Assembly: GCA_016292095.1 (NCBI GenBank)
Contig: JAEFAB010000071.1
Span: forward strand, 1 to 35,297
Direction: 5' to 3'
Source: Eubacterium sp.
GTDB lineage: Bacteria > Bacillota > Clostridia > Lachnospirales > Lachnospiraceae
DNA: 35,297 nt
Positions 1-35,297 of this stretch are shown here, in pieces; positions within the stretch are counted from its first letter, which is position 1, and every line of letters starts with the position of its first letter. Made by a program: the position numbers and the translations under genes. The notes below the pieces were generated by a model. It was not told the origin of the DNA and made no database searches. It saw nothing but the letters and a program-made list of their open reading frames with translations.

Positions 1-79
1 ACTCAATTGAAGACTCTCCATCTAAAAACAATTTTGATACCATTTCTCTAAACTCTGGAGTAAATGGGGATTTTGACAT
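1..79 (-). CDS. Transposase orfA, IS3-type, 5' end only (partial)
   Basis: A reading frame enters the window from the left and starts at an ATG at 79-77 on the minus strand. GGAGG (90-86) lies six bases upstream. The 26 visible residues begin MSKSPFTPEFREMV, which resembles the N-terminal helix-turn-helix of IS3-family OrfA proteins (a TPEFRE-type motif followed by a KLFLDGES segment). That domain binds the ends of the element. Only the first quarter or less is present, so orfB, the terminal repeats and intactness cannot be judged. It lies downstream of the symporter gene in the same direction, behind a hairpin that contains its ribosome binding site. Another HTH protein of similar N-terminus is possible. 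Confidence 0.55.
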   Translation of the reverse strand, partial: MSKSPFTPEFREMVSKLFLDGESSIE

Positions 80-85
80 AAAAAA

Positions 86-130
86 CCTCCTTAAGTAGAT
101 TTGGTTATTTACCTTGTCTACTTAAGGAGG
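86..130 (-). terminator. Perfect 14-bp hairpin containing the transposase RBS
   Basis: Bases 86-99 and 117-130 are perfect inverted repeats (CCTCCTTAAGTAGA and its complement) with a 17-base loop. On the minus strand the 3' arm ends in GGAGG and is followed by six T and the transposase ATG. It therefore reads as an intrinsic terminator for the symporter gene and would also sequester the transposase ribosome binding site in any read-through transcript. Confidence 0.6.
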
Positions 131-180
131 ATCATATCAAAGCACAATGCATCGTTTTCTTTTTTTATTTACCTCATTGT

Positions 181-1767
181 TTATTCCAAGTATTCACCTG
201 CTGTTGTGTCAACGTGTTTGCTGTAGCAGCTGAAGATTCCGTCTAATTCTTCTTTTTCCTGTTTCTTTGTGAAGATACTTACTACCGGTACAATGATTAA
301 TCCGCCAACCATTGCTACTACACCGGAATTGATTGATGACTTAAAGATGTAAGAAAGAATTGGTCCCCATCCTGTTACGTCAATCTGTGCTAATGTAATA
401 ATCATCTGGAAAATTGCAATTGCACATCCCCAAACGAAACATACAACTGTTGAAATCTTTGTGATTCCCTTCCAATATAATCCGTATAAGAATGGTGCAA
501 GGAACGCTCCTGCTAATGCTCCCCATGAAACACCCATCATCTGTGCGATGAATGTTACGGTTGGATATGCGTCCTTAACAATTGCAATGATTGCAGATAC
601 AGCAATAAAGAATACAATAAAGATTCGCATAATGCTTACCTGTTTCTTTTCCGTGATTTCTTTTTTACTTAATGGATTAATTACATCCAATGTAAATGTT
701 GAACTAGATGTCAGTACTAAAGAGGAAAGTGTAGACATTGATGCTGAAAGTACTAACACAATTACAATCGCAATAATTGCCGATGGAAGTGTTGAAAGCA
801 TGGTCGGTACAATCGTATCGAATAATGGCTTTCCTGTTTCAGGATTTACAGCAATCTTATCTGCATATAATCTTCCAAATCCGCCAAGGAAGTAGCATCC
901 ACCAGCTACAACGATTGCAAAGATTGTTGAAATAACTGTTCCTTTATGAATATCATGTTCACTCTTGATTGCATAGAATTTTCCAACCATCTGTGGAAGT
1001 CCCCAGGTACCAAGAGATGTTAAAATTACTACGAATAACAATGCTAATGGATCCGGTCCGAAGAAGGATGAGTAAGCACCGTTCCAGCCTGCGTCTCCGC
1101 TAATCTGGGAAAGTCCCTTCATTGATTCTACCAATCCACCATTATCCTGAATTACTGAATAAATTACAGCAGCAATACCGAAAAGCATAATCACGCCCTG
1201 GATAAAATCATTAATTGCTGTAGCCATATAACCACCAACAATTACATATACCCCTGTAAGTACTGCCATTACAATAATGATTACCCAATAAGGAATATCA
1301 AATGCCATTCCAAAAAGACTGGACAAACCATTATAAAGTGATGCTGTATAAGGAATCAGGAAAATAAATACGATTACTGATGCTGCCACCTTTAAAGGGG
1401 TAGACTCAAATCTCTTTCCAAAGAAATCCGGCATTGTCTTTGCATCCAAATGCTGTGTCATTACACGAGTTCTTCTTCCTAAAATGTTCCATGCAAGAAG
1501 AGATCCGATAAATGCATTTCCTAATCCTGCCCATGTAGCAGACATACCGAAGTTCCAACCAAACTGTCCCGCATAACCAACAAAGATTACTGCGGAGAAG
1601 TAAGATGTACCAAATGCAAAAGCTGTAAGCCATGGTCCTACGGAACGTCCACCTAATACAAATCCGTTTACGTCTGTTGCTTCTTTTCTTGCACCATAAC
1701 CTACAAAGATCATAACTGTGAAGAAAACTACCAACATAATTCCACTAAGTATCGCTGTAGATGTCAT
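181..1767 (-). CDS. Sodium:solute symporter (SSS/PutP-type family)
   Basis: This 528-residue polytopic membrane protein has about a dozen hydrophobic segments spread over its whole length, the expected size for the SSS family. The N-terminus has a membrane segment followed by VLGGRSVGPWLTAFAFGTSY, matching the family pattern of a GGR/RS motif before TM2 and a conserved Ser/Thr/Tyr stretch. Members use the sodium gradient to import proline, pantothenate, sugars, iodide or carboxylates. The substrate cannot be told from sequence reading, so no symbol is given. The ATG at 1767 is preceded by ACGGAGGTTAAGAA, a good RBS. A consensus promoter lies about 70 bases upstream and two direct repeats sit in the leader. 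It is transcribed separately from rpiB. Confidence 0.88.
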   Translation of the reverse strand: MTSTAILSGIMLVVFFTVMIFVGYGARKEATDVNGFVLGGRSVGPWLTAFAFGTSYFSAVIFVGYAGQFGWNFGMSATWAGLGNAFIGSLLAWNILGRRTRVMTQHLDAKTMPDFFGKRFESTPLKVAASVIVFIFLIPYTASLYNGLSSLFGMAFDIPYWVIIIVMAVLTGVYVIVGGYMATAINDFIQGVIMLFGIAAVIYSVIQDNGGLVESMKGLSQISGDAGWNGAYSSFFGPDPLALLFVVILTSLGTWGLPQMVGKFYAIKSEHDIHKGTVISTIFAIVVAGGCYFLGGFGRLYADKIAVNPETGKPLFDTIVPTMLSTLPSAIIAIVIVLVLSASMSTLSSLVLTSSSTFTLDVINPLSKKEITEKKQVSIMRIFIVFFIAVSAIIAIVKDAYPTVTFIAQMMGVSWGALAGAFLAPFLYGLYWKGITKISTVVCFVWGCAIAIFQMIITLAQIDVTGWGPILSYIFKSSINSGVVAMVGGLIIVPVVSIFTKKQEKEELDGIFSCYSKHVDTTAGEYLE

Positions 1768-1798
1768 TTCTTAACCTCCGTTTTTAAATAATAATCAT

Positions 1799-1824
1799 TT
1801 ACGCTTTAAACCGTTACACTTTAA
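1799..1824 (-). promoter_or_regulatory. Direct repeats in the symporter leader, possible operator
   Basis: On the minus strand TTAAAGTGTAA (1824-1814) and TTAAAGCGTAA (1809-1799) form a direct repeat with a 15-base period, about one and a half helical turns. They lie between the predicted transcription start and the RBS of the symporter gene, a plausible repressor position. No regulator is identified. Confidence 0.3.
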
Positions 1825-1836
1825 CGCGATAAAGTT

Positions 1837-1865
1837 ATTATATATAGAAAAAGAACCTCTGTCAA
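1837..1865 (-). promoter_or_regulatory. Consensus sigma-A promoter of the symporter gene
   Basis: The -35 TTGACA (1865-1860) and -10 TATAAT (1842-1837) both match consensus exactly with a 17-base spacer on the minus strand. The start point is predicted near 1830. The promoter overlaps a hairpin downstream of rpiB. Confidence 0.85.
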
Positions 1866-1879
1866 GGCTCTCTTTCTAT
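1844..1879 (-). terminator. Hairpin downstream of rpiB, overlapping the symporter promoter
   Basis: Arms 1844-1858 and 1865-1879 pair over 15 positions (two G-U wobbles as minus-strand RNA) with a six-base loop. The U-rich 3' arm contains TTCTTTTTC, but there is no U-run after the stem, so termination strength is uncertain. The hairpin begins about ten bases after the rpiB stop codon. The -35 of the next promoter lies in its loop. Confidence 0.5.
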
Positions 1880-1889
1880 GATATAAGTA

Positions 1890-2354
1890 CTATTTCATAT
1901 ATTTGTTTTCAATATCGGCAATCATATCCACACGGGTCTTATGTCTGCCACCTTCAAATTCGGCACCAAAGAATTCGTCCAAAATCATTTTTGCCAATTC
2001 GCTTCCTACAACTCTGGCTCCGAAAGCAATGATATTCGCGTCATTATGCTGTTTTGTAAGTCTTGCAGAATATGGTTCACTGCAAACAGCAGCACGGACA
2101 CCCGGCACCTTATTTGCAGATAATGAAATTCCGATTCCGGTTCCGCAAATCAATACCCCGTAGTCTACTTCTTTAGAAGCAACAGCTTCTCCGACTTCCT
2201 GGCCTTTCTGTGGGTAATCGCATTTAATAATTTCACCGTTTTCGTCATAGTTTGTTCCGTAGTCTACACACTCATATCCCTTTTCTGTCATATATGCAAC
2301 TAGTTCATTTTTCAAATCAATTGCTGCATGATCACAGCCAAAACCTACTCTCAT
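1890..2354 (-). CDS. rpiB: Ribose-5-phosphate isomerase B
   Basis: RpiB interconverts ribose 5-phosphate and ribulose 5-phosphate in the non-oxidative pentose phosphate pathway, in the cytoplasm. The 154-residue protein has the family's N-terminal GCDHAA motif (residues 6-11) and the active-site segment GVLICGTGIGISLSANK (66-82), with Cys70 as the likely catalytic base. It continues into the GVRAAVC and HNDANIIAFGAR signatures. The start at 2354 is preferred because AGAGGA lies seven bases upstream; an in-frame ATG at 2369 would add five residues but lacks a good RBS. Some family members are allose or galactose isomerases, but nothing here suggests that. It lies downstream of the tRNA pair and is separated from it by a terminator. 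Confidence 0.93.
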   Translation of the reverse strand: MRVGFGCDHAAIDLKNELVAYMTEKGYECVDYGTNYDENGEIIKCDYPQKGQEVGEAVASKEVDYGVLICGTGIGISLSANKVPGVRAAVCSEPYSARLTKQHNDANIIAFGARVVGSELAKMILDEFFGAEFEGGRHKTRVDMIADIENKYMK

Positions 2355-2384
2355 AACTATCCTCTTCATTCATTTTTTAAATTT

Positions 2385-2413
2385 AAAAAAGACGTAGCTT
2401 TTCACTACATCTT
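2385..2413 (-). terminator. Terminator of the tRNA-Tyr/tRNA-Leu unit
   Basis: Nine-base arms at 2405-2413 and 2389-2397 (one G-U pair) form a stem with a seven-base loop. On the minus strand it is followed by a run of T. It lies seven bases after the tRNA-Leu 3' end. Confidence 0.75.
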
Positions 2414-2419
2414 CTTTAA

Positions 2420-2503
2420 TGCCGGCGACCGGAATCGAACCGGTACTGTATTGCTACAACAGGATTTTAAGTCCTGCGCGTCTGCCAGTTCCGCCACGCC
2501 GGC
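2420..2503 (-). tRNA. tRNA-Leu, anticodon TAA
   Basis: The 84-nt gene has a seven-base acceptor stem GCCGGCG/CGCCGGC, a long class II variable arm, GGTTCGATTCC in the T arm, and the anticodon loop CTTAAAA with anticodon TAA. The discriminator base is A at 2420. The CCA end is not encoded, since TTA follows. Confidence 0.96.
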
Positions 2504-2521
2504 ATATTGAAAAAAAAAGAA

Positions 2522-2603
2522 TGGGCAGAGGTGGCTTCGAACCACCGAAGCAAGTTGCAGCAGATTTACAGTCTGTCCCCTTTGGCCACTCGGGAATCTG
2601 CCC
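2522..2603 (-). tRNA. tRNA-Tyr, anticodon GTA
   Basis: The 82-nt gene has acceptor stem GGGCAGA/TCTGCCC, a class II variable arm, T arm GGTTCGAACC, and anticodon loop CTGTAAA with anticodon GTA. The discriminator base is A at 2522 and CCA is not encoded. It lies 18 bases upstream of tRNA-Leu and is probably co-transcribed with it. Confidence 0.96.
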
Positions 2604-2622
2604 ATTTATTTTCAACAATAAA

Positions 2623-2651
2623 TATATACCATACTTCCTTTAAAAGTGCAA
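2623..2651 (-). promoter_or_regulatory. Possible promoter of the tRNA unit
   Basis: TTGCAC (2651-2646) and TATATA (2628-2623) are separated by 17 bases on the minus strand, 20 bases before tRNA-Tyr. The match to consensus is only partial. It is divergent from the promoter of the first sortase cassette. Confidence 0.4.
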
Positions 2652-2679
2652 ATAGATTTTTTATTCTGTTTCCCGTTGA

Positions 2680-2708
2680 TTTACACTCTTTCAAATCAAT
2701 GATATACT
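2680..2708 (+). promoter_or_regulatory. Promoter of the first sortase cassette
   Basis: TTTACA (2680-2685), a 17-base spacer and TATACT (2703-2708) form a good sigma-A-type promoter, five of six in each box, 40 bases before the sortase start. Confidence 0.7.
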
Positions 2709-2747
2709 ATTTATTGACTTATTAATAAAAAAGAAGGTCTGAGGAAT

Positions 2748-3521
2748 ATGAAAAAGTTTAAAAAATTGTTCTGGGGGACAGTTTCCGTTGTTTCAATTCT
2801 GATTTTTATTTGTTGCTCGGCATATTTATTTAAAAACTATCGCCATGACAGCGACAATGACGGAGCTAATTTTATCGAAACGACAGTTGCCGAATCCGCC
2901 GGAGAATCTCAGGTTGCAGACAACCACGGAATTAATTGGAAGAAGTTACACAAAACCAACTCCGATATTTATGCCTGGATTTATGTGCCGGGAACAAAAG
3001 TGGATTATCCGGTTGTCCAACCGTCAAACGGAGAAGATGACGACTTCTATTTAAATCGAAATATCAAGAAGAAAAGTTCTTCCGCCGGTGCCATCTATTC
3101 GGAAATGCAGAATGCCAAAGATTTTTCCGACCCGGTTACGGTCTTATATGGTCACAACATGGCTGATGGAAGTATGATGGCTACCCTTCATGATTTTAGA
3201 AATGACATATTTTTCAAAAAACATAAATATATGTACATTTACACACCGAAGAAAAAGCTAACTTATGAAATCTATTCCGCATATGTTTATGACAACAGAC
3301 ATATTTTGAATTCTTTTGATTTTTCAAAGAAATCCGTGCTGATGGATTATCTGAAATTCACAAAGAATCCTACATCACTGGTGGCAAATACTCGTTCTTT
3401 AAAAAAGGATGATATTCGCCTCACAAAAGACAGTAAAATTTTAACCTTAAGCACCTGTACCTACAATTATGAAGGTGACACCCGTTATTTAGTTCAGGGG
3501 GTATTGATTAAAGATGAATAA
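2748..3521 (+). CDS. Class B sortase, first cassette
   Basis: Sortases cleave a C-terminal sorting motif in secreted proteins and join the new carboxyl end to a cell-wall amine. This 257-residue protein has an N-terminal membrane anchor (about 9-29) and an extracytoplasmic catalytic domain. It carries the class B hallmarks YAWIYVPGTKVDYPVVQ, FYLNRN, and YGHNM with His136. LSTCTYN contains the nucleophile Cys237 and DTRYLVQG contains Arg246, which complete the active site. A TGAGGAATATG start region supports the ATG at 2748. Its 3' end overlaps the LCP gene by eight bases, so the two are probably translationally coupled. A paralogue lies in the second cassette. The nearest candidate substrate is the SPKTG protein at 4758. 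Clostridioides difficile SrtB, also class B, is known to accept SPKTG-type motifs. Confidence 0.93.
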   Translation: MKKFKKLFWGTVSVVSILIFICCSAYLFKNYRHDSDNDGANFIETTVAESAGESQVADNHGINWKKLHKTNSDIYAWIYVPGTKVDYPVVQPSNGEDDDFYLNRNIKKKSSSAGAIYSEMQNAKDFSDPVTVLYGHNMADGSMMATLHDFRNDIFFKKHKYMYIYTPKKKLTYEIYSAYVYDNRHILNSFDFSKKSVLMDYLKFTKNPTSLVANTRSLKKDDIRLTKDSKILTLSTCTYNYEGDTRYLVQGVLIKDE

Positions 3522-4668
3522 ACATCCGGATATAATTATTGACAAAGAAGATTCCGAAGGCTTTGATGTCGACTGGAATACTGTTGAAAAAGAATATCGA
3601 AGAAGCAAGCGTCACAGACACCACCACCATTCGTCATCATTTTCCGAACAGCGGAAAATGTCCAGGAAGAAAAAAATCATCCTTGGGATAATCATTTTCT
3701 TCCTTCTGTTGATTGTCACATCTATTTCTGCATTTTTTATTATGCGACATTTCGGTAAGAAAGGACTTACCACGAATACGTTGGATATGAACATTCCAAA
3801 ATTCGTTGAAGATTACAAGGATGGCGGTAAGACGCTAGTTTACAAAGGACATACATACCAATTCAATGAAGATTTGTCCACGATTCTTTTCATGGGTATT
3901 GATAATACCGAATTGAAACAAAACGCTGTAGCAGGAACTGCCGGCCAGGCCGATGCTTTGTACCTGCTTCTTTATAACACAAAGACCGGTAAAATCCGAA
4001 CGTTGGCAATCAACCGTGATACCATGGTAGACATTAACCTTTACAACGAAGCCGGCAACTACGAAGGAACTGTCAATCAGCAACTTTGTCTTGCCTTTGC
4101 CTATGGTGACGGAAAGAAGACCAGTGCGGAAAATCAGGTTCGTTCCGTTCAACGACTCCTTTACAACATTCCGGTCAATGCATATTATGCCATTGATTTG
4201 TCAGCAATTAAAATTTTGAATGATGATATCGGCGGAGTTTCCTTAACTCCTAATTATACCTTTGGACAGTTTACCAAAGGGCAAAAAGTAACATTAAAGG
4301 GAGATATGGCAGAAGCCTACGTTCGTACCAGAGATACTTCTCTGCTGGACGACAACTTGCGAAGAATGGAATGCCAAAAACAGTACATTACAGAATTTGC
4401 CAATCGGATTGTTCCTGCAATCAAGGAAGATTTCCAGGTTCCGCTGACGCTTTACAATGATGCGTCCGATTACACCGTATCTGACTTTACTGTTCCCGAA
4501 ATGGTATATTTGTCTTCCTCATTGGCTACAACCTATTCCGGTTTGGATATTGTCGGAACAAAGGGAACCTATCAGTTAAAGAAAGATGACGGAACTGCAC
4601 AGTACCTTTTAGACCAGAAAGCTTTCTTTGAAACACTGTTAGATTTATTCTACGAAAGAATTGACTAA
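3514..4668 (+). CDS. LytR-CpsA-Psr (LCP) family protein, first cassette
   Basis: LCP enzymes move glycan chains from undecaprenyl-phosphate carriers to peptidoglycan. In Actinomyces an LCP enzyme transfers glycan to a sortase-substrate protein. This 384-residue protein has a cytoplasmic N-terminus with a His-rich basic stretch (RHRHHHH, 33-39), a membrane segment (about 55-77) and an LCP domain from about 122. Visible motifs are TILFMGID, ADALYLLLYN (Asp147), INRDTM (Arg168, Asp169) and YVRTRD (Arg271, Arg273). In the C-terminal helix the usual R-x-x-R-Q reads RMECQ, so Cys287 replaces the second Arg. It overlaps the sortase gene by eight bases. The His-rich cytoplasmic tail is shared with the second copy. 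Substrate is unknown. Confidence 0.9.
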   Translation: MNKHPDIIIDKEDSEGFDVDWNTVEKEYRRSKRHRHHHHSSSFSEQRKMSRKKKIILGIIIFFLLLIVTSISAFFIMRHFGKKGLTTNTLDMNIPKFVEDYKDGGKTLVYKGHTYQFNEDLSTILFMGIDNTELKQNAVAGTAGQADALYLLLYNTKTGKIRTLAINRDTMVDINLYNEAGNYEGTVNQQLCLAFAYGDGKKTSAENQVRSVQRLLYNIPVNAYYAIDLSAIKILNDDIGGVSLTPNYTFGQFTKGQKVTLKGDMAEAYVRTRDTSLLDDNLRRMECQKQYITEFANRIVPAIKEDFQVPLTLYNDASDYTVSDFTVPEMVYLSSSLATTYSGLDIVGTKGTYQLKKDDGTAQYLLDQKAFFETLLDLFYERID

Positions 4669-4688
4669 ATTTTGATAAAAGAAAGAGT

Positions 4689-4717
4689 TTGTTTTTTTCA
4701 TTATTATGCTGTATAAT
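4689..4717 (+). promoter_or_regulatory. Promoter of the first SPKTG protein gene
   Basis: TTGTTT (4689-4694), a 17-base spacer and a perfect TATAAT (4712-4717) lie 40 bases before the ATG. The small protein can thus be expressed independently of, and probably more strongly than, the two enzymes upstream. Confidence 0.72.
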
Positions 4718-4757
4718 AAAGAAAGGTATCTATTTCTTTGAGCGGAGGTATGAATTT

Positions 4758-5063
4758 ATGAAGAAAAAAATATTTGCTATGTTATTAACAGCTCTTATGA
4801 TCTTTGCTTTTTCTACTATGTGTTATGCAGCATCGAGTCCTGAAGCTACTGTTCTTCCTGAAAACGGTCAGGAAACAAAAGGTTCAGGTTCAGGTGATAA
4901 AAATGATGTCGGTGGCGACAATAATCAGGGTGGAAATAAAGGAAATGCAAACACTTCCGCTGTTTCACCAAAGACAGGATATGAACTGGGTGGTTCATTG
5001 GTAGTAATGATTACAGCTTTAGGTGTTGCAGTTGTTTCTATGAAGAAATATTCAGAATGTTAA
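4758..5063 (+). CDS. Small secreted SPKTG-anchored protein, first cassette
   Basis: This 101-residue protein has a signal peptide (1-24, predicted cleavage CYA|ASSP) and a short, low-complexity mature region rich in Gly, Asn, Ser and Asp. It ends in a sorting signal: SPKTG (70-74), a hydrophobic stretch (about 78-94) and a short tail with two Lys. Sortase cleavage between Thr73 and Gly74 would leave only about 49 residues, mostly linker, so it may serve as a carrier or spacer rather than a folded enzyme. The start at 4758 follows AGCGGAGG; an upstream in-frame ATG at 4689 lies inside the promoter and is rejected. It is flanked by its own promoter and a strong hairpin terminator. No homologue is recognised; function is inferred from context only. 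Confidence 0.85.
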   Translation: MKKKIFAMLLTALMIFAFSTMCYAASSPEATVLPENGQETKGSGSGDKNDVGGDNNQGGNKGNANTSAVSPKTGYELGGSLVVMITALGVAVVSMKKYSEC

Positions 5064-5070
5064 TAATGTT

Positions 5071-5117
5071 ATAACAAAAATCCTGTACCTATAATGTGGG
5101 TGCAGGATTTTTGTTAT
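5071..5117. terminator. Perfect 15-bp hairpin between the two cassettes
   Basis: Arms 5071-5085 and 5103-5117 are perfectly complementary with a 17-base loop, and the arms carry A5 and T5 runs, so it can terminate in either direction. It separates the first SPKTG gene from the second sortase. The loop contains TATAAT (5090-5095) without a convincing -35. Confidence 0.85.
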
Positions 5118-5144
5118 GAAATGAAATAACTTTTGGAGGGATCT

Positions 5145-5900
5145 ATGAAAAAAAATATCATTTCCAGAATTATATTTGTTTTCGCTTGTTTATCCATATT
5201 GCTTTGTACAATATGGTTGGTTCGCATATACGGGCCGGAAAAAAATCCATATTCAGATTACAAAACCGAAACCACCGCCACTGCAGTGGATGGCGACGAT
5301 AGCCACTTGGAAAACCCTATTGATTTCAAAGCATTAAAGAAAAAGAATTCCGATGTTTATGCCTGGATTACCATTCCCGGCACGGATGTAGATTACCCGG
5401 TTGTTCAGGCGTCTCCTGACAAAGATGATAATTTCTATCTGGACCATAACATCGAGCAGAAGTATGAATTTGCCGGAATGATTTACAGCCAGAGACTAAA
5501 TACAAAATCATTTGACGATCCTGTTACAGTTTTTTACGGACACAATATGTTAAACGGCAGTATGTTTGCAACACTTCATCGATTTGAAGATCCAAAGTTT
5601 TTCAAAAAGCACGACACCATTACCGTTTATACACCGGGACATCAATTGACTTATACCATTGTATCGGCATATATTTATGATAACAGACACATTTTAAATA
5701 CCTTTGATTTTTCAAAGAAAAAAGATTTGAAGGAATACATCTCTTCATTGACCAAACCGAAATCTATGGTTTCCAATGTAAGAGAAGGTATTAAGGTTAC
5801 TACAAAAGACCATATTTTAACATTGAGTACATGCACCTCTGTAGATACACAACGATATCTTGTTCAAGGAGTATTAACTGATGACACAATTACCAAATAA
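5145..5900 (+). CDS. Class B sortase, second cassette
   Basis: This is a 251-residue paralogue of the sortase at 2748 with the same order of motifs. It has a membrane anchor (about 7-27), VYAWITIPGTDVDYPVVQ, FYLDHN, YGHNM with His133, LSTC with Cys230 and TQRYLVQG with Arg237, so the catalytic triad is complete. The strongest stretches shared with the first copy are the substrate-binding blocks and the segment YDNRHILN-FDFSKK. The region between the anchor and the domain (about 30-60) differs. The ATG at 5145 is chosen because GGAGGG lies four bases upstream; an in-frame TTG at 5133 falls at the RBS and is rejected. Its end overlaps the LCP gene by 20 bases. No clear promoter is seen between the inter-cassette terminator and the start. 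Confidence 0.93.
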   Translation: MKKNIISRIIFVFACLSILLCTIWLVRIYGPEKNPYSDYKTETTATAVDGDDSHLENPIDFKALKKKNSDVYAWITIPGTDVDYPVVQASPDKDDNFYLDHNIEQKYEFAGMIYSQRLNTKSFDDPVTVFYGHNMLNGSMFATLHRFEDPKFFKKHDTITVYTPGHQLTYTIVSAYIYDNRHILNTFDFSKKKDLKEYISSLTKPKSMVSNVREGIKVTTKDHILTLSTCTSVDTQRYLVQGVLTDDTITK

Positions 5901-7095
5901 TCCGGAAACTCCAAAGGATGAAACCCCTTCCACTCCATCGGAATCCATTACTTTAAAGAGGGTTCATTCACATCATCACCGGGATTACACAAAAAAAGTA
6001 TCCCGTGTTTCTGCTTCCGGAGAAATTAAATATAAAAAAGTAAAACGAAAACATCATCGAAAGAAGATGAGTAAAAAGAAAAAAATACTGTTGGGAATTC
6101 CCTTGTTTCTACTTTCTATTATTCTGATTACTGTAGGAGTTCTCTTCACCATGAATTACCTGGGTAAGAGAGAATTCTTGAAACGAAACAAAACCGCAAG
6201 TATTCGAACTTATAAGGATACCTATTCTTACAATGACGGCCGAGTTGTTTACTATAACGGGAAAAAATATGTGTACAACGAGAATATGGCTTCCATTGTA
6301 TTTCTCGGTATTGACCGTTCGGAACTGGGAACTGAAGAAATCGGAAATGCCGGACAAGCAGACGCCATTTACATCTTCAGCTACGATACAGAAACAGGAA
6401 AATGTTACGTTATCCCTGTTTCCAGAGAAACAATGACCGACGTTCGTCTTTATTCTGTTTCCGGTCAGGCACTTGGAATTGAGAAACTGCAAATATGCTT
6501 GGCTTACGGATATGGAAACGGGAAAGATACCAGTTGTGAAAACACCTTAAAATCGTTATCCAATATTTTCTACAACATTCCGTTCAACACCTATATGGCC
6601 CTGAACTGGGATGGTATCGGTCCACTGAATGATTTATCCGGCGGAGTTACGCTAACTTCTTTGGAAGATGTCAACACCGAATACTCCAATATCCCGAAGG
6701 GCAAGGAAGTAACATTAATGGGACAAGACGCCTGGTCTTATGTTAAGTACCGAGATATTTCCAAGTTGAAATCCAACAACGATCGACTTGAACGGCAAAA
6801 GCAATATTTGAATGCTTATATGAATAAAATGATTTCCAAAATCCGTTCGGATTTTTCAGTCATTTCTGATTTGTACAATACTGCCGGCGATTACACTTAT
6901 ACAAACTTCAGTTACAATCAGGTTGTATATACTGCTTCAACTGTTTTGCCGGATGTTTATTCCAGTAAAGATGTTGAGTTTGTTCCAATCAAGGGCGACG
7001 TCAAAATGGGAGAGCAACATGCAGAGTTTTATCCTGATGAAAAAGCTTTGTACGAAGTTATTCTGAAAGTGTATTATAACGAAGCAAACGACTAA
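5881..7095 (+). CDS. LytR-CpsA-Psr (LCP) family protein, second cassette
   Basis: This is a 404-residue paralogue of the LCP protein at 3514. It has a longer cytoplasmic N-terminus rich in Pro, Thr, Ser, Lys and His (HSHHHR near 29-34 and KRKHHRKK near 55-62), a membrane segment (about 68-92) and an LCP domain from about 137. Motifs include SIVFLGID, ADAIYIFSYD (Asp161), SRETM (Arg182, with Glu183 where RDT usually has Asp), and YVKYRD (Lys289 where an Arg is usual, then Arg291). The final helix has R-L-E-R-Q-K-Q (302-308), which is canonical. AAGGAG precedes the ATG at 5881. The gene starts inside the sortase gene, so coupled translation is likely. Its family role is glycan transfer outside the membrane; the exact donor and acceptor are unknown. 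Confidence 0.9.
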   Translation: MTQLPNNPETPKDETPSTPSESITLKRVHSHHHRDYTKKVSRVSASGEIKYKKVKRKHHRKKMSKKKKILLGIPLFLLSIILITVGVLFTMNYLGKREFLKRNKTASIRTYKDTYSYNDGRVVYYNGKKYVYNENMASIVFLGIDRSELGTEEIGNAGQADAIYIFSYDTETGKCYVIPVSRETMTDVRLYSVSGQALGIEKLQICLAYGYGNGKDTSCENTLKSLSNIFYNIPFNTYMALNWDGIGPLNDLSGGVTLTSLEDVNTEYSNIPKGKEVTLMGQDAWSYVKYRDISKLKSNNDRLERQKQYLNAYMNKMISKIRSDFSVISDLYNTAGDYTYTNFSYNQVVYTASTVLPDVYSSKDVEFVPIKGDVKMGEQHAEFYPDEKALYEVILKVYYNEAND

Positions 7096-7098
7096 TTG

Positions 7099-7127
7099 TT
7101 TACTTTTATTATAAAAAATAGTATGAT
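7099..7127 (+). promoter_or_regulatory. Promoter of the second SPKTG protein gene
   Basis: TTTACT (7099-7104), a 17-base spacer and TATGAT (7122-7127) lie 39 bases before the ATG. The placement matches that of the promoter in the first cassette. Confidence 0.55.
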
Positions 7128-7166
7128 TATTCTAGATTATTATGTATAGGGATTAGGAGGTTAACT

Positions 7167-7751
7167 ATGAAAAAATTAATGGCAGTGCTTCTCGTAGCAC
7201 TTATGACACTGTCCTCTATTAGCGTTATGGCTGCCAACAGTCCGAGTGCTGTGGATTTATACAAGATTACCGTTGCCGGCCAGAGCATTGGCAAAGACGG
7301 CGGTTCCGCAGATGTTAAGGGCGGTTCCATTTCCGTTAGTAAAGGTATGGTAGAAGATGGAAAGCAGGTTACTTTAACAGCTTCTGCCTTTGATGGAAAG
7401 AAATTTGGAAAGTGGAATATCAGTGGTGATTTTACAATTGTTGATGGAAGTTTAACTTCTGATACAATCACAATCATTCCAAACAGTGATATCGATGTTG
7501 ATGCAACGTTCGATGATGCTGAAGATGAAAGCGTTCCGGATAATAACGATGACGACGACAGCGATGATGGCGATGATGGTGACGATGACGATGAAGAAGA
7601 AACAACAGGAACTCAGCCGGTTACTCAGGCTCCTGACAACTCAAACATTTCACCAAAGACAGGTGTTTCTACTAACACTGCTGCTGTAGTAGCAATTCTC
7701 TTACTTTCATGTAGTGGAATTGCAGCGAGCAGAAAAATGAAAAAAGATTAA
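7167..7751 (+). CDS. Secreted SPKTG-anchored protein with acidic linker, second cassette
   Basis: The 194-residue protein has a signal peptide (1 to about 22, cleavage near VMA|ANSP). A small folded domain (about 24-116) ends in a segment (FGKWNISGDFTIVDGS to about DVDATF) that resembles an InlB B-repeat-like beta domain. It is followed by a very acidic linker (about 117-145, mostly Asp and Glu), a Thr/Gln/Pro stretch, the sorting motif SPKTG (162-166), a hydrophobic helix and the tail SRKMKKD. TTAGGAGG precedes the ATG. The signal-mature junction (A-N-S-P-S-A) and sorting signal resemble those of the first cassette's small protein (A-S-S-P-E-A), so the two are likely functional counterparts. 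The acidic block could bind cations or act as a spacer; this is inference. Confidence 0.87.
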   Translation: MKKLMAVLLVALMTLSSISVMAANSPSAVDLYKITVAGQSIGKDGGSADVKGGSISVSKGMVEDGKQVTLTASAFDGKKFGKWNISGDFTIVDGSLTSDTITIIPNSDIDVDATFDDAEDESVPDNNDDDDSDDGDDGDDDDEEETTGTQPVTQAPDNSNISPKTGVSTNTAAVVAILLLSCSGIAASRKMKKD

Positions 7752-7775
7752 TCAATAGATTAACCATATACGACA

Positions 7776-7818
7776 AAAGAACCTTCTTATGTTGAGTTTT
7801 CAACATTGAAGGTTCTTT
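7776..7818. terminator. Bidirectional terminator between convergent genes
   Basis: Arms 7776-7786 and 7808-7818 (AAAGAACCTTC and its complement) enclose a second pairing of ATGTTGA with TCAACAT. It serves the plus-strand SPKTG gene and the minus-strand acyl ligase gene. Confidence 0.85.
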
Positions 7819-7835
7819 CATTATGTTAAACATTT

Positions 7836-9248
7836 CTAATAATATTTTTTTAATTCTTTATACAGGGTTTTCCCCGAATCATTTTTAGGGATTTCATCAA
7901 TGACAACAACTTTAAAAGCAGACGAGTTCAATTTTGTCTTATTAATAATAAATTGTTTCACCCGATTTGACAGTTCAGCATTTTCAATAAAAATATACAT
8001 GTGATCGTCAACGCCCGCGCTTGCCACTTCAATATTGTCAAATTCTGCTTTGATCAGACGATCCACCTCATCCAGATTTACTCTATTTCCGAAAATTTTC
8101 AAAAATCTTTTCTTTCTTCCGACGATATAATAATATCCATCTTCATCCACTTGCGCCATATCTCCGGTATAAAGTATTCCATTTCTTTCATCACCTTTTG
8201 CAAGATCTTCCAGACACTCTGCATATCCTAACGTAACATTTTTCCCTTCATAGACCAGTTCTCCCGTCTTACGAACTTCATCAATAAGGTCCCCTTGTTC
8301 ATCAATTAACCGGAACGTTCCTCCCGGTATTGCAATTCCCATGGAACCACACTTTTCCAAGGATTTATTTGCAGGAAGATACCCCATTCTGGCGGTTGCT
8401 TCGCACTGGCCATACATCACAATAAACTTTTTATGATGTTCCTGTGCATATTCCGCAAATTTTGCATGAAGTTCCGGAGTGATTTTTCCTCCTGCCTGCG
8501 TCATATATCGCAAATCTTTTAAGTCCATTCTGTAAAATCTCAAGCGATGAAGCATTTCATAGGTGTAAGGGACGCCCCCAAAGGAAGTTGCTCTTTGATC
8601 TTTCATAAAGTCCCAAAATGCCTTTTCCATCAGTCCTTTCTTTGTGACAAGGATTGTTGCTCCAACCAGAATATGACTATTAATAATAGAAAGACCGTAT
8701 GTATAATTCATTGGCAATGTTGTGATTGGCCGTTCTGTCTCGTCTAATTTCAAATATTCTACAATTGATTTTGCATTCTCTAAAACGTTTGTATAACTCT
8801 GACGCACAAATTTCGGACTTCCTGTCGATCCGGAAGTTGTGAGCAATAACGCTAATTCCGAATACAATTCATACTTCGGCATTTCTTTGGATTTTAACAA
8901 AACATAATGATACAACTCATAAACCACCTGATATCCGGCAATCTCATTTTCCTCAATGCATGCCTTTGGAGCCCAAATAAACTTTGGTTTATAATTGTCC
9001 ACCAAATTATCTCTTAGTCGAATTTCTAAATTTGCATTCAACATCATTGGAACATATTTATGATTCATAAAAGCAATATATCCAACAACAGAAGCTATGC
9101 TGTTTTCCGCCAAAACGACAACAACACATCGTTCGCCCATCACCGTAGCAATTTCATAACCAATTTTTTCAATCTCTGCATAAGTTACCTGCAAATTATT
9201 ATCATCAACCAGAGCTACATTGTTATTGTATTTTTTCAAATCGAACAT
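7836..9248 (-). CDS. AMP-forming acyl/amino-acid ligase
   Basis: This 470-residue member of the ANL (adenylate-forming) superfamily activates a carboxylate with ATP and usually passes it to a thiol. Motifs are LLTTSGSTGSPK (135-146, ATP-binding P-loop), YTYG, YGQCEATARM (A5-like), YTGDMAQVDEDGYYYIVGR (A7/A8) and the C-terminal PKNDSGK with the adenylation Lys460. It is shorter than typical fatty acyl-CoA ligases. Its neighbour 30 bases upstream is an acyl carrier protein, which suggests that it loads that carrier rather than CoA. It is the last gene of the tilS-ftsH direction and ends at a bidirectional terminator. The acid is unknown: an amino acid, short acyl or hydroxy acid is possible. 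Confidence 0.85.
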   Translation of the reverse strand: MFDLKKYNNNVALVDDNNLQVTYAEIEKIGYEIATVMGERCVVVVLAENSIASVVGYIAFMNHKYVPMMLNANLEIRLRDNLVDNYKPKFIWAPKACIEENEIAGYQVVYELYHYVLLKSKEMPKYELYSELALLLTTSGSTGSPKFVRQSYTNVLENAKSIVEYLKLDETERPITTLPMNYTYGLSIINSHILVGATILVTKKGLMEKAFWDFMKDQRATSFGGVPYTYEMLHRLRFYRMDLKDLRYMTQAGGKITPELHAKFAEYAQEHHKKFIVMYGQCEATARMGYLPANKSLEKCGSMGIAIPGGTFRLIDEQGDLIDEVRKTGELVYEGKNVTLGYAECLEDLAKGDERNGILYTGDMAQVDEDGYYYIVGRKKRFLKIFGNRVNLDEVDRLIKAEFDNIEVASAGVDDHMYIFIENAELSNRVKQFIINKTKLNSSAFKVVVIDEIPKNDSGKTLYKELKKYY

Positions 9249-9278
9249 CGATTACTCTCCTCAATCATTTGCATTCTC

Positions 9279-9512
9279 TTACATTTCAATGTCATATTTC
9301 TTTAAAATATTTTTTCCTTCTTCAAAGGAATTAATATTAATAATATCATCTGTATCTAACTCGATTCCATACGCATCTTCTATTTCACCGATTAAAATCA
9401 TATGTCCTACAGAATCCCAATCTCCTTCTTTATAAGTAGCAGATGTTACTTCTTCTTCTGATATGTTCAGTGCACGAACAAATGCCTGAACGTATTTCTC
9501 GTAATTCGACAT
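9279..9512 (-). CDS. Acyl carrier protein
   Basis: This 77-residue acidic four-helix carrier has the phosphopantetheine site in DWDSVGHM, with Ser34 as the attachment residue, followed by the usual IEDAYGIEL helix. A discrete ACP beside a dedicated AMP ligase points to a carrier for a specialised pathway rather than the fatty-acid-synthesis AcpP, which normally reads DSLD and sits with fab genes. Two SD-like sequences (AGGAGG and AAGGAG) precede the ATG. It lies 18 bases after the acetyltransferase gene. Confidence 0.9.
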   Translation of the reverse strand: MSNYEKYVQAFVRALNISEEEVTSATYKEGDWDSVGHMILIGEIEDAYGIELDTDDIININSFEEGKNILKKYDIEM

Positions 9513-9530
9513 CTCCTTATATCCTCCTAA

Positions 9531-10175
9531 TTATTTAAACACTCTTTCTCCATCTCGATTTTTCATTACCCTTGCAGGATTTCCCATAGCAATAACAGCG
9601 TCAGGGATGTTTCTCTGAACAACCGACCCCATACTAATAATCGAATCTTTCCCGATTGTAATAGAATCCCGAACCGGAACTCCAATTCCAATATAGGTTC
9701 CGCTTCCAATCACACAATTTCCGGCAATCATCACAAAAGCTGAAATTTGCGCATGTTCTTCAATTACCGAATCGTGTGCCACAACAGCATATTGTTCTAA
9801 TGTTACATTATCGCCAATCTTCGTGTCCACGGCAATCATGCATCCCATTTGTGCTATAATCCCTTCTCCTAATTGAGCATCAGGGCTAACATAAACGGAC
9901 GGATGAATAACATTTGCCAATTTATATCCTTGGTCTTTTGCTTTTTTAAACAATAATTTTTTAAATTCCGGTTCCCCCTGCGCAATTACAACTTCTGCAT
10001 CAGAAGGAGAATATTTTTCACAAAACTGCTCAAAAGGCATTCTCTTACAATTTTTGAACGTGTCCGGTTCAACAGTATCATCAATAAATACTATTTCTGA
10101 CCATTTCCCCTGTAAGTCTGCAATTTCTTTCGCACCTTTCCCAGCTCCACCGGAACCATAAATTCCTAATATCAT
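9531..10175 (-). CDS. NeuD-type sugar O-acyltransferase (left-handed beta helix)
   Basis: The 214-residue protein begins with a small nucleotide-binding-like PglD/NeuD N-terminal domain (ILGIYGSGGAGKGAKEIAD, then VFIDD) and continues from about residue 90 as hexapeptide repeats. These include GEGIIAQMGCMIAVDTKIGD and VIGSGTYIGIGVPVRDSITIG. It ends with IPDAVIAMGNPARVMK, typical of the family. Relatives acetylate sialic acids or amino sugars. Here it could use acetyl-CoA, or an acyl group from the adjacent carrier protein. Its ATG overlaps the stop of the upstream amylase gene (ATGA), so it is translationally coupled to it. Confidence 0.82.
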   Translation of the reverse strand: MILGIYGSGGAGKGAKEIADLQGKWSEIVFIDDTVEPDTFKNCKRMPFEQFCEKYSPSDAEVVIAQGEPEFKKLLFKKAKDQGYKLANVIHPSVYVSPDAQLGEGIIAQMGCMIAVDTKIGDNVTLEQYAVVAHDSVIEEHAQISAFVMIAGNCVIGSGTYIGIGVPVRDSITIGKDSIISMGSVVQRNIPDAVIAMGNPARVMKNRDGERVFK

Positions 10176-12286
10176 TTTAACACCTCAATCTTCTGTGAAA
10201 TCTCAGAATTCTTTACGACTGTTTTTTTATACACTACGGATGTTTCAGGCTTTAACGTCAAAGTAATCAGCCCTTCCTCCTGCTGCACTTTTATTCTGCT
10301 GCAATTATAGAATTCCGCATAGCTTTCAATTAATTTTTCATAAACTGTTCCGTCTTCACTTCCCAGTTTCCAAACCGGAATGTTGACAGTCTTTTCATGT
10401 TTGGAAGTGTTAATCGCTACAAATATCTGTTCTTTTTGATTAAATCTTCCATAACTGAGAATATCTTTTTCATAAACTAGTGGCAAATAAGAACCGGTCT
10501 TCAGAACCTGATTTTGTTTATGAATACAAATGGCTTCTCTGTAGAATTCCATGATTTCCAGATTTTCCCGTCCCCAAGGGTAGGTTCTTCTGTTATCCGG
10601 ATCCGTCCATCCACACACGCCCGCTTCATCACCATAATACAGTGTAGGAGCTCCCGGCAATGTCATCTGCATAATTACACCCTGCTTAAAAATCGCCGGA
10701 TTAATATTGACGGATGCTGCTTCCGGTCCTGCTGTTCCGATTCGTCCAACCATCTGATTCGTTCTTGTCATAAATCGGGAGTGATCATGATTTGACAACT
10801 CATTCATCGCAACCAGCAGCGACTGATTCTGCAACTTACTCATCTGATACTGCATGGTTCTGACAAAAGTTTCCGCGTCACCCTTCATTCCCGGATTAGC
10901 ATTGTCTGAATGCTTATCCACACCGGTTAAAAACCAGGTTACTGGATCCATAAACCCGTCATAGTTCATAACCGTATCCCACTGGTCGCCTTGCAACCAG
11001 GAGCTGGCATCTCCATAATGTTCTGCCAGAATAATGGCTTCCGGATTTGCTTCCTTTACCGCCTTGCGGAATTTTCTCCAAAACTCATGGTTGAATTTCT
11101 GGCTGTGTCCCAAATCAGCAGCCACATCTAATCTCCATCCATCTACGTTGTATGGAGGAGATACCCATTTCTTTCCAATTTCCAAAATATAATTGCACAA
11201 TGCATCGCTTCCCTCATAATTGAGTTTCGGCAATGTATCAAAGCCCCACCAGCCCTCGTAAGAGCCGTTGTCCGGCCATTGTTCCTGATAGAATTTAAAA
11301 TAACTGTTATATGGGCTTTCTTTGCTCTGAAAAGCTCCGGCCTCATAATGCGTGTTGTCACGGTACAGCTTTTCACGATCCAGCCATTTATTGAACGATC
11401 CACAGTGATTAAAAACTCCGTCAATAATAATTTTCATTCCTTTTGCATGAGCTTTTTCGACCAACTCGATAAACAGTTCATTACTTGCTTCCAGGTTTGC
11501 TTTGTAGGTTGTGCGCACCTTGTAACGATCCGCATGCTCATTGCAAATATCCCCGTTTTTCAACAATTCACCACTGTCAAATAAAATCTTTCCAATGTGA
11601 GGATCAATGTAATCGTAATCCTGCGTATCATATTTGTGATTGGAAGGAGATACAAATAACGGATTAAAGTAAATAACCTGAACACCGATTTTTTCCAGAT
11701 AACCCAGTTTATCAATTACCCCCTGCAAATCTCCTCCATAGAACTGTCTTGTTCCATCCACTGCAGGATTCTGGTACCAATCGTCAATTTTATCCACACC
11801 TCTGCCAATATACGCATATTCGTTGGAATAAACATCATTGGTTTTGTCTCCGTTGCAAAAGCGGTCAACCATAATCTGGTACATTACCACACCCTTTGCC
11901 CAATCCGGTGTAAAGAATCCCGGTGTCATCCAGAATTCAAAATCTCCGGAATGATGTTCCGATGCACCAATGGCATCATAATAAAGAACTCTGCCGGACT
12001 CTTCCGTAAGACAGAAATGATAGTAGATTTTTTCTCCGTCCTTCAATGCCAAAGTCACTTGAAAGTACTGAATAATCTCTTTTTTCTCTTCCTCTTCCGG
12101 AACAACTACCGGTTCCTCATCTGATTCCACCGGAGCCATCTCGTATTCCTTGCCATCCATCACAAAGAAAACGCTTTGAAGATTTCCGGCTGTACGTATC
12201 ACAAAAGTATATTCACCTGTTTTTTTATTATAACTACAAAATTCATTTGTTCCGTCATGGAACAAGATTTCTTTTTGTCTGTCCAT
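10172..12286 (-). CDS. Glycoside hydrolase family 13 alpha-amylase / neopullulanase type
   Basis: This 704-residue GH13 enzyme cleaves or transfers alpha-1,4 (or 1,6) glucans. An N-terminal beta domain (about 1-120) resembles the CBM34/N domain of cyclomaltodextrinases and neopullulanases. The TIM barrel follows from about 128, with QVIYFNPLF, IIIDGVFNHCG, GWRLDVA (nucleophile Asp387), ILAEHYGD (acid/base Glu422) and ELSNHDHSR (Asp501). The C-terminal beta domain runs to the end. There is no signal peptide, so it should act in the cytoplasm on imported or stored glucan. It follows ftsH by 20 bases and overlaps the acetyltransferase gene by four. The RBS is weak (GTGAG). An acidic insertion (about 54-70) in the N domain is unusual. 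Confidence 0.9.
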   Translation of the reverse strand: MDRQKEILFHDGTNEFCSYNKKTGEYTFVIRTAGNLQSVFFVMDGKEYEMAPVESDEEPVVVPEEEEKKEIIQYFQVTLALKDGEKIYYHFCLTEESGRVLYYDAIGASEHHSGDFEFWMTPGFFTPDWAKGVVMYQIMVDRFCNGDKTNDVYSNEYAYIGRGVDKIDDWYQNPAVDGTRQFYGGDLQGVIDKLGYLEKIGVQVIYFNPLFVSPSNHKYDTQDYDYIDPHIGKILFDSGELLKNGDICNEHADRYKVRTTYKANLEASNELFIELVEKAHAKGMKIIIDGVFNHCGSFNKWLDREKLYRDNTHYEAGAFQSKESPYNSYFKFYQEQWPDNGSYEGWWGFDTLPKLNYEGSDALCNYILEIGKKWVSPPYNVDGWRLDVAADLGHSQKFNHEFWRKFRKAVKEANPEAIILAEHYGDASSWLQGDQWDTVMNYDGFMDPVTWFLTGVDKHSDNANPGMKGDAETFVRTMQYQMSKLQNQSLLVAMNELSNHDHSRFMTRTNQMVGRIGTAGPEAASVNINPAIFKQGVIMQMTLPGAPTLYYGDEAGVCGWTDPDNRRTYPWGRENLEIMEFYREAICIHKQNQVLKTGSYLPLVYEKDILSYGRFNQKEQIFVAINTSKHEKTVNIPVWKLGSEDGTVYEKLIESYAEFYNCSRIKVQQEEGLITLTLKPETSVVYKKTVVKNSEISQKIEVLK

Positions 12287-12306
12287 ATTTTTCTCACTTT
12301 AACTAA

Positions 12307-14133
12307 TTACACAAACAGCGCTTCAAATTCCTGCTGTCCGATTTTTTCTTTCTCAATCAGCAATTCAGCACAAGCATGTAATTGTTCCATATGATCTTCG
12401 ATAATCTGTTTTGCCTGTTTGTAACAATCATCTACAATGCCTTTTACTTCACGGTCAATGGCTGAAGCAGTTTCTTCGCCATATCCTCTGGAATGTGCTA
12501 AATCTCTTCCGATAAATACATCATCCGATTCATCATTATAGTTGATTAAGCCCAAATTCTCGGTAAATCCATACTTTGTAACCATCGCCTTTGCAGCGGA
12601 GGTTGCCTGTTTAATATCCTGGGAAGCACCTGTTGTCACATCATCAAGAATTAATTCTTCCGCAATACGTCCCCCAAGACTTACCATAATTTCCTGAAGC
12701 ATTTTTCCCTTGGTCATAAACATTTCATCTTTTCCCGGCAATGGCATGGTATAACCGGCCGCCCCTGCTCCTGTCGGAATCACGGAAACCGTGTGTACCG
12801 GTCCCACATCCGGAAGAACGTGGAATAAAATTGCATGACCTGCCTCATGATAAGCGGTAATTCTCTTATCCTTTTCAGAAATAATTTTACTCTTCTTTTC
12901 TTTTCCGACACCGACTTTAATCATTGCTTCATTGATTTCTTCCCGTGTCAAGAACTGTTTATTCTTTACTGCAGCCATAATCGACGCTTCATTTAACAGG
13001 TTTTCCAAATCGGCACCTGTAAATCCTACCGTGATTCTTGCTACTTCTTCTAAATCGACATCATCTCCCAATGCCTTGTTCTTTGCATGAACTTCCAGGA
13101 TTTCCTTTCTGCCCTTCACATCAGGAATTCCCACTAAAACTTTTCGGTCAAAACGTCCCGGTCTTAAAATCGCCGGATCCAAAATATCCACACGGTTTGT
13201 TGCAGCCATTACAATAATGCCTTCATTAACACCGAATCCGTCCATTTCCACTAACAACTGGTTCAATGTCTGTTCACGTTCGTCATGGCCACCGCCCATA
13301 CCGGTACCTCTACGACGCGCTACCGCATCAATTTCGTCAATAAAGATAATACAAGGGGAATTTCTCTTTGCTTCCGCAAACAAGTCTCTTACTCGGGAAG
13401 CACCGACACCTACAAACATTTCCACAAAGTCAGAACCTGAAATTGTGAAAAACGGAACTCCTGCTTCGCCTGCAGTTGCCTTTGCCAAAAGAGTTTTACC
13501 GGTTCCCGGCAAACCTTCTAACAATACACCCTTTGGAATTCTTGCCCCTAACTGAATGTATTTTTTCGGATTTTTCAGGAAATCAACAATTTCCTCTAAC
13601 TCTTCTTTTTCTTCTCTCAATCCTGCAACCTTTGTAAAGTCCATGTTTTTGACTTCTACAACCATCTTTGCACGGCTCTTTCCAAAGTTTGCCATCTTTG
13701 CTCCGCCGCCACCACCGGCACCGGCATTCATCACAAAGAAAATAATAACGATTGGAATAATCATTAAAAGAACCGGCAAAATCGTTGTGACAAAAACGCT
13801 GTCTCTGGAAACATCCAAAACGGTAGGTTCCAGTGCTTTTTCCGCTGTTTGATTATATTCCTCTAAATCTTCCAGCACTTTATTCACATCTGTAACATAT
13901 ACCGACTCTGTTTTATTTTTTCCCAACGAAACAATCAAACGTCCTGTCGGGATTTCCTTATTCTGCTTAATTGTAACTTCTGTGACTTTTCCGGATTTCA
14001 AATCCTTCATAAAATCATTATACTTGTACTCTCCCTGGTTAAAGTTGTCCGAAGTATATACCATCAATCCAATGAGCATAGCCACTGCAACCAATAAGTA
14101 TATTCTCGAAAACTTACTTTTTCCTGTATTCAA
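12307..14133 (-). CDS. ftsH: ATP-dependent zinc metalloprotease FtsH
   Basis: FtsH is a hexameric membrane AAA+ protease that degrades regulatory and misfolded membrane proteins. The 608-residue protein has two membrane segments (about 11-25 and 113-136) around an extracytoplasmic domain, then a Gly-rich hinge. The AAA module has Walker A GLPGTGKT (207-214), Walker B IIFIDEID (262-269) and the pore region [13 protein letters not shown]. The arginine-finger region is [18 protein letters not shown]. The protease domain has the zinc-binding HEAGH (429-433). Its place after tilS and hpt is the conserved Firmicutes order. RBS AAGGAGG is present upstream of the ATG. Confidence 0.97.
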
Positions 14134-14173
14134 AAATCAATCCTCCTTCTCCATACAATATGTTTTCTCAAAT

Positions 14174-14695
14174 TTATAACTGAACTTCACCGATATACGG
14201 CAAATCTCGATATCTCTGGTCATAATCCAGTCCGTAGCCCACTACAAACCGGTCTTCAATTTCAAATCCAACATAATCAACGGTTACATCCACTTCCCGC
14301 CTTGCCGGTTTATCCAACAACGCAGTCGTCCGGATACTTGCAGGCTTTCTCTCTTTCAAAAGATCCAGAAGCTTTGCTAAAGTATTTCCGGTATCGATAA
14401 TATCTTCTACAATCAACACATCTTTGTTTTCAATGCTCTCTTCCAAATCTTTCTGTATCGTGACCGTCCCACTGCTTACCGTCCCTGCTCCATAGCTGGA
14501 TGCTTTCATAAAATCCATCCTAGTCGGTACAGTAAGACGTTTCACCAAATCACAGGTATAGAAGACGCTTCCCTTCAGGATACAGATTACATACAGTTCT
14601 TTTCCTGCATAATCAGCACTGATTTCTTTCGCAATTTCGCAAATTCTCTGTTCAATTGTTTCTTCACTAATCATTACGCGGATGTTTTCTTTCAT
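14174..14695 (-). CDS. hpt: Hypoxanthine phosphoribosyltransferase
   Basis: The enzyme salvages hypoxanthine and guanine with PRPP to form IMP and GMP in the cytoplasm. The 173-residue protein carries the PRPP-binding motif VLIVEDIIDTGNT (93-105) and ILKGSVFY (39-46). It also has the flexible-loop SSYGAGT and the purine-contacting VGFEIEDRFVVGYGLDY. It starts ten bases after tilS and 41 bases before ftsH, as in other Firmicutes. Confidence 0.95.
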   Translation of the reverse strand: MKENIRVMISEETIEQRICEIAKEISADYAGKELYVICILKGSVFYTCDLVKRLTVPTRMDFMKASSYGAGTVSSGTVTIQKDLEESIENKDVLIVEDIIDTGNTLAKLLDLLKERKPASIRTTALLDKPARREVDVTVDYVGFEIEDRFVVGYGLDYDQRYRDLPYIGEVQL

Positions 14696-14705
14696 TGGCC
14701 TGACC

Positions 14706-16061
14706 TCACCGTCCCTGACGATAATCCACCCGAAGAATCCTTTTCGTATCTTTTGTCACTTTGTACTCGGAACTGATTCGGTGTCCCACAATCCAAAGCA
14801 CATGAGAGCCTTCCGTCAATAAACAAAGCTCTTCTCTTTCTTCTTTCGGAATTTTTTTATCTATAAAATACTGTTTCAGTTTTTTATGCTTTCCATCATC
14901 AATACACAGGAAGTCTCCTGGCTGTCGATTTCTGGCACTTAACTTTTCTATTTTATCATAATCAAACCATTTCGTATACATCAATTCCGGGATATTGTCC
15001 CTGTCAAACTGTTCTGTTTCCTCTGCAAGGCAGAAGAACTGATTTTCATAAATTGTTCCGTTTTCAAACAGAACTTTCTCTTCTTTCACAATCTTCTGTG
15101 TATTGCGTTCACGAATAGCAACACCTTCATATGTTTTTACCGCTCTCAAAGCATACGGTAAATCAATGCTTCTGGAAACCTGCATTTTAGACAGTTTAAT
15201 AATCAGTTCAATATGGCTTTTGGTAATATCCTTCAGTCCCTGTGCCTGTTCTGCAATTGCCTTTCGAATCACGCCTTTCACCAAAGCCTTCGGCAATGCA
15301 AATGCTTCCTGAGCAATGACACCGTTTTCCACATACTCCTCATAGGCCTGCTGAATTTGGATATCCATAAACTCAGAAATTTCCCGCAGGTTTTCAGCCG
15401 CATTTACAATATTATATTCTGCTTTTACATTGATATTTTCCCGAACCCAGGAAAGAAGTTCCAATCTGATTTTATTTCTGCTGTAATCTGTCAGATTATT
15501 TGTATAATCGGAACGATATTCCAAACCGTTCTTTTTCAGATATGCTTCAATTTCTTCCCGCTTGCATCCCAGAAGCGGTCTGACAATATAATCTCTTTTC
15601 ACCGGGATTCCCGTTAACCCTTTCAGCCCGGTCCCACGGAACAGATTAAACAGGATGGTCTCCGCATTATCATTCTGATTATGGGCTACCGCAACTTTCT
15701 GTGCCTTTAGCAGCTCCATATATTTTCCGTAAATTTCATAACGAACCTTTCTTCCTGCCTCTTCTTCCGTCATGCCTGTTTCGCTGGCAATCTTCGGAAC
15801 ATTAACTGTTTCCAGATAGAAAGGAACATTCAGTTTCTTACACAGTCTTTGAACAAAATCCGCATCTTTCTGTGCCTCAATTCCACGAATCATATGATTT
15901 ACATGAACCACATAAATTTGTATTCCCAAAGACTCCTTTAATTCGCTTAATAACGAAAGCATACAAATGGAATCAGCGCCGCCGGAAACCCCCAGTACGA
16001 CGCTATCCCCCTGCTCAAATATTCTCTTTTCCCTAATATATTCATATACCTTCAATTTCAT
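14706..16061 (-). CDS. tilS: tRNA(Ile)-lysidine synthetase TilS
   Basis: TilS attaches lysine to C34 of the CAU-anticodon tRNA-Ile so that it reads AUA. The 451-residue protein has the N-terminal PP-loop SGGADS (26-31) in VVLGVSGGADSICMLSLL, the VHVNHMIRG and VAHNQNDNAETILFNLFRGTGLKGLTG signatures, and a C-terminal tRNA-binding domain. That domain includes NRQPGDFL, KKLKQYFIDKKIPKEER and LWIVGHRIS. It has a near-consensus promoter directly upstream and heads the tilS-hpt-ftsH transcription unit. Confidence 0.95.
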   Translation of the reverse strand: MKLKVYEYIREKRIFEQGDSVVLGVSGGADSICMLSLLSELKESLGIQIYVVHVNHMIRGIEAQKDADFVQRLCKKLNVPFYLETVNVPKIASETGMTEEEAGRKVRYEIYGKYMELLKAQKVAVAHNQNDNAETILFNLFRGTGLKGLTGIPVKRDYIVRPLLGCKREEIEAYLKKNGLEYRSDYTNNLTDYSRNKIRLELLSWVRENINVKAEYNIVNAAENLREISEFMDIQIQQAYEEYVENGVIAQEAFALPKALVKGVIRKAIAEQAQGLKDITKSHIELIIKLSKMQVSRSIDLPYALRAVKTYEGVAIRERNTQKIVKEEKVLFENGTIYENQFFCLAEETEQFDRDNIPELMYTKWFDYDKIEKLSARNRQPGDFLCIDDGKHKKLKQYFIDKKIPKEEREELCLLTEGSHVLWIVGHRISSEYKVTKDTKRILRVDYRQGR

Positions 16062-16113
16062 AGTCCATTCCTGCCTTTTCCACTTATTTCACGTCATTTT
16101 TACCACTATATTA

Positions 16114-16142
16114 ATAATAGTTTACGCAGGTTTTTCTGTCAA
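16114..16142 (-). promoter_or_regulatory. Promoter of the tilS-hpt-ftsH unit
   Basis: On the minus strand TTGACA (16142-16137), a 17-base spacer and TATTAT (16119-16114) form a strong sigma-A-type promoter, 52 bases before the tilS ATG and just after the spoIIE stop. Confidence 0.8.
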
Positions 16143-16158
16143 ATAAAGTCCCCTTATT

Positions 16159-17868
16159 TTAGTCCAATCTATCCCAAATTCCGGTGCATAATACCGTCAT
16201 ATCATCTTTGGGAATTCCATCAGTCACTTCCAGGGCACGGGAAAGAATCCGAAATGCCATTTCTCTGGGATTTAAGGTGTCGATATCCATAATAATTCTC
16301 CCCATATATTCCTCTTTATCTTCACATTGCAACGCCTCAACAATCCCATCGGAAATCATAATCACAAAGTCTCCATCGTACAGCTTCTTTGTAATGGTCT
16401 CCATATCCACATTTTCCATAACCCCTAACGGCAAGGAAGTGGACTTAATGCATTCCACCCAGTTTCCCCGTTTAATATAAGTGCACGCCGCACCCATTTT
16501 CAAAAATTGACAGATTCCGGAGTATCGGTCAATCAATGCCATGTCTAAAGCTGCCGGTTCCTGCCACTGATTTCCCGAAAGCATCACGGAATTGATGAGC
16601 TTCAGCGCTGTCGATTCATTGAATCCGCTGTTTAGCAGCTGTTCCAACAAGTCAATCACCATCTCACTGTAATTTTTTGCCTGTTCTCCCGAACCCATTC
16701 CGTCGCAAATGCTCATAAATGTTTGACCGTTATCCATTTCCACATACGTATAATCATCCCCGGAAACCTTCTCCTGACTTCTGGCCCTTCGAACACTTCC
16801 ATTAACCGTGTGGAAATTGACGTCTTCATAGAAAACATACTCTCTGTAATGCTCTGTTACCTCCGGCAATGTTTCTTTCGCACTGCGAATCGGTTTTGCC
16901 AAGGCTCTTGCCAAAGTCTTCTCCATCGTCTCCGTCTTAATTTCCACGTTTTTGTTCTTTTTTGCCCACAATCGGATTTCCACTCGGTCTTTATGGTTCG
17001 TCCGCAAAATAATTTTCTTTGAAAGAATCTTTCGTTCTTTCAACAGCTTCTTCAGATGATCTTCCATTCCCCACAACGTTTTTTTAACGTTCTCCGACTG
17101 CTTGATAAAATGTTCCATCATCCCGGCCATCTCGTTTAACTGAATTGCCATTGCTTCCCGGGTTTCCAGCATTTTATTGTACCAAAGGTAATTCAGTTTC
17201 ATCCGTTCCATATATTGAACCTGCCCGTTCTCGCAGCCGAAACAAAGATTGTCCTGCAGTTCCCTTTCCACCATATTATCGATTGCCTGGGGCTGACTGT
17301 TTTCCACACAAGACAAGCCTCTGATTTTTGTTGCCATCTTTTTGAAAGCAGAAGAAGCACGAAGCATTTCCTCTCCCCGTTCCAGCTGAATTCGCTTCCA
17401 TTCCTTGGCAGCGCTGGCACGAAGCGGCATATATGTCATAAACTTTTCTACGAAATAAGTAAAAATTACCGTAGTGGACCATTCCAGTAAAATCATGGGA
17501 ACAATTAATACTAATTGTTCCATTCTCCTCCCATTCATCAGCCAGTCCATCCCTTCCATTGCCATAGCAAAAGGAAGGACGATAAAAGAATACAGAAAAT
17601 AATGGAAGGATTTCGCCCGGTTTCGGTATGCCGAAAGAAACGGATAAAAGGAAATCATAAAGATTCCGTATTTCATGGTAAGCAAAACCCCTCCGCTAAT
17701 GTACAGTAAATAAATCATCATTGGTAGCGCCAGCATAGGTAACACATTCAATGTACACAAGGCGGAGAACCAGCCGATTGCAAAGGGATGGTATCCTCTC
17801 AACGGTATAAAACACAGCACTCCTGCTATCATTAGTAAAAAGAATTGCTTCAAAAATTTCTGTCGCAT
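16159..17868 (-). CDS. spoIIE: Stage II sporulation protein E (SpoIIE), short form
   Basis: SpoIIE is a septal PP2C-type phosphatase that dephosphorylates SpoIIAA and so releases sigma F in the forespore. This protein has 569 residues, against about 800 or more in Bacillus. The missing part is mostly N-terminal: only about five hydrophobic segments are seen in residues 1-145, where Bacillus has ten. The middle region (about 155-340) has the Cys-containing LCFGCEN. The C-terminal phosphatase domain shows CDGMGSGEQA (388-397), VIMISDGIVEAL and DDMTVL (555-560), which hold the metal-binding aspartates. Position between divIC and tilS matches the conserved gene order. AACAGGAGGAAGAT precedes the ATG. 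The upstream region has Spo0A-like boxes. Confidence 0.92.
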   Translation of the reverse strand: MRQKFLKQFFLLMIAGVLCFIPLRGYHPFAIGWFSALCTLNVLPMLALPMMIYLLYISGGVLLTMKYGIFMISFYPFLSAYRNRAKSFHYFLYSFIVLPFAMAMEGMDWLMNGRRMEQLVLIVPMILLEWSTTVIFTYFVEKFMTYMPLRASAAKEWKRIQLERGEEMLRASSAFKKMATKIRGLSCVENSQPQAIDNMVERELQDNLCFGCENGQVQYMERMKLNYLWYNKMLETREAMAIQLNEMAGMMEHFIKQSENVKKTLWGMEDHLKKLLKERKILSKKIILRTNHKDRVEIRLWAKKNKNVEIKTETMEKTLARALAKPIRSAKETLPEVTEHYREYVFYEDVNFHTVNGSVRRARSQEKVSGDDYTYVEMDNGQTFMSICDGMGSGEQAKNYSEMVIDLLEQLLNSGFNESTALKLINSVMLSGNQWQEPAALDMALIDRYSGICQFLKMGAACTYIKRGNWVECIKSTSLPLGVMENVDMETITKKLYDGDFVIMISDGIVEALQCEDKEEYMGRIIMDIDTLNPREMAFRILSRALEVTDGIPKDDMTVLCTGIWDRLD

Positions 17869-17897
17869 ATCTTCCTCCTGTTCTTTGATTTTCCCGT

Positions 17898-17963
17898 AGT
17901 ATACCCTTTGCGGAGAAATTATTTTGTCGCTTTTTTACCTTCATTTTCCTAGAGTTTTCGACA
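17898..17963 (-). promoter_or_regulatory. spoIIE promoter with Spo0A-box-like sites
   Basis: On the minus strand TGTCGAA (17963-17957) is an exact core Spo0A box. A second site, read TTGTCGC on the plus strand at 17924-17930, overlaps GCGACA (17930-17925), which is 21 bases before TATACT (17903-17898). In Bacillus subtilis spoIIE is a sigma-A promoter with a 21-base spacer activated by phosphorylated Spo0A, so the same architecture appears conserved. Confidence 0.6.
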
Positions 17964-17993
17964 CGAATTCAGTTTAAGATATCAAAAAACCTG

Positions 17994-18038
17994 AAAAAAA
18001 TAGGATAGAGCCTCTCTTCCGAGAAACTCTATCCTATC
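17994..18038 (-). terminator. Terminator of the divIC unit
   Basis: On the minus strand the stem formed by 18037-18027 and 18010-18000 is followed by a T-run of seven. The 5' arm includes the divIC stop codon. Confidence 0.85.
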
Positions 18039-18444
18039 TGTCTGCTTTAAATATAATTTCGTTTGGATACAGCAAGCCAAGTCTTCTTGCCATTTCCTCA
18101 ACATATTCATCTGTTTTAACGTAAGCCTCTTTATCCTTTAATTCCTGAGACAATTCCAGTTCAGCCTGATACTGCTCCTGTAATTTGCTTTCCTGTTCCT
18201 TTAATTCTCTTAACGTACTGTATTTCTGAATCATTTGAATCCCCAGTACGAGACAAAACAGAAATGCCACAATACTAACAGATAAAATCATCCGTCGGTT
18301 TTTTATTCGTTTTCGACGAATCTCATCCAATCGTCTCGTGGATGTACGCCGCTCCTGAGGTACCGGTCGTCTCACTTCTCTGCTTCCCTGTGGTCGATCC
18401 GATCTCCTGACTCTTCCTCTATTATCAGATGTCATTTTTTCCAC
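18034..18444 (-). CDS. divIC: Septum formation initiator DivIC/FtsL family protein
   Basis: The 136-residue bitopic protein has a long basic cytoplasmic N-terminus (1-50, rich in Arg), one membrane segment (about 52-72, ILSVSIVAFLFCLVLGIQMI) and a coiled coil (about 73-110, LRELKEQESKLQEQYQAELE). A short C-terminal domain ends in EEMARRLGLLYPNEIIF, typical of the DivIC/FtsB family. It acts in the divisome with FtsL and DivIB. Its start overlaps the end of yabQ by 20 bases, and it lies between yabQ and spoIIE as in Bacillus. The basic N-terminus is longer than usual. Confidence 0.88.
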   Translation of the reverse strand: MEKMTSDNRGRVRRSDRPQGSREVRRPVPQERRTSTRRLDEIRRKRIKNRRMILSVSIVAFLFCLVLGIQMIQKYSTLRELKEQESKLQEQYQAELELSQELKDKEAYVKTDEYVEEMARRLGLLYPNEIIFKADR

Positions 18445-18859
18445 CTTTATATCTTCTTCGTTTCACCCTAAAATGTTTTTTCAACGCTCTAACTATCAGT
18501 GTAAATCCATTCCCTATTTTTTTCAATGGTTTTAGCACAATTAACATGAATCTCTTAATGATTTTTGAACCCCATGCAACAAAATGTCTGCCCACAATCC
18601 ATTCAAACAAAATCATGGAGATTGCCGCTGCTCCCACACCATAATAGCGTGGACTTCCATAATTGTACCGTAAGAACATATGAAACAGATAAATGGATGC
18701 TGCGGTCCAAAAAACCACGTCTTCTAAAATACTGCGAATCGGAGAAGCTTTTTTAATCCTCCTTCCGATGCGAATCACATCATAACACATCCCCAGCACC
18801 ATTCCGGAATAAATACTGATGAGAACCAACTGGGTTTCCTGTGCAATCTGCCCCTCCAT
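18425..18859 (-). CDS. yabQ: Spore cortex biosynthesis protein YabQ
   Basis: The 144-residue membrane protein has about three hydrophobic segments in residues 8-90 and a strongly basic C-terminus ending in HFRVKRRRYKGG. The early motif SIYSGMVLGMCYDVIRIGRR matches the YabQ family. In Bacillus it is a sigma-E-dependent protein of the outer forespore membrane needed for cortex formation. Its ATG overlaps the yabP stop by one base (TGATG), so translation is coupled. Confidence 0.87.
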   Translation of the reverse strand: MEGQIAQETQLVLISIYSGMVLGMCYDVIRIGRRIKKASPIRSILEDVVFWTAASIYLFHMFLRYNYGSPRYYGVGAAAISMILFEWIVGRHFVAWGSKIIKRFMLIVLKPLKKIGNGFTLIVRALKKHFRVKRRRYKGGKNDI

Positions 18860-19140
18860 CAGCGAAACGCCCTCTTAAGGAAAGATTTTCCCTTCTGTCT
18901 GTAGTTCTTCAACTCCGAGTACTGTAAACTATCCACCATACCCTCAATTTGAAATTCCCCGTTATCTAAACGAACTTTCTGAACTTTCAGTGTATTTCCC
19001 CTGATTTCCAGCATTCCCATGGTAGTTTCCAGCAAAATATGCTTTTCATCAAAAGATATCACGTCCGAAACTCCGGCAAGTTCCAGATACTTTCGTTGTT
19101 CCAGGCACAGTTTGTGAGATGCGTTCCCTTCCTGTTCCAT
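18859..19140 (-). CDS. yabP: Sporulation protein YabP
   Basis: The 93-residue soluble protein has the YabP/YqfC core: LELAGVSDVISFDEKHILLETTMGMLEIRG, then LKVQKVRLDNGEFQIEG and a C-terminal YSE. In Bacillus it is made in the mother cell under sigma E. The start at 19140 is chosen because GGGGAG lies just upstream; an in-frame ATG at 19170 adds ten residues and has no RBS. A sigma-E-like -10 (CATAGAAT) occurs just before 19170, without a clear -35. Confidence 0.86.
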   Translation of the reverse strand: MEQEGNASHKLCLEQRKYLELAGVSDVISFDEKHILLETTMGMLEIRGNTLKVQKVRLDNGEFQIEGMVDSLQYSELKNYRQKGKSFLKRAFR

Positions 19141-19182
19141 TTTCTTCTCCCCAAAATACCTTTGGTTCATTCTATGCCATAC

Positions 19183-19428
19183 TTACTGACTTAAGTCCTC
19201 ATACATTTCTGCTGCCGCTTCTTTTTTTACCGTTTCATTCAAATTCAACACTTTTACCTTTACGGTACGCTGTCCGAACTGAATCTCAATAATATCATTT
19301 ACTTTAACATCATAAGATGCCTTTACTACATTTCCGTTTACCAGAACTCTTCCCGCATCACAAGCCTCATTAGCCACGGTTCTTCTTTTAATAATACGGG
19401 ACACCTTTAAATACTTGTCAATTCTCAT
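19183..19428 (-). CDS. rqcP: S4-domain RNA-binding protein RqcP (YabO)
   Basis: The 81-residue protein is an S4 domain: [26 protein letters not shown] is followed by [26 protein letters not shown]. In Bacillus RqcP binds the 50S subunit with RqcH and supports alanine-tail synthesis on stalled peptides. Its position upstream of yabP is conserved. It lies about 25 bases after the hup terminator, with no obvious promoter of its own. Confidence 0.9.
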
Positions 19429-19453
19429 ACCTTCTCCTGCTTTCTATCTCATA

Positions 19454-19488
19454 ATAAAAAAGAACTGTCACAGAAGTAACAGTTCTTT
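19454..19488 (-). terminator. Terminator of hup
   Basis: Arms 19479-19487 and 19460-19468 (AAGAACTGT and its complement) are followed on the minus strand by a T-run. It ends the monocistronic HU gene. Confidence 0.85.
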
Positions 19489-19521
19489 AATTCTCATTTC
19501 ATCAAAACGATTTACTATAAA

Positions 19522-19794
19522 TTAGTTTAAAGCTTTCTTTAATCCAGCACCAGCTTTGAACTTAGGTACGTTAGCTGCTGCAATAGTGATTTTTTCCTTT
19601 GTAGCAGGATTAACACCCTGACGTTCAGGTCTAGCAACTGATTCGAATGTTCCGAATCCAACTAAAGAAATCTTTTCACCCTTCTTTAACTGTTCTTCAA
19701 CTACTGTTGCGAATGCTTTCACTGCCTTATCAGCATCAGCCTTAGTAATTCCAGCTTCTTCAGCGATAGCTGCTACGAATTCTGTCTTGTTCAT
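19522..19794 (-). CDS. hup: DNA-binding protein HU
   Basis: HU is the abundant histone-like dimer that bends and compacts DNA. The 90-residue protein is full length: MNKTEFVAAIAEEAGITKADADKAVKAF, then ISLVGFGTFESVARPERQGVNPATKEKITI with the DNA-intercalating arm, and KFKAGAGLKKALN at the end. It has a near-consensus promoter, a strong RBS (AAGGAGG) and its own terminator, consistent with high expression. Confidence 0.97.
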   Translation of the reverse strand: MNKTEFVAAIAEEAGITKADADKAVKAFATVVEEQLKKGEKISLVGFGTFESVARPERQGVNPATKEKITIAAANVPKFKAGAGLKKALN

Positions 19795-19850
19795 TATAAT
19801 ATCCTCCTTATTATCTTCACGATACTTCTTTCCTCGCGTATCTATATAAA

Positions 19851-19879
19851 TTTATACTCTATTTACCAATGTTTGTCAA
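19851..19879 (-). promoter_or_regulatory. Promoter of hup
   Basis: TTGACA (19879-19874), a 17-base spacer and TATAAA (19856-19851) on the minus strand give a strong sigma-A promoter, with a leader of about 50 bases. The weak hairpin after spoVT (AGGGCT/AGCCCT, 19899-19912) lies just upstream. Confidence 0.82.
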
Positions 19880-19904
19880 GGAAAAATGGCTGTTTTAAAG
19901 GGCT

Positions 19905-20453
19905 TTAGCCCTCCATTTGCCGCCCTAAAAACGAAGCTGCCACACCTGCCAATTTTTGTTCTGTCACATCGACTGATTGCTGTTCTTCCTTGGCTAAAAT
20001 TGCGACACTTCCTATCACATCTCCCTCACAAATAATTGGGTAAATTACCTGCCCTCCTTTTGGAATTTCTTCTCCTTCGGTTATGACAATTCCCTTCGTT
20101 GTTCCATCCGCTGTGGAAAGGACATCTCGATCCTCCATAAGTTTTTCCAACTCTGTACTGATATCTTTCCCCAGCAGACTCTTTTTTGCTCCGCCCGCCA
20201 CGGCAATAATCTGATCTCTGTCGCTGATAATAATCTTGTATCCTGAAATTTGGGCAAGGCTCTCTGCATACTGCTTTGCAAAAGTTTCAATTTCACCAAT
20301 GGGCGAATACTTTTTCAAAATAATCTCTCCCTGATGATTGGTATATATTTCCATGGGGTCCCCTTCCCGTACCCGCAAAGTTCGTCGAATTTCTTTTGGA
20401 ACCACAATTCTTCCCAAATCATCAATTCTTCGCACAATTCCTGTTGCTTTCAT
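19905..20453 (-). CDS. spoVT: Stage V sporulation protein T (AbrB-type regulator)
   Basis: SpoVT is a forespore regulator of sigma-G genes. The 182-residue protein has an N-terminal AbrB swapped-hairpin domain (MKATGIVRRIDDLGRIVVPKEIRRTLRVREGDPMEIY, quoted here in parts: residues 1-42). A C-terminal GAF-like domain (about 55-178) contains YKIIISDRDQIIAVAGGAKK and GQVIYPIICEGDVIGSVAIL. Length matches Bacillus SpoVT (178). ATGGAGGATGAAA precedes the ATG. No confident sigma-G promoter was found. Confidence 0.93.
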   Translation of the reverse strand: MKATGIVRRIDDLGRIVVPKEIRRTLRVREGDPMEIYTNHQGEIILKKYSPIGEIETFAKQYAESLAQISGYKIIISDRDQIIAVAGGAKKSLLGKDISTELEKLMEDRDVLSTADGTTKGIVITEGEEIPKGGQVIYPIICEGDVIGSVAILAKEEQQSVDVTEQKLAGVAASFLGRQMEG

Positions 20454-20529
20454 TTTTCATCCTCCATATACAACTTAATACTTCTATTATTTGTAAAAAT
20501 TCAGAAAATATAACAAACATTTGCAGGCA

Positions 20530-20564
20530 AAGAAAATCCTGCAATGAACATCGCATTGCAGGAT
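20530..20564 (-). terminator. Terminator of argF
   Basis: Eleven-base arms 20554-20564 and 20537-20547 (ATCCTGCAATG and its complement) are followed on the minus strand by TTTTCTTT. Confidence 0.82.
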
Positions 20565-20574
20565 CTGTTTTTTC

Positions 20575-21573
20575 TTATTCAAATTTTGCACCCATCGTTG
20601 CCGCCACAACAGCTTTAATTGTATGCATTCTGTTTTCTGCTTCATCGAAAACAACCGAATACTTGGATTCAAACACTTCGTCGGTTACTTCCATGCAGTC
20701 CAGACCAAACTTTTCGTAGATTTCTTTTCCAATCTTTGTTTTCAAATCATGGAATGCCGGGAGACAATGCATAAACACAACATTCTCTGCCGCATTATTA
20801 ATTAAATCCATTGTTACACGGTAAGGCATTAAATCATGAATTCGTTCTTCCCATACAGAGTCCGGTTCACCCATGGATACCCAAACGTCTGTGTAAATTG
20901 CGTTTGCTCCTCTGGTAGCGGTCATTGGGTTTTCATCAAACTCAATGGTGGCACCGGTTTCTTTTGCAATTGCCTTACATTCATTCACAAGTTCCTGATT
21001 TGGCCAGTATTTCTTTGGTGCACATGCTACGAAATGCATTCCCATTTTTGCACATCCAACCATGAGAGAATTTCCCATATTGTAACGGGCATCACCCATA
21101 TATACAAACTTCAATCCTTTCAGGTATCCGAACTTTTCATGCAATGTCAGAAAATCCGCAAGAATCTGTGTCGGATGGAATTCATTTGTCAAACCATTCC
21201 ATACCGGAACACCGGCATATTTTCCTAATTCTTCAACGATGGTCTGTTCGAAACCGCGGTATTCGATTCCGTCAAACATTCTTCCCAGAACACGTGCCGT
21301 ATCGGCAATACTTTCCTTCTTTCCAATCTGAGAACCATCCGGATCCAAATATGTAACACCCATGCCAAGATCATGTGCTGCCACTTCAAAAGAGCATCTT
21401 GTACGGGTACTTGTCTTTTCAAAAATAATTGCTATATTTTTTCCTTTTAAAACATCAACCAATTCACCGGCTTTCTTTTTCTTCTTTAAATCAGCTGCCA
21501 ATTCAATCATTCCGCTGATTTCTTCCGGTGTAAAATCCAGTAATTTTAAAAAGTTTTTTCCCTTTAAATCCAT
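20575..21573 (-). CDS. argF: Ornithine carbamoyltransferase
   Basis: The enzyme makes citrulline from ornithine and carbamoyl phosphate, in arginine synthesis or, run backwards, in the arginine deiminase pathway. The 332-residue protein has STRTR (55-59, carbamoyl-phosphate binding), HPTQ (133-136) and MHCLPAFHD with the conserved Cys. It also has the ornithine-binding DVWVSMGE segment. No other arg or arc genes are adjacent, so argF and the catabolic arcB cannot be separated firmly. It starts 21 bases after the upstream membrane-protein gene and is probably co-transcribed with it. Confidence 0.93.
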
Positions 21574-21594
21574 AATGTTACCTGCCTTTTCTGA

Positions 21595-22395
21595 TTATCC
21601 CTTTAATAAACTATCCAATTTCTTCTGAATGTTGTTTACGTATTCTTCTATCCTAATACTTTTTCCGTTTTTATTCAACCATGGAGCATGGCGAAATCCT
21701 ACCGTTTTGTGCTTTTCCAGCCTTTTTATAAGAAGGTCTCTCTTTTCCATCAGTTCCTTCTGTCGTTCCAGATGGTTATCAGCCAAAGCAATTGCCGAAT
21801 TTCCCATCACATCCTTTAACTGTTCTCCCACTTCGTGAAGTTCTTCTGCCACCAATTCCAGCTGTCCCAAACTCTGTCGGATACCAATCAGCTTCTTCAA
21901 TGTTACCACCATATCAATCAGGAAAACAGTTGTAAAACAGCAAATTGCCACAATTTTCAACACCACATTTCGATTATGAACCAAATGGAATACCAACGGA
22001 TGAAGTAAACGAACTGCAAATACAACGCCTACACCCCAAATAATACTAAAGCGCAAACAGATATATCCACCAATATTAAATCTTCGGTTGGAATAATCCC
22101 ACCATCTCATATGGAATACCTTATCCAGAATCCATCCGCCAATCAATTCAATGGCGGAGCAAATAATTCCACCTACGATCAGCAACACAAAATTATTATT
22201 TAAAAATCCCAGCGTCAAATTTCCCGAAATAACCGACAACATTCCAAATCCGTAAATCGGACAAATCGGTCCGTTTAAAAACCCTCTGTTTTCCGCTTTT
22301 CGGTTTTTTATCGCTACATAAACCACTTCCAGACACCAGCCCAAAAAGCCATATATAAAGAATAAAAGAATTCCGTCTAAAAGAATATTGTACAT
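21595..22395 (-). CDS. CmpB-type putative ABC transporter permease family membrane protein
   Basis: The 266-residue protein has about five membrane segments in the first 170 residues, then a cytoplasmic coiled-coil tail (about 180-265, many Glu, Leu and Lys). The segments FIYGFLGWCLEVVYVAIKNR, GFLNGPICPIYGFG and IELIGGWILDKVF with RWWDYS match the PF06541 (CmpB-like) family common in Firmicutes. The biochemical role of that family is not established. The start at 22395 follows GGGGAGGACGAA; the in-frame ATG at 22449 lies in the promoter -35 and is rejected. It precedes argF and is divergent from lrp. Confidence 0.8.
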   Translation of the reverse strand: MYNILLDGILLFFIYGFLGWCLEVVYVAIKNRKAENRGFLNGPICPIYGFGMLSVISGNLTLGFLNNNFVLLIVGGIICSAIELIGGWILDKVFHMRWWDYSNRRFNIGGYICLRFSIIWGVGVVFAVRLLHPLVFHLVHNRNVVLKIVAICCFTTVFLIDMVVTLKKLIGIRQSLGQLELVAEELHEVGEQLKDVMGNSAIALADNHLERQKELMEKRDLLIKRLEKHKTVGFRHAPWLNKNGKSIRIEEYVNNIQKKLDSLLKG

Positions 22396-22420
22396 TTCGT
22401 CCTCCCCTAATAATGTTCCT

Positions 22421-22449
22421 ATGGTAAAACTTTTTTCATAAAAAATCAA
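22421..22449 (-). promoter_or_regulatory. Promoter of the CmpB-argF unit
   Basis: TTGATT (22449-22444), a 17-base spacer and TACCAT (22426-22421) on the minus strand lie just before the RBS of the CmpB-type gene. The match is moderate. Confidence 0.5.
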
Positions 22450-22478
22450 CTTTTACAGAATATATTACGTTTTATTTT

Positions 22479-22507
22479 TTTACTTATTCTATTTTTTGTG
22501 TTATACT
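22479..22507 (+). promoter_or_regulatory. Promoter of the Lrp/AsnC-type gene
   Basis: TTTACT (22479-22484), a 17-base spacer and TATACT (22502-22507) lead a 100-base, very A/T-rich leader before the ATG. The leader contains two ATTAAG sequences (near 22548 and 22569), which may be regulator contacts. Confidence 0.55.
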
Positions 22508-22612
22508 TATAAAGTATTTACCATAACTTTTTTAAATTTATTAAGTTTTGGTCGAATATATTTTACTTTATTAAGCAAGCGACTGAAAAACAAATAAGAA
22601 AGGAGTACTACT

Positions 22613-23062
22613 ATGAGACATGAATTAGATCATATCGATGAGCAGATCATTAAATTGCTCCATGAGAATGCCAGAATCCCCCTTAAGGCAATTGCCAATC
22701 AGGTATACCTCTCTTCTCCTGCTGTTTCAGCCAGAATTGAGCGTTTGGAAAAAAACGGAATTATTACCGGATACAGTGCCAAACTAAATGCTGCAGAATT
22801 AGGTTACCACATCAAGGCATTTATTAATCTTGAAGTTCATCCGGGACAGAAAAAGGATTTCTATCCTTACATCAAAAGTTGTAATAACGTTGTAGAATGT
22901 AACTGCGTTACCGGAGACTATGCGATGTTAATCGAAGTAATGTTTAAAAGTACGGAAGAATTGGACCACTTCATTGGCGAACTACAGACCTTTGGAAGTA
23001 CCAAGACACAGATTGTTTTCTCTACTTCCGTAGAGCACCGTGGAATTCCGGTTACTGATTAA
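22613..23062 (+). CDS. Lrp/AsnC family transcriptional regulator
   Basis: The 149-residue protein has the typical N-terminal winged helix (LDHIDEQIIKLLHENARIPL, then LSSPAVSARIERLEKNGIITGY, residues 5-54). A C-terminal RAM/effector domain (about 65-140) contains AFINLEVHPG and the VVECNCVTGDYAMLIEV effector-contact region. Such regulators sense amino acids and often control their own gene and neighbours. It is transcribed divergently from the CmpB-argF unit, which makes that unit a plausible target. GAAAGGAG precedes the ATG. Confidence 0.9.
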   Translation: MRHELDHIDEQIIKLLHENARIPLKAIANQVYLSSPAVSARIERLEKNGIITGYSAKLNAAELGYHIKAFINLEVHPGQKKDFYPYIKSCNNVVECNCVTGDYAMLIEVMFKSTEELDHFIGELQTFGSTKTQIVFSTSVEHRGIPVTD

Positions 23063-23065
23063 AAT

Positions 23066-23108
23066 AAAAAACCTGATTATTTAGTATAAACTAAACAATC
23101 AGGTTTTT
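23066..23108. terminator. Bidirectional terminator, lrp-type gene and polysaccharide locus
   Basis: Twelve-base arms 23066-23077 and 23097-23108 (AAAAACCTGATT and its complement) with an inner TTTAG/CTAAA pairing form a strong hairpin with A and T runs on both sides, between convergent genes. Confidence 0.87.
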
Positions 23109-23110
23109 AT

Positions 23111-24844
23111 TTATTCTTTCTCTTCTGCAGAATTATCTTCCTGCTTCTTTTCTTCCATCAAAGCTTTCTTTTCTTCCTCTGTGGTTGTCAAAGCAATCTT
23201 CTTGGAAACTTTCTTTTCCTGTACGCTGAATTCTTCTTCAGATACTTCTCCGTATTCACCATAGCCGTAGCCATATTCTCCGTAAGTTCCGTAGCCATAG
23301 CCGTAACCGTATCCATAACCGTAACCATAGCCGTAACCATAACCTTTTCCGTAGCCTTTACCATAGCCATAACGCTTTCCGGAACCGTATTTTTTGCCAT
23401 AGCCATACTTCTTGCCGTATCCATATCTTCCATAGCCATAATGCTTTTCATAACCATAGCCATAAAGAGAATTCATACGACGAATAGAGCCATTCAGAAC
23501 GCATCCGATAATCGGTGTTCTCGTATAAGAGAATTCCTGAACTGTATCCATAATTTTGTTCACACGGATTTCATCTTCTTTAACAACGTAAACCACACCA
23601 TCGGAATATTTTGCCAAAACAGCTGCATCGGAAGTTTCTCCACAATGCGGTGCATCAAAAATCACGTAATCCACAACATCCTGAACTTCCTGAACAAAGC
23701 GTTCCATTTCTTCAGAGTTCAGACATTGTACAGGATTTGTACTTTTCAGATTCGGTGCACAAAGAAGTACACGGCTTCCCGGAATATTAACGATGGCATC
23801 GCTGTTCTTAACTTTCTTATCCAGAAACTGTTCCAGCGAGAAGTCCACGGTTTCCACACCGGTCATTTTTCTCAGACTCGGATTTCTCAAATTGCCGTCC
23901 ACCAGCATTACTCTACACTGTGCTTTTGAAAGAGAATAGGCAAGGTTCATTGCCAGTGTACTTTTTCCTTCTCCTTCTTTCGTACTGGTGATCAAAATTA
24001 CTTTACAGTTTTGTTTCTTCAGTACACGTTCAATTCTGGATGAAACGCTTCGCATTGCTTCCAGATATCGGAACCCGACATTTTTATCAATTACCGAGCA
24101 GAACTTCTTTCCTACCAGTTTTCGATCCATGAAAACGATTGGCAAAGCACCAAAACACGGAACACTCAAATATTTTTCTACATCCTCTGTGGATTTAATG
24201 GTTCGAACAAAGAACGCATAAAATCCGCAAGGAATCATTCCCATTACCAACGCAATCAGCATAAACCGGAAAATATCCGCCCATGGGCTGTATGGATTAT
24301 TCGGTTCTTTTGCAACAATCGGAGCTTCCAAAATATCAATTTTTGTATCTCCCAAAACAAACTCCGCTACGCTGCTATAATTGTTTACAACGGATTGAAT
24401 AACATCATAATTCAGCTGCGCATCCTCACCTGTAACGGCGATACTTAAAATGTTTGTTCCTTCTACCGATGAAATCTCGATGTGACTTGGCATATACGTT
24501 AAGCCGATGTCTTTTTCAATAATTTCATAAAAGACTTCATTGTTAATAACATAGTCAAAGTTTACACTTAACTCTTCTGCCAGCTGACTGTTGTTTGTAT
24601 AAGAACGGTCTTCCTCTCCATTATAGCTTGCCGCCGTAATGGAAAAAGTTGCTTTCGATTCATAAATCGGTACATAGTCTTTCTTATATCGGAAAAATCC
24701 CAAAATTCCCATTGCAACCATTAACAATACAATAGCCCACCAGAATTTTCTGATTACTTTTAAAAACGCAAAGACAATCTCCGTAGCGTTTCTTTCTTCC
24801 TGCTTTTCCTTCGATGATGAATAGTTCGCCTTATTCGTTGTCAT
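23111..24844 (-). CDS. Wzz/BY-kinase-type protein with altered Walker motifs and Tyr-Gly tail
   Basis: This 577-residue protein is built like a fused chain-length regulator and bacterial tyrosine kinase. It has a Wzz domain with membrane segments at about 34-51 and 191-213, then a P-loop domain. Walker A is normal (TSTKEGEGKST, 286-296). Walker A' reads MLVDGNLR (313-320), where the family has D-x-D-x-R, so the second Asp is Asn. Walker B reads FDAPH (396-400) instead of DTPP. Residues 461-531 hold about 27 tyrosines in YG repeats, followed by a highly charged Glu/Lys tail. It may be a phosphate acceptor and structural partner of the kinase encoded just upstream. The start at 24844 overlaps that gene by 14 bases and has a GGTGGTGG RBS; an in-frame ATG at 24877 has none. 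Confidence 0.85.
   Translation of the reverse strand: MTTNKANYSSSKEKQEERNATEIVFAFLKVIRKFWWAIVLLMVAMGILGFFRYKKDYVPIYESKATFSITAASYNGEEDRSYTNNSQLAEELSVNFDYVINNEVFYEIIEKDIGLTYMPSHIEISSVEGTNILSIAVTGEDAQLNYDVIQSVVNNYSSVAEFVLGDTKIDILEAPIVAKEPNNPYSPWADIFRFMLIALVMGMIPCGFYAFFVRTIKSTEDVEKYLSVPCFGALPIVFMDRKLVGKKFCSVIDKNVGFRYLEAMRSVSSRIERVLKKQNCKVILITSTKEGEGKSTLAMNLAYSLSKAQCRVMLVDGNLRNPSLRKMTGVETVDFSLEQFLDKKVKNSDAIVNIPGSRVLLCAPNLKSTNPVQCLNSEEMERFVQEVQDVVDYVIFDAPHCGETSDAAVLAKYSDGVVYVVKEDEIRVNKIMDTVQEFSYTRTPIIGCVLNGSIRRMNSLYGYGYEKHYGYGRYGYGKKYGYGKKYGSGKRYGYGKGYGKGYGYGYGYGYGYGYGYGYGTYGEYGYGYGEYGEVSEEEFSVQEKKVSKKIALTTTEEEKKALMEEKKQEDNSAEEKE
23252..23464 (-). repeat. Hexanucleotide-type repeat encoding a Tyr-Gly tail
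   Basis: The coding strand is a run of alternating TAC/TAT and GGN codons with occasional Lys, Arg, Glu, Ser and Thr codons. The purest part encodes nine consecutive YG units. The basic unit is six bases, so slippage or recombination would change tyrosine number without shifting frame. Confidence 0.85.
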
Positions 24845-26255
24845 AAATTTCCACCACCTTTCCCTCTGAATTGCCATATGCAGAAGTATGAGGCTTCAGG
24901 TTTGTCCGAAGATCTTTATAATCATTCAAAATACAACCAAGCATCTTTGCATTGGAATTATTCATAATTGTAATACACTTCACAACATCTCTCTGATAAG
25001 AGAAATCCTGTCTTACAACAAGCATACAGAAATCAACTCGATCCAGCAGTGCTTCCGCATCAGATACCAGTGCCATTGGCGGGGTATCAATAATTACATA
25101 GTCTGCCATACGACTGCATTTTCGAATCAGGTCTCTCATAGCACCGGACTTCATGTATTCATTTGTATTGGAATATCCTTTAGAAGAAAGGATTAAATCC
25201 AAATTGGTCTTTTTATCATGGTACAATACTTCATCCAAACCACACTGTCCCTGCAGAAGTTTTGCAGAATCCACAACGGCACCCTTTGGCACGTCCATCA
25301 TTTTGTAGATCGCCGGCTTTCTAAAGTCCGCATCCAGCACAACAACACGCTTTCCTTCCTTGGCAAAGGAAAGTGCCACGTTAATCGCCACCGTAGATTT
25401 TCCTTCGTTTTCACAAACACTGGAAATCATATATACGTTTCTACTAGGATGTCTTTGGTTTTCGTATTCCAATTTGACACGAATGTTGTCCACTGATTCA
25501 ATAAACTTGTTTGAAATAATCGGGCTGGTAATCAGCAGTGCCTTTACCATCTTGTTGATTTTCGCCTTCAAGGTACGGTTCTTATTTTCATGATAAATGG
25601 TACCTAAAAGAGTTGTATCCATTTCATTTTCAATAATACTTTCTCTCTTAACGGTTCTTCTTAAAAAGCTGATTGCAAGAATAATCAAGGAAACGATCAG
25701 CCCTGCCCAAAGGCCTGCTTTTAAAGATTCCCTTTGTGGCGCAAGCGTATTATTCGGTTGCGTTGCCACTTCTGCCCCGCGCAATTCATCAAAAACCGCA
25801 TCCGAGCTTAAATACGGAGAAAGTTCGTCATAGTTCCCCATGATAGCACCGATTGCCTGAAAAGCTACAATCGGGTCATTAGCCACAGCCTCAACTTTCA
25901 TTAAGTTGGTTCCTTCAATCAGAGAAACTCTTGTCTTACCTCCGATAATGGAAATATGCAAGTCCGAATGAAGCTTTGACTGCATAATATCTGCTGTCAT
26001 CAAATTCTGGAAAACCGTAATTACGCTTTCCGCAAATCTTCTGTTTGTGTACACATACCCTGTACTTTGCTTCGGAGTCACAACATAAATCGCCGTGCTG
26101 GAATACTCCGGAACGTAATTTTTCTTCAGATACGTGTAACGTCCCATAATAGCAATACATACTACAATGAAAACAAACCACAGACGACGTACTAAATCCA
26201 TCAGTAATGAATATATATTCAAATTTTCCAATGTAAAAATTTTGTTATCTGTCAT
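24831..26255 (-). CDS. Wzz/BY-kinase protein (capsule chain-length regulator and tyrosine kinase), canonical copy
   Basis: The 474-residue protein has two membrane segments (about 25-38 and 181-198) around an extracytoplasmic Wzz domain. The kinase domain has Walker A SVCENEGKST (279-288), Walker A' VVVLDADFRKP (304-314) and Walker B VIIDTPP (387-393), all canonical. Such proteins autophosphorylate on C-terminal tyrosines and control polymer length and export. Here the C-terminus has only two tyrosines after residue 450 (Tyr460 and Tyr471), an unusually poor cluster. The next gene product has about 27. It follows the Ig-like membrane protein by two bases and overlaps the second kinase-like gene. 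No Wzb/CpsB phosphatase gene is in the window. Confidence 0.9.
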   Translation of the reverse strand: MTDNKIFTLENLNIYSLLMDLVRRLWFVFIVVCIAIMGRYTYLKKNYVPEYSSTAIYVVTPKQSTGYVYTNRRFAESVITVFQNLMTADIMQSKLHSDLHISIIGGKTRVSLIEGTNLMKVEAVANDPIVAFQAIGAIMGNYDELSPYLSSDAVFDELRGAEVATQPNNTLAPQRESLKAGLWAGLIVSLIILAISFLRRTVKRESIIENEMDTTLLGTIYHENKNRTLKAKINKMVKALLITSPIISNKFIESVDNIRVKLEYENQRHPSRNVYMISSVCENEGKSTVAINVALSFAKEGKRVVVLDADFRKPAIYKMMDVPKGAVVDSAKLLQGQCGLDEVLYHDKKTNLDLILSSKGYSNTNEYMKSGAMRDLIRKCSRMADYVIIDTPPMALVSDAEALLDRVDFCMLVVRQDFSYQRDVVKCITIMNNSNAKMLGCILNDYKDLRTNLKPHTSAYGNSEGKVVEIYDNE

Positions 26256-26257
26256 CC

Positions 26258-27100
26258 CTATTCCTCCACTATTACAGTGAGATAAGTAGTATTTTCATTA
26301 CTCTTTCCACCGTTAATAGTATATTCTACAGTATAAAAACCTGCCTTCTTCATATTCACATTCGTATTGGTGACTTCCACAACACCCTGACTCATATCTT
26401 TTCCATCCGGATCCTTTACAGAATCAATGTAGTCCTTTGCATTGAAGAGATTACCAACCTTCAAATAAACGACGTTTCTCTTCAAATTAATTACCGGACT
26501 CAGATTGTTTCTCTGCTTAATAACCACAAGACCTTTGAACTTTGCAGTATCTCCCAAGCTGTTTGTAACCTGTGCTGTTACTGTATATTTTCCTGCTACG
26601 CTAGTGGCTGTCGTATTGGACAAGATTTTAATTTTTCCCGTCACATCTCCATCCACACCGTCTTTTGCCCCTAATACATCCACTACCGTGGTATCAGATC
26701 CCACATCAAAACAGAGGGGCTCTGACAAAATGAATCTCGGTGATTCATAATCTTTATATTTAATCTTCCGGGAAACTTTGGACACATGATGTTCCGAATC
26801 TTCCACTGCATAAGTAATATTGCAGATGTGTTCTTTTTTATCCACAAACTTTGAGATAGACTCAACAATGATTTTATCTGTCAAATCTCCGTCTTCCCGG
26901 TCTGTTGCAACAATTCCCTTACATAGCGCTTTTCTATCATCCTCTACGGAGCATTCCAAAAGCTCCTCCTCCACAGTAAAAACAGGTCCGTTATAGTTAA
27001 TACTTTTTCTGCTCTGATAATAATTCCACGTGAATATTCCGGAAATAATAAGAAAAACAACCACAATGATTATTCTGCTATATACTACAATAAATCTCAT
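26258..27100 (-). CDS. Membrane-anchored protein with three Ig-like (DUF5011-like) repeats
   Basis: The 280-residue protein has an uncleaved N-terminal anchor (about 9-25) and an extracytoplasmic part made of three beta-rich repeats of about 78 residues (35-113, 119-195, 200-279). Repeats 1 and 2 share the motif D-x-x-D-G-D-[LV]-T-x-K-I (ATDREDGDLTDKI and AKDGVDGDVTGKI), which resembles DUF5011/HYR-type Ig-like domains. Repeat 3 has a related PDGKDMSQGV. All repeats end in a GxYTV or NITY-type strand. It is encoded two bases before the canonical BY-kinase gene, which suggests that it works at the cell surface with the polysaccharide export machinery. No enzymatic motif is seen. This association is inferred from position only. 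Confidence 0.75.
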   Translation of the reverse strand: MRFIVVYSRIIIVVVFLIISGIFTWNYYQSRKSINYNGPVFTVEEELLECSVEDDRKALCKGIVATDREDGDLTDKIIVESISKFVDKKEHICNITYAVEDSEHHVSKVSRKIKYKDYESPRFILSEPLCFDVGSDTTVVDVLGAKDGVDGDVTGKIKILSNTTATSVAGKYTVTAQVTNSLGDTAKFKGLVVIKQRNNLSPVINLKRNVVYLKVGNLFNAKDYIDSVKDPDGKDMSQGVVEVTNTNVNMKKAGFYTVEYTINGGKSNENTTYLTVIVEE

Positions 27101-27126
27101 TCTCCGTTATCCTTTCACCTTTAAAA

Positions 27127-27678
27127 TCATTCTTTGATTTCACTTAATTTGGACCAGTTCTGATCCTTTTCGCTTAAAATAATTTCCATATCTTCCGGTA
27201 TTGGCCAGTCAATCCCGATATCCGGGTCATTCCACATAATTCCGGCCTCATCTCCCGGGTGATAAAAATCTGTCACTTTGTAGCAAAATTCCGCTTCTTC
27301 TGAAAGAACCAGAAATCCGTGAGCAAACCCTTCCGGAATATAGAACTGCTTCATATTTTCTGCTGACAGTTCCACGCCAAACCATTTTCCGTAAGTCTTT
27401 GACCCCTTTCTCAAATCTACAGCAACATCAAATACATTTCCGCGGATTACACGAACCAGCTTTCCCTGTGGGAAGTTCAACTGTCTGTGAAGTCCTCGAA
27501 GCACGCCTCTTTTGCTCATAGACTGGTTATCCTGAACAAAGACCATACCAAGCCCTGCTTCTTCCATATCTCTCTGATTATAGGTTTCCACAAAGTAGCC
27601 TCTTTCATCCGGAAAGACCTTCGGTTCAATTACCGCCAATCCTTCAATTTCACATCTCGTAACTTTTATCTGTCCCAT
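27127..27678 (-). CDS. rfbC: dTDP-4-dehydrorhamnose 3,5-epimerase
   Basis: RmlC converts dTDP-4-keto-6-deoxyglucose to its L-lyxo isomer, step three of dTDP-L-rhamnose synthesis. The 183-residue cupin has DERGYFVETYN, the catalytic His region in LRGLHRQ, GKLVRVIRGNVFDVAVDLR, and YIPEGFAHGFLVLSEEAEFCYK with the conserved Tyr. Length is typical. It lies 20 bases after rfbB. Confidence 0.95.
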   Translation of the reverse strand: MGQIKVTRCEIEGLAVIEPKVFPDERGYFVETYNQRDMEEAGLGMVFVQDNQSMSKRGVLRGLHRQLNFPQGKLVRVIRGNVFDVAVDLRKGSKTYGKWFGVELSAENMKQFYIPEGFAHGFLVLSEEAEFCYKVTDFYHPGDEAGIMWNDPDIGIDWPIPEDMEIILSEKDQNWSKLSEIKE

Positions 27679-27698
27679 GACTATTATCTCCCAATTTT

Positions 27699-28727
27699 CT
27701 ATGCACGTTCTTTATCAACATACATTTTTTCAAAATAATTCTGATATTCACCGCTGATAATGTTTTCCCACCAACTCTTGTGATCCAAATACCACTGAAT
27801 GGTTTTCTTAATCCCGTCTTCAAATTTTGTTTCCGGCAACCATCCCAATTCCTGATGAATTTTTGTCGGATCAATGGCATATCTCATGTCATGTCCCGGT
27901 CTGTCCGTTACATAAGTAATCAGACTCTCCGGTTTTCCAAGCTGTTCCAAAATCGTCTTTACAACTTCCAGATTTGTCTTCTCGTTGTGTCCGCCAATAT
28001 TGTAAACTTCCCCAACGCGACCTTTTCTCATTACCAGGTCAATGGCAATACAATGATCCTCTACATAAAGCCAGTCTCTGACATTTTCCCCTTTTCCGTA
28101 AACCGGAAGAGTTTCATCTGCCAACGCTCTGGAAATCATTAATGGAATTAATTTTTCCGGGAAATGATAAGGACCGTAATTATTACTGCATCTTGTAATT
28201 GTCACCGGCAATCCGTATGTTCTGTAATATGCCAACACCAGTAAATCTGCCCCGGCCTTGCTGGAAGAGTACGGACTGGATGTATGGATTGGTGTTTCCT
28301 CCGTAAAAAACAGTTCCGGCTGATCCAACGGTAAGTCTCCGTATACTTCATCTGTAGAAACCTGATGATATCTTGTAATTCCATATTTTCTGCAGGCATC
28401 CATCAGCACCTGTGTTCCGATAATATTCGTCTGCAGGAAAATTCCCGGATCCTCAATGGAGCGGTCTACATGACTTTCCGCTGCAAAGTTCACCACAATA
28501 TCAGGCTTTTCTTCTTCAAATAATTTTTCAACAAATTCCTTGTCCGCAATATCTCCTTTTACAAAACGGAACTGCGGATTTTTCATCGCTTCATCCAACG
28601 TTGCAAGATTTCCCGCATACGTTAATTTATCCAAACAAATAATCCGGTCTTCCGGATGTTTTTCCAATTCATAATATACAAAATTGCTGCCAATAAAGCC
28701 GGCACCGCCTGTTACAATAATGTTCAT
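27699..28727 (-). CDS. rfbB: dTDP-glucose 4,6-dehydratase
   Basis: RmlB makes dTDP-4-keto-6-deoxyglucose from dTDP-glucose. The 342-residue SDR protein has the NAD-binding GGAGFIGSNF (7-16), the VSTDEVYGDL region, the catalytic YSSSKAGAD, and the SNNYGPYHFPEKLIPLMI signature. It is preceded by its own promoter, because a terminator separates it from rfbD. AGGAGG lies upstream of the ATG. Confidence 0.96.
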   Translation of the reverse strand: MNIIVTGGAGFIGSNFVYYELEKHPEDRIICLDKLTYAGNLATLDEAMKNPQFRFVKGDIADKEFVEKLFEEEKPDIVVNFAAESHVDRSIEDPGIFLQTNIIGTQVLMDACRKYGITRYHQVSTDEVYGDLPLDQPELFFTEETPIHTSSPYSSSKAGADLLVLAYYRTYGLPVTITRCSNNYGPYHFPEKLIPLMISRALADETLPVYGKGENVRDWLYVEDHCIAIDLVMRKGRVGEVYNIGGHNEKTNLEVVKTILEQLGKPESLITYVTDRPGHDMRYAIDPTKIHQELGWLPETKFEDGIKKTIQWYLDHKSWWENIISGEYQNYFEKMYVDKERA

Positions 28728-28776
28728 ATTTTCCTCCTAGCACATAGTCTTCCATTTTTAGACTATAATCCTTTTT

Positions 28777-28805
28777 ATTGTACCATAAAAAGGCGGCTAT
28801 GCAAA
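28777..28805 (-). promoter_or_regulatory. Possible promoter of rfbB-rfbC and downstream genes
   Basis: TTTGCA (28805-28800), a 17-base spacer and TACAAT (28782-28777) on the minus strand. The -35 lies inside the terminator hairpin downstream of rfbD. A second -10-like TATAGT occurs further downstream (near 28762). Confidence 0.45.
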
Positions 28806-28817
28806 TCGCATAACCGC
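28786..28817 (-). terminator. Terminator between rfbD and rfbB
   Basis: Arms 28808-28817 and 28793-28802 (GCGGTTATGC type, one G-U pair) with a five-base loop are followed on the minus strand by five T. It splits the rhamnose genes into two transcription units or attenuates the downstream one. Confidence 0.75.
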
Positions 28818-28834
28818 TATTTCTTCATAGGTTT

Positions 28835-29707
28835 TTAGACTTCAATCTCTTTCAAATACCTGTGCAGGGCATCCTGCCACGTCGGAAGAGGTTTAAATCC
28901 CTTTTCCCGTAATTTACTTTTATCCATTCTGCTGTTTTCCGGACGTTTTGCCTTTGCCGGATACATCTCGCTTCCTACCGGCGAAACCTTTACCTTCCCA
29001 TAAACCGCATCAAGTTCCGATGCCTGTTTCATAATTTCCACGGTAAAGTCATACCAGCTGATATATCCGCCCTCATTGGTAGCATGGTAAATCCCGTATT
29101 GTTCCTTTTCCACCATATCCACAAGCAGGCGCGCTAAATCATACGTATAGGTAGGCGTTCCCACCTGATCTGCAACCACCGTCAAGGCATCATGGGATTT
29201 CCCGAGATTTAACATAGTCTTCACGAAATTTTTTCCGTTCTTCCCAAATACCCAGGCGATACGGACAATGTAATATTTTTCCAAATATTTTTGAACTGCC
29301 AGTTCCCCCCGGTATTTGGATTCTCCATAAACATTCAGAGGTGCTCTCTCATCCTCCGGCTTCCAAGGTTCTTCACCCTGTCCGTCAAATACATAATCTG
29401 TGCTGATATAAATCATCTTTGCATCCAGTTCTTTACAAACCTTGGCAATATTCTCCGTTCCCTGAACATTGACTTTCATAACCTTCGGAATATTCTCTTC
29501 CTCTTCCGCAGCATCAACAGCCGTCCAGGCCGCACAATGAATTACTGCTTCCGGTCGTTCCTGATGCAAAACATTATGGACGGATTTTTCATCTGTAATA
29601 TCCATCTCTTCAATGTCCACACCAACAGCCTCATATCCTCGTTTTTTCAATTCATTAACAACATCAAACCCAAGCTGTCCTTTGACTCCTGTCACTAAAA
29701 CCTTCAT
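28835..29707 (-). CDS. rfbD: dTDP-4-dehydrorhamnose reductase
   Basis: RmlD performs the final NADPH-dependent reduction to dTDP-L-rhamnose. The 290-residue protein has VTGVKGQLGFDVV (5-17), CAAWTAVDAAEE, STDYVFDGQGEEPW, and the catalytic Tyr and Lys in NVYGESKYRGE. It closes 17 bases before a terminator and lies 14 bases after rfbA. Confidence 0.95.
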   Translation of the reverse strand: MKVLVTGVKGQLGFDVVNELKKRGYEAVGVDIEEMDITDEKSVHNVLHQERPEAVIHCAAWTAVDAAEEEENIPKVMKVNVQGTENIAKVCKELDAKMIYISTDYVFDGQGEEPWKPEDERAPLNVYGESKYRGELAVQKYLEKYYIVRIAWVFGKNGKNFVKTMLNLGKSHDALTVVADQVGTPTYTYDLARLLVDMVEKEQYGIYHATNEGGYISWYDFTVEIMKQASELDAVYGKVKVSPVGSEMYPAKAKRPENSRMDKSKLREKGFKPLPTWQDALHRYLKEIEV

Positions 29708-29721
29708 TGTTTTCTCCCAAT

Positions 29722-30609
29722 CTATCGCAATGGATCAATAAATTTTCCGTCTACAACATCCTTCAAATATTGTCCATACTCGTTTTTCTTCATTAATTCA
29801 TATGCTTCCAGAATTTCTTCCTTGCTAATCCAACCATTCAGATATGCAATTTCTTCCGGACATGCAATTTTTCTATGCTGATGGTCCTCAATATTTTTCA
29901 CAAAATTTGTGGCTTCCACCAGGCTGGCATGTGTTCCTGTATCAAGCCAGGTAAATCCCTGTCCCAACACTTCTACATCCAGCTCTCCGTTTGCCAGATA
30001 AATCGCATTCAAATCTGTGATTTCCAATTCTCCTCTGGCAGATGGCTTCAGATTTTTCGCATACTCTACTACGCGGTTATCATAAAAATACAAACCGGTA
30101 ACGCAATAATTGCTTTTTGGTTTTTCCGGCTTTTCTTCAATGGAAATCGCCTTGCCTTCCGCATCAAATTCCACAATTCCGAAACGTTCCGGGTCGTCTA
30201 CATAGTAACCGAACACTTTCGCACCTTTTGTAATTTTTGCAGCCTCCTGCAAACGTTTCTTCAGACCATGTCCCTCAAAAATATTGTCTCCGAGAACCAT
30301 TGCCACGCTATCATGACCAATAAAGTCAGCTCCGATAATAAATGCCTGAGCCAATCCGTCCGGACTCGGCTGAACAGCATATTCCAGATGAATTCCAAAC
30401 TGGCTTCCGTCCTTCAACAGTTCCTGAAATCTCGGTGTGTCCTCCGGTGTGGAGATAATCAAAATCTCCTGAATTCCTGCATTCATCAACACGGATAACG
30501 GATAGTAAATCATTGGTTTGTCGTAAATCGGCAACAACTGCTTTGATGTCACCCTGGTCAACGGATACAAACGCGTTCCTGACCCTCCTGCTAAAATTAT
30601 ACCTTTCAT
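29722..30609 (-). CDS. rfbA: Glucose-1-phosphate thymidylyltransferase
   Basis: RmlA joins dTTP and glucose 1-phosphate to form dTDP-glucose, the first committed step. The 295-residue protein has [22 protein letters not shown] (from residue 6), [24 protein letters not shown], and [13 protein letters not shown]. Length and motifs are typical. It lies 14 bases after the APH-type gene. Confidence 0.96.
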
Positions 30610-30623
30610 ACGTACCTCATTTT

Positions 30624-31745
30624 CTATTTAATATTTTCCGTTAAATAATCCAATAGTTGGAGCCATAACGTAAATTTTTCTTTCAACACTTCTGTGGCAT
30701 TTTCTGTTCTCATCATATAGAAACCAATGATGAAAAGAACATAACAAGCATACGTGAAATCCGGATTTGCCACATACTTTTCCAATCGGTGGTAATAACT
30801 GCGGTAGTCGTGAATCACGCCACCGATTTCTGCTTTTTTCCCCAGCATAGATGCCTGTGTAATATAATGAAAAATATCCATATATTCCGGCATGGAAAAA
30901 TGCGCATATTCAAAATCAAAGGCTTTCAATTCACCATCTTTATAGTACACATTCCACGGTGTAAAATCTCCGTGAAAAAAAGAATAAATATACGGTTCTT
31001 CTTTCAACCGCTTTTCCACCCAGGAAATACCCTGTTTCAACACTTCCTGCTGCGCATCGGAAAATACTGATAATTGCCCTTTTACATATTCTACATAATA
31101 TGCAAACTCCGATTCTTCATAATTCAGTTTTTCCGCCGTTTTCTGATTAATATCCCATAAGAAATCCAACTGTTTATTGGACAACTCTAATTTAACCCCT
31201 TGACCAAACCGCTTCTCTGTTGACTGGGCAAAAAAATGAATCCCATTGATTTTTTCGTCCAACAACATGCGCGGGACATTTGGTATTTCTTTCTCCTCCA
31301 AATAACGGAGCACTCTAATCTCATGAGAGAAATTTTTTGATACCTTTTCATTTTCCGTCAGTTTCAAAAAACACTCAATCTGATTTCCACTGTAAACCTG
31401 AAGGGTTACCTTTTCGTTTTGCCAGGAAGTCGTATCTCCCTGATAAGCAGCCACTTCAAATTCATTTCTGTCCAATCCTGTAATCTTCTCAATTTGATCC
31501 AAAATCTCATCTTTCAAGCGGATTTTCTTTTGCTTCAAATTGATTTTCTCACCAATTTTGTTTCCACTTCCAATGCGGACTGCAACCTTCAACATTTTTC
31601 CTTTTAAAGTTGATGGCTGATACAACGCCAACGCGTGTCCCAATGAACCACTTGGCAAAAACCATGTTTTGTCTGCGTGTTCAAAGATTACATACTTTTC
31701 TGCTGACTGATCTCCTATAAAATAATTGTTAACACTCTTTTCCAC
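30624..31745 (-). CDS. APH-fold phosphotransferase of unknown substrate
   Basis: The 373-residue protein uses a GTG start at 31745 with GAGGA upstream. An N-terminal region (about 1-110) has no recognised domain. The C-terminal two thirds has the aminoglycoside-phosphotransferase/choline-kinase fold: [13 protein letters not shown] (near residue 259) is the Brenner catalytic motif with Asp and Asn, and [12 protein letters not shown] carries the metal-binding Asp. Kinases of this kind in polysaccharide loci can phosphorylate sugars, choline or lipid-linked intermediates. Its place just before rfbA suggests a role in building or decorating the rhamnose-containing polymer, but the substrate cannot be read from the sequence. 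Antibiotic resistance is an unlikely role. Confidence 0.75.
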
Positions 31746-31755
31746 AGTGCATTCC

Positions 31756-32313
31756 TCAACGCTTTCTTTCCATTATTTTTTTCATACCCCAGTATCCCAA
31801 ACCACTTCCTATCGTGTTCATAAGAACATCTTCTGTTTGTGCTACACCACAACATAAAAAATACTGTATCCCCTCAATACAAAAACTAATCAAAAAACCA
31901 AGTATGATACATAAGGAAACTGTTTTCATTTTCTCAATGCTCATTGCACAAAAAATACCCAGTGGTACAAAAGCCACTGCGTTTGCAACCGCATAAAGAA
32001 TAATTAAGTTGATTCCTCCCGGCATATTGAAAGGAATAAAATCTATCGGTTCTTTTACACTTCCTATCGGTCTGGATACAATAACAAGTTCCACCAAAAG
32101 TGCTGAATAAAAAGCCAAGCCTATCCACCCAATCAGTTTCTTTCTTTCGGGCTTTTTTTGATTTTTTAATCGACACACAAAAAGAACAATTAAAAGTGTA
32201 ACCACTCCGCAAAATACAGCCAAAGGCAGTCCATTCCATATATTTATTAAAATACTTTTAGTATTCAGCAATAATTGTCTTACATTTGCTCGATAAACTT
32301 CACTTCGAGTCAT
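31756..32313 (-). CDS. VanZ-like membrane protein
   Basis: The 185-residue protein has about four to five membrane segments, with the VanZ-family pattern of a conserved PIDFIPFN motif after the second or third helix and ISFCIEGIQYFLCCGVAQTEDVLMNTIGSGLGY near the end (quoted here only to mark position 142-175). VanZ relatives often occur in polysaccharide loci and their biochemical role is poorly defined. The RBS (GGAAGG) is some distance from the ATG. Confidence 0.82.
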   Translation of the reverse strand: MTRSEVYRANVRQLLLNTKSILINIWNGLPLAVFCGVVTLLIVLFVCRLKNQKKPERKKLIGWIGLAFYSALLVELVIVSRPIGSVKEPIDFIPFNMPGGINLIILYAVANAVAFVPLGIFCAMSIEKMKTVSLCIILGFLISFCIEGIQYFLCCGVAQTEDVLMNTIGSGLGYWGMKKIMERKR

Positions 32314-32365
32314 TATACTGCGTTTCCTTCCAACTTCACTTTATGCGCCCCGTTTTTAAACGTCT

Positions 32366-33304
32366 TTACACCCATATTTTTTTTTGTAATAAGTGATGTC
32401 TAATCCAACACTTTGTATACAAGCCCCAATCAATCAGAGAGCATTTACGCTTTCTTGCTTTTTTCAATGCAACCTTTAAGGAACAGTCTTTTTGTTTAAA
32501 TGCAATCAGTATGTGTCTTAAATAAAGCAGCTTTGCATATCTGAATGCTTTTCTGTTTTGACTTTTTTCAGCAAAAACACATAATTCCCGATGCCAGTCT
32601 TCTTGTCTGTTAAAATCGTACTTCAAGGTTGCGCTGTAACTCGTGCCCCCTTTTTTGACATGCCTATACGCACTCATAACATCGTCCATACAGTATATTT
32701 TTCCATACAGAAGAATGGTGAAAAACGTCAGTCGATCTCCCGGGACCAAATTCTGATACATTAGACCGGTATCAATCTCCTTATACACTTCCGGATTTTT
32801 ATACATGAATGTCGTAGAATGACCAGGCATTATTTCACTGACAAAATGTTTATATGTATACTCTCCTTCATCACTTTCCGGGTATTTTTCTCCATTGGGT
32901 TGCGAATTTTCATCAACAACGACGCAGCGGTGAGTAACTCCCCAATACTCAGGATGTTTCTCCAAAAAATCTATTTGCTTTTGAATCTTTAACGGGTCCG
33001 TCCAATAGTCATCACCTTCAAGAATAATAATATACTTTCCTCTACAGCGCATACGCAAATCAATGCTATTTCGAACTTTTTCATTATTCATATTTTTTTC
33101 GCGATAAAACACTTTTATTTTGTTCGGATGTTTCCGTTCGTATTCCCGTAAAATCTCACGACTATTATCTTTTGAACAATCTTCTCCCACAAGTACTTCA
33201 TAAGAATACTCTGTTTCCTGCATCAAAATACTGTCCAAAGCTTTTTCGATATATTTTTCATGATTAAATACCGGAACATAAATACTAAGCATTAATTCAT
33301 TCAT
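32366..33304 (-). CDS. Family 2 glycosyltransferase
   Basis: The 312-residue cytoplasmic enzyme transfers a sugar from a nucleotide donor. The GT-A domain occupies the first two thirds: IYVPVFNHEKYIEKALDSIL, VLVGEDCSKDNS, and KYIILEGDDYW with the metal-binding Asp pair (about 92-100). HRCVVVDENS and PGHSTTF mark the acceptor side. The C-terminus is basic. It belongs to the group of wall and capsule transferases found next to rhamnose genes. The donor could be dTDP-rhamnose, but that is not shown by the sequence. Confidence 0.88.
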   Translation of the reverse strand: MNELMLSIYVPVFNHEKYIEKALDSILMQETEYSYEVLVGEDCSKDNSREILREYERKHPNKIKVFYREKNMNNEKVRNSIDLRMRCRGKYIIILEGDDYWTDPLKIQKQIDFLEKHPEYWGVTHRCVVVDENSQPNGEKYPESDEGEYTYKHFVSEIMPGHSTTFMYKNPEVYKEIDTGLMYQNLVPGDRLTFFTILLYGKIYCMDDVMSAYRHVKKGGTSYSATLKYDFNRQEDWHRELCVFAEKSQNRKAFRYAKLLYLRHILIAFKQKDCSLKVALKKARKRKCSLIDWGLYTKCWIRHHLLQKKIWV

Positions 33305-33328
33305 TAATAATTAACTCCACTTACTTTA

Positions 33329-34021
33329 TTATCTTACTTCATAAAGTTTATCAATGACTTCATCCGTCATTTCACAAGATAACAAATCCCAATGTTCCAT
33401 AATTTTTTCGATTGGCCAATTCCACCATTTTATTTCCAATAATTTTTCAATAATATGCTTTTCAAATCGATATCCGATAATTTTTGCCGGAACCCCTGCA
33501 ACAATTGCATATGGTGGAACACTCTTTGTAACTACTGCTCCGGCTCCTACTACAGCGCCATCTCCGATTTCAATATTCTCTTTTCTCAAAACCGTTGCGC
33601 CTACGCCCATCCAAACATCATTTCCAACTTTAACTTTATCTTCATCCGGATGCTCTACAATCTTTCCGGTTACCAGCTGATTCATTTTATATGTTGGCAT
33701 TGTTGTTGCCGATGCAATACTGTGAGCATTCCCACCAATATCTACCATTCGTGAAAAACTGCAGAAAGCTCCTATTTCCGACCACATAATCGTAACACCA
33801 TGTCCGGTTACCAGGCCATTACCAATTGTTGCATTTCGAATGATATTTCTTCGTTCTATTTCACAATATGACCCTACTGTCGCATTCTTAATCAACGCAT
33901 CGTTTCCTACACTTACATTTCTTCCTACGGTAGAATTTGTAATTGTTGCGTTAAAATAGACTCTATGATTTTCTCCAATTGTTGAGTTATTAATTTTCGC
34001 TGTTTTTTCCACAAAATTCAT
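33329..34021 (-). CDS. Hexapeptide acyltransferase, CatB-type
   Basis: The 230-residue protein has left-handed beta-helix repeats (about 10-100) followed by the CatB/xenobiotic acetyltransferase features WMGVGATVLRKENIEIGDGAVVGAGAVVTKSVPPYAIVAGVPAK, ending at about 185. The C-terminus reads KWWNWPIEKI, typical of this family. In this locus it most likely O- or N-acetylates a sugar residue of the polysaccharide. The start at 34021 is preferred: AGAAGGG lies upstream and a good promoter lies inside the longer open frame that begins at 34117. It is the first gene of the visible polysaccharide locus. Confidence 0.85.
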   Translation of the reverse strand: MNFVEKTAKINNSTIGENHRVYFNATITNSTVGRNVSVGNDALIKNATVGSYCEIERRNIIRNATIGNGLVTGHGVTIMWSEIGAFCSFSRMVDIGGNAHSIASATTMPTYKMNQLVTGKIVEHPDEDKVKVGNDVWMGVGATVLRKENIEIGDGAVVGAGAVVTKSVPPYAIVAGVPAKIIGYRFEKHIIEKLLEIKWWNWPIEKIMEHWDLLSCEMTDEVIDKLYEVR

Positions 34022-34061
34022 TGTTCTTTTCCCTTCTTCACCCACATATTCACTATGAAAC

Positions 34062-34090
34062 ATAATATCATATATTGATTTTTGCTTCAA
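34062..34090 (-). promoter_or_regulatory. Promoter of the polysaccharide locus
   Basis: TTGAAG (34090-34085), a 17-base spacer and TATTAT (34067-34062) on the minus strand are 40 bases before the acyltransferase ATG, and downstream of the terminator of the Ig-repeat gene. Confidence 0.6.
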
Positions 34091-34143
34091 CTGTACAGCA
34101 CTTTGCCACAATTTCACACCCTATGACTCTTCTAATACAACGC

Positions 34144-34175
34144 AAAAAATGGGTCCGGATAAACCGAACCCATTT
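34144..34175 (-). terminator. Terminator of the Ig-repeat protein gene
   Basis: Arms 34164-34175 and 34147-34158 (AAATGGGT-CGG type, one G-U pair) are followed on the minus strand by T, giving a strong stem 15 bases after the stop codon. Confidence 0.85.
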
Positions 34176-34190
34176 ATATGCATCAAATAA

Positions 34191-35297
34191 TTATTTAACT
34201 GTGATTGTTGCTCCTGCTGAAGTAGCTGTCTGTCCGTTTGCATCTGTAACGACACATCTGAACATTCTTCCGCTTACTGCAGTTGTTGTGTTAAAGCTTA
34301 CTGTAGCTGTGTTATATCCGTCAGATGTTGAGTTTGTCCATGTGTTTCCACCGTCCTTACTCATCTGCCACTGATATTTTAATCCAGTACCTGTAGCTCT
34401 AACTGAGAAGCTTGCTCTGTCACCAGCATTTACTGTAGAATCCTTAGGCTGAGCATATACTAACAAGTTGTCTGTTAAATTGCTTGAAAGAACTGCTGCA
34501 CCTTCAGAAATAATCTGATCACCATTCTGATCTGTAACGATACATCTAAACATTCTTCCGTTTACTGCATCAGAGTTAACAAAGCTTAATCTTGCTGTGT
34601 TATATCCATCAGACTGAGAATTAGCCCATGTAAGACCACCATCTCTACTCATCTGCCACTGGAACTTCAATCCGTTTCCTGCCGCACCTACTGAGAATGC
34701 TGCTCTCTGTGAAGGAGCTGCTACTGTATCCTGAGGCTGTGCAATAATCATTAATGTATCCTTCAAAGAATCAACCATTACTACTGCGCCTTCTGATTCA
34801 ATGCTATCACCGTTCTGGTCTGTAACAACACATCTGAACATTCTTCCGTGTGCCGCTTCACTAACAACGAAACTTAACTTCGGTGTATTGTATCCATCAG
34901 ATGATGAATTCTGCCATGAAAGACCACCGTCTTTACTCATCTGCCACTGATACTTTAATCCATTTCCTGTAGCACCTACTGTAAATTCTGCTCTGGAAGA
35001 AACAGAAACTGTCTTAGGCTGCGGGTTAGCAATAACCATTAATGTATCTTTCAATGTGTCAACCATTACTACTGCGCCTTCTGATTCAACGCTATCACCA
35101 TTCTGGTCTGTAACAACACATCTGAACATTCTTCCGTGTGCTGCTTCAGCTACTACGAAACTTAAGTTTGGTGTGTTATATCCATCAGATGATGAGTTAG
35201 TCCATGTAAGACCACCATCTTTACTCATCTGCCACTGATATTTTAATCCGTGACCTGTAGCACCTACTGTTAATGATGCTCTCTGTCCCAGCGTAAC
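34191..35297 (-). CDS. Large Ig-like repeat protein, C-terminal part (5' end outside window)
   Basis: The frame is open to the window edge; the first complete codon at 35297 is Val, so the true start lies to the right. The visible 368 residues contain four Ig-like repeats of about 96 residues (the rightmost incomplete). Each has a core such as LKYQWQMSKDGG-TW-NS, SDGYNTP-LSF and GRMFRCVVTD-NG. The Trp and Cys positions fit an Ig fold, with one Cys per repeat, so no intradomain disulfide is expected. The last repeat ends the protein at ATITVK. No SPKTG motif, membrane segment or wall-binding module follows, so any anchor must be N-terminal. Similar repeats occur in secreted clostridial surface proteins. 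Function is unknown. Confidence 0.85.
   Translation of the reverse strand, partial: VTLGQRASLTVGATGHGLKYQWQMSKDGGLTWTNSSSDGYNTPNLSFVVAEAAHGRMFRCVVTDQNGDSVESEGAVVMVDTLKDTLMVIANPQPKTVSVSSRAEFTVGATGNGLKYQWQMSKDGGLSWQNSSSDGYNTPKLSFVVSEAAHGRMFRCVVTDQNGDSIESEGAVVMVDSLKDTLMIIAQPQDTVAAPSQRAAFSVGAAGNGLKFQWQMSRDGGLTWANSQSDGYNTARLSFVNSDAVNGRMFRCIVTDQNGDQIISEGAAVLSSNLTDNLLVYAQPKDSTVNAGDRASFSVRATGTGLKYQWQMSKDGGNTWTNSTSDGYNTATVSFNTTTAVSGRMFRCVVTDANGQTATSAGATITVK
34191..35297 (-). repeat. 288-bp tandem coding repeats
   Basis: The marker TCATCTGCCACT recurs at 34361, 34649, 34937 and 35225, an exact 288-base spacing, so repeats are the same length with no indels. The two repeats nearest the right edge are closest in sequence, and the 3'-most copy is the most diverged. 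Confidence 0.9.

Follow-up and report, generated by a model that had tools for sequence, protein, structure and literature searches.

Why a class B sortase, a LytR-CpsA-Psr (LCP) enzyme and a small secreted protein should be encoded side by side is the question raised by positions 2748-7751 of the window, that is, the whole stretch of 35,297 nucleotides from a Eubacterium sp. (Lachnospiraceae) that was analysed. Two tandem units are found there, each running from a class B sortase (SrtB) through an LCP enzyme to a secreted SPKTG protein (SP). The original prediction held that the LCP may attach glycan to the SPKTG protein, or to peptidoglycan near it, while the sortase anchors the protein.

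Organisation of the two units

The gene coordinates confirm the predicted sortase-LCP-SPKTG order in both units, with SrtB/LCP gene overlaps of 8 bases (unit 1) and 20 bases (unit 2). A strong hairpin lies 3' of each unit, both hairpins being absent from the output of a simple terminator scan. The features are as follows:

2748..3521, + strand: SrtB1, class B sortase, 257 aa (TIGR03064, 176.9 bits; H136/C237/R246)
3514..4668, + strand: LCP1, LytR-CpsA-Psr enzyme, 384 aa, membrane segment at the N terminus (PF03816, 68.9 bits)
4758..5063, + strand: SP1, 101 aa, a short secreted protein (Ser27-Pro28, 4836-4841; SPKTG, 4965-4979)
5068..5120, + strand: hairpin, likely terminator of unit 1 (-32.4 kcal/mol; z -10.6 against 200 shuffles)
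5145..5900, + strand: SrtB2, class B sortase, 251 aa, ATG start (TIGR03064, 166.2 bits; H133/C230/R237)
5881..7095, + strand: LCP2, 404 aa (PF03816, 55.8 bits)
7167..7751, + strand: SP2, 194 aa, with an acidic linker and a domain like the InlB B-repeat (Ser25-Pro26, 7239-7244; SPKTG, 7650-7664)
7774..7824, + strand: hairpin, likely terminator 3' of unit 2 (-21.8 kcal/mol; z -7.1)
23111..33304, - strand: capsule/exopolysaccharide-type cluster on the same contig, candidate source of polymer

Class B sortases

SrtB1 and SrtB2 both exceed the cut-off of the NCBIfam class B model (153.75 bits) and possess the full set of catalytic His, Cys and Arg residues that had been claimed for them. The closest solved structures to SrtB1 were found to be class B sortases (5b23, E 7e-29; 4ux7, E 2e-22), and its PDB relatives include the SrtB chains 4ux7, 5gyj and 4y-type entries, some of which we take to be SrtB of Clostridioides difficile. 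When this genome (91% complete) was searched with the pattern [S/T/C/R/W]P[K/Q/E]TG, SP1 and SP2 were the sole proteins with typical C-terminal sorting signals among 18 matches, compared with 12 matches for the reversed control pattern; the idea of general-purpose sortases in an SPKTG-rich genome was left unsupported by these figures. L239, which combines SPKTG with a hydrophobic stretch and a long charged tail, is doubtful as a sorting signal. Two catalytically dead LCP-linked sortases (L189 and L218) adjoin secreted proteins without a sorting signal, and the genome of L189 holds a paralogous unit with an active sortase and a substrate bearing the signal. By an automated pattern that misjudged five active sortases, a sorting signal stood beside 88/97 active and 4/6 "dead" sortases (P = 0.12); reclassification by eye gave 92/101 against 0/2 (P about 0.01), a post hoc comparison with two dead cases.

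LCP enzymes

LCP1 and LCP2 belong to the LCP family by profile and conserved residues, and are predicted to be polyprenyl-PP glycan phosphotransferases. Both exceed the Pfam PF03816 cut-off (24.6 bits) and fall below the stricter cut-off of the NCBIfam LCP domain (47.6 and 36.4 bits, respectively, against 62.3). The LCP motifs attributed to them were recovered, the columns of R168, R273 and R284 being Arg in both. LCP1 also has D147 and Q288, and all five positions (LCP1 numbering) are conserved in 108-110 of 110 SrtB-linked LCPs; the first Arg of the R-x-R motif is Arg in LCP1 and Lys in LCP2. At the column of Cps2A Asp371 (residue numbering of PMC7831098), as mapped in this analysis, LCP1 and LCP2 have Asn where the other three LCPs of this genome carry Asp, and Asn, Ser or Ala occurs in 108/110 SrtB-linked LCPs. 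The Asp-to-Asn change was considered as a mark of protein-acceptor LCPs and rejected, since the sortase-free third paralogues also carry Asn (6/6). The AlphaFold model of LCP1 (mean pLDDT 84.4) matched the structures of TagV, Cps2A and TagT in Foldseek, with E values of 6e-17 for TagV and 6e-16 for Cps2A, and of 4e-11 for Actinomyces oris LcpA. L010, another LCP of this genome, adjoins a gene that by eye resembles a priming glycosyltransferase, and could serve the capsule.

Secreted SPKTG proteins

The matching sorting signals and signal-mature junctions described for SP1 and SP2 were found in both: a signal peptide (called by eye and by script, and by simple rules in other proteins), an Ala-x-Ser-Pro junction, and SPKTG with a hydrophobic stretch and a charged tail. 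NCBIfam anchor models match the two proteins only under cut-off. From the predicted signal cleavage site, the mature part of SP1 comprises 49 residues before the presumed sortase cut. The description "almost only linker", seen earlier as fitting a carrier role, applies to SP1 alone, because a divergent domain of the InlB B-repeat family (PF18998; 37.5 bits against a cut-off of 23.6) is present in SP2. Across the related loci, the mature length before the sortase cut is 20-50 residues in 19/54 SPs, and these short SPs have a median Ser+Thr content of 33%, while that of control secreted proteins is 15% (L103 excluded from the length and Ser+Thr counts); SP1, with 10/49, lies below the other short SPs.

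Of 90 neighbouring secreted proteins that carry a sorting motif, 76 have an N-terminal Ser-Pro just past the signal peptide; of 88 non-neighbouring secreted proteins, 5 have it and one carries a sorting motif. When all neighbouring secreted proteins were counted, the values were 80/117 and 5/88 (Fisher P = 1.2e-21, relatedness ignored). The Ser-Pro is retained even in SPs reduced to 20-50 residues, and is missing from the examined stretch in 14/90 linked proteins with a sorting motif; some of these 14 reflect mispredicted cleavage, and an SQETT-type sequence occurs in four related loci. The substrates of L186, L189 and L218 have no Ser-Pro. Lys is absent ahead of the sorting motif in 4/19 short SPs, and no pilin domain was matched in the eight SP proteins scanned against Pfam. 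Loci L043-L060, which come from the same genomes as L076-L093, were excluded from the Ser-Pro, LCP-residue, SP-length and dead-sortase counts.

Spread and age of the gene order

The adjacency of SrtB and LCP is not due to chance. An LCP-only search, with patterns derived from this LCP lineage, yielded 79 loci in Clostridia; 80 of 240 stretches were kept, so the sample favours close relatives. SrtB was found directly upstream on the same strand in 78/78 evaluable loci, 73 by gene calling and 5 by six-frame search (the gene caller also missed one SrtB in the family set, L208), and the SrtB/LCP overlap was 17 or 20 bases in 53 of the 73 gene-called loci. By a strict count, a small secreted protein with a sorting signal stands beside the pair in 45/54 loci with full flanks, 9/54 showing no SP; a looser count gave 49/54, the four additional cases (L128, L134, L146 and L147) being chance or SrtB's own sequence. 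Within 23 genomes of the genus, 23/97 LCP matches have, on the same strand and no more than 1 kb upstream, a class B sortase match; these 23 are of the LCP1 and LCP2 types, and none is among the 62 best-scoring LCP matches. In the 17 relatives within the genus that have enough contig left, an SP1 counterpart directly follows LCP1; in G004 and G009, LCP2 stands with neither SrtB2 nor SP2. Conservation of the gene order extends well outside the genus, Anaerostipes butyraticus and Ruminococcus bromii being among the species with the unit, and an unconserved order no longer stands as a ground for dismissing the original prediction. A literature search taking in few subscription papers and no supplements returned no publication on the SrtB-LCP-SPxTG unit as such.

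The supposition that the two cassettes arose by duplication followed by divergence, taken as a local event, is contradicted by trees of 50 LCPs and 48 SrtBs, selected rows from among the loci: the separation of the cassettes predates the diversification of the genus, and both types occur at separate loci in another genus. The LCP1 and LCP2 types each cluster with the matching cassette of that other genus (G342), L200 grouping with LCP1 and L222 with LCP2 in the LCP tree, both starred, and the two R. bromii units sit in different subclades of the Ruminococcus group. SrtB1 and SrtB2 lie inside a single 16-row clade, and the SrtB tree thus dates the split less deeply. A recent local duplication was rejected on the grouping in these trees.

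Capsule context

A link to capsule lay outside the earlier reading. The cluster on the minus strand has genes for two BY-kinase-like ATPases, of which one matches Wzz under the cut-off, for an Ig-like membrane protein and for a glycosyltransferase, together with dTDP-rhamnose genes; no LCP gene lies inside it. The cassettes of the window lie 15 kb from this cluster and outside it, and the arrangement of the Mediterraneibacter gnavus srtB4 type, with SrtB and LCP within a capsule cluster, is not seen in the window. Cluster and cassette occur on one contig, about 14-26 kb apart, in 6/23 genus genomes, and the cassette is present in 16/16 genus genomes with the cluster and 5/7 without it (one in pieces), which is consistent with a link and not discriminating. 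In 40 Lachnospiraceae regions, covering 42 of 50 matches (the window's two, G032 and five others were left out), capsule markers were found within 7 genes in 25 and none nearby in 15, and both SrtB and capsule markers were near the LCP in 21. Capsule-type LCPs without a sortase also occur in the genus (third paralogue).

One capsule cluster of M. gnavus includes a class B sortase and an LCP that were both reported to be required for a normal cell-bound capsule, the srtB4 mutant and the LCP mutant each being defective in it, and the authors, in the available part of that paper, offer no reason for the sortase requirement (PMC13121745). A literature search covering few subscription papers found this to be the sole paper linking sortase, LCP and capsule in Lachnospiraceae.

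Proposed mechanism and alternatives

On balance, each unit is probably a polysaccharide-anchoring device, in which a polymer is loaded onto SP by the LCP and SP is fixed to peptidoglycan by SrtB. The LCP would take a lipid-linked glycopolymer, most likely capsule, and transfer it to SP, probably at the Ser-Pro beside the signal-peptide cut, while SrtB would recognise SPKTG at the opposite end and join SP to peptidoglycan; with one end for the LCP and the other for SrtB, SP would be a two-ended carrier. We infer that SrtB anchors SP, that SP rather than peptidoglycan is the acceptor and that Ser is the attachment site; the polymer in this organism is presumably supplied by the cluster at 23-33 kb. 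The glycosylation and anchoring first proposed gain partial support from the gene order, the few other candidate substrates, the short SPs, the intact LCP residues and the M. gnavus mutants, the glycan on SP being putative. The shared Ser-Pro, the Ser+Thr content of the short SPs, the capsule markers near many of the units and the missing sorting signals beside the two dead sortases also speak for a carrier. Several observations point against a carrier: the low Ser+Thr content of SP1, the Ser-Pro-negative proteins, the loci with no SP, the position of the cassettes outside the cluster, the sortase-free capsule-type LCPs, the solitary LCP2 of G004 and G009, L010 as an alternative capsule LCP, and the Lachnospiraceae regions with no nearby capsule marker.

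Canonical LCP chemistry, with the polymer transferred to peptidoglycan MurNAc and an unglycosylated, SrtB-anchored SP that serves to arrange, space or hold the polymer or the LCP at the wall, is rather unlikely. A. oris LcpA has been termed unique so far among LCPs in having a protein acceptor (PMC7831098), which makes peptidoglycan the usual acceptor; the LCP1 model is closer to TagV and Cps2A than to LcpA, and the folded-domain match of SP2 could bind something. Many SPs, however, seem to leave no room for a binding domain, and M. gnavus was reported to have an impaired cell-bound capsule when srtB4 alone is lost (PMC13121745), so a helper SP would have to be indispensable either for the action of the LCP or for retaining the polymer. 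That the SPs are ordinary small sortase-anchored surface proteins, adjacent through co-expression only to an LCP for wall maintenance or another glycopolymer, is improbable: the distance to the capsule genes and the regions without a capsule marker would agree with it, but SrtB stands beside this LCP lineage in every evaluable locus and beside none of the 62 top-scoring genus LCP matches, and the N-terminal Ser-Pro is common to otherwise dissimilar SPs. Some class B sortases polymerise pilins, and a system of pilus or multimer type, with SPs linked to one another by the sortase, was also weighed; it is very improbable in view of the short SPs without Lys and of the SPs scanned without a pilin match, and it leaves the LCP unexplained.

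Anchoring through an SP carrier may also be a general, unnamed route in gut Clostridia, a plausible if tentative extension in which the LCP would load the polymer on the Ser-Pro end of SP and SrtB would tie the other end, the capsule being peptide-linked rather than attached via MurNAc phosphate. If true, a peptide-linked capsule would explain the sortase requirement of the M. gnavus capsule.

Relation to known systems

In the A. oris LcpA-GspA-SrtA system, an LCP glycosylates a sortase-anchored protein, as is proposed here, and the lcp and substrate genes are adjacent (PMC6381275); an lcp gene likewise adjoins a sortase-substrate gene in the window. The anchoring in A. oris is done by the housekeeping SrtA, and LcpA has a special disulfide (PMC6381275), whereas the window encodes a class B sortase whose gene overlaps the LCP gene, and LcpA is distant from LCP1 (Foldseek rank 31, 14% identity). 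The substrate in related units can be a peptide of 20-50 residues, unlike GspA. GspA is a larger protein, and A. oris SrtA is a class A sortase encoded elsewhere. The M. gnavus srtB4 cluster likewise contains genes for a class B sortase and an LCP, RGna_12035 and RGna_12040 (PMC13121745), the former being srtB4 to judge from the tag range. This likeness is one of description; the available part of the paper gives no mechanism or carrier protein (PMC13121745), and the units of the window lie outside the capsule cluster. C. difficile is described as having, as here, a sortase B with SPKTG-type substrates (PMC5569036, PMC4371152, PMC4155245), which is its single sortase (PMC4155245). TagTUV and Cps2A have the LCP fold and active-site residues in common with the cassette LCPs, and attach teichoic acid or capsule to peptidoglycan; they differ at the Asp371 column of Cps2A, which is Asn in LCP1 and LCP2. 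We know of no sortase partner of TagTUV or Cps2A, nor, to our knowledge, has C. difficile SrtB an LCP partner.

Significance

LCP-mediated protein glycosylation was reported from one organism, as a "so far unique example" (PMC7831098, 2021). The SrtB-LCP-SP unit of many Clostridia could unite it with sortase-dependent capsule in a mechanism that is open to test and uses very small substrates. Should this be right, it would offer LCP biochemistry a candidate acceptor peptide that is short and definable, and would alter the view of capsule attachment in Lachnospiraceae and their relatives.

Gene units in the window and the source genome

The two cassettes at 2748-7751 agree with the original prediction in the positions of all six genes and in the overlaps of 8 and 20 bases. 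Family models identified two class B sortases (SrtB1 and SrtB2) and two LytR-CpsA-Psr enzymes (LCP1 and LCP2), and the catalytic residues were confirmed in both sortases (His136/Cys237/Arg246 and His133/Cys230/Arg237). The small secreted proteins SP1 (101 aa) and SP2 (194 aa), for which SPKTG signals had been claimed, were found to carry a signal peptide followed soon after by Ser-Pro and to end in SPKTG, a hydrophobic stretch and a charged tail. Strong hairpins lie 3' of SP1 (z -10.6) and SP2 (z -7.1), and the natural unit in the window is therefore probably SrtB-LCP-SP, present twice; neither hairpin was picked up by a simple terminator scan of the window. Between SP2 and an amylase gene, 7836-10175 (-) encodes an AMP-binding ligase, a small protein that is acyl-carrier-like by eye and a PglD-like acyltransferase; since the amylase directly adjoins the cassette in the relatives L043, L044, L045 and L048, this stretch looks like an insertion.

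The window is the entire contig C18 of a 2.3 Mb genome with seven sortase and five LCP matches. The three LCPs outside the cassettes scored higher with the LCP model, and their contigs carry no sortase match. SP1 and SP2 were the only proteins of this 91% complete genome with a typical C-terminal sorting signal under the pattern [S/T/C/R/W]P[K/Q/E]TG, so that SrtB1 and SrtB2, judged on this one pattern, look dedicated to their neighbours. Three more class B-type sortases, amid large secreted proteins and pilus-like by eye, lie at G000:C16 61311-72564 (region L063), and an Ig-like repeat protein at window 34191-35297 (-) is cut off by the contig end.

Conservation and spread

Across 23 genomes of the genus, 23 of 97 LCP matches were preceded on their own strand, at a distance of no more than 1 kb, by a class B sortase match; the 23 were spread over 20 genomes, all were of the LCP1 or LCP2 type, and none was among the 62 top-scoring LCP matches. 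Of the 18 regions L043-L060, 16 have an SP gene behind LCP1, and in the other two the contig stops in or at LCP1; region L073 has the SP gene there as well. The second unit is whole in the window and in genomes G007 and G014, and LCP2 is retained without SrtB2 or SP2 in G004 and G009. LCP1 and LCP2 were both absent from G019 (single contig, 99% complete), in which a sortase remnant of 61 aa marks the cassette site (L062, 12201-12386).

Beyond the genus, a genome collection was scanned with an LCP alignment not conditioned on sortase, and 79 loci were kept, in a sample favouring close relatives; among the taxa named in the record titles are Lachnospiraceae, Ruminococcus, Anaerostipes, Blautia and unclassified Clostridia. 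SrtB was called within 400 bases upstream of the LCP in 73 of 78 evaluable loci (at least 700 bases upstream of the LCP) and was recovered in the remaining five by six-frame search. The SrtB and LCP genes share 17 or 20 bases in 53/73 loci, and a small secreted sorting-signal protein is encoded on one side of the pair, before SrtB or after the LCP, in 45 of 54 full-flank loci.

Capsule context

Searched against 299 Lachnospiraceae genomes, the sortase-linked LCP of genome G032 (L061) had matches in 40 at an E-value of at most 1e-45. SrtB lay within two genes in 31 of the 40 fetched regions, or 32 once L208, where six-frame search recovered it, is counted, and a candidate substrate was present in 33. 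Capsule markers were frequently close, within seven genes in 25 regions, and both SrtB and markers were near in 21. The window carries the following cluster:

23111-33304, (-), capsule/exopolysaccharide-type cluster: two BY-kinase-like ATPases, of which one ends in a long Tyr-Gly-rich tail, Ig-like membrane protein, the rhamnose genes rmlA-D and glycosyltransferase, together with an APH-family kinase and a VanZ-like protein (by eye)

No LCP was found within this cluster. This cluster occurs in 16 of 23 genus genomes, all 16 with the cassette, and in six of them both lie on one contig, about 14-26 kb apart. Both are missing from G019 and G008, and five further genomes carry the cassette without a cluster match.

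The LCP enzyme

The predicted structure of LCP1 resembles TagV, Cps2A and TagT in fold. In published work, R267, R374 and Q378 of Cps2A hold the pyrophosphate (PMC7831098), and GspA glycosylation in A. oris requires R149 and R266 (PMC6381275). By our mapping, the counterparts of these residues are kept in 108-110 of 110 SrtB-linked LCPs. The counterpart of Cps2A R362 is Arg in 89/110 and Lys in LCP2; at the position of Cps2A D371, both window LCPs have Asn. A 2021 review named A. oris LcpA as the single LCP then known to use a protein acceptor (PMC7831098). The LCPs of loci L199, L186 and L189 (526-557 aa) have, by eye, a VanZ-type membrane domain-like N-terminal part fused to the LCP domain.

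Substrates and sorting signals

The linked secreted proteins measure 74-261 aa (one odd 52-residue row dropped), and many are linker only; some matched the InlB B-repeat model, and four of six scanned had no Pfam family match. Ser-Pro just behind the signal peptide was found in 76 of the 90 cassette neighbours that carry a sorting motif, in 4 of the 27 secreted neighbours that lack the motif and in 5 of 88 secreted proteins that are not neighbours. The last group is an imperfect control, as only one of its 88 members has a sorting motif and there is relatedness among the loci. In a separate count, Ser-Pro fell in residues 17-42 of 54 of 66 linked proteins, its Ser being the third predicted mature residue in 31/54; the span from signal peptide to sortase cut was 20-50 residues in 19/54, too small for a typical domain.

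In genome G296, an active SrtB and a substrate bearing a sorting signal occur together in capsule cluster L186; in the paralogous cluster L189 the SrtB has Pro for the catalytic His and His for the catalytic Cys, and the substrate lacks the signal. Locus L218 repeats the L189 pairing. The class B sortases lacking catalytic His and Cys in capsule clusters are:

L189, 7323-8087
L218, 6073-6816

No SrtB was found in the fetched regions L202 and L223 (G254) and L206 (G225) despite the same LCP lineage; their neighbouring secreted proteins keep Ser-Pro and have no sorting signal, and both genomes carry class B sortases elsewhere. The C-terminal signal thus goes together with a working sortase in these few cases. 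Since Ser-Pro is missing in the L186, L189 and L218 substrates, the N-terminal motif is not universal. Seven substrates from five genomes, in regions L196, L198, L205, L207 and L209, end abruptly, at most two residues past SPKTG or APKTG, the membrane segment and charged tail missing; by eye, no membrane segment was seen downstream in any frame.

Possible relation to capsule formation

In Mediterraneibacter gnavus ATCC 29149, according to one report (PMC13121745), the capsule halo was lost in a srtB4 mutant and the capsule restored by complementation. The capsule was likewise impaired when RGna_12040, the LCP gene in the srtB4 cluster, was disrupted, and unimpaired when the disrupted gene was RGna_00055, an LCP gene of another cluster. 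The authors considered direct capsule synthesis by the sortase unlikely and, in the sections consulted, left its role unexplained. The gene unit is established, together with its spread, its motifs and its frequent closeness to capsule genes. These data fit a carrier protein, SP, onto which the LCP would load polysaccharide and which SrtB would anchor to the wall; a covalent link between glycan and SP is considered slightly more likely than not.
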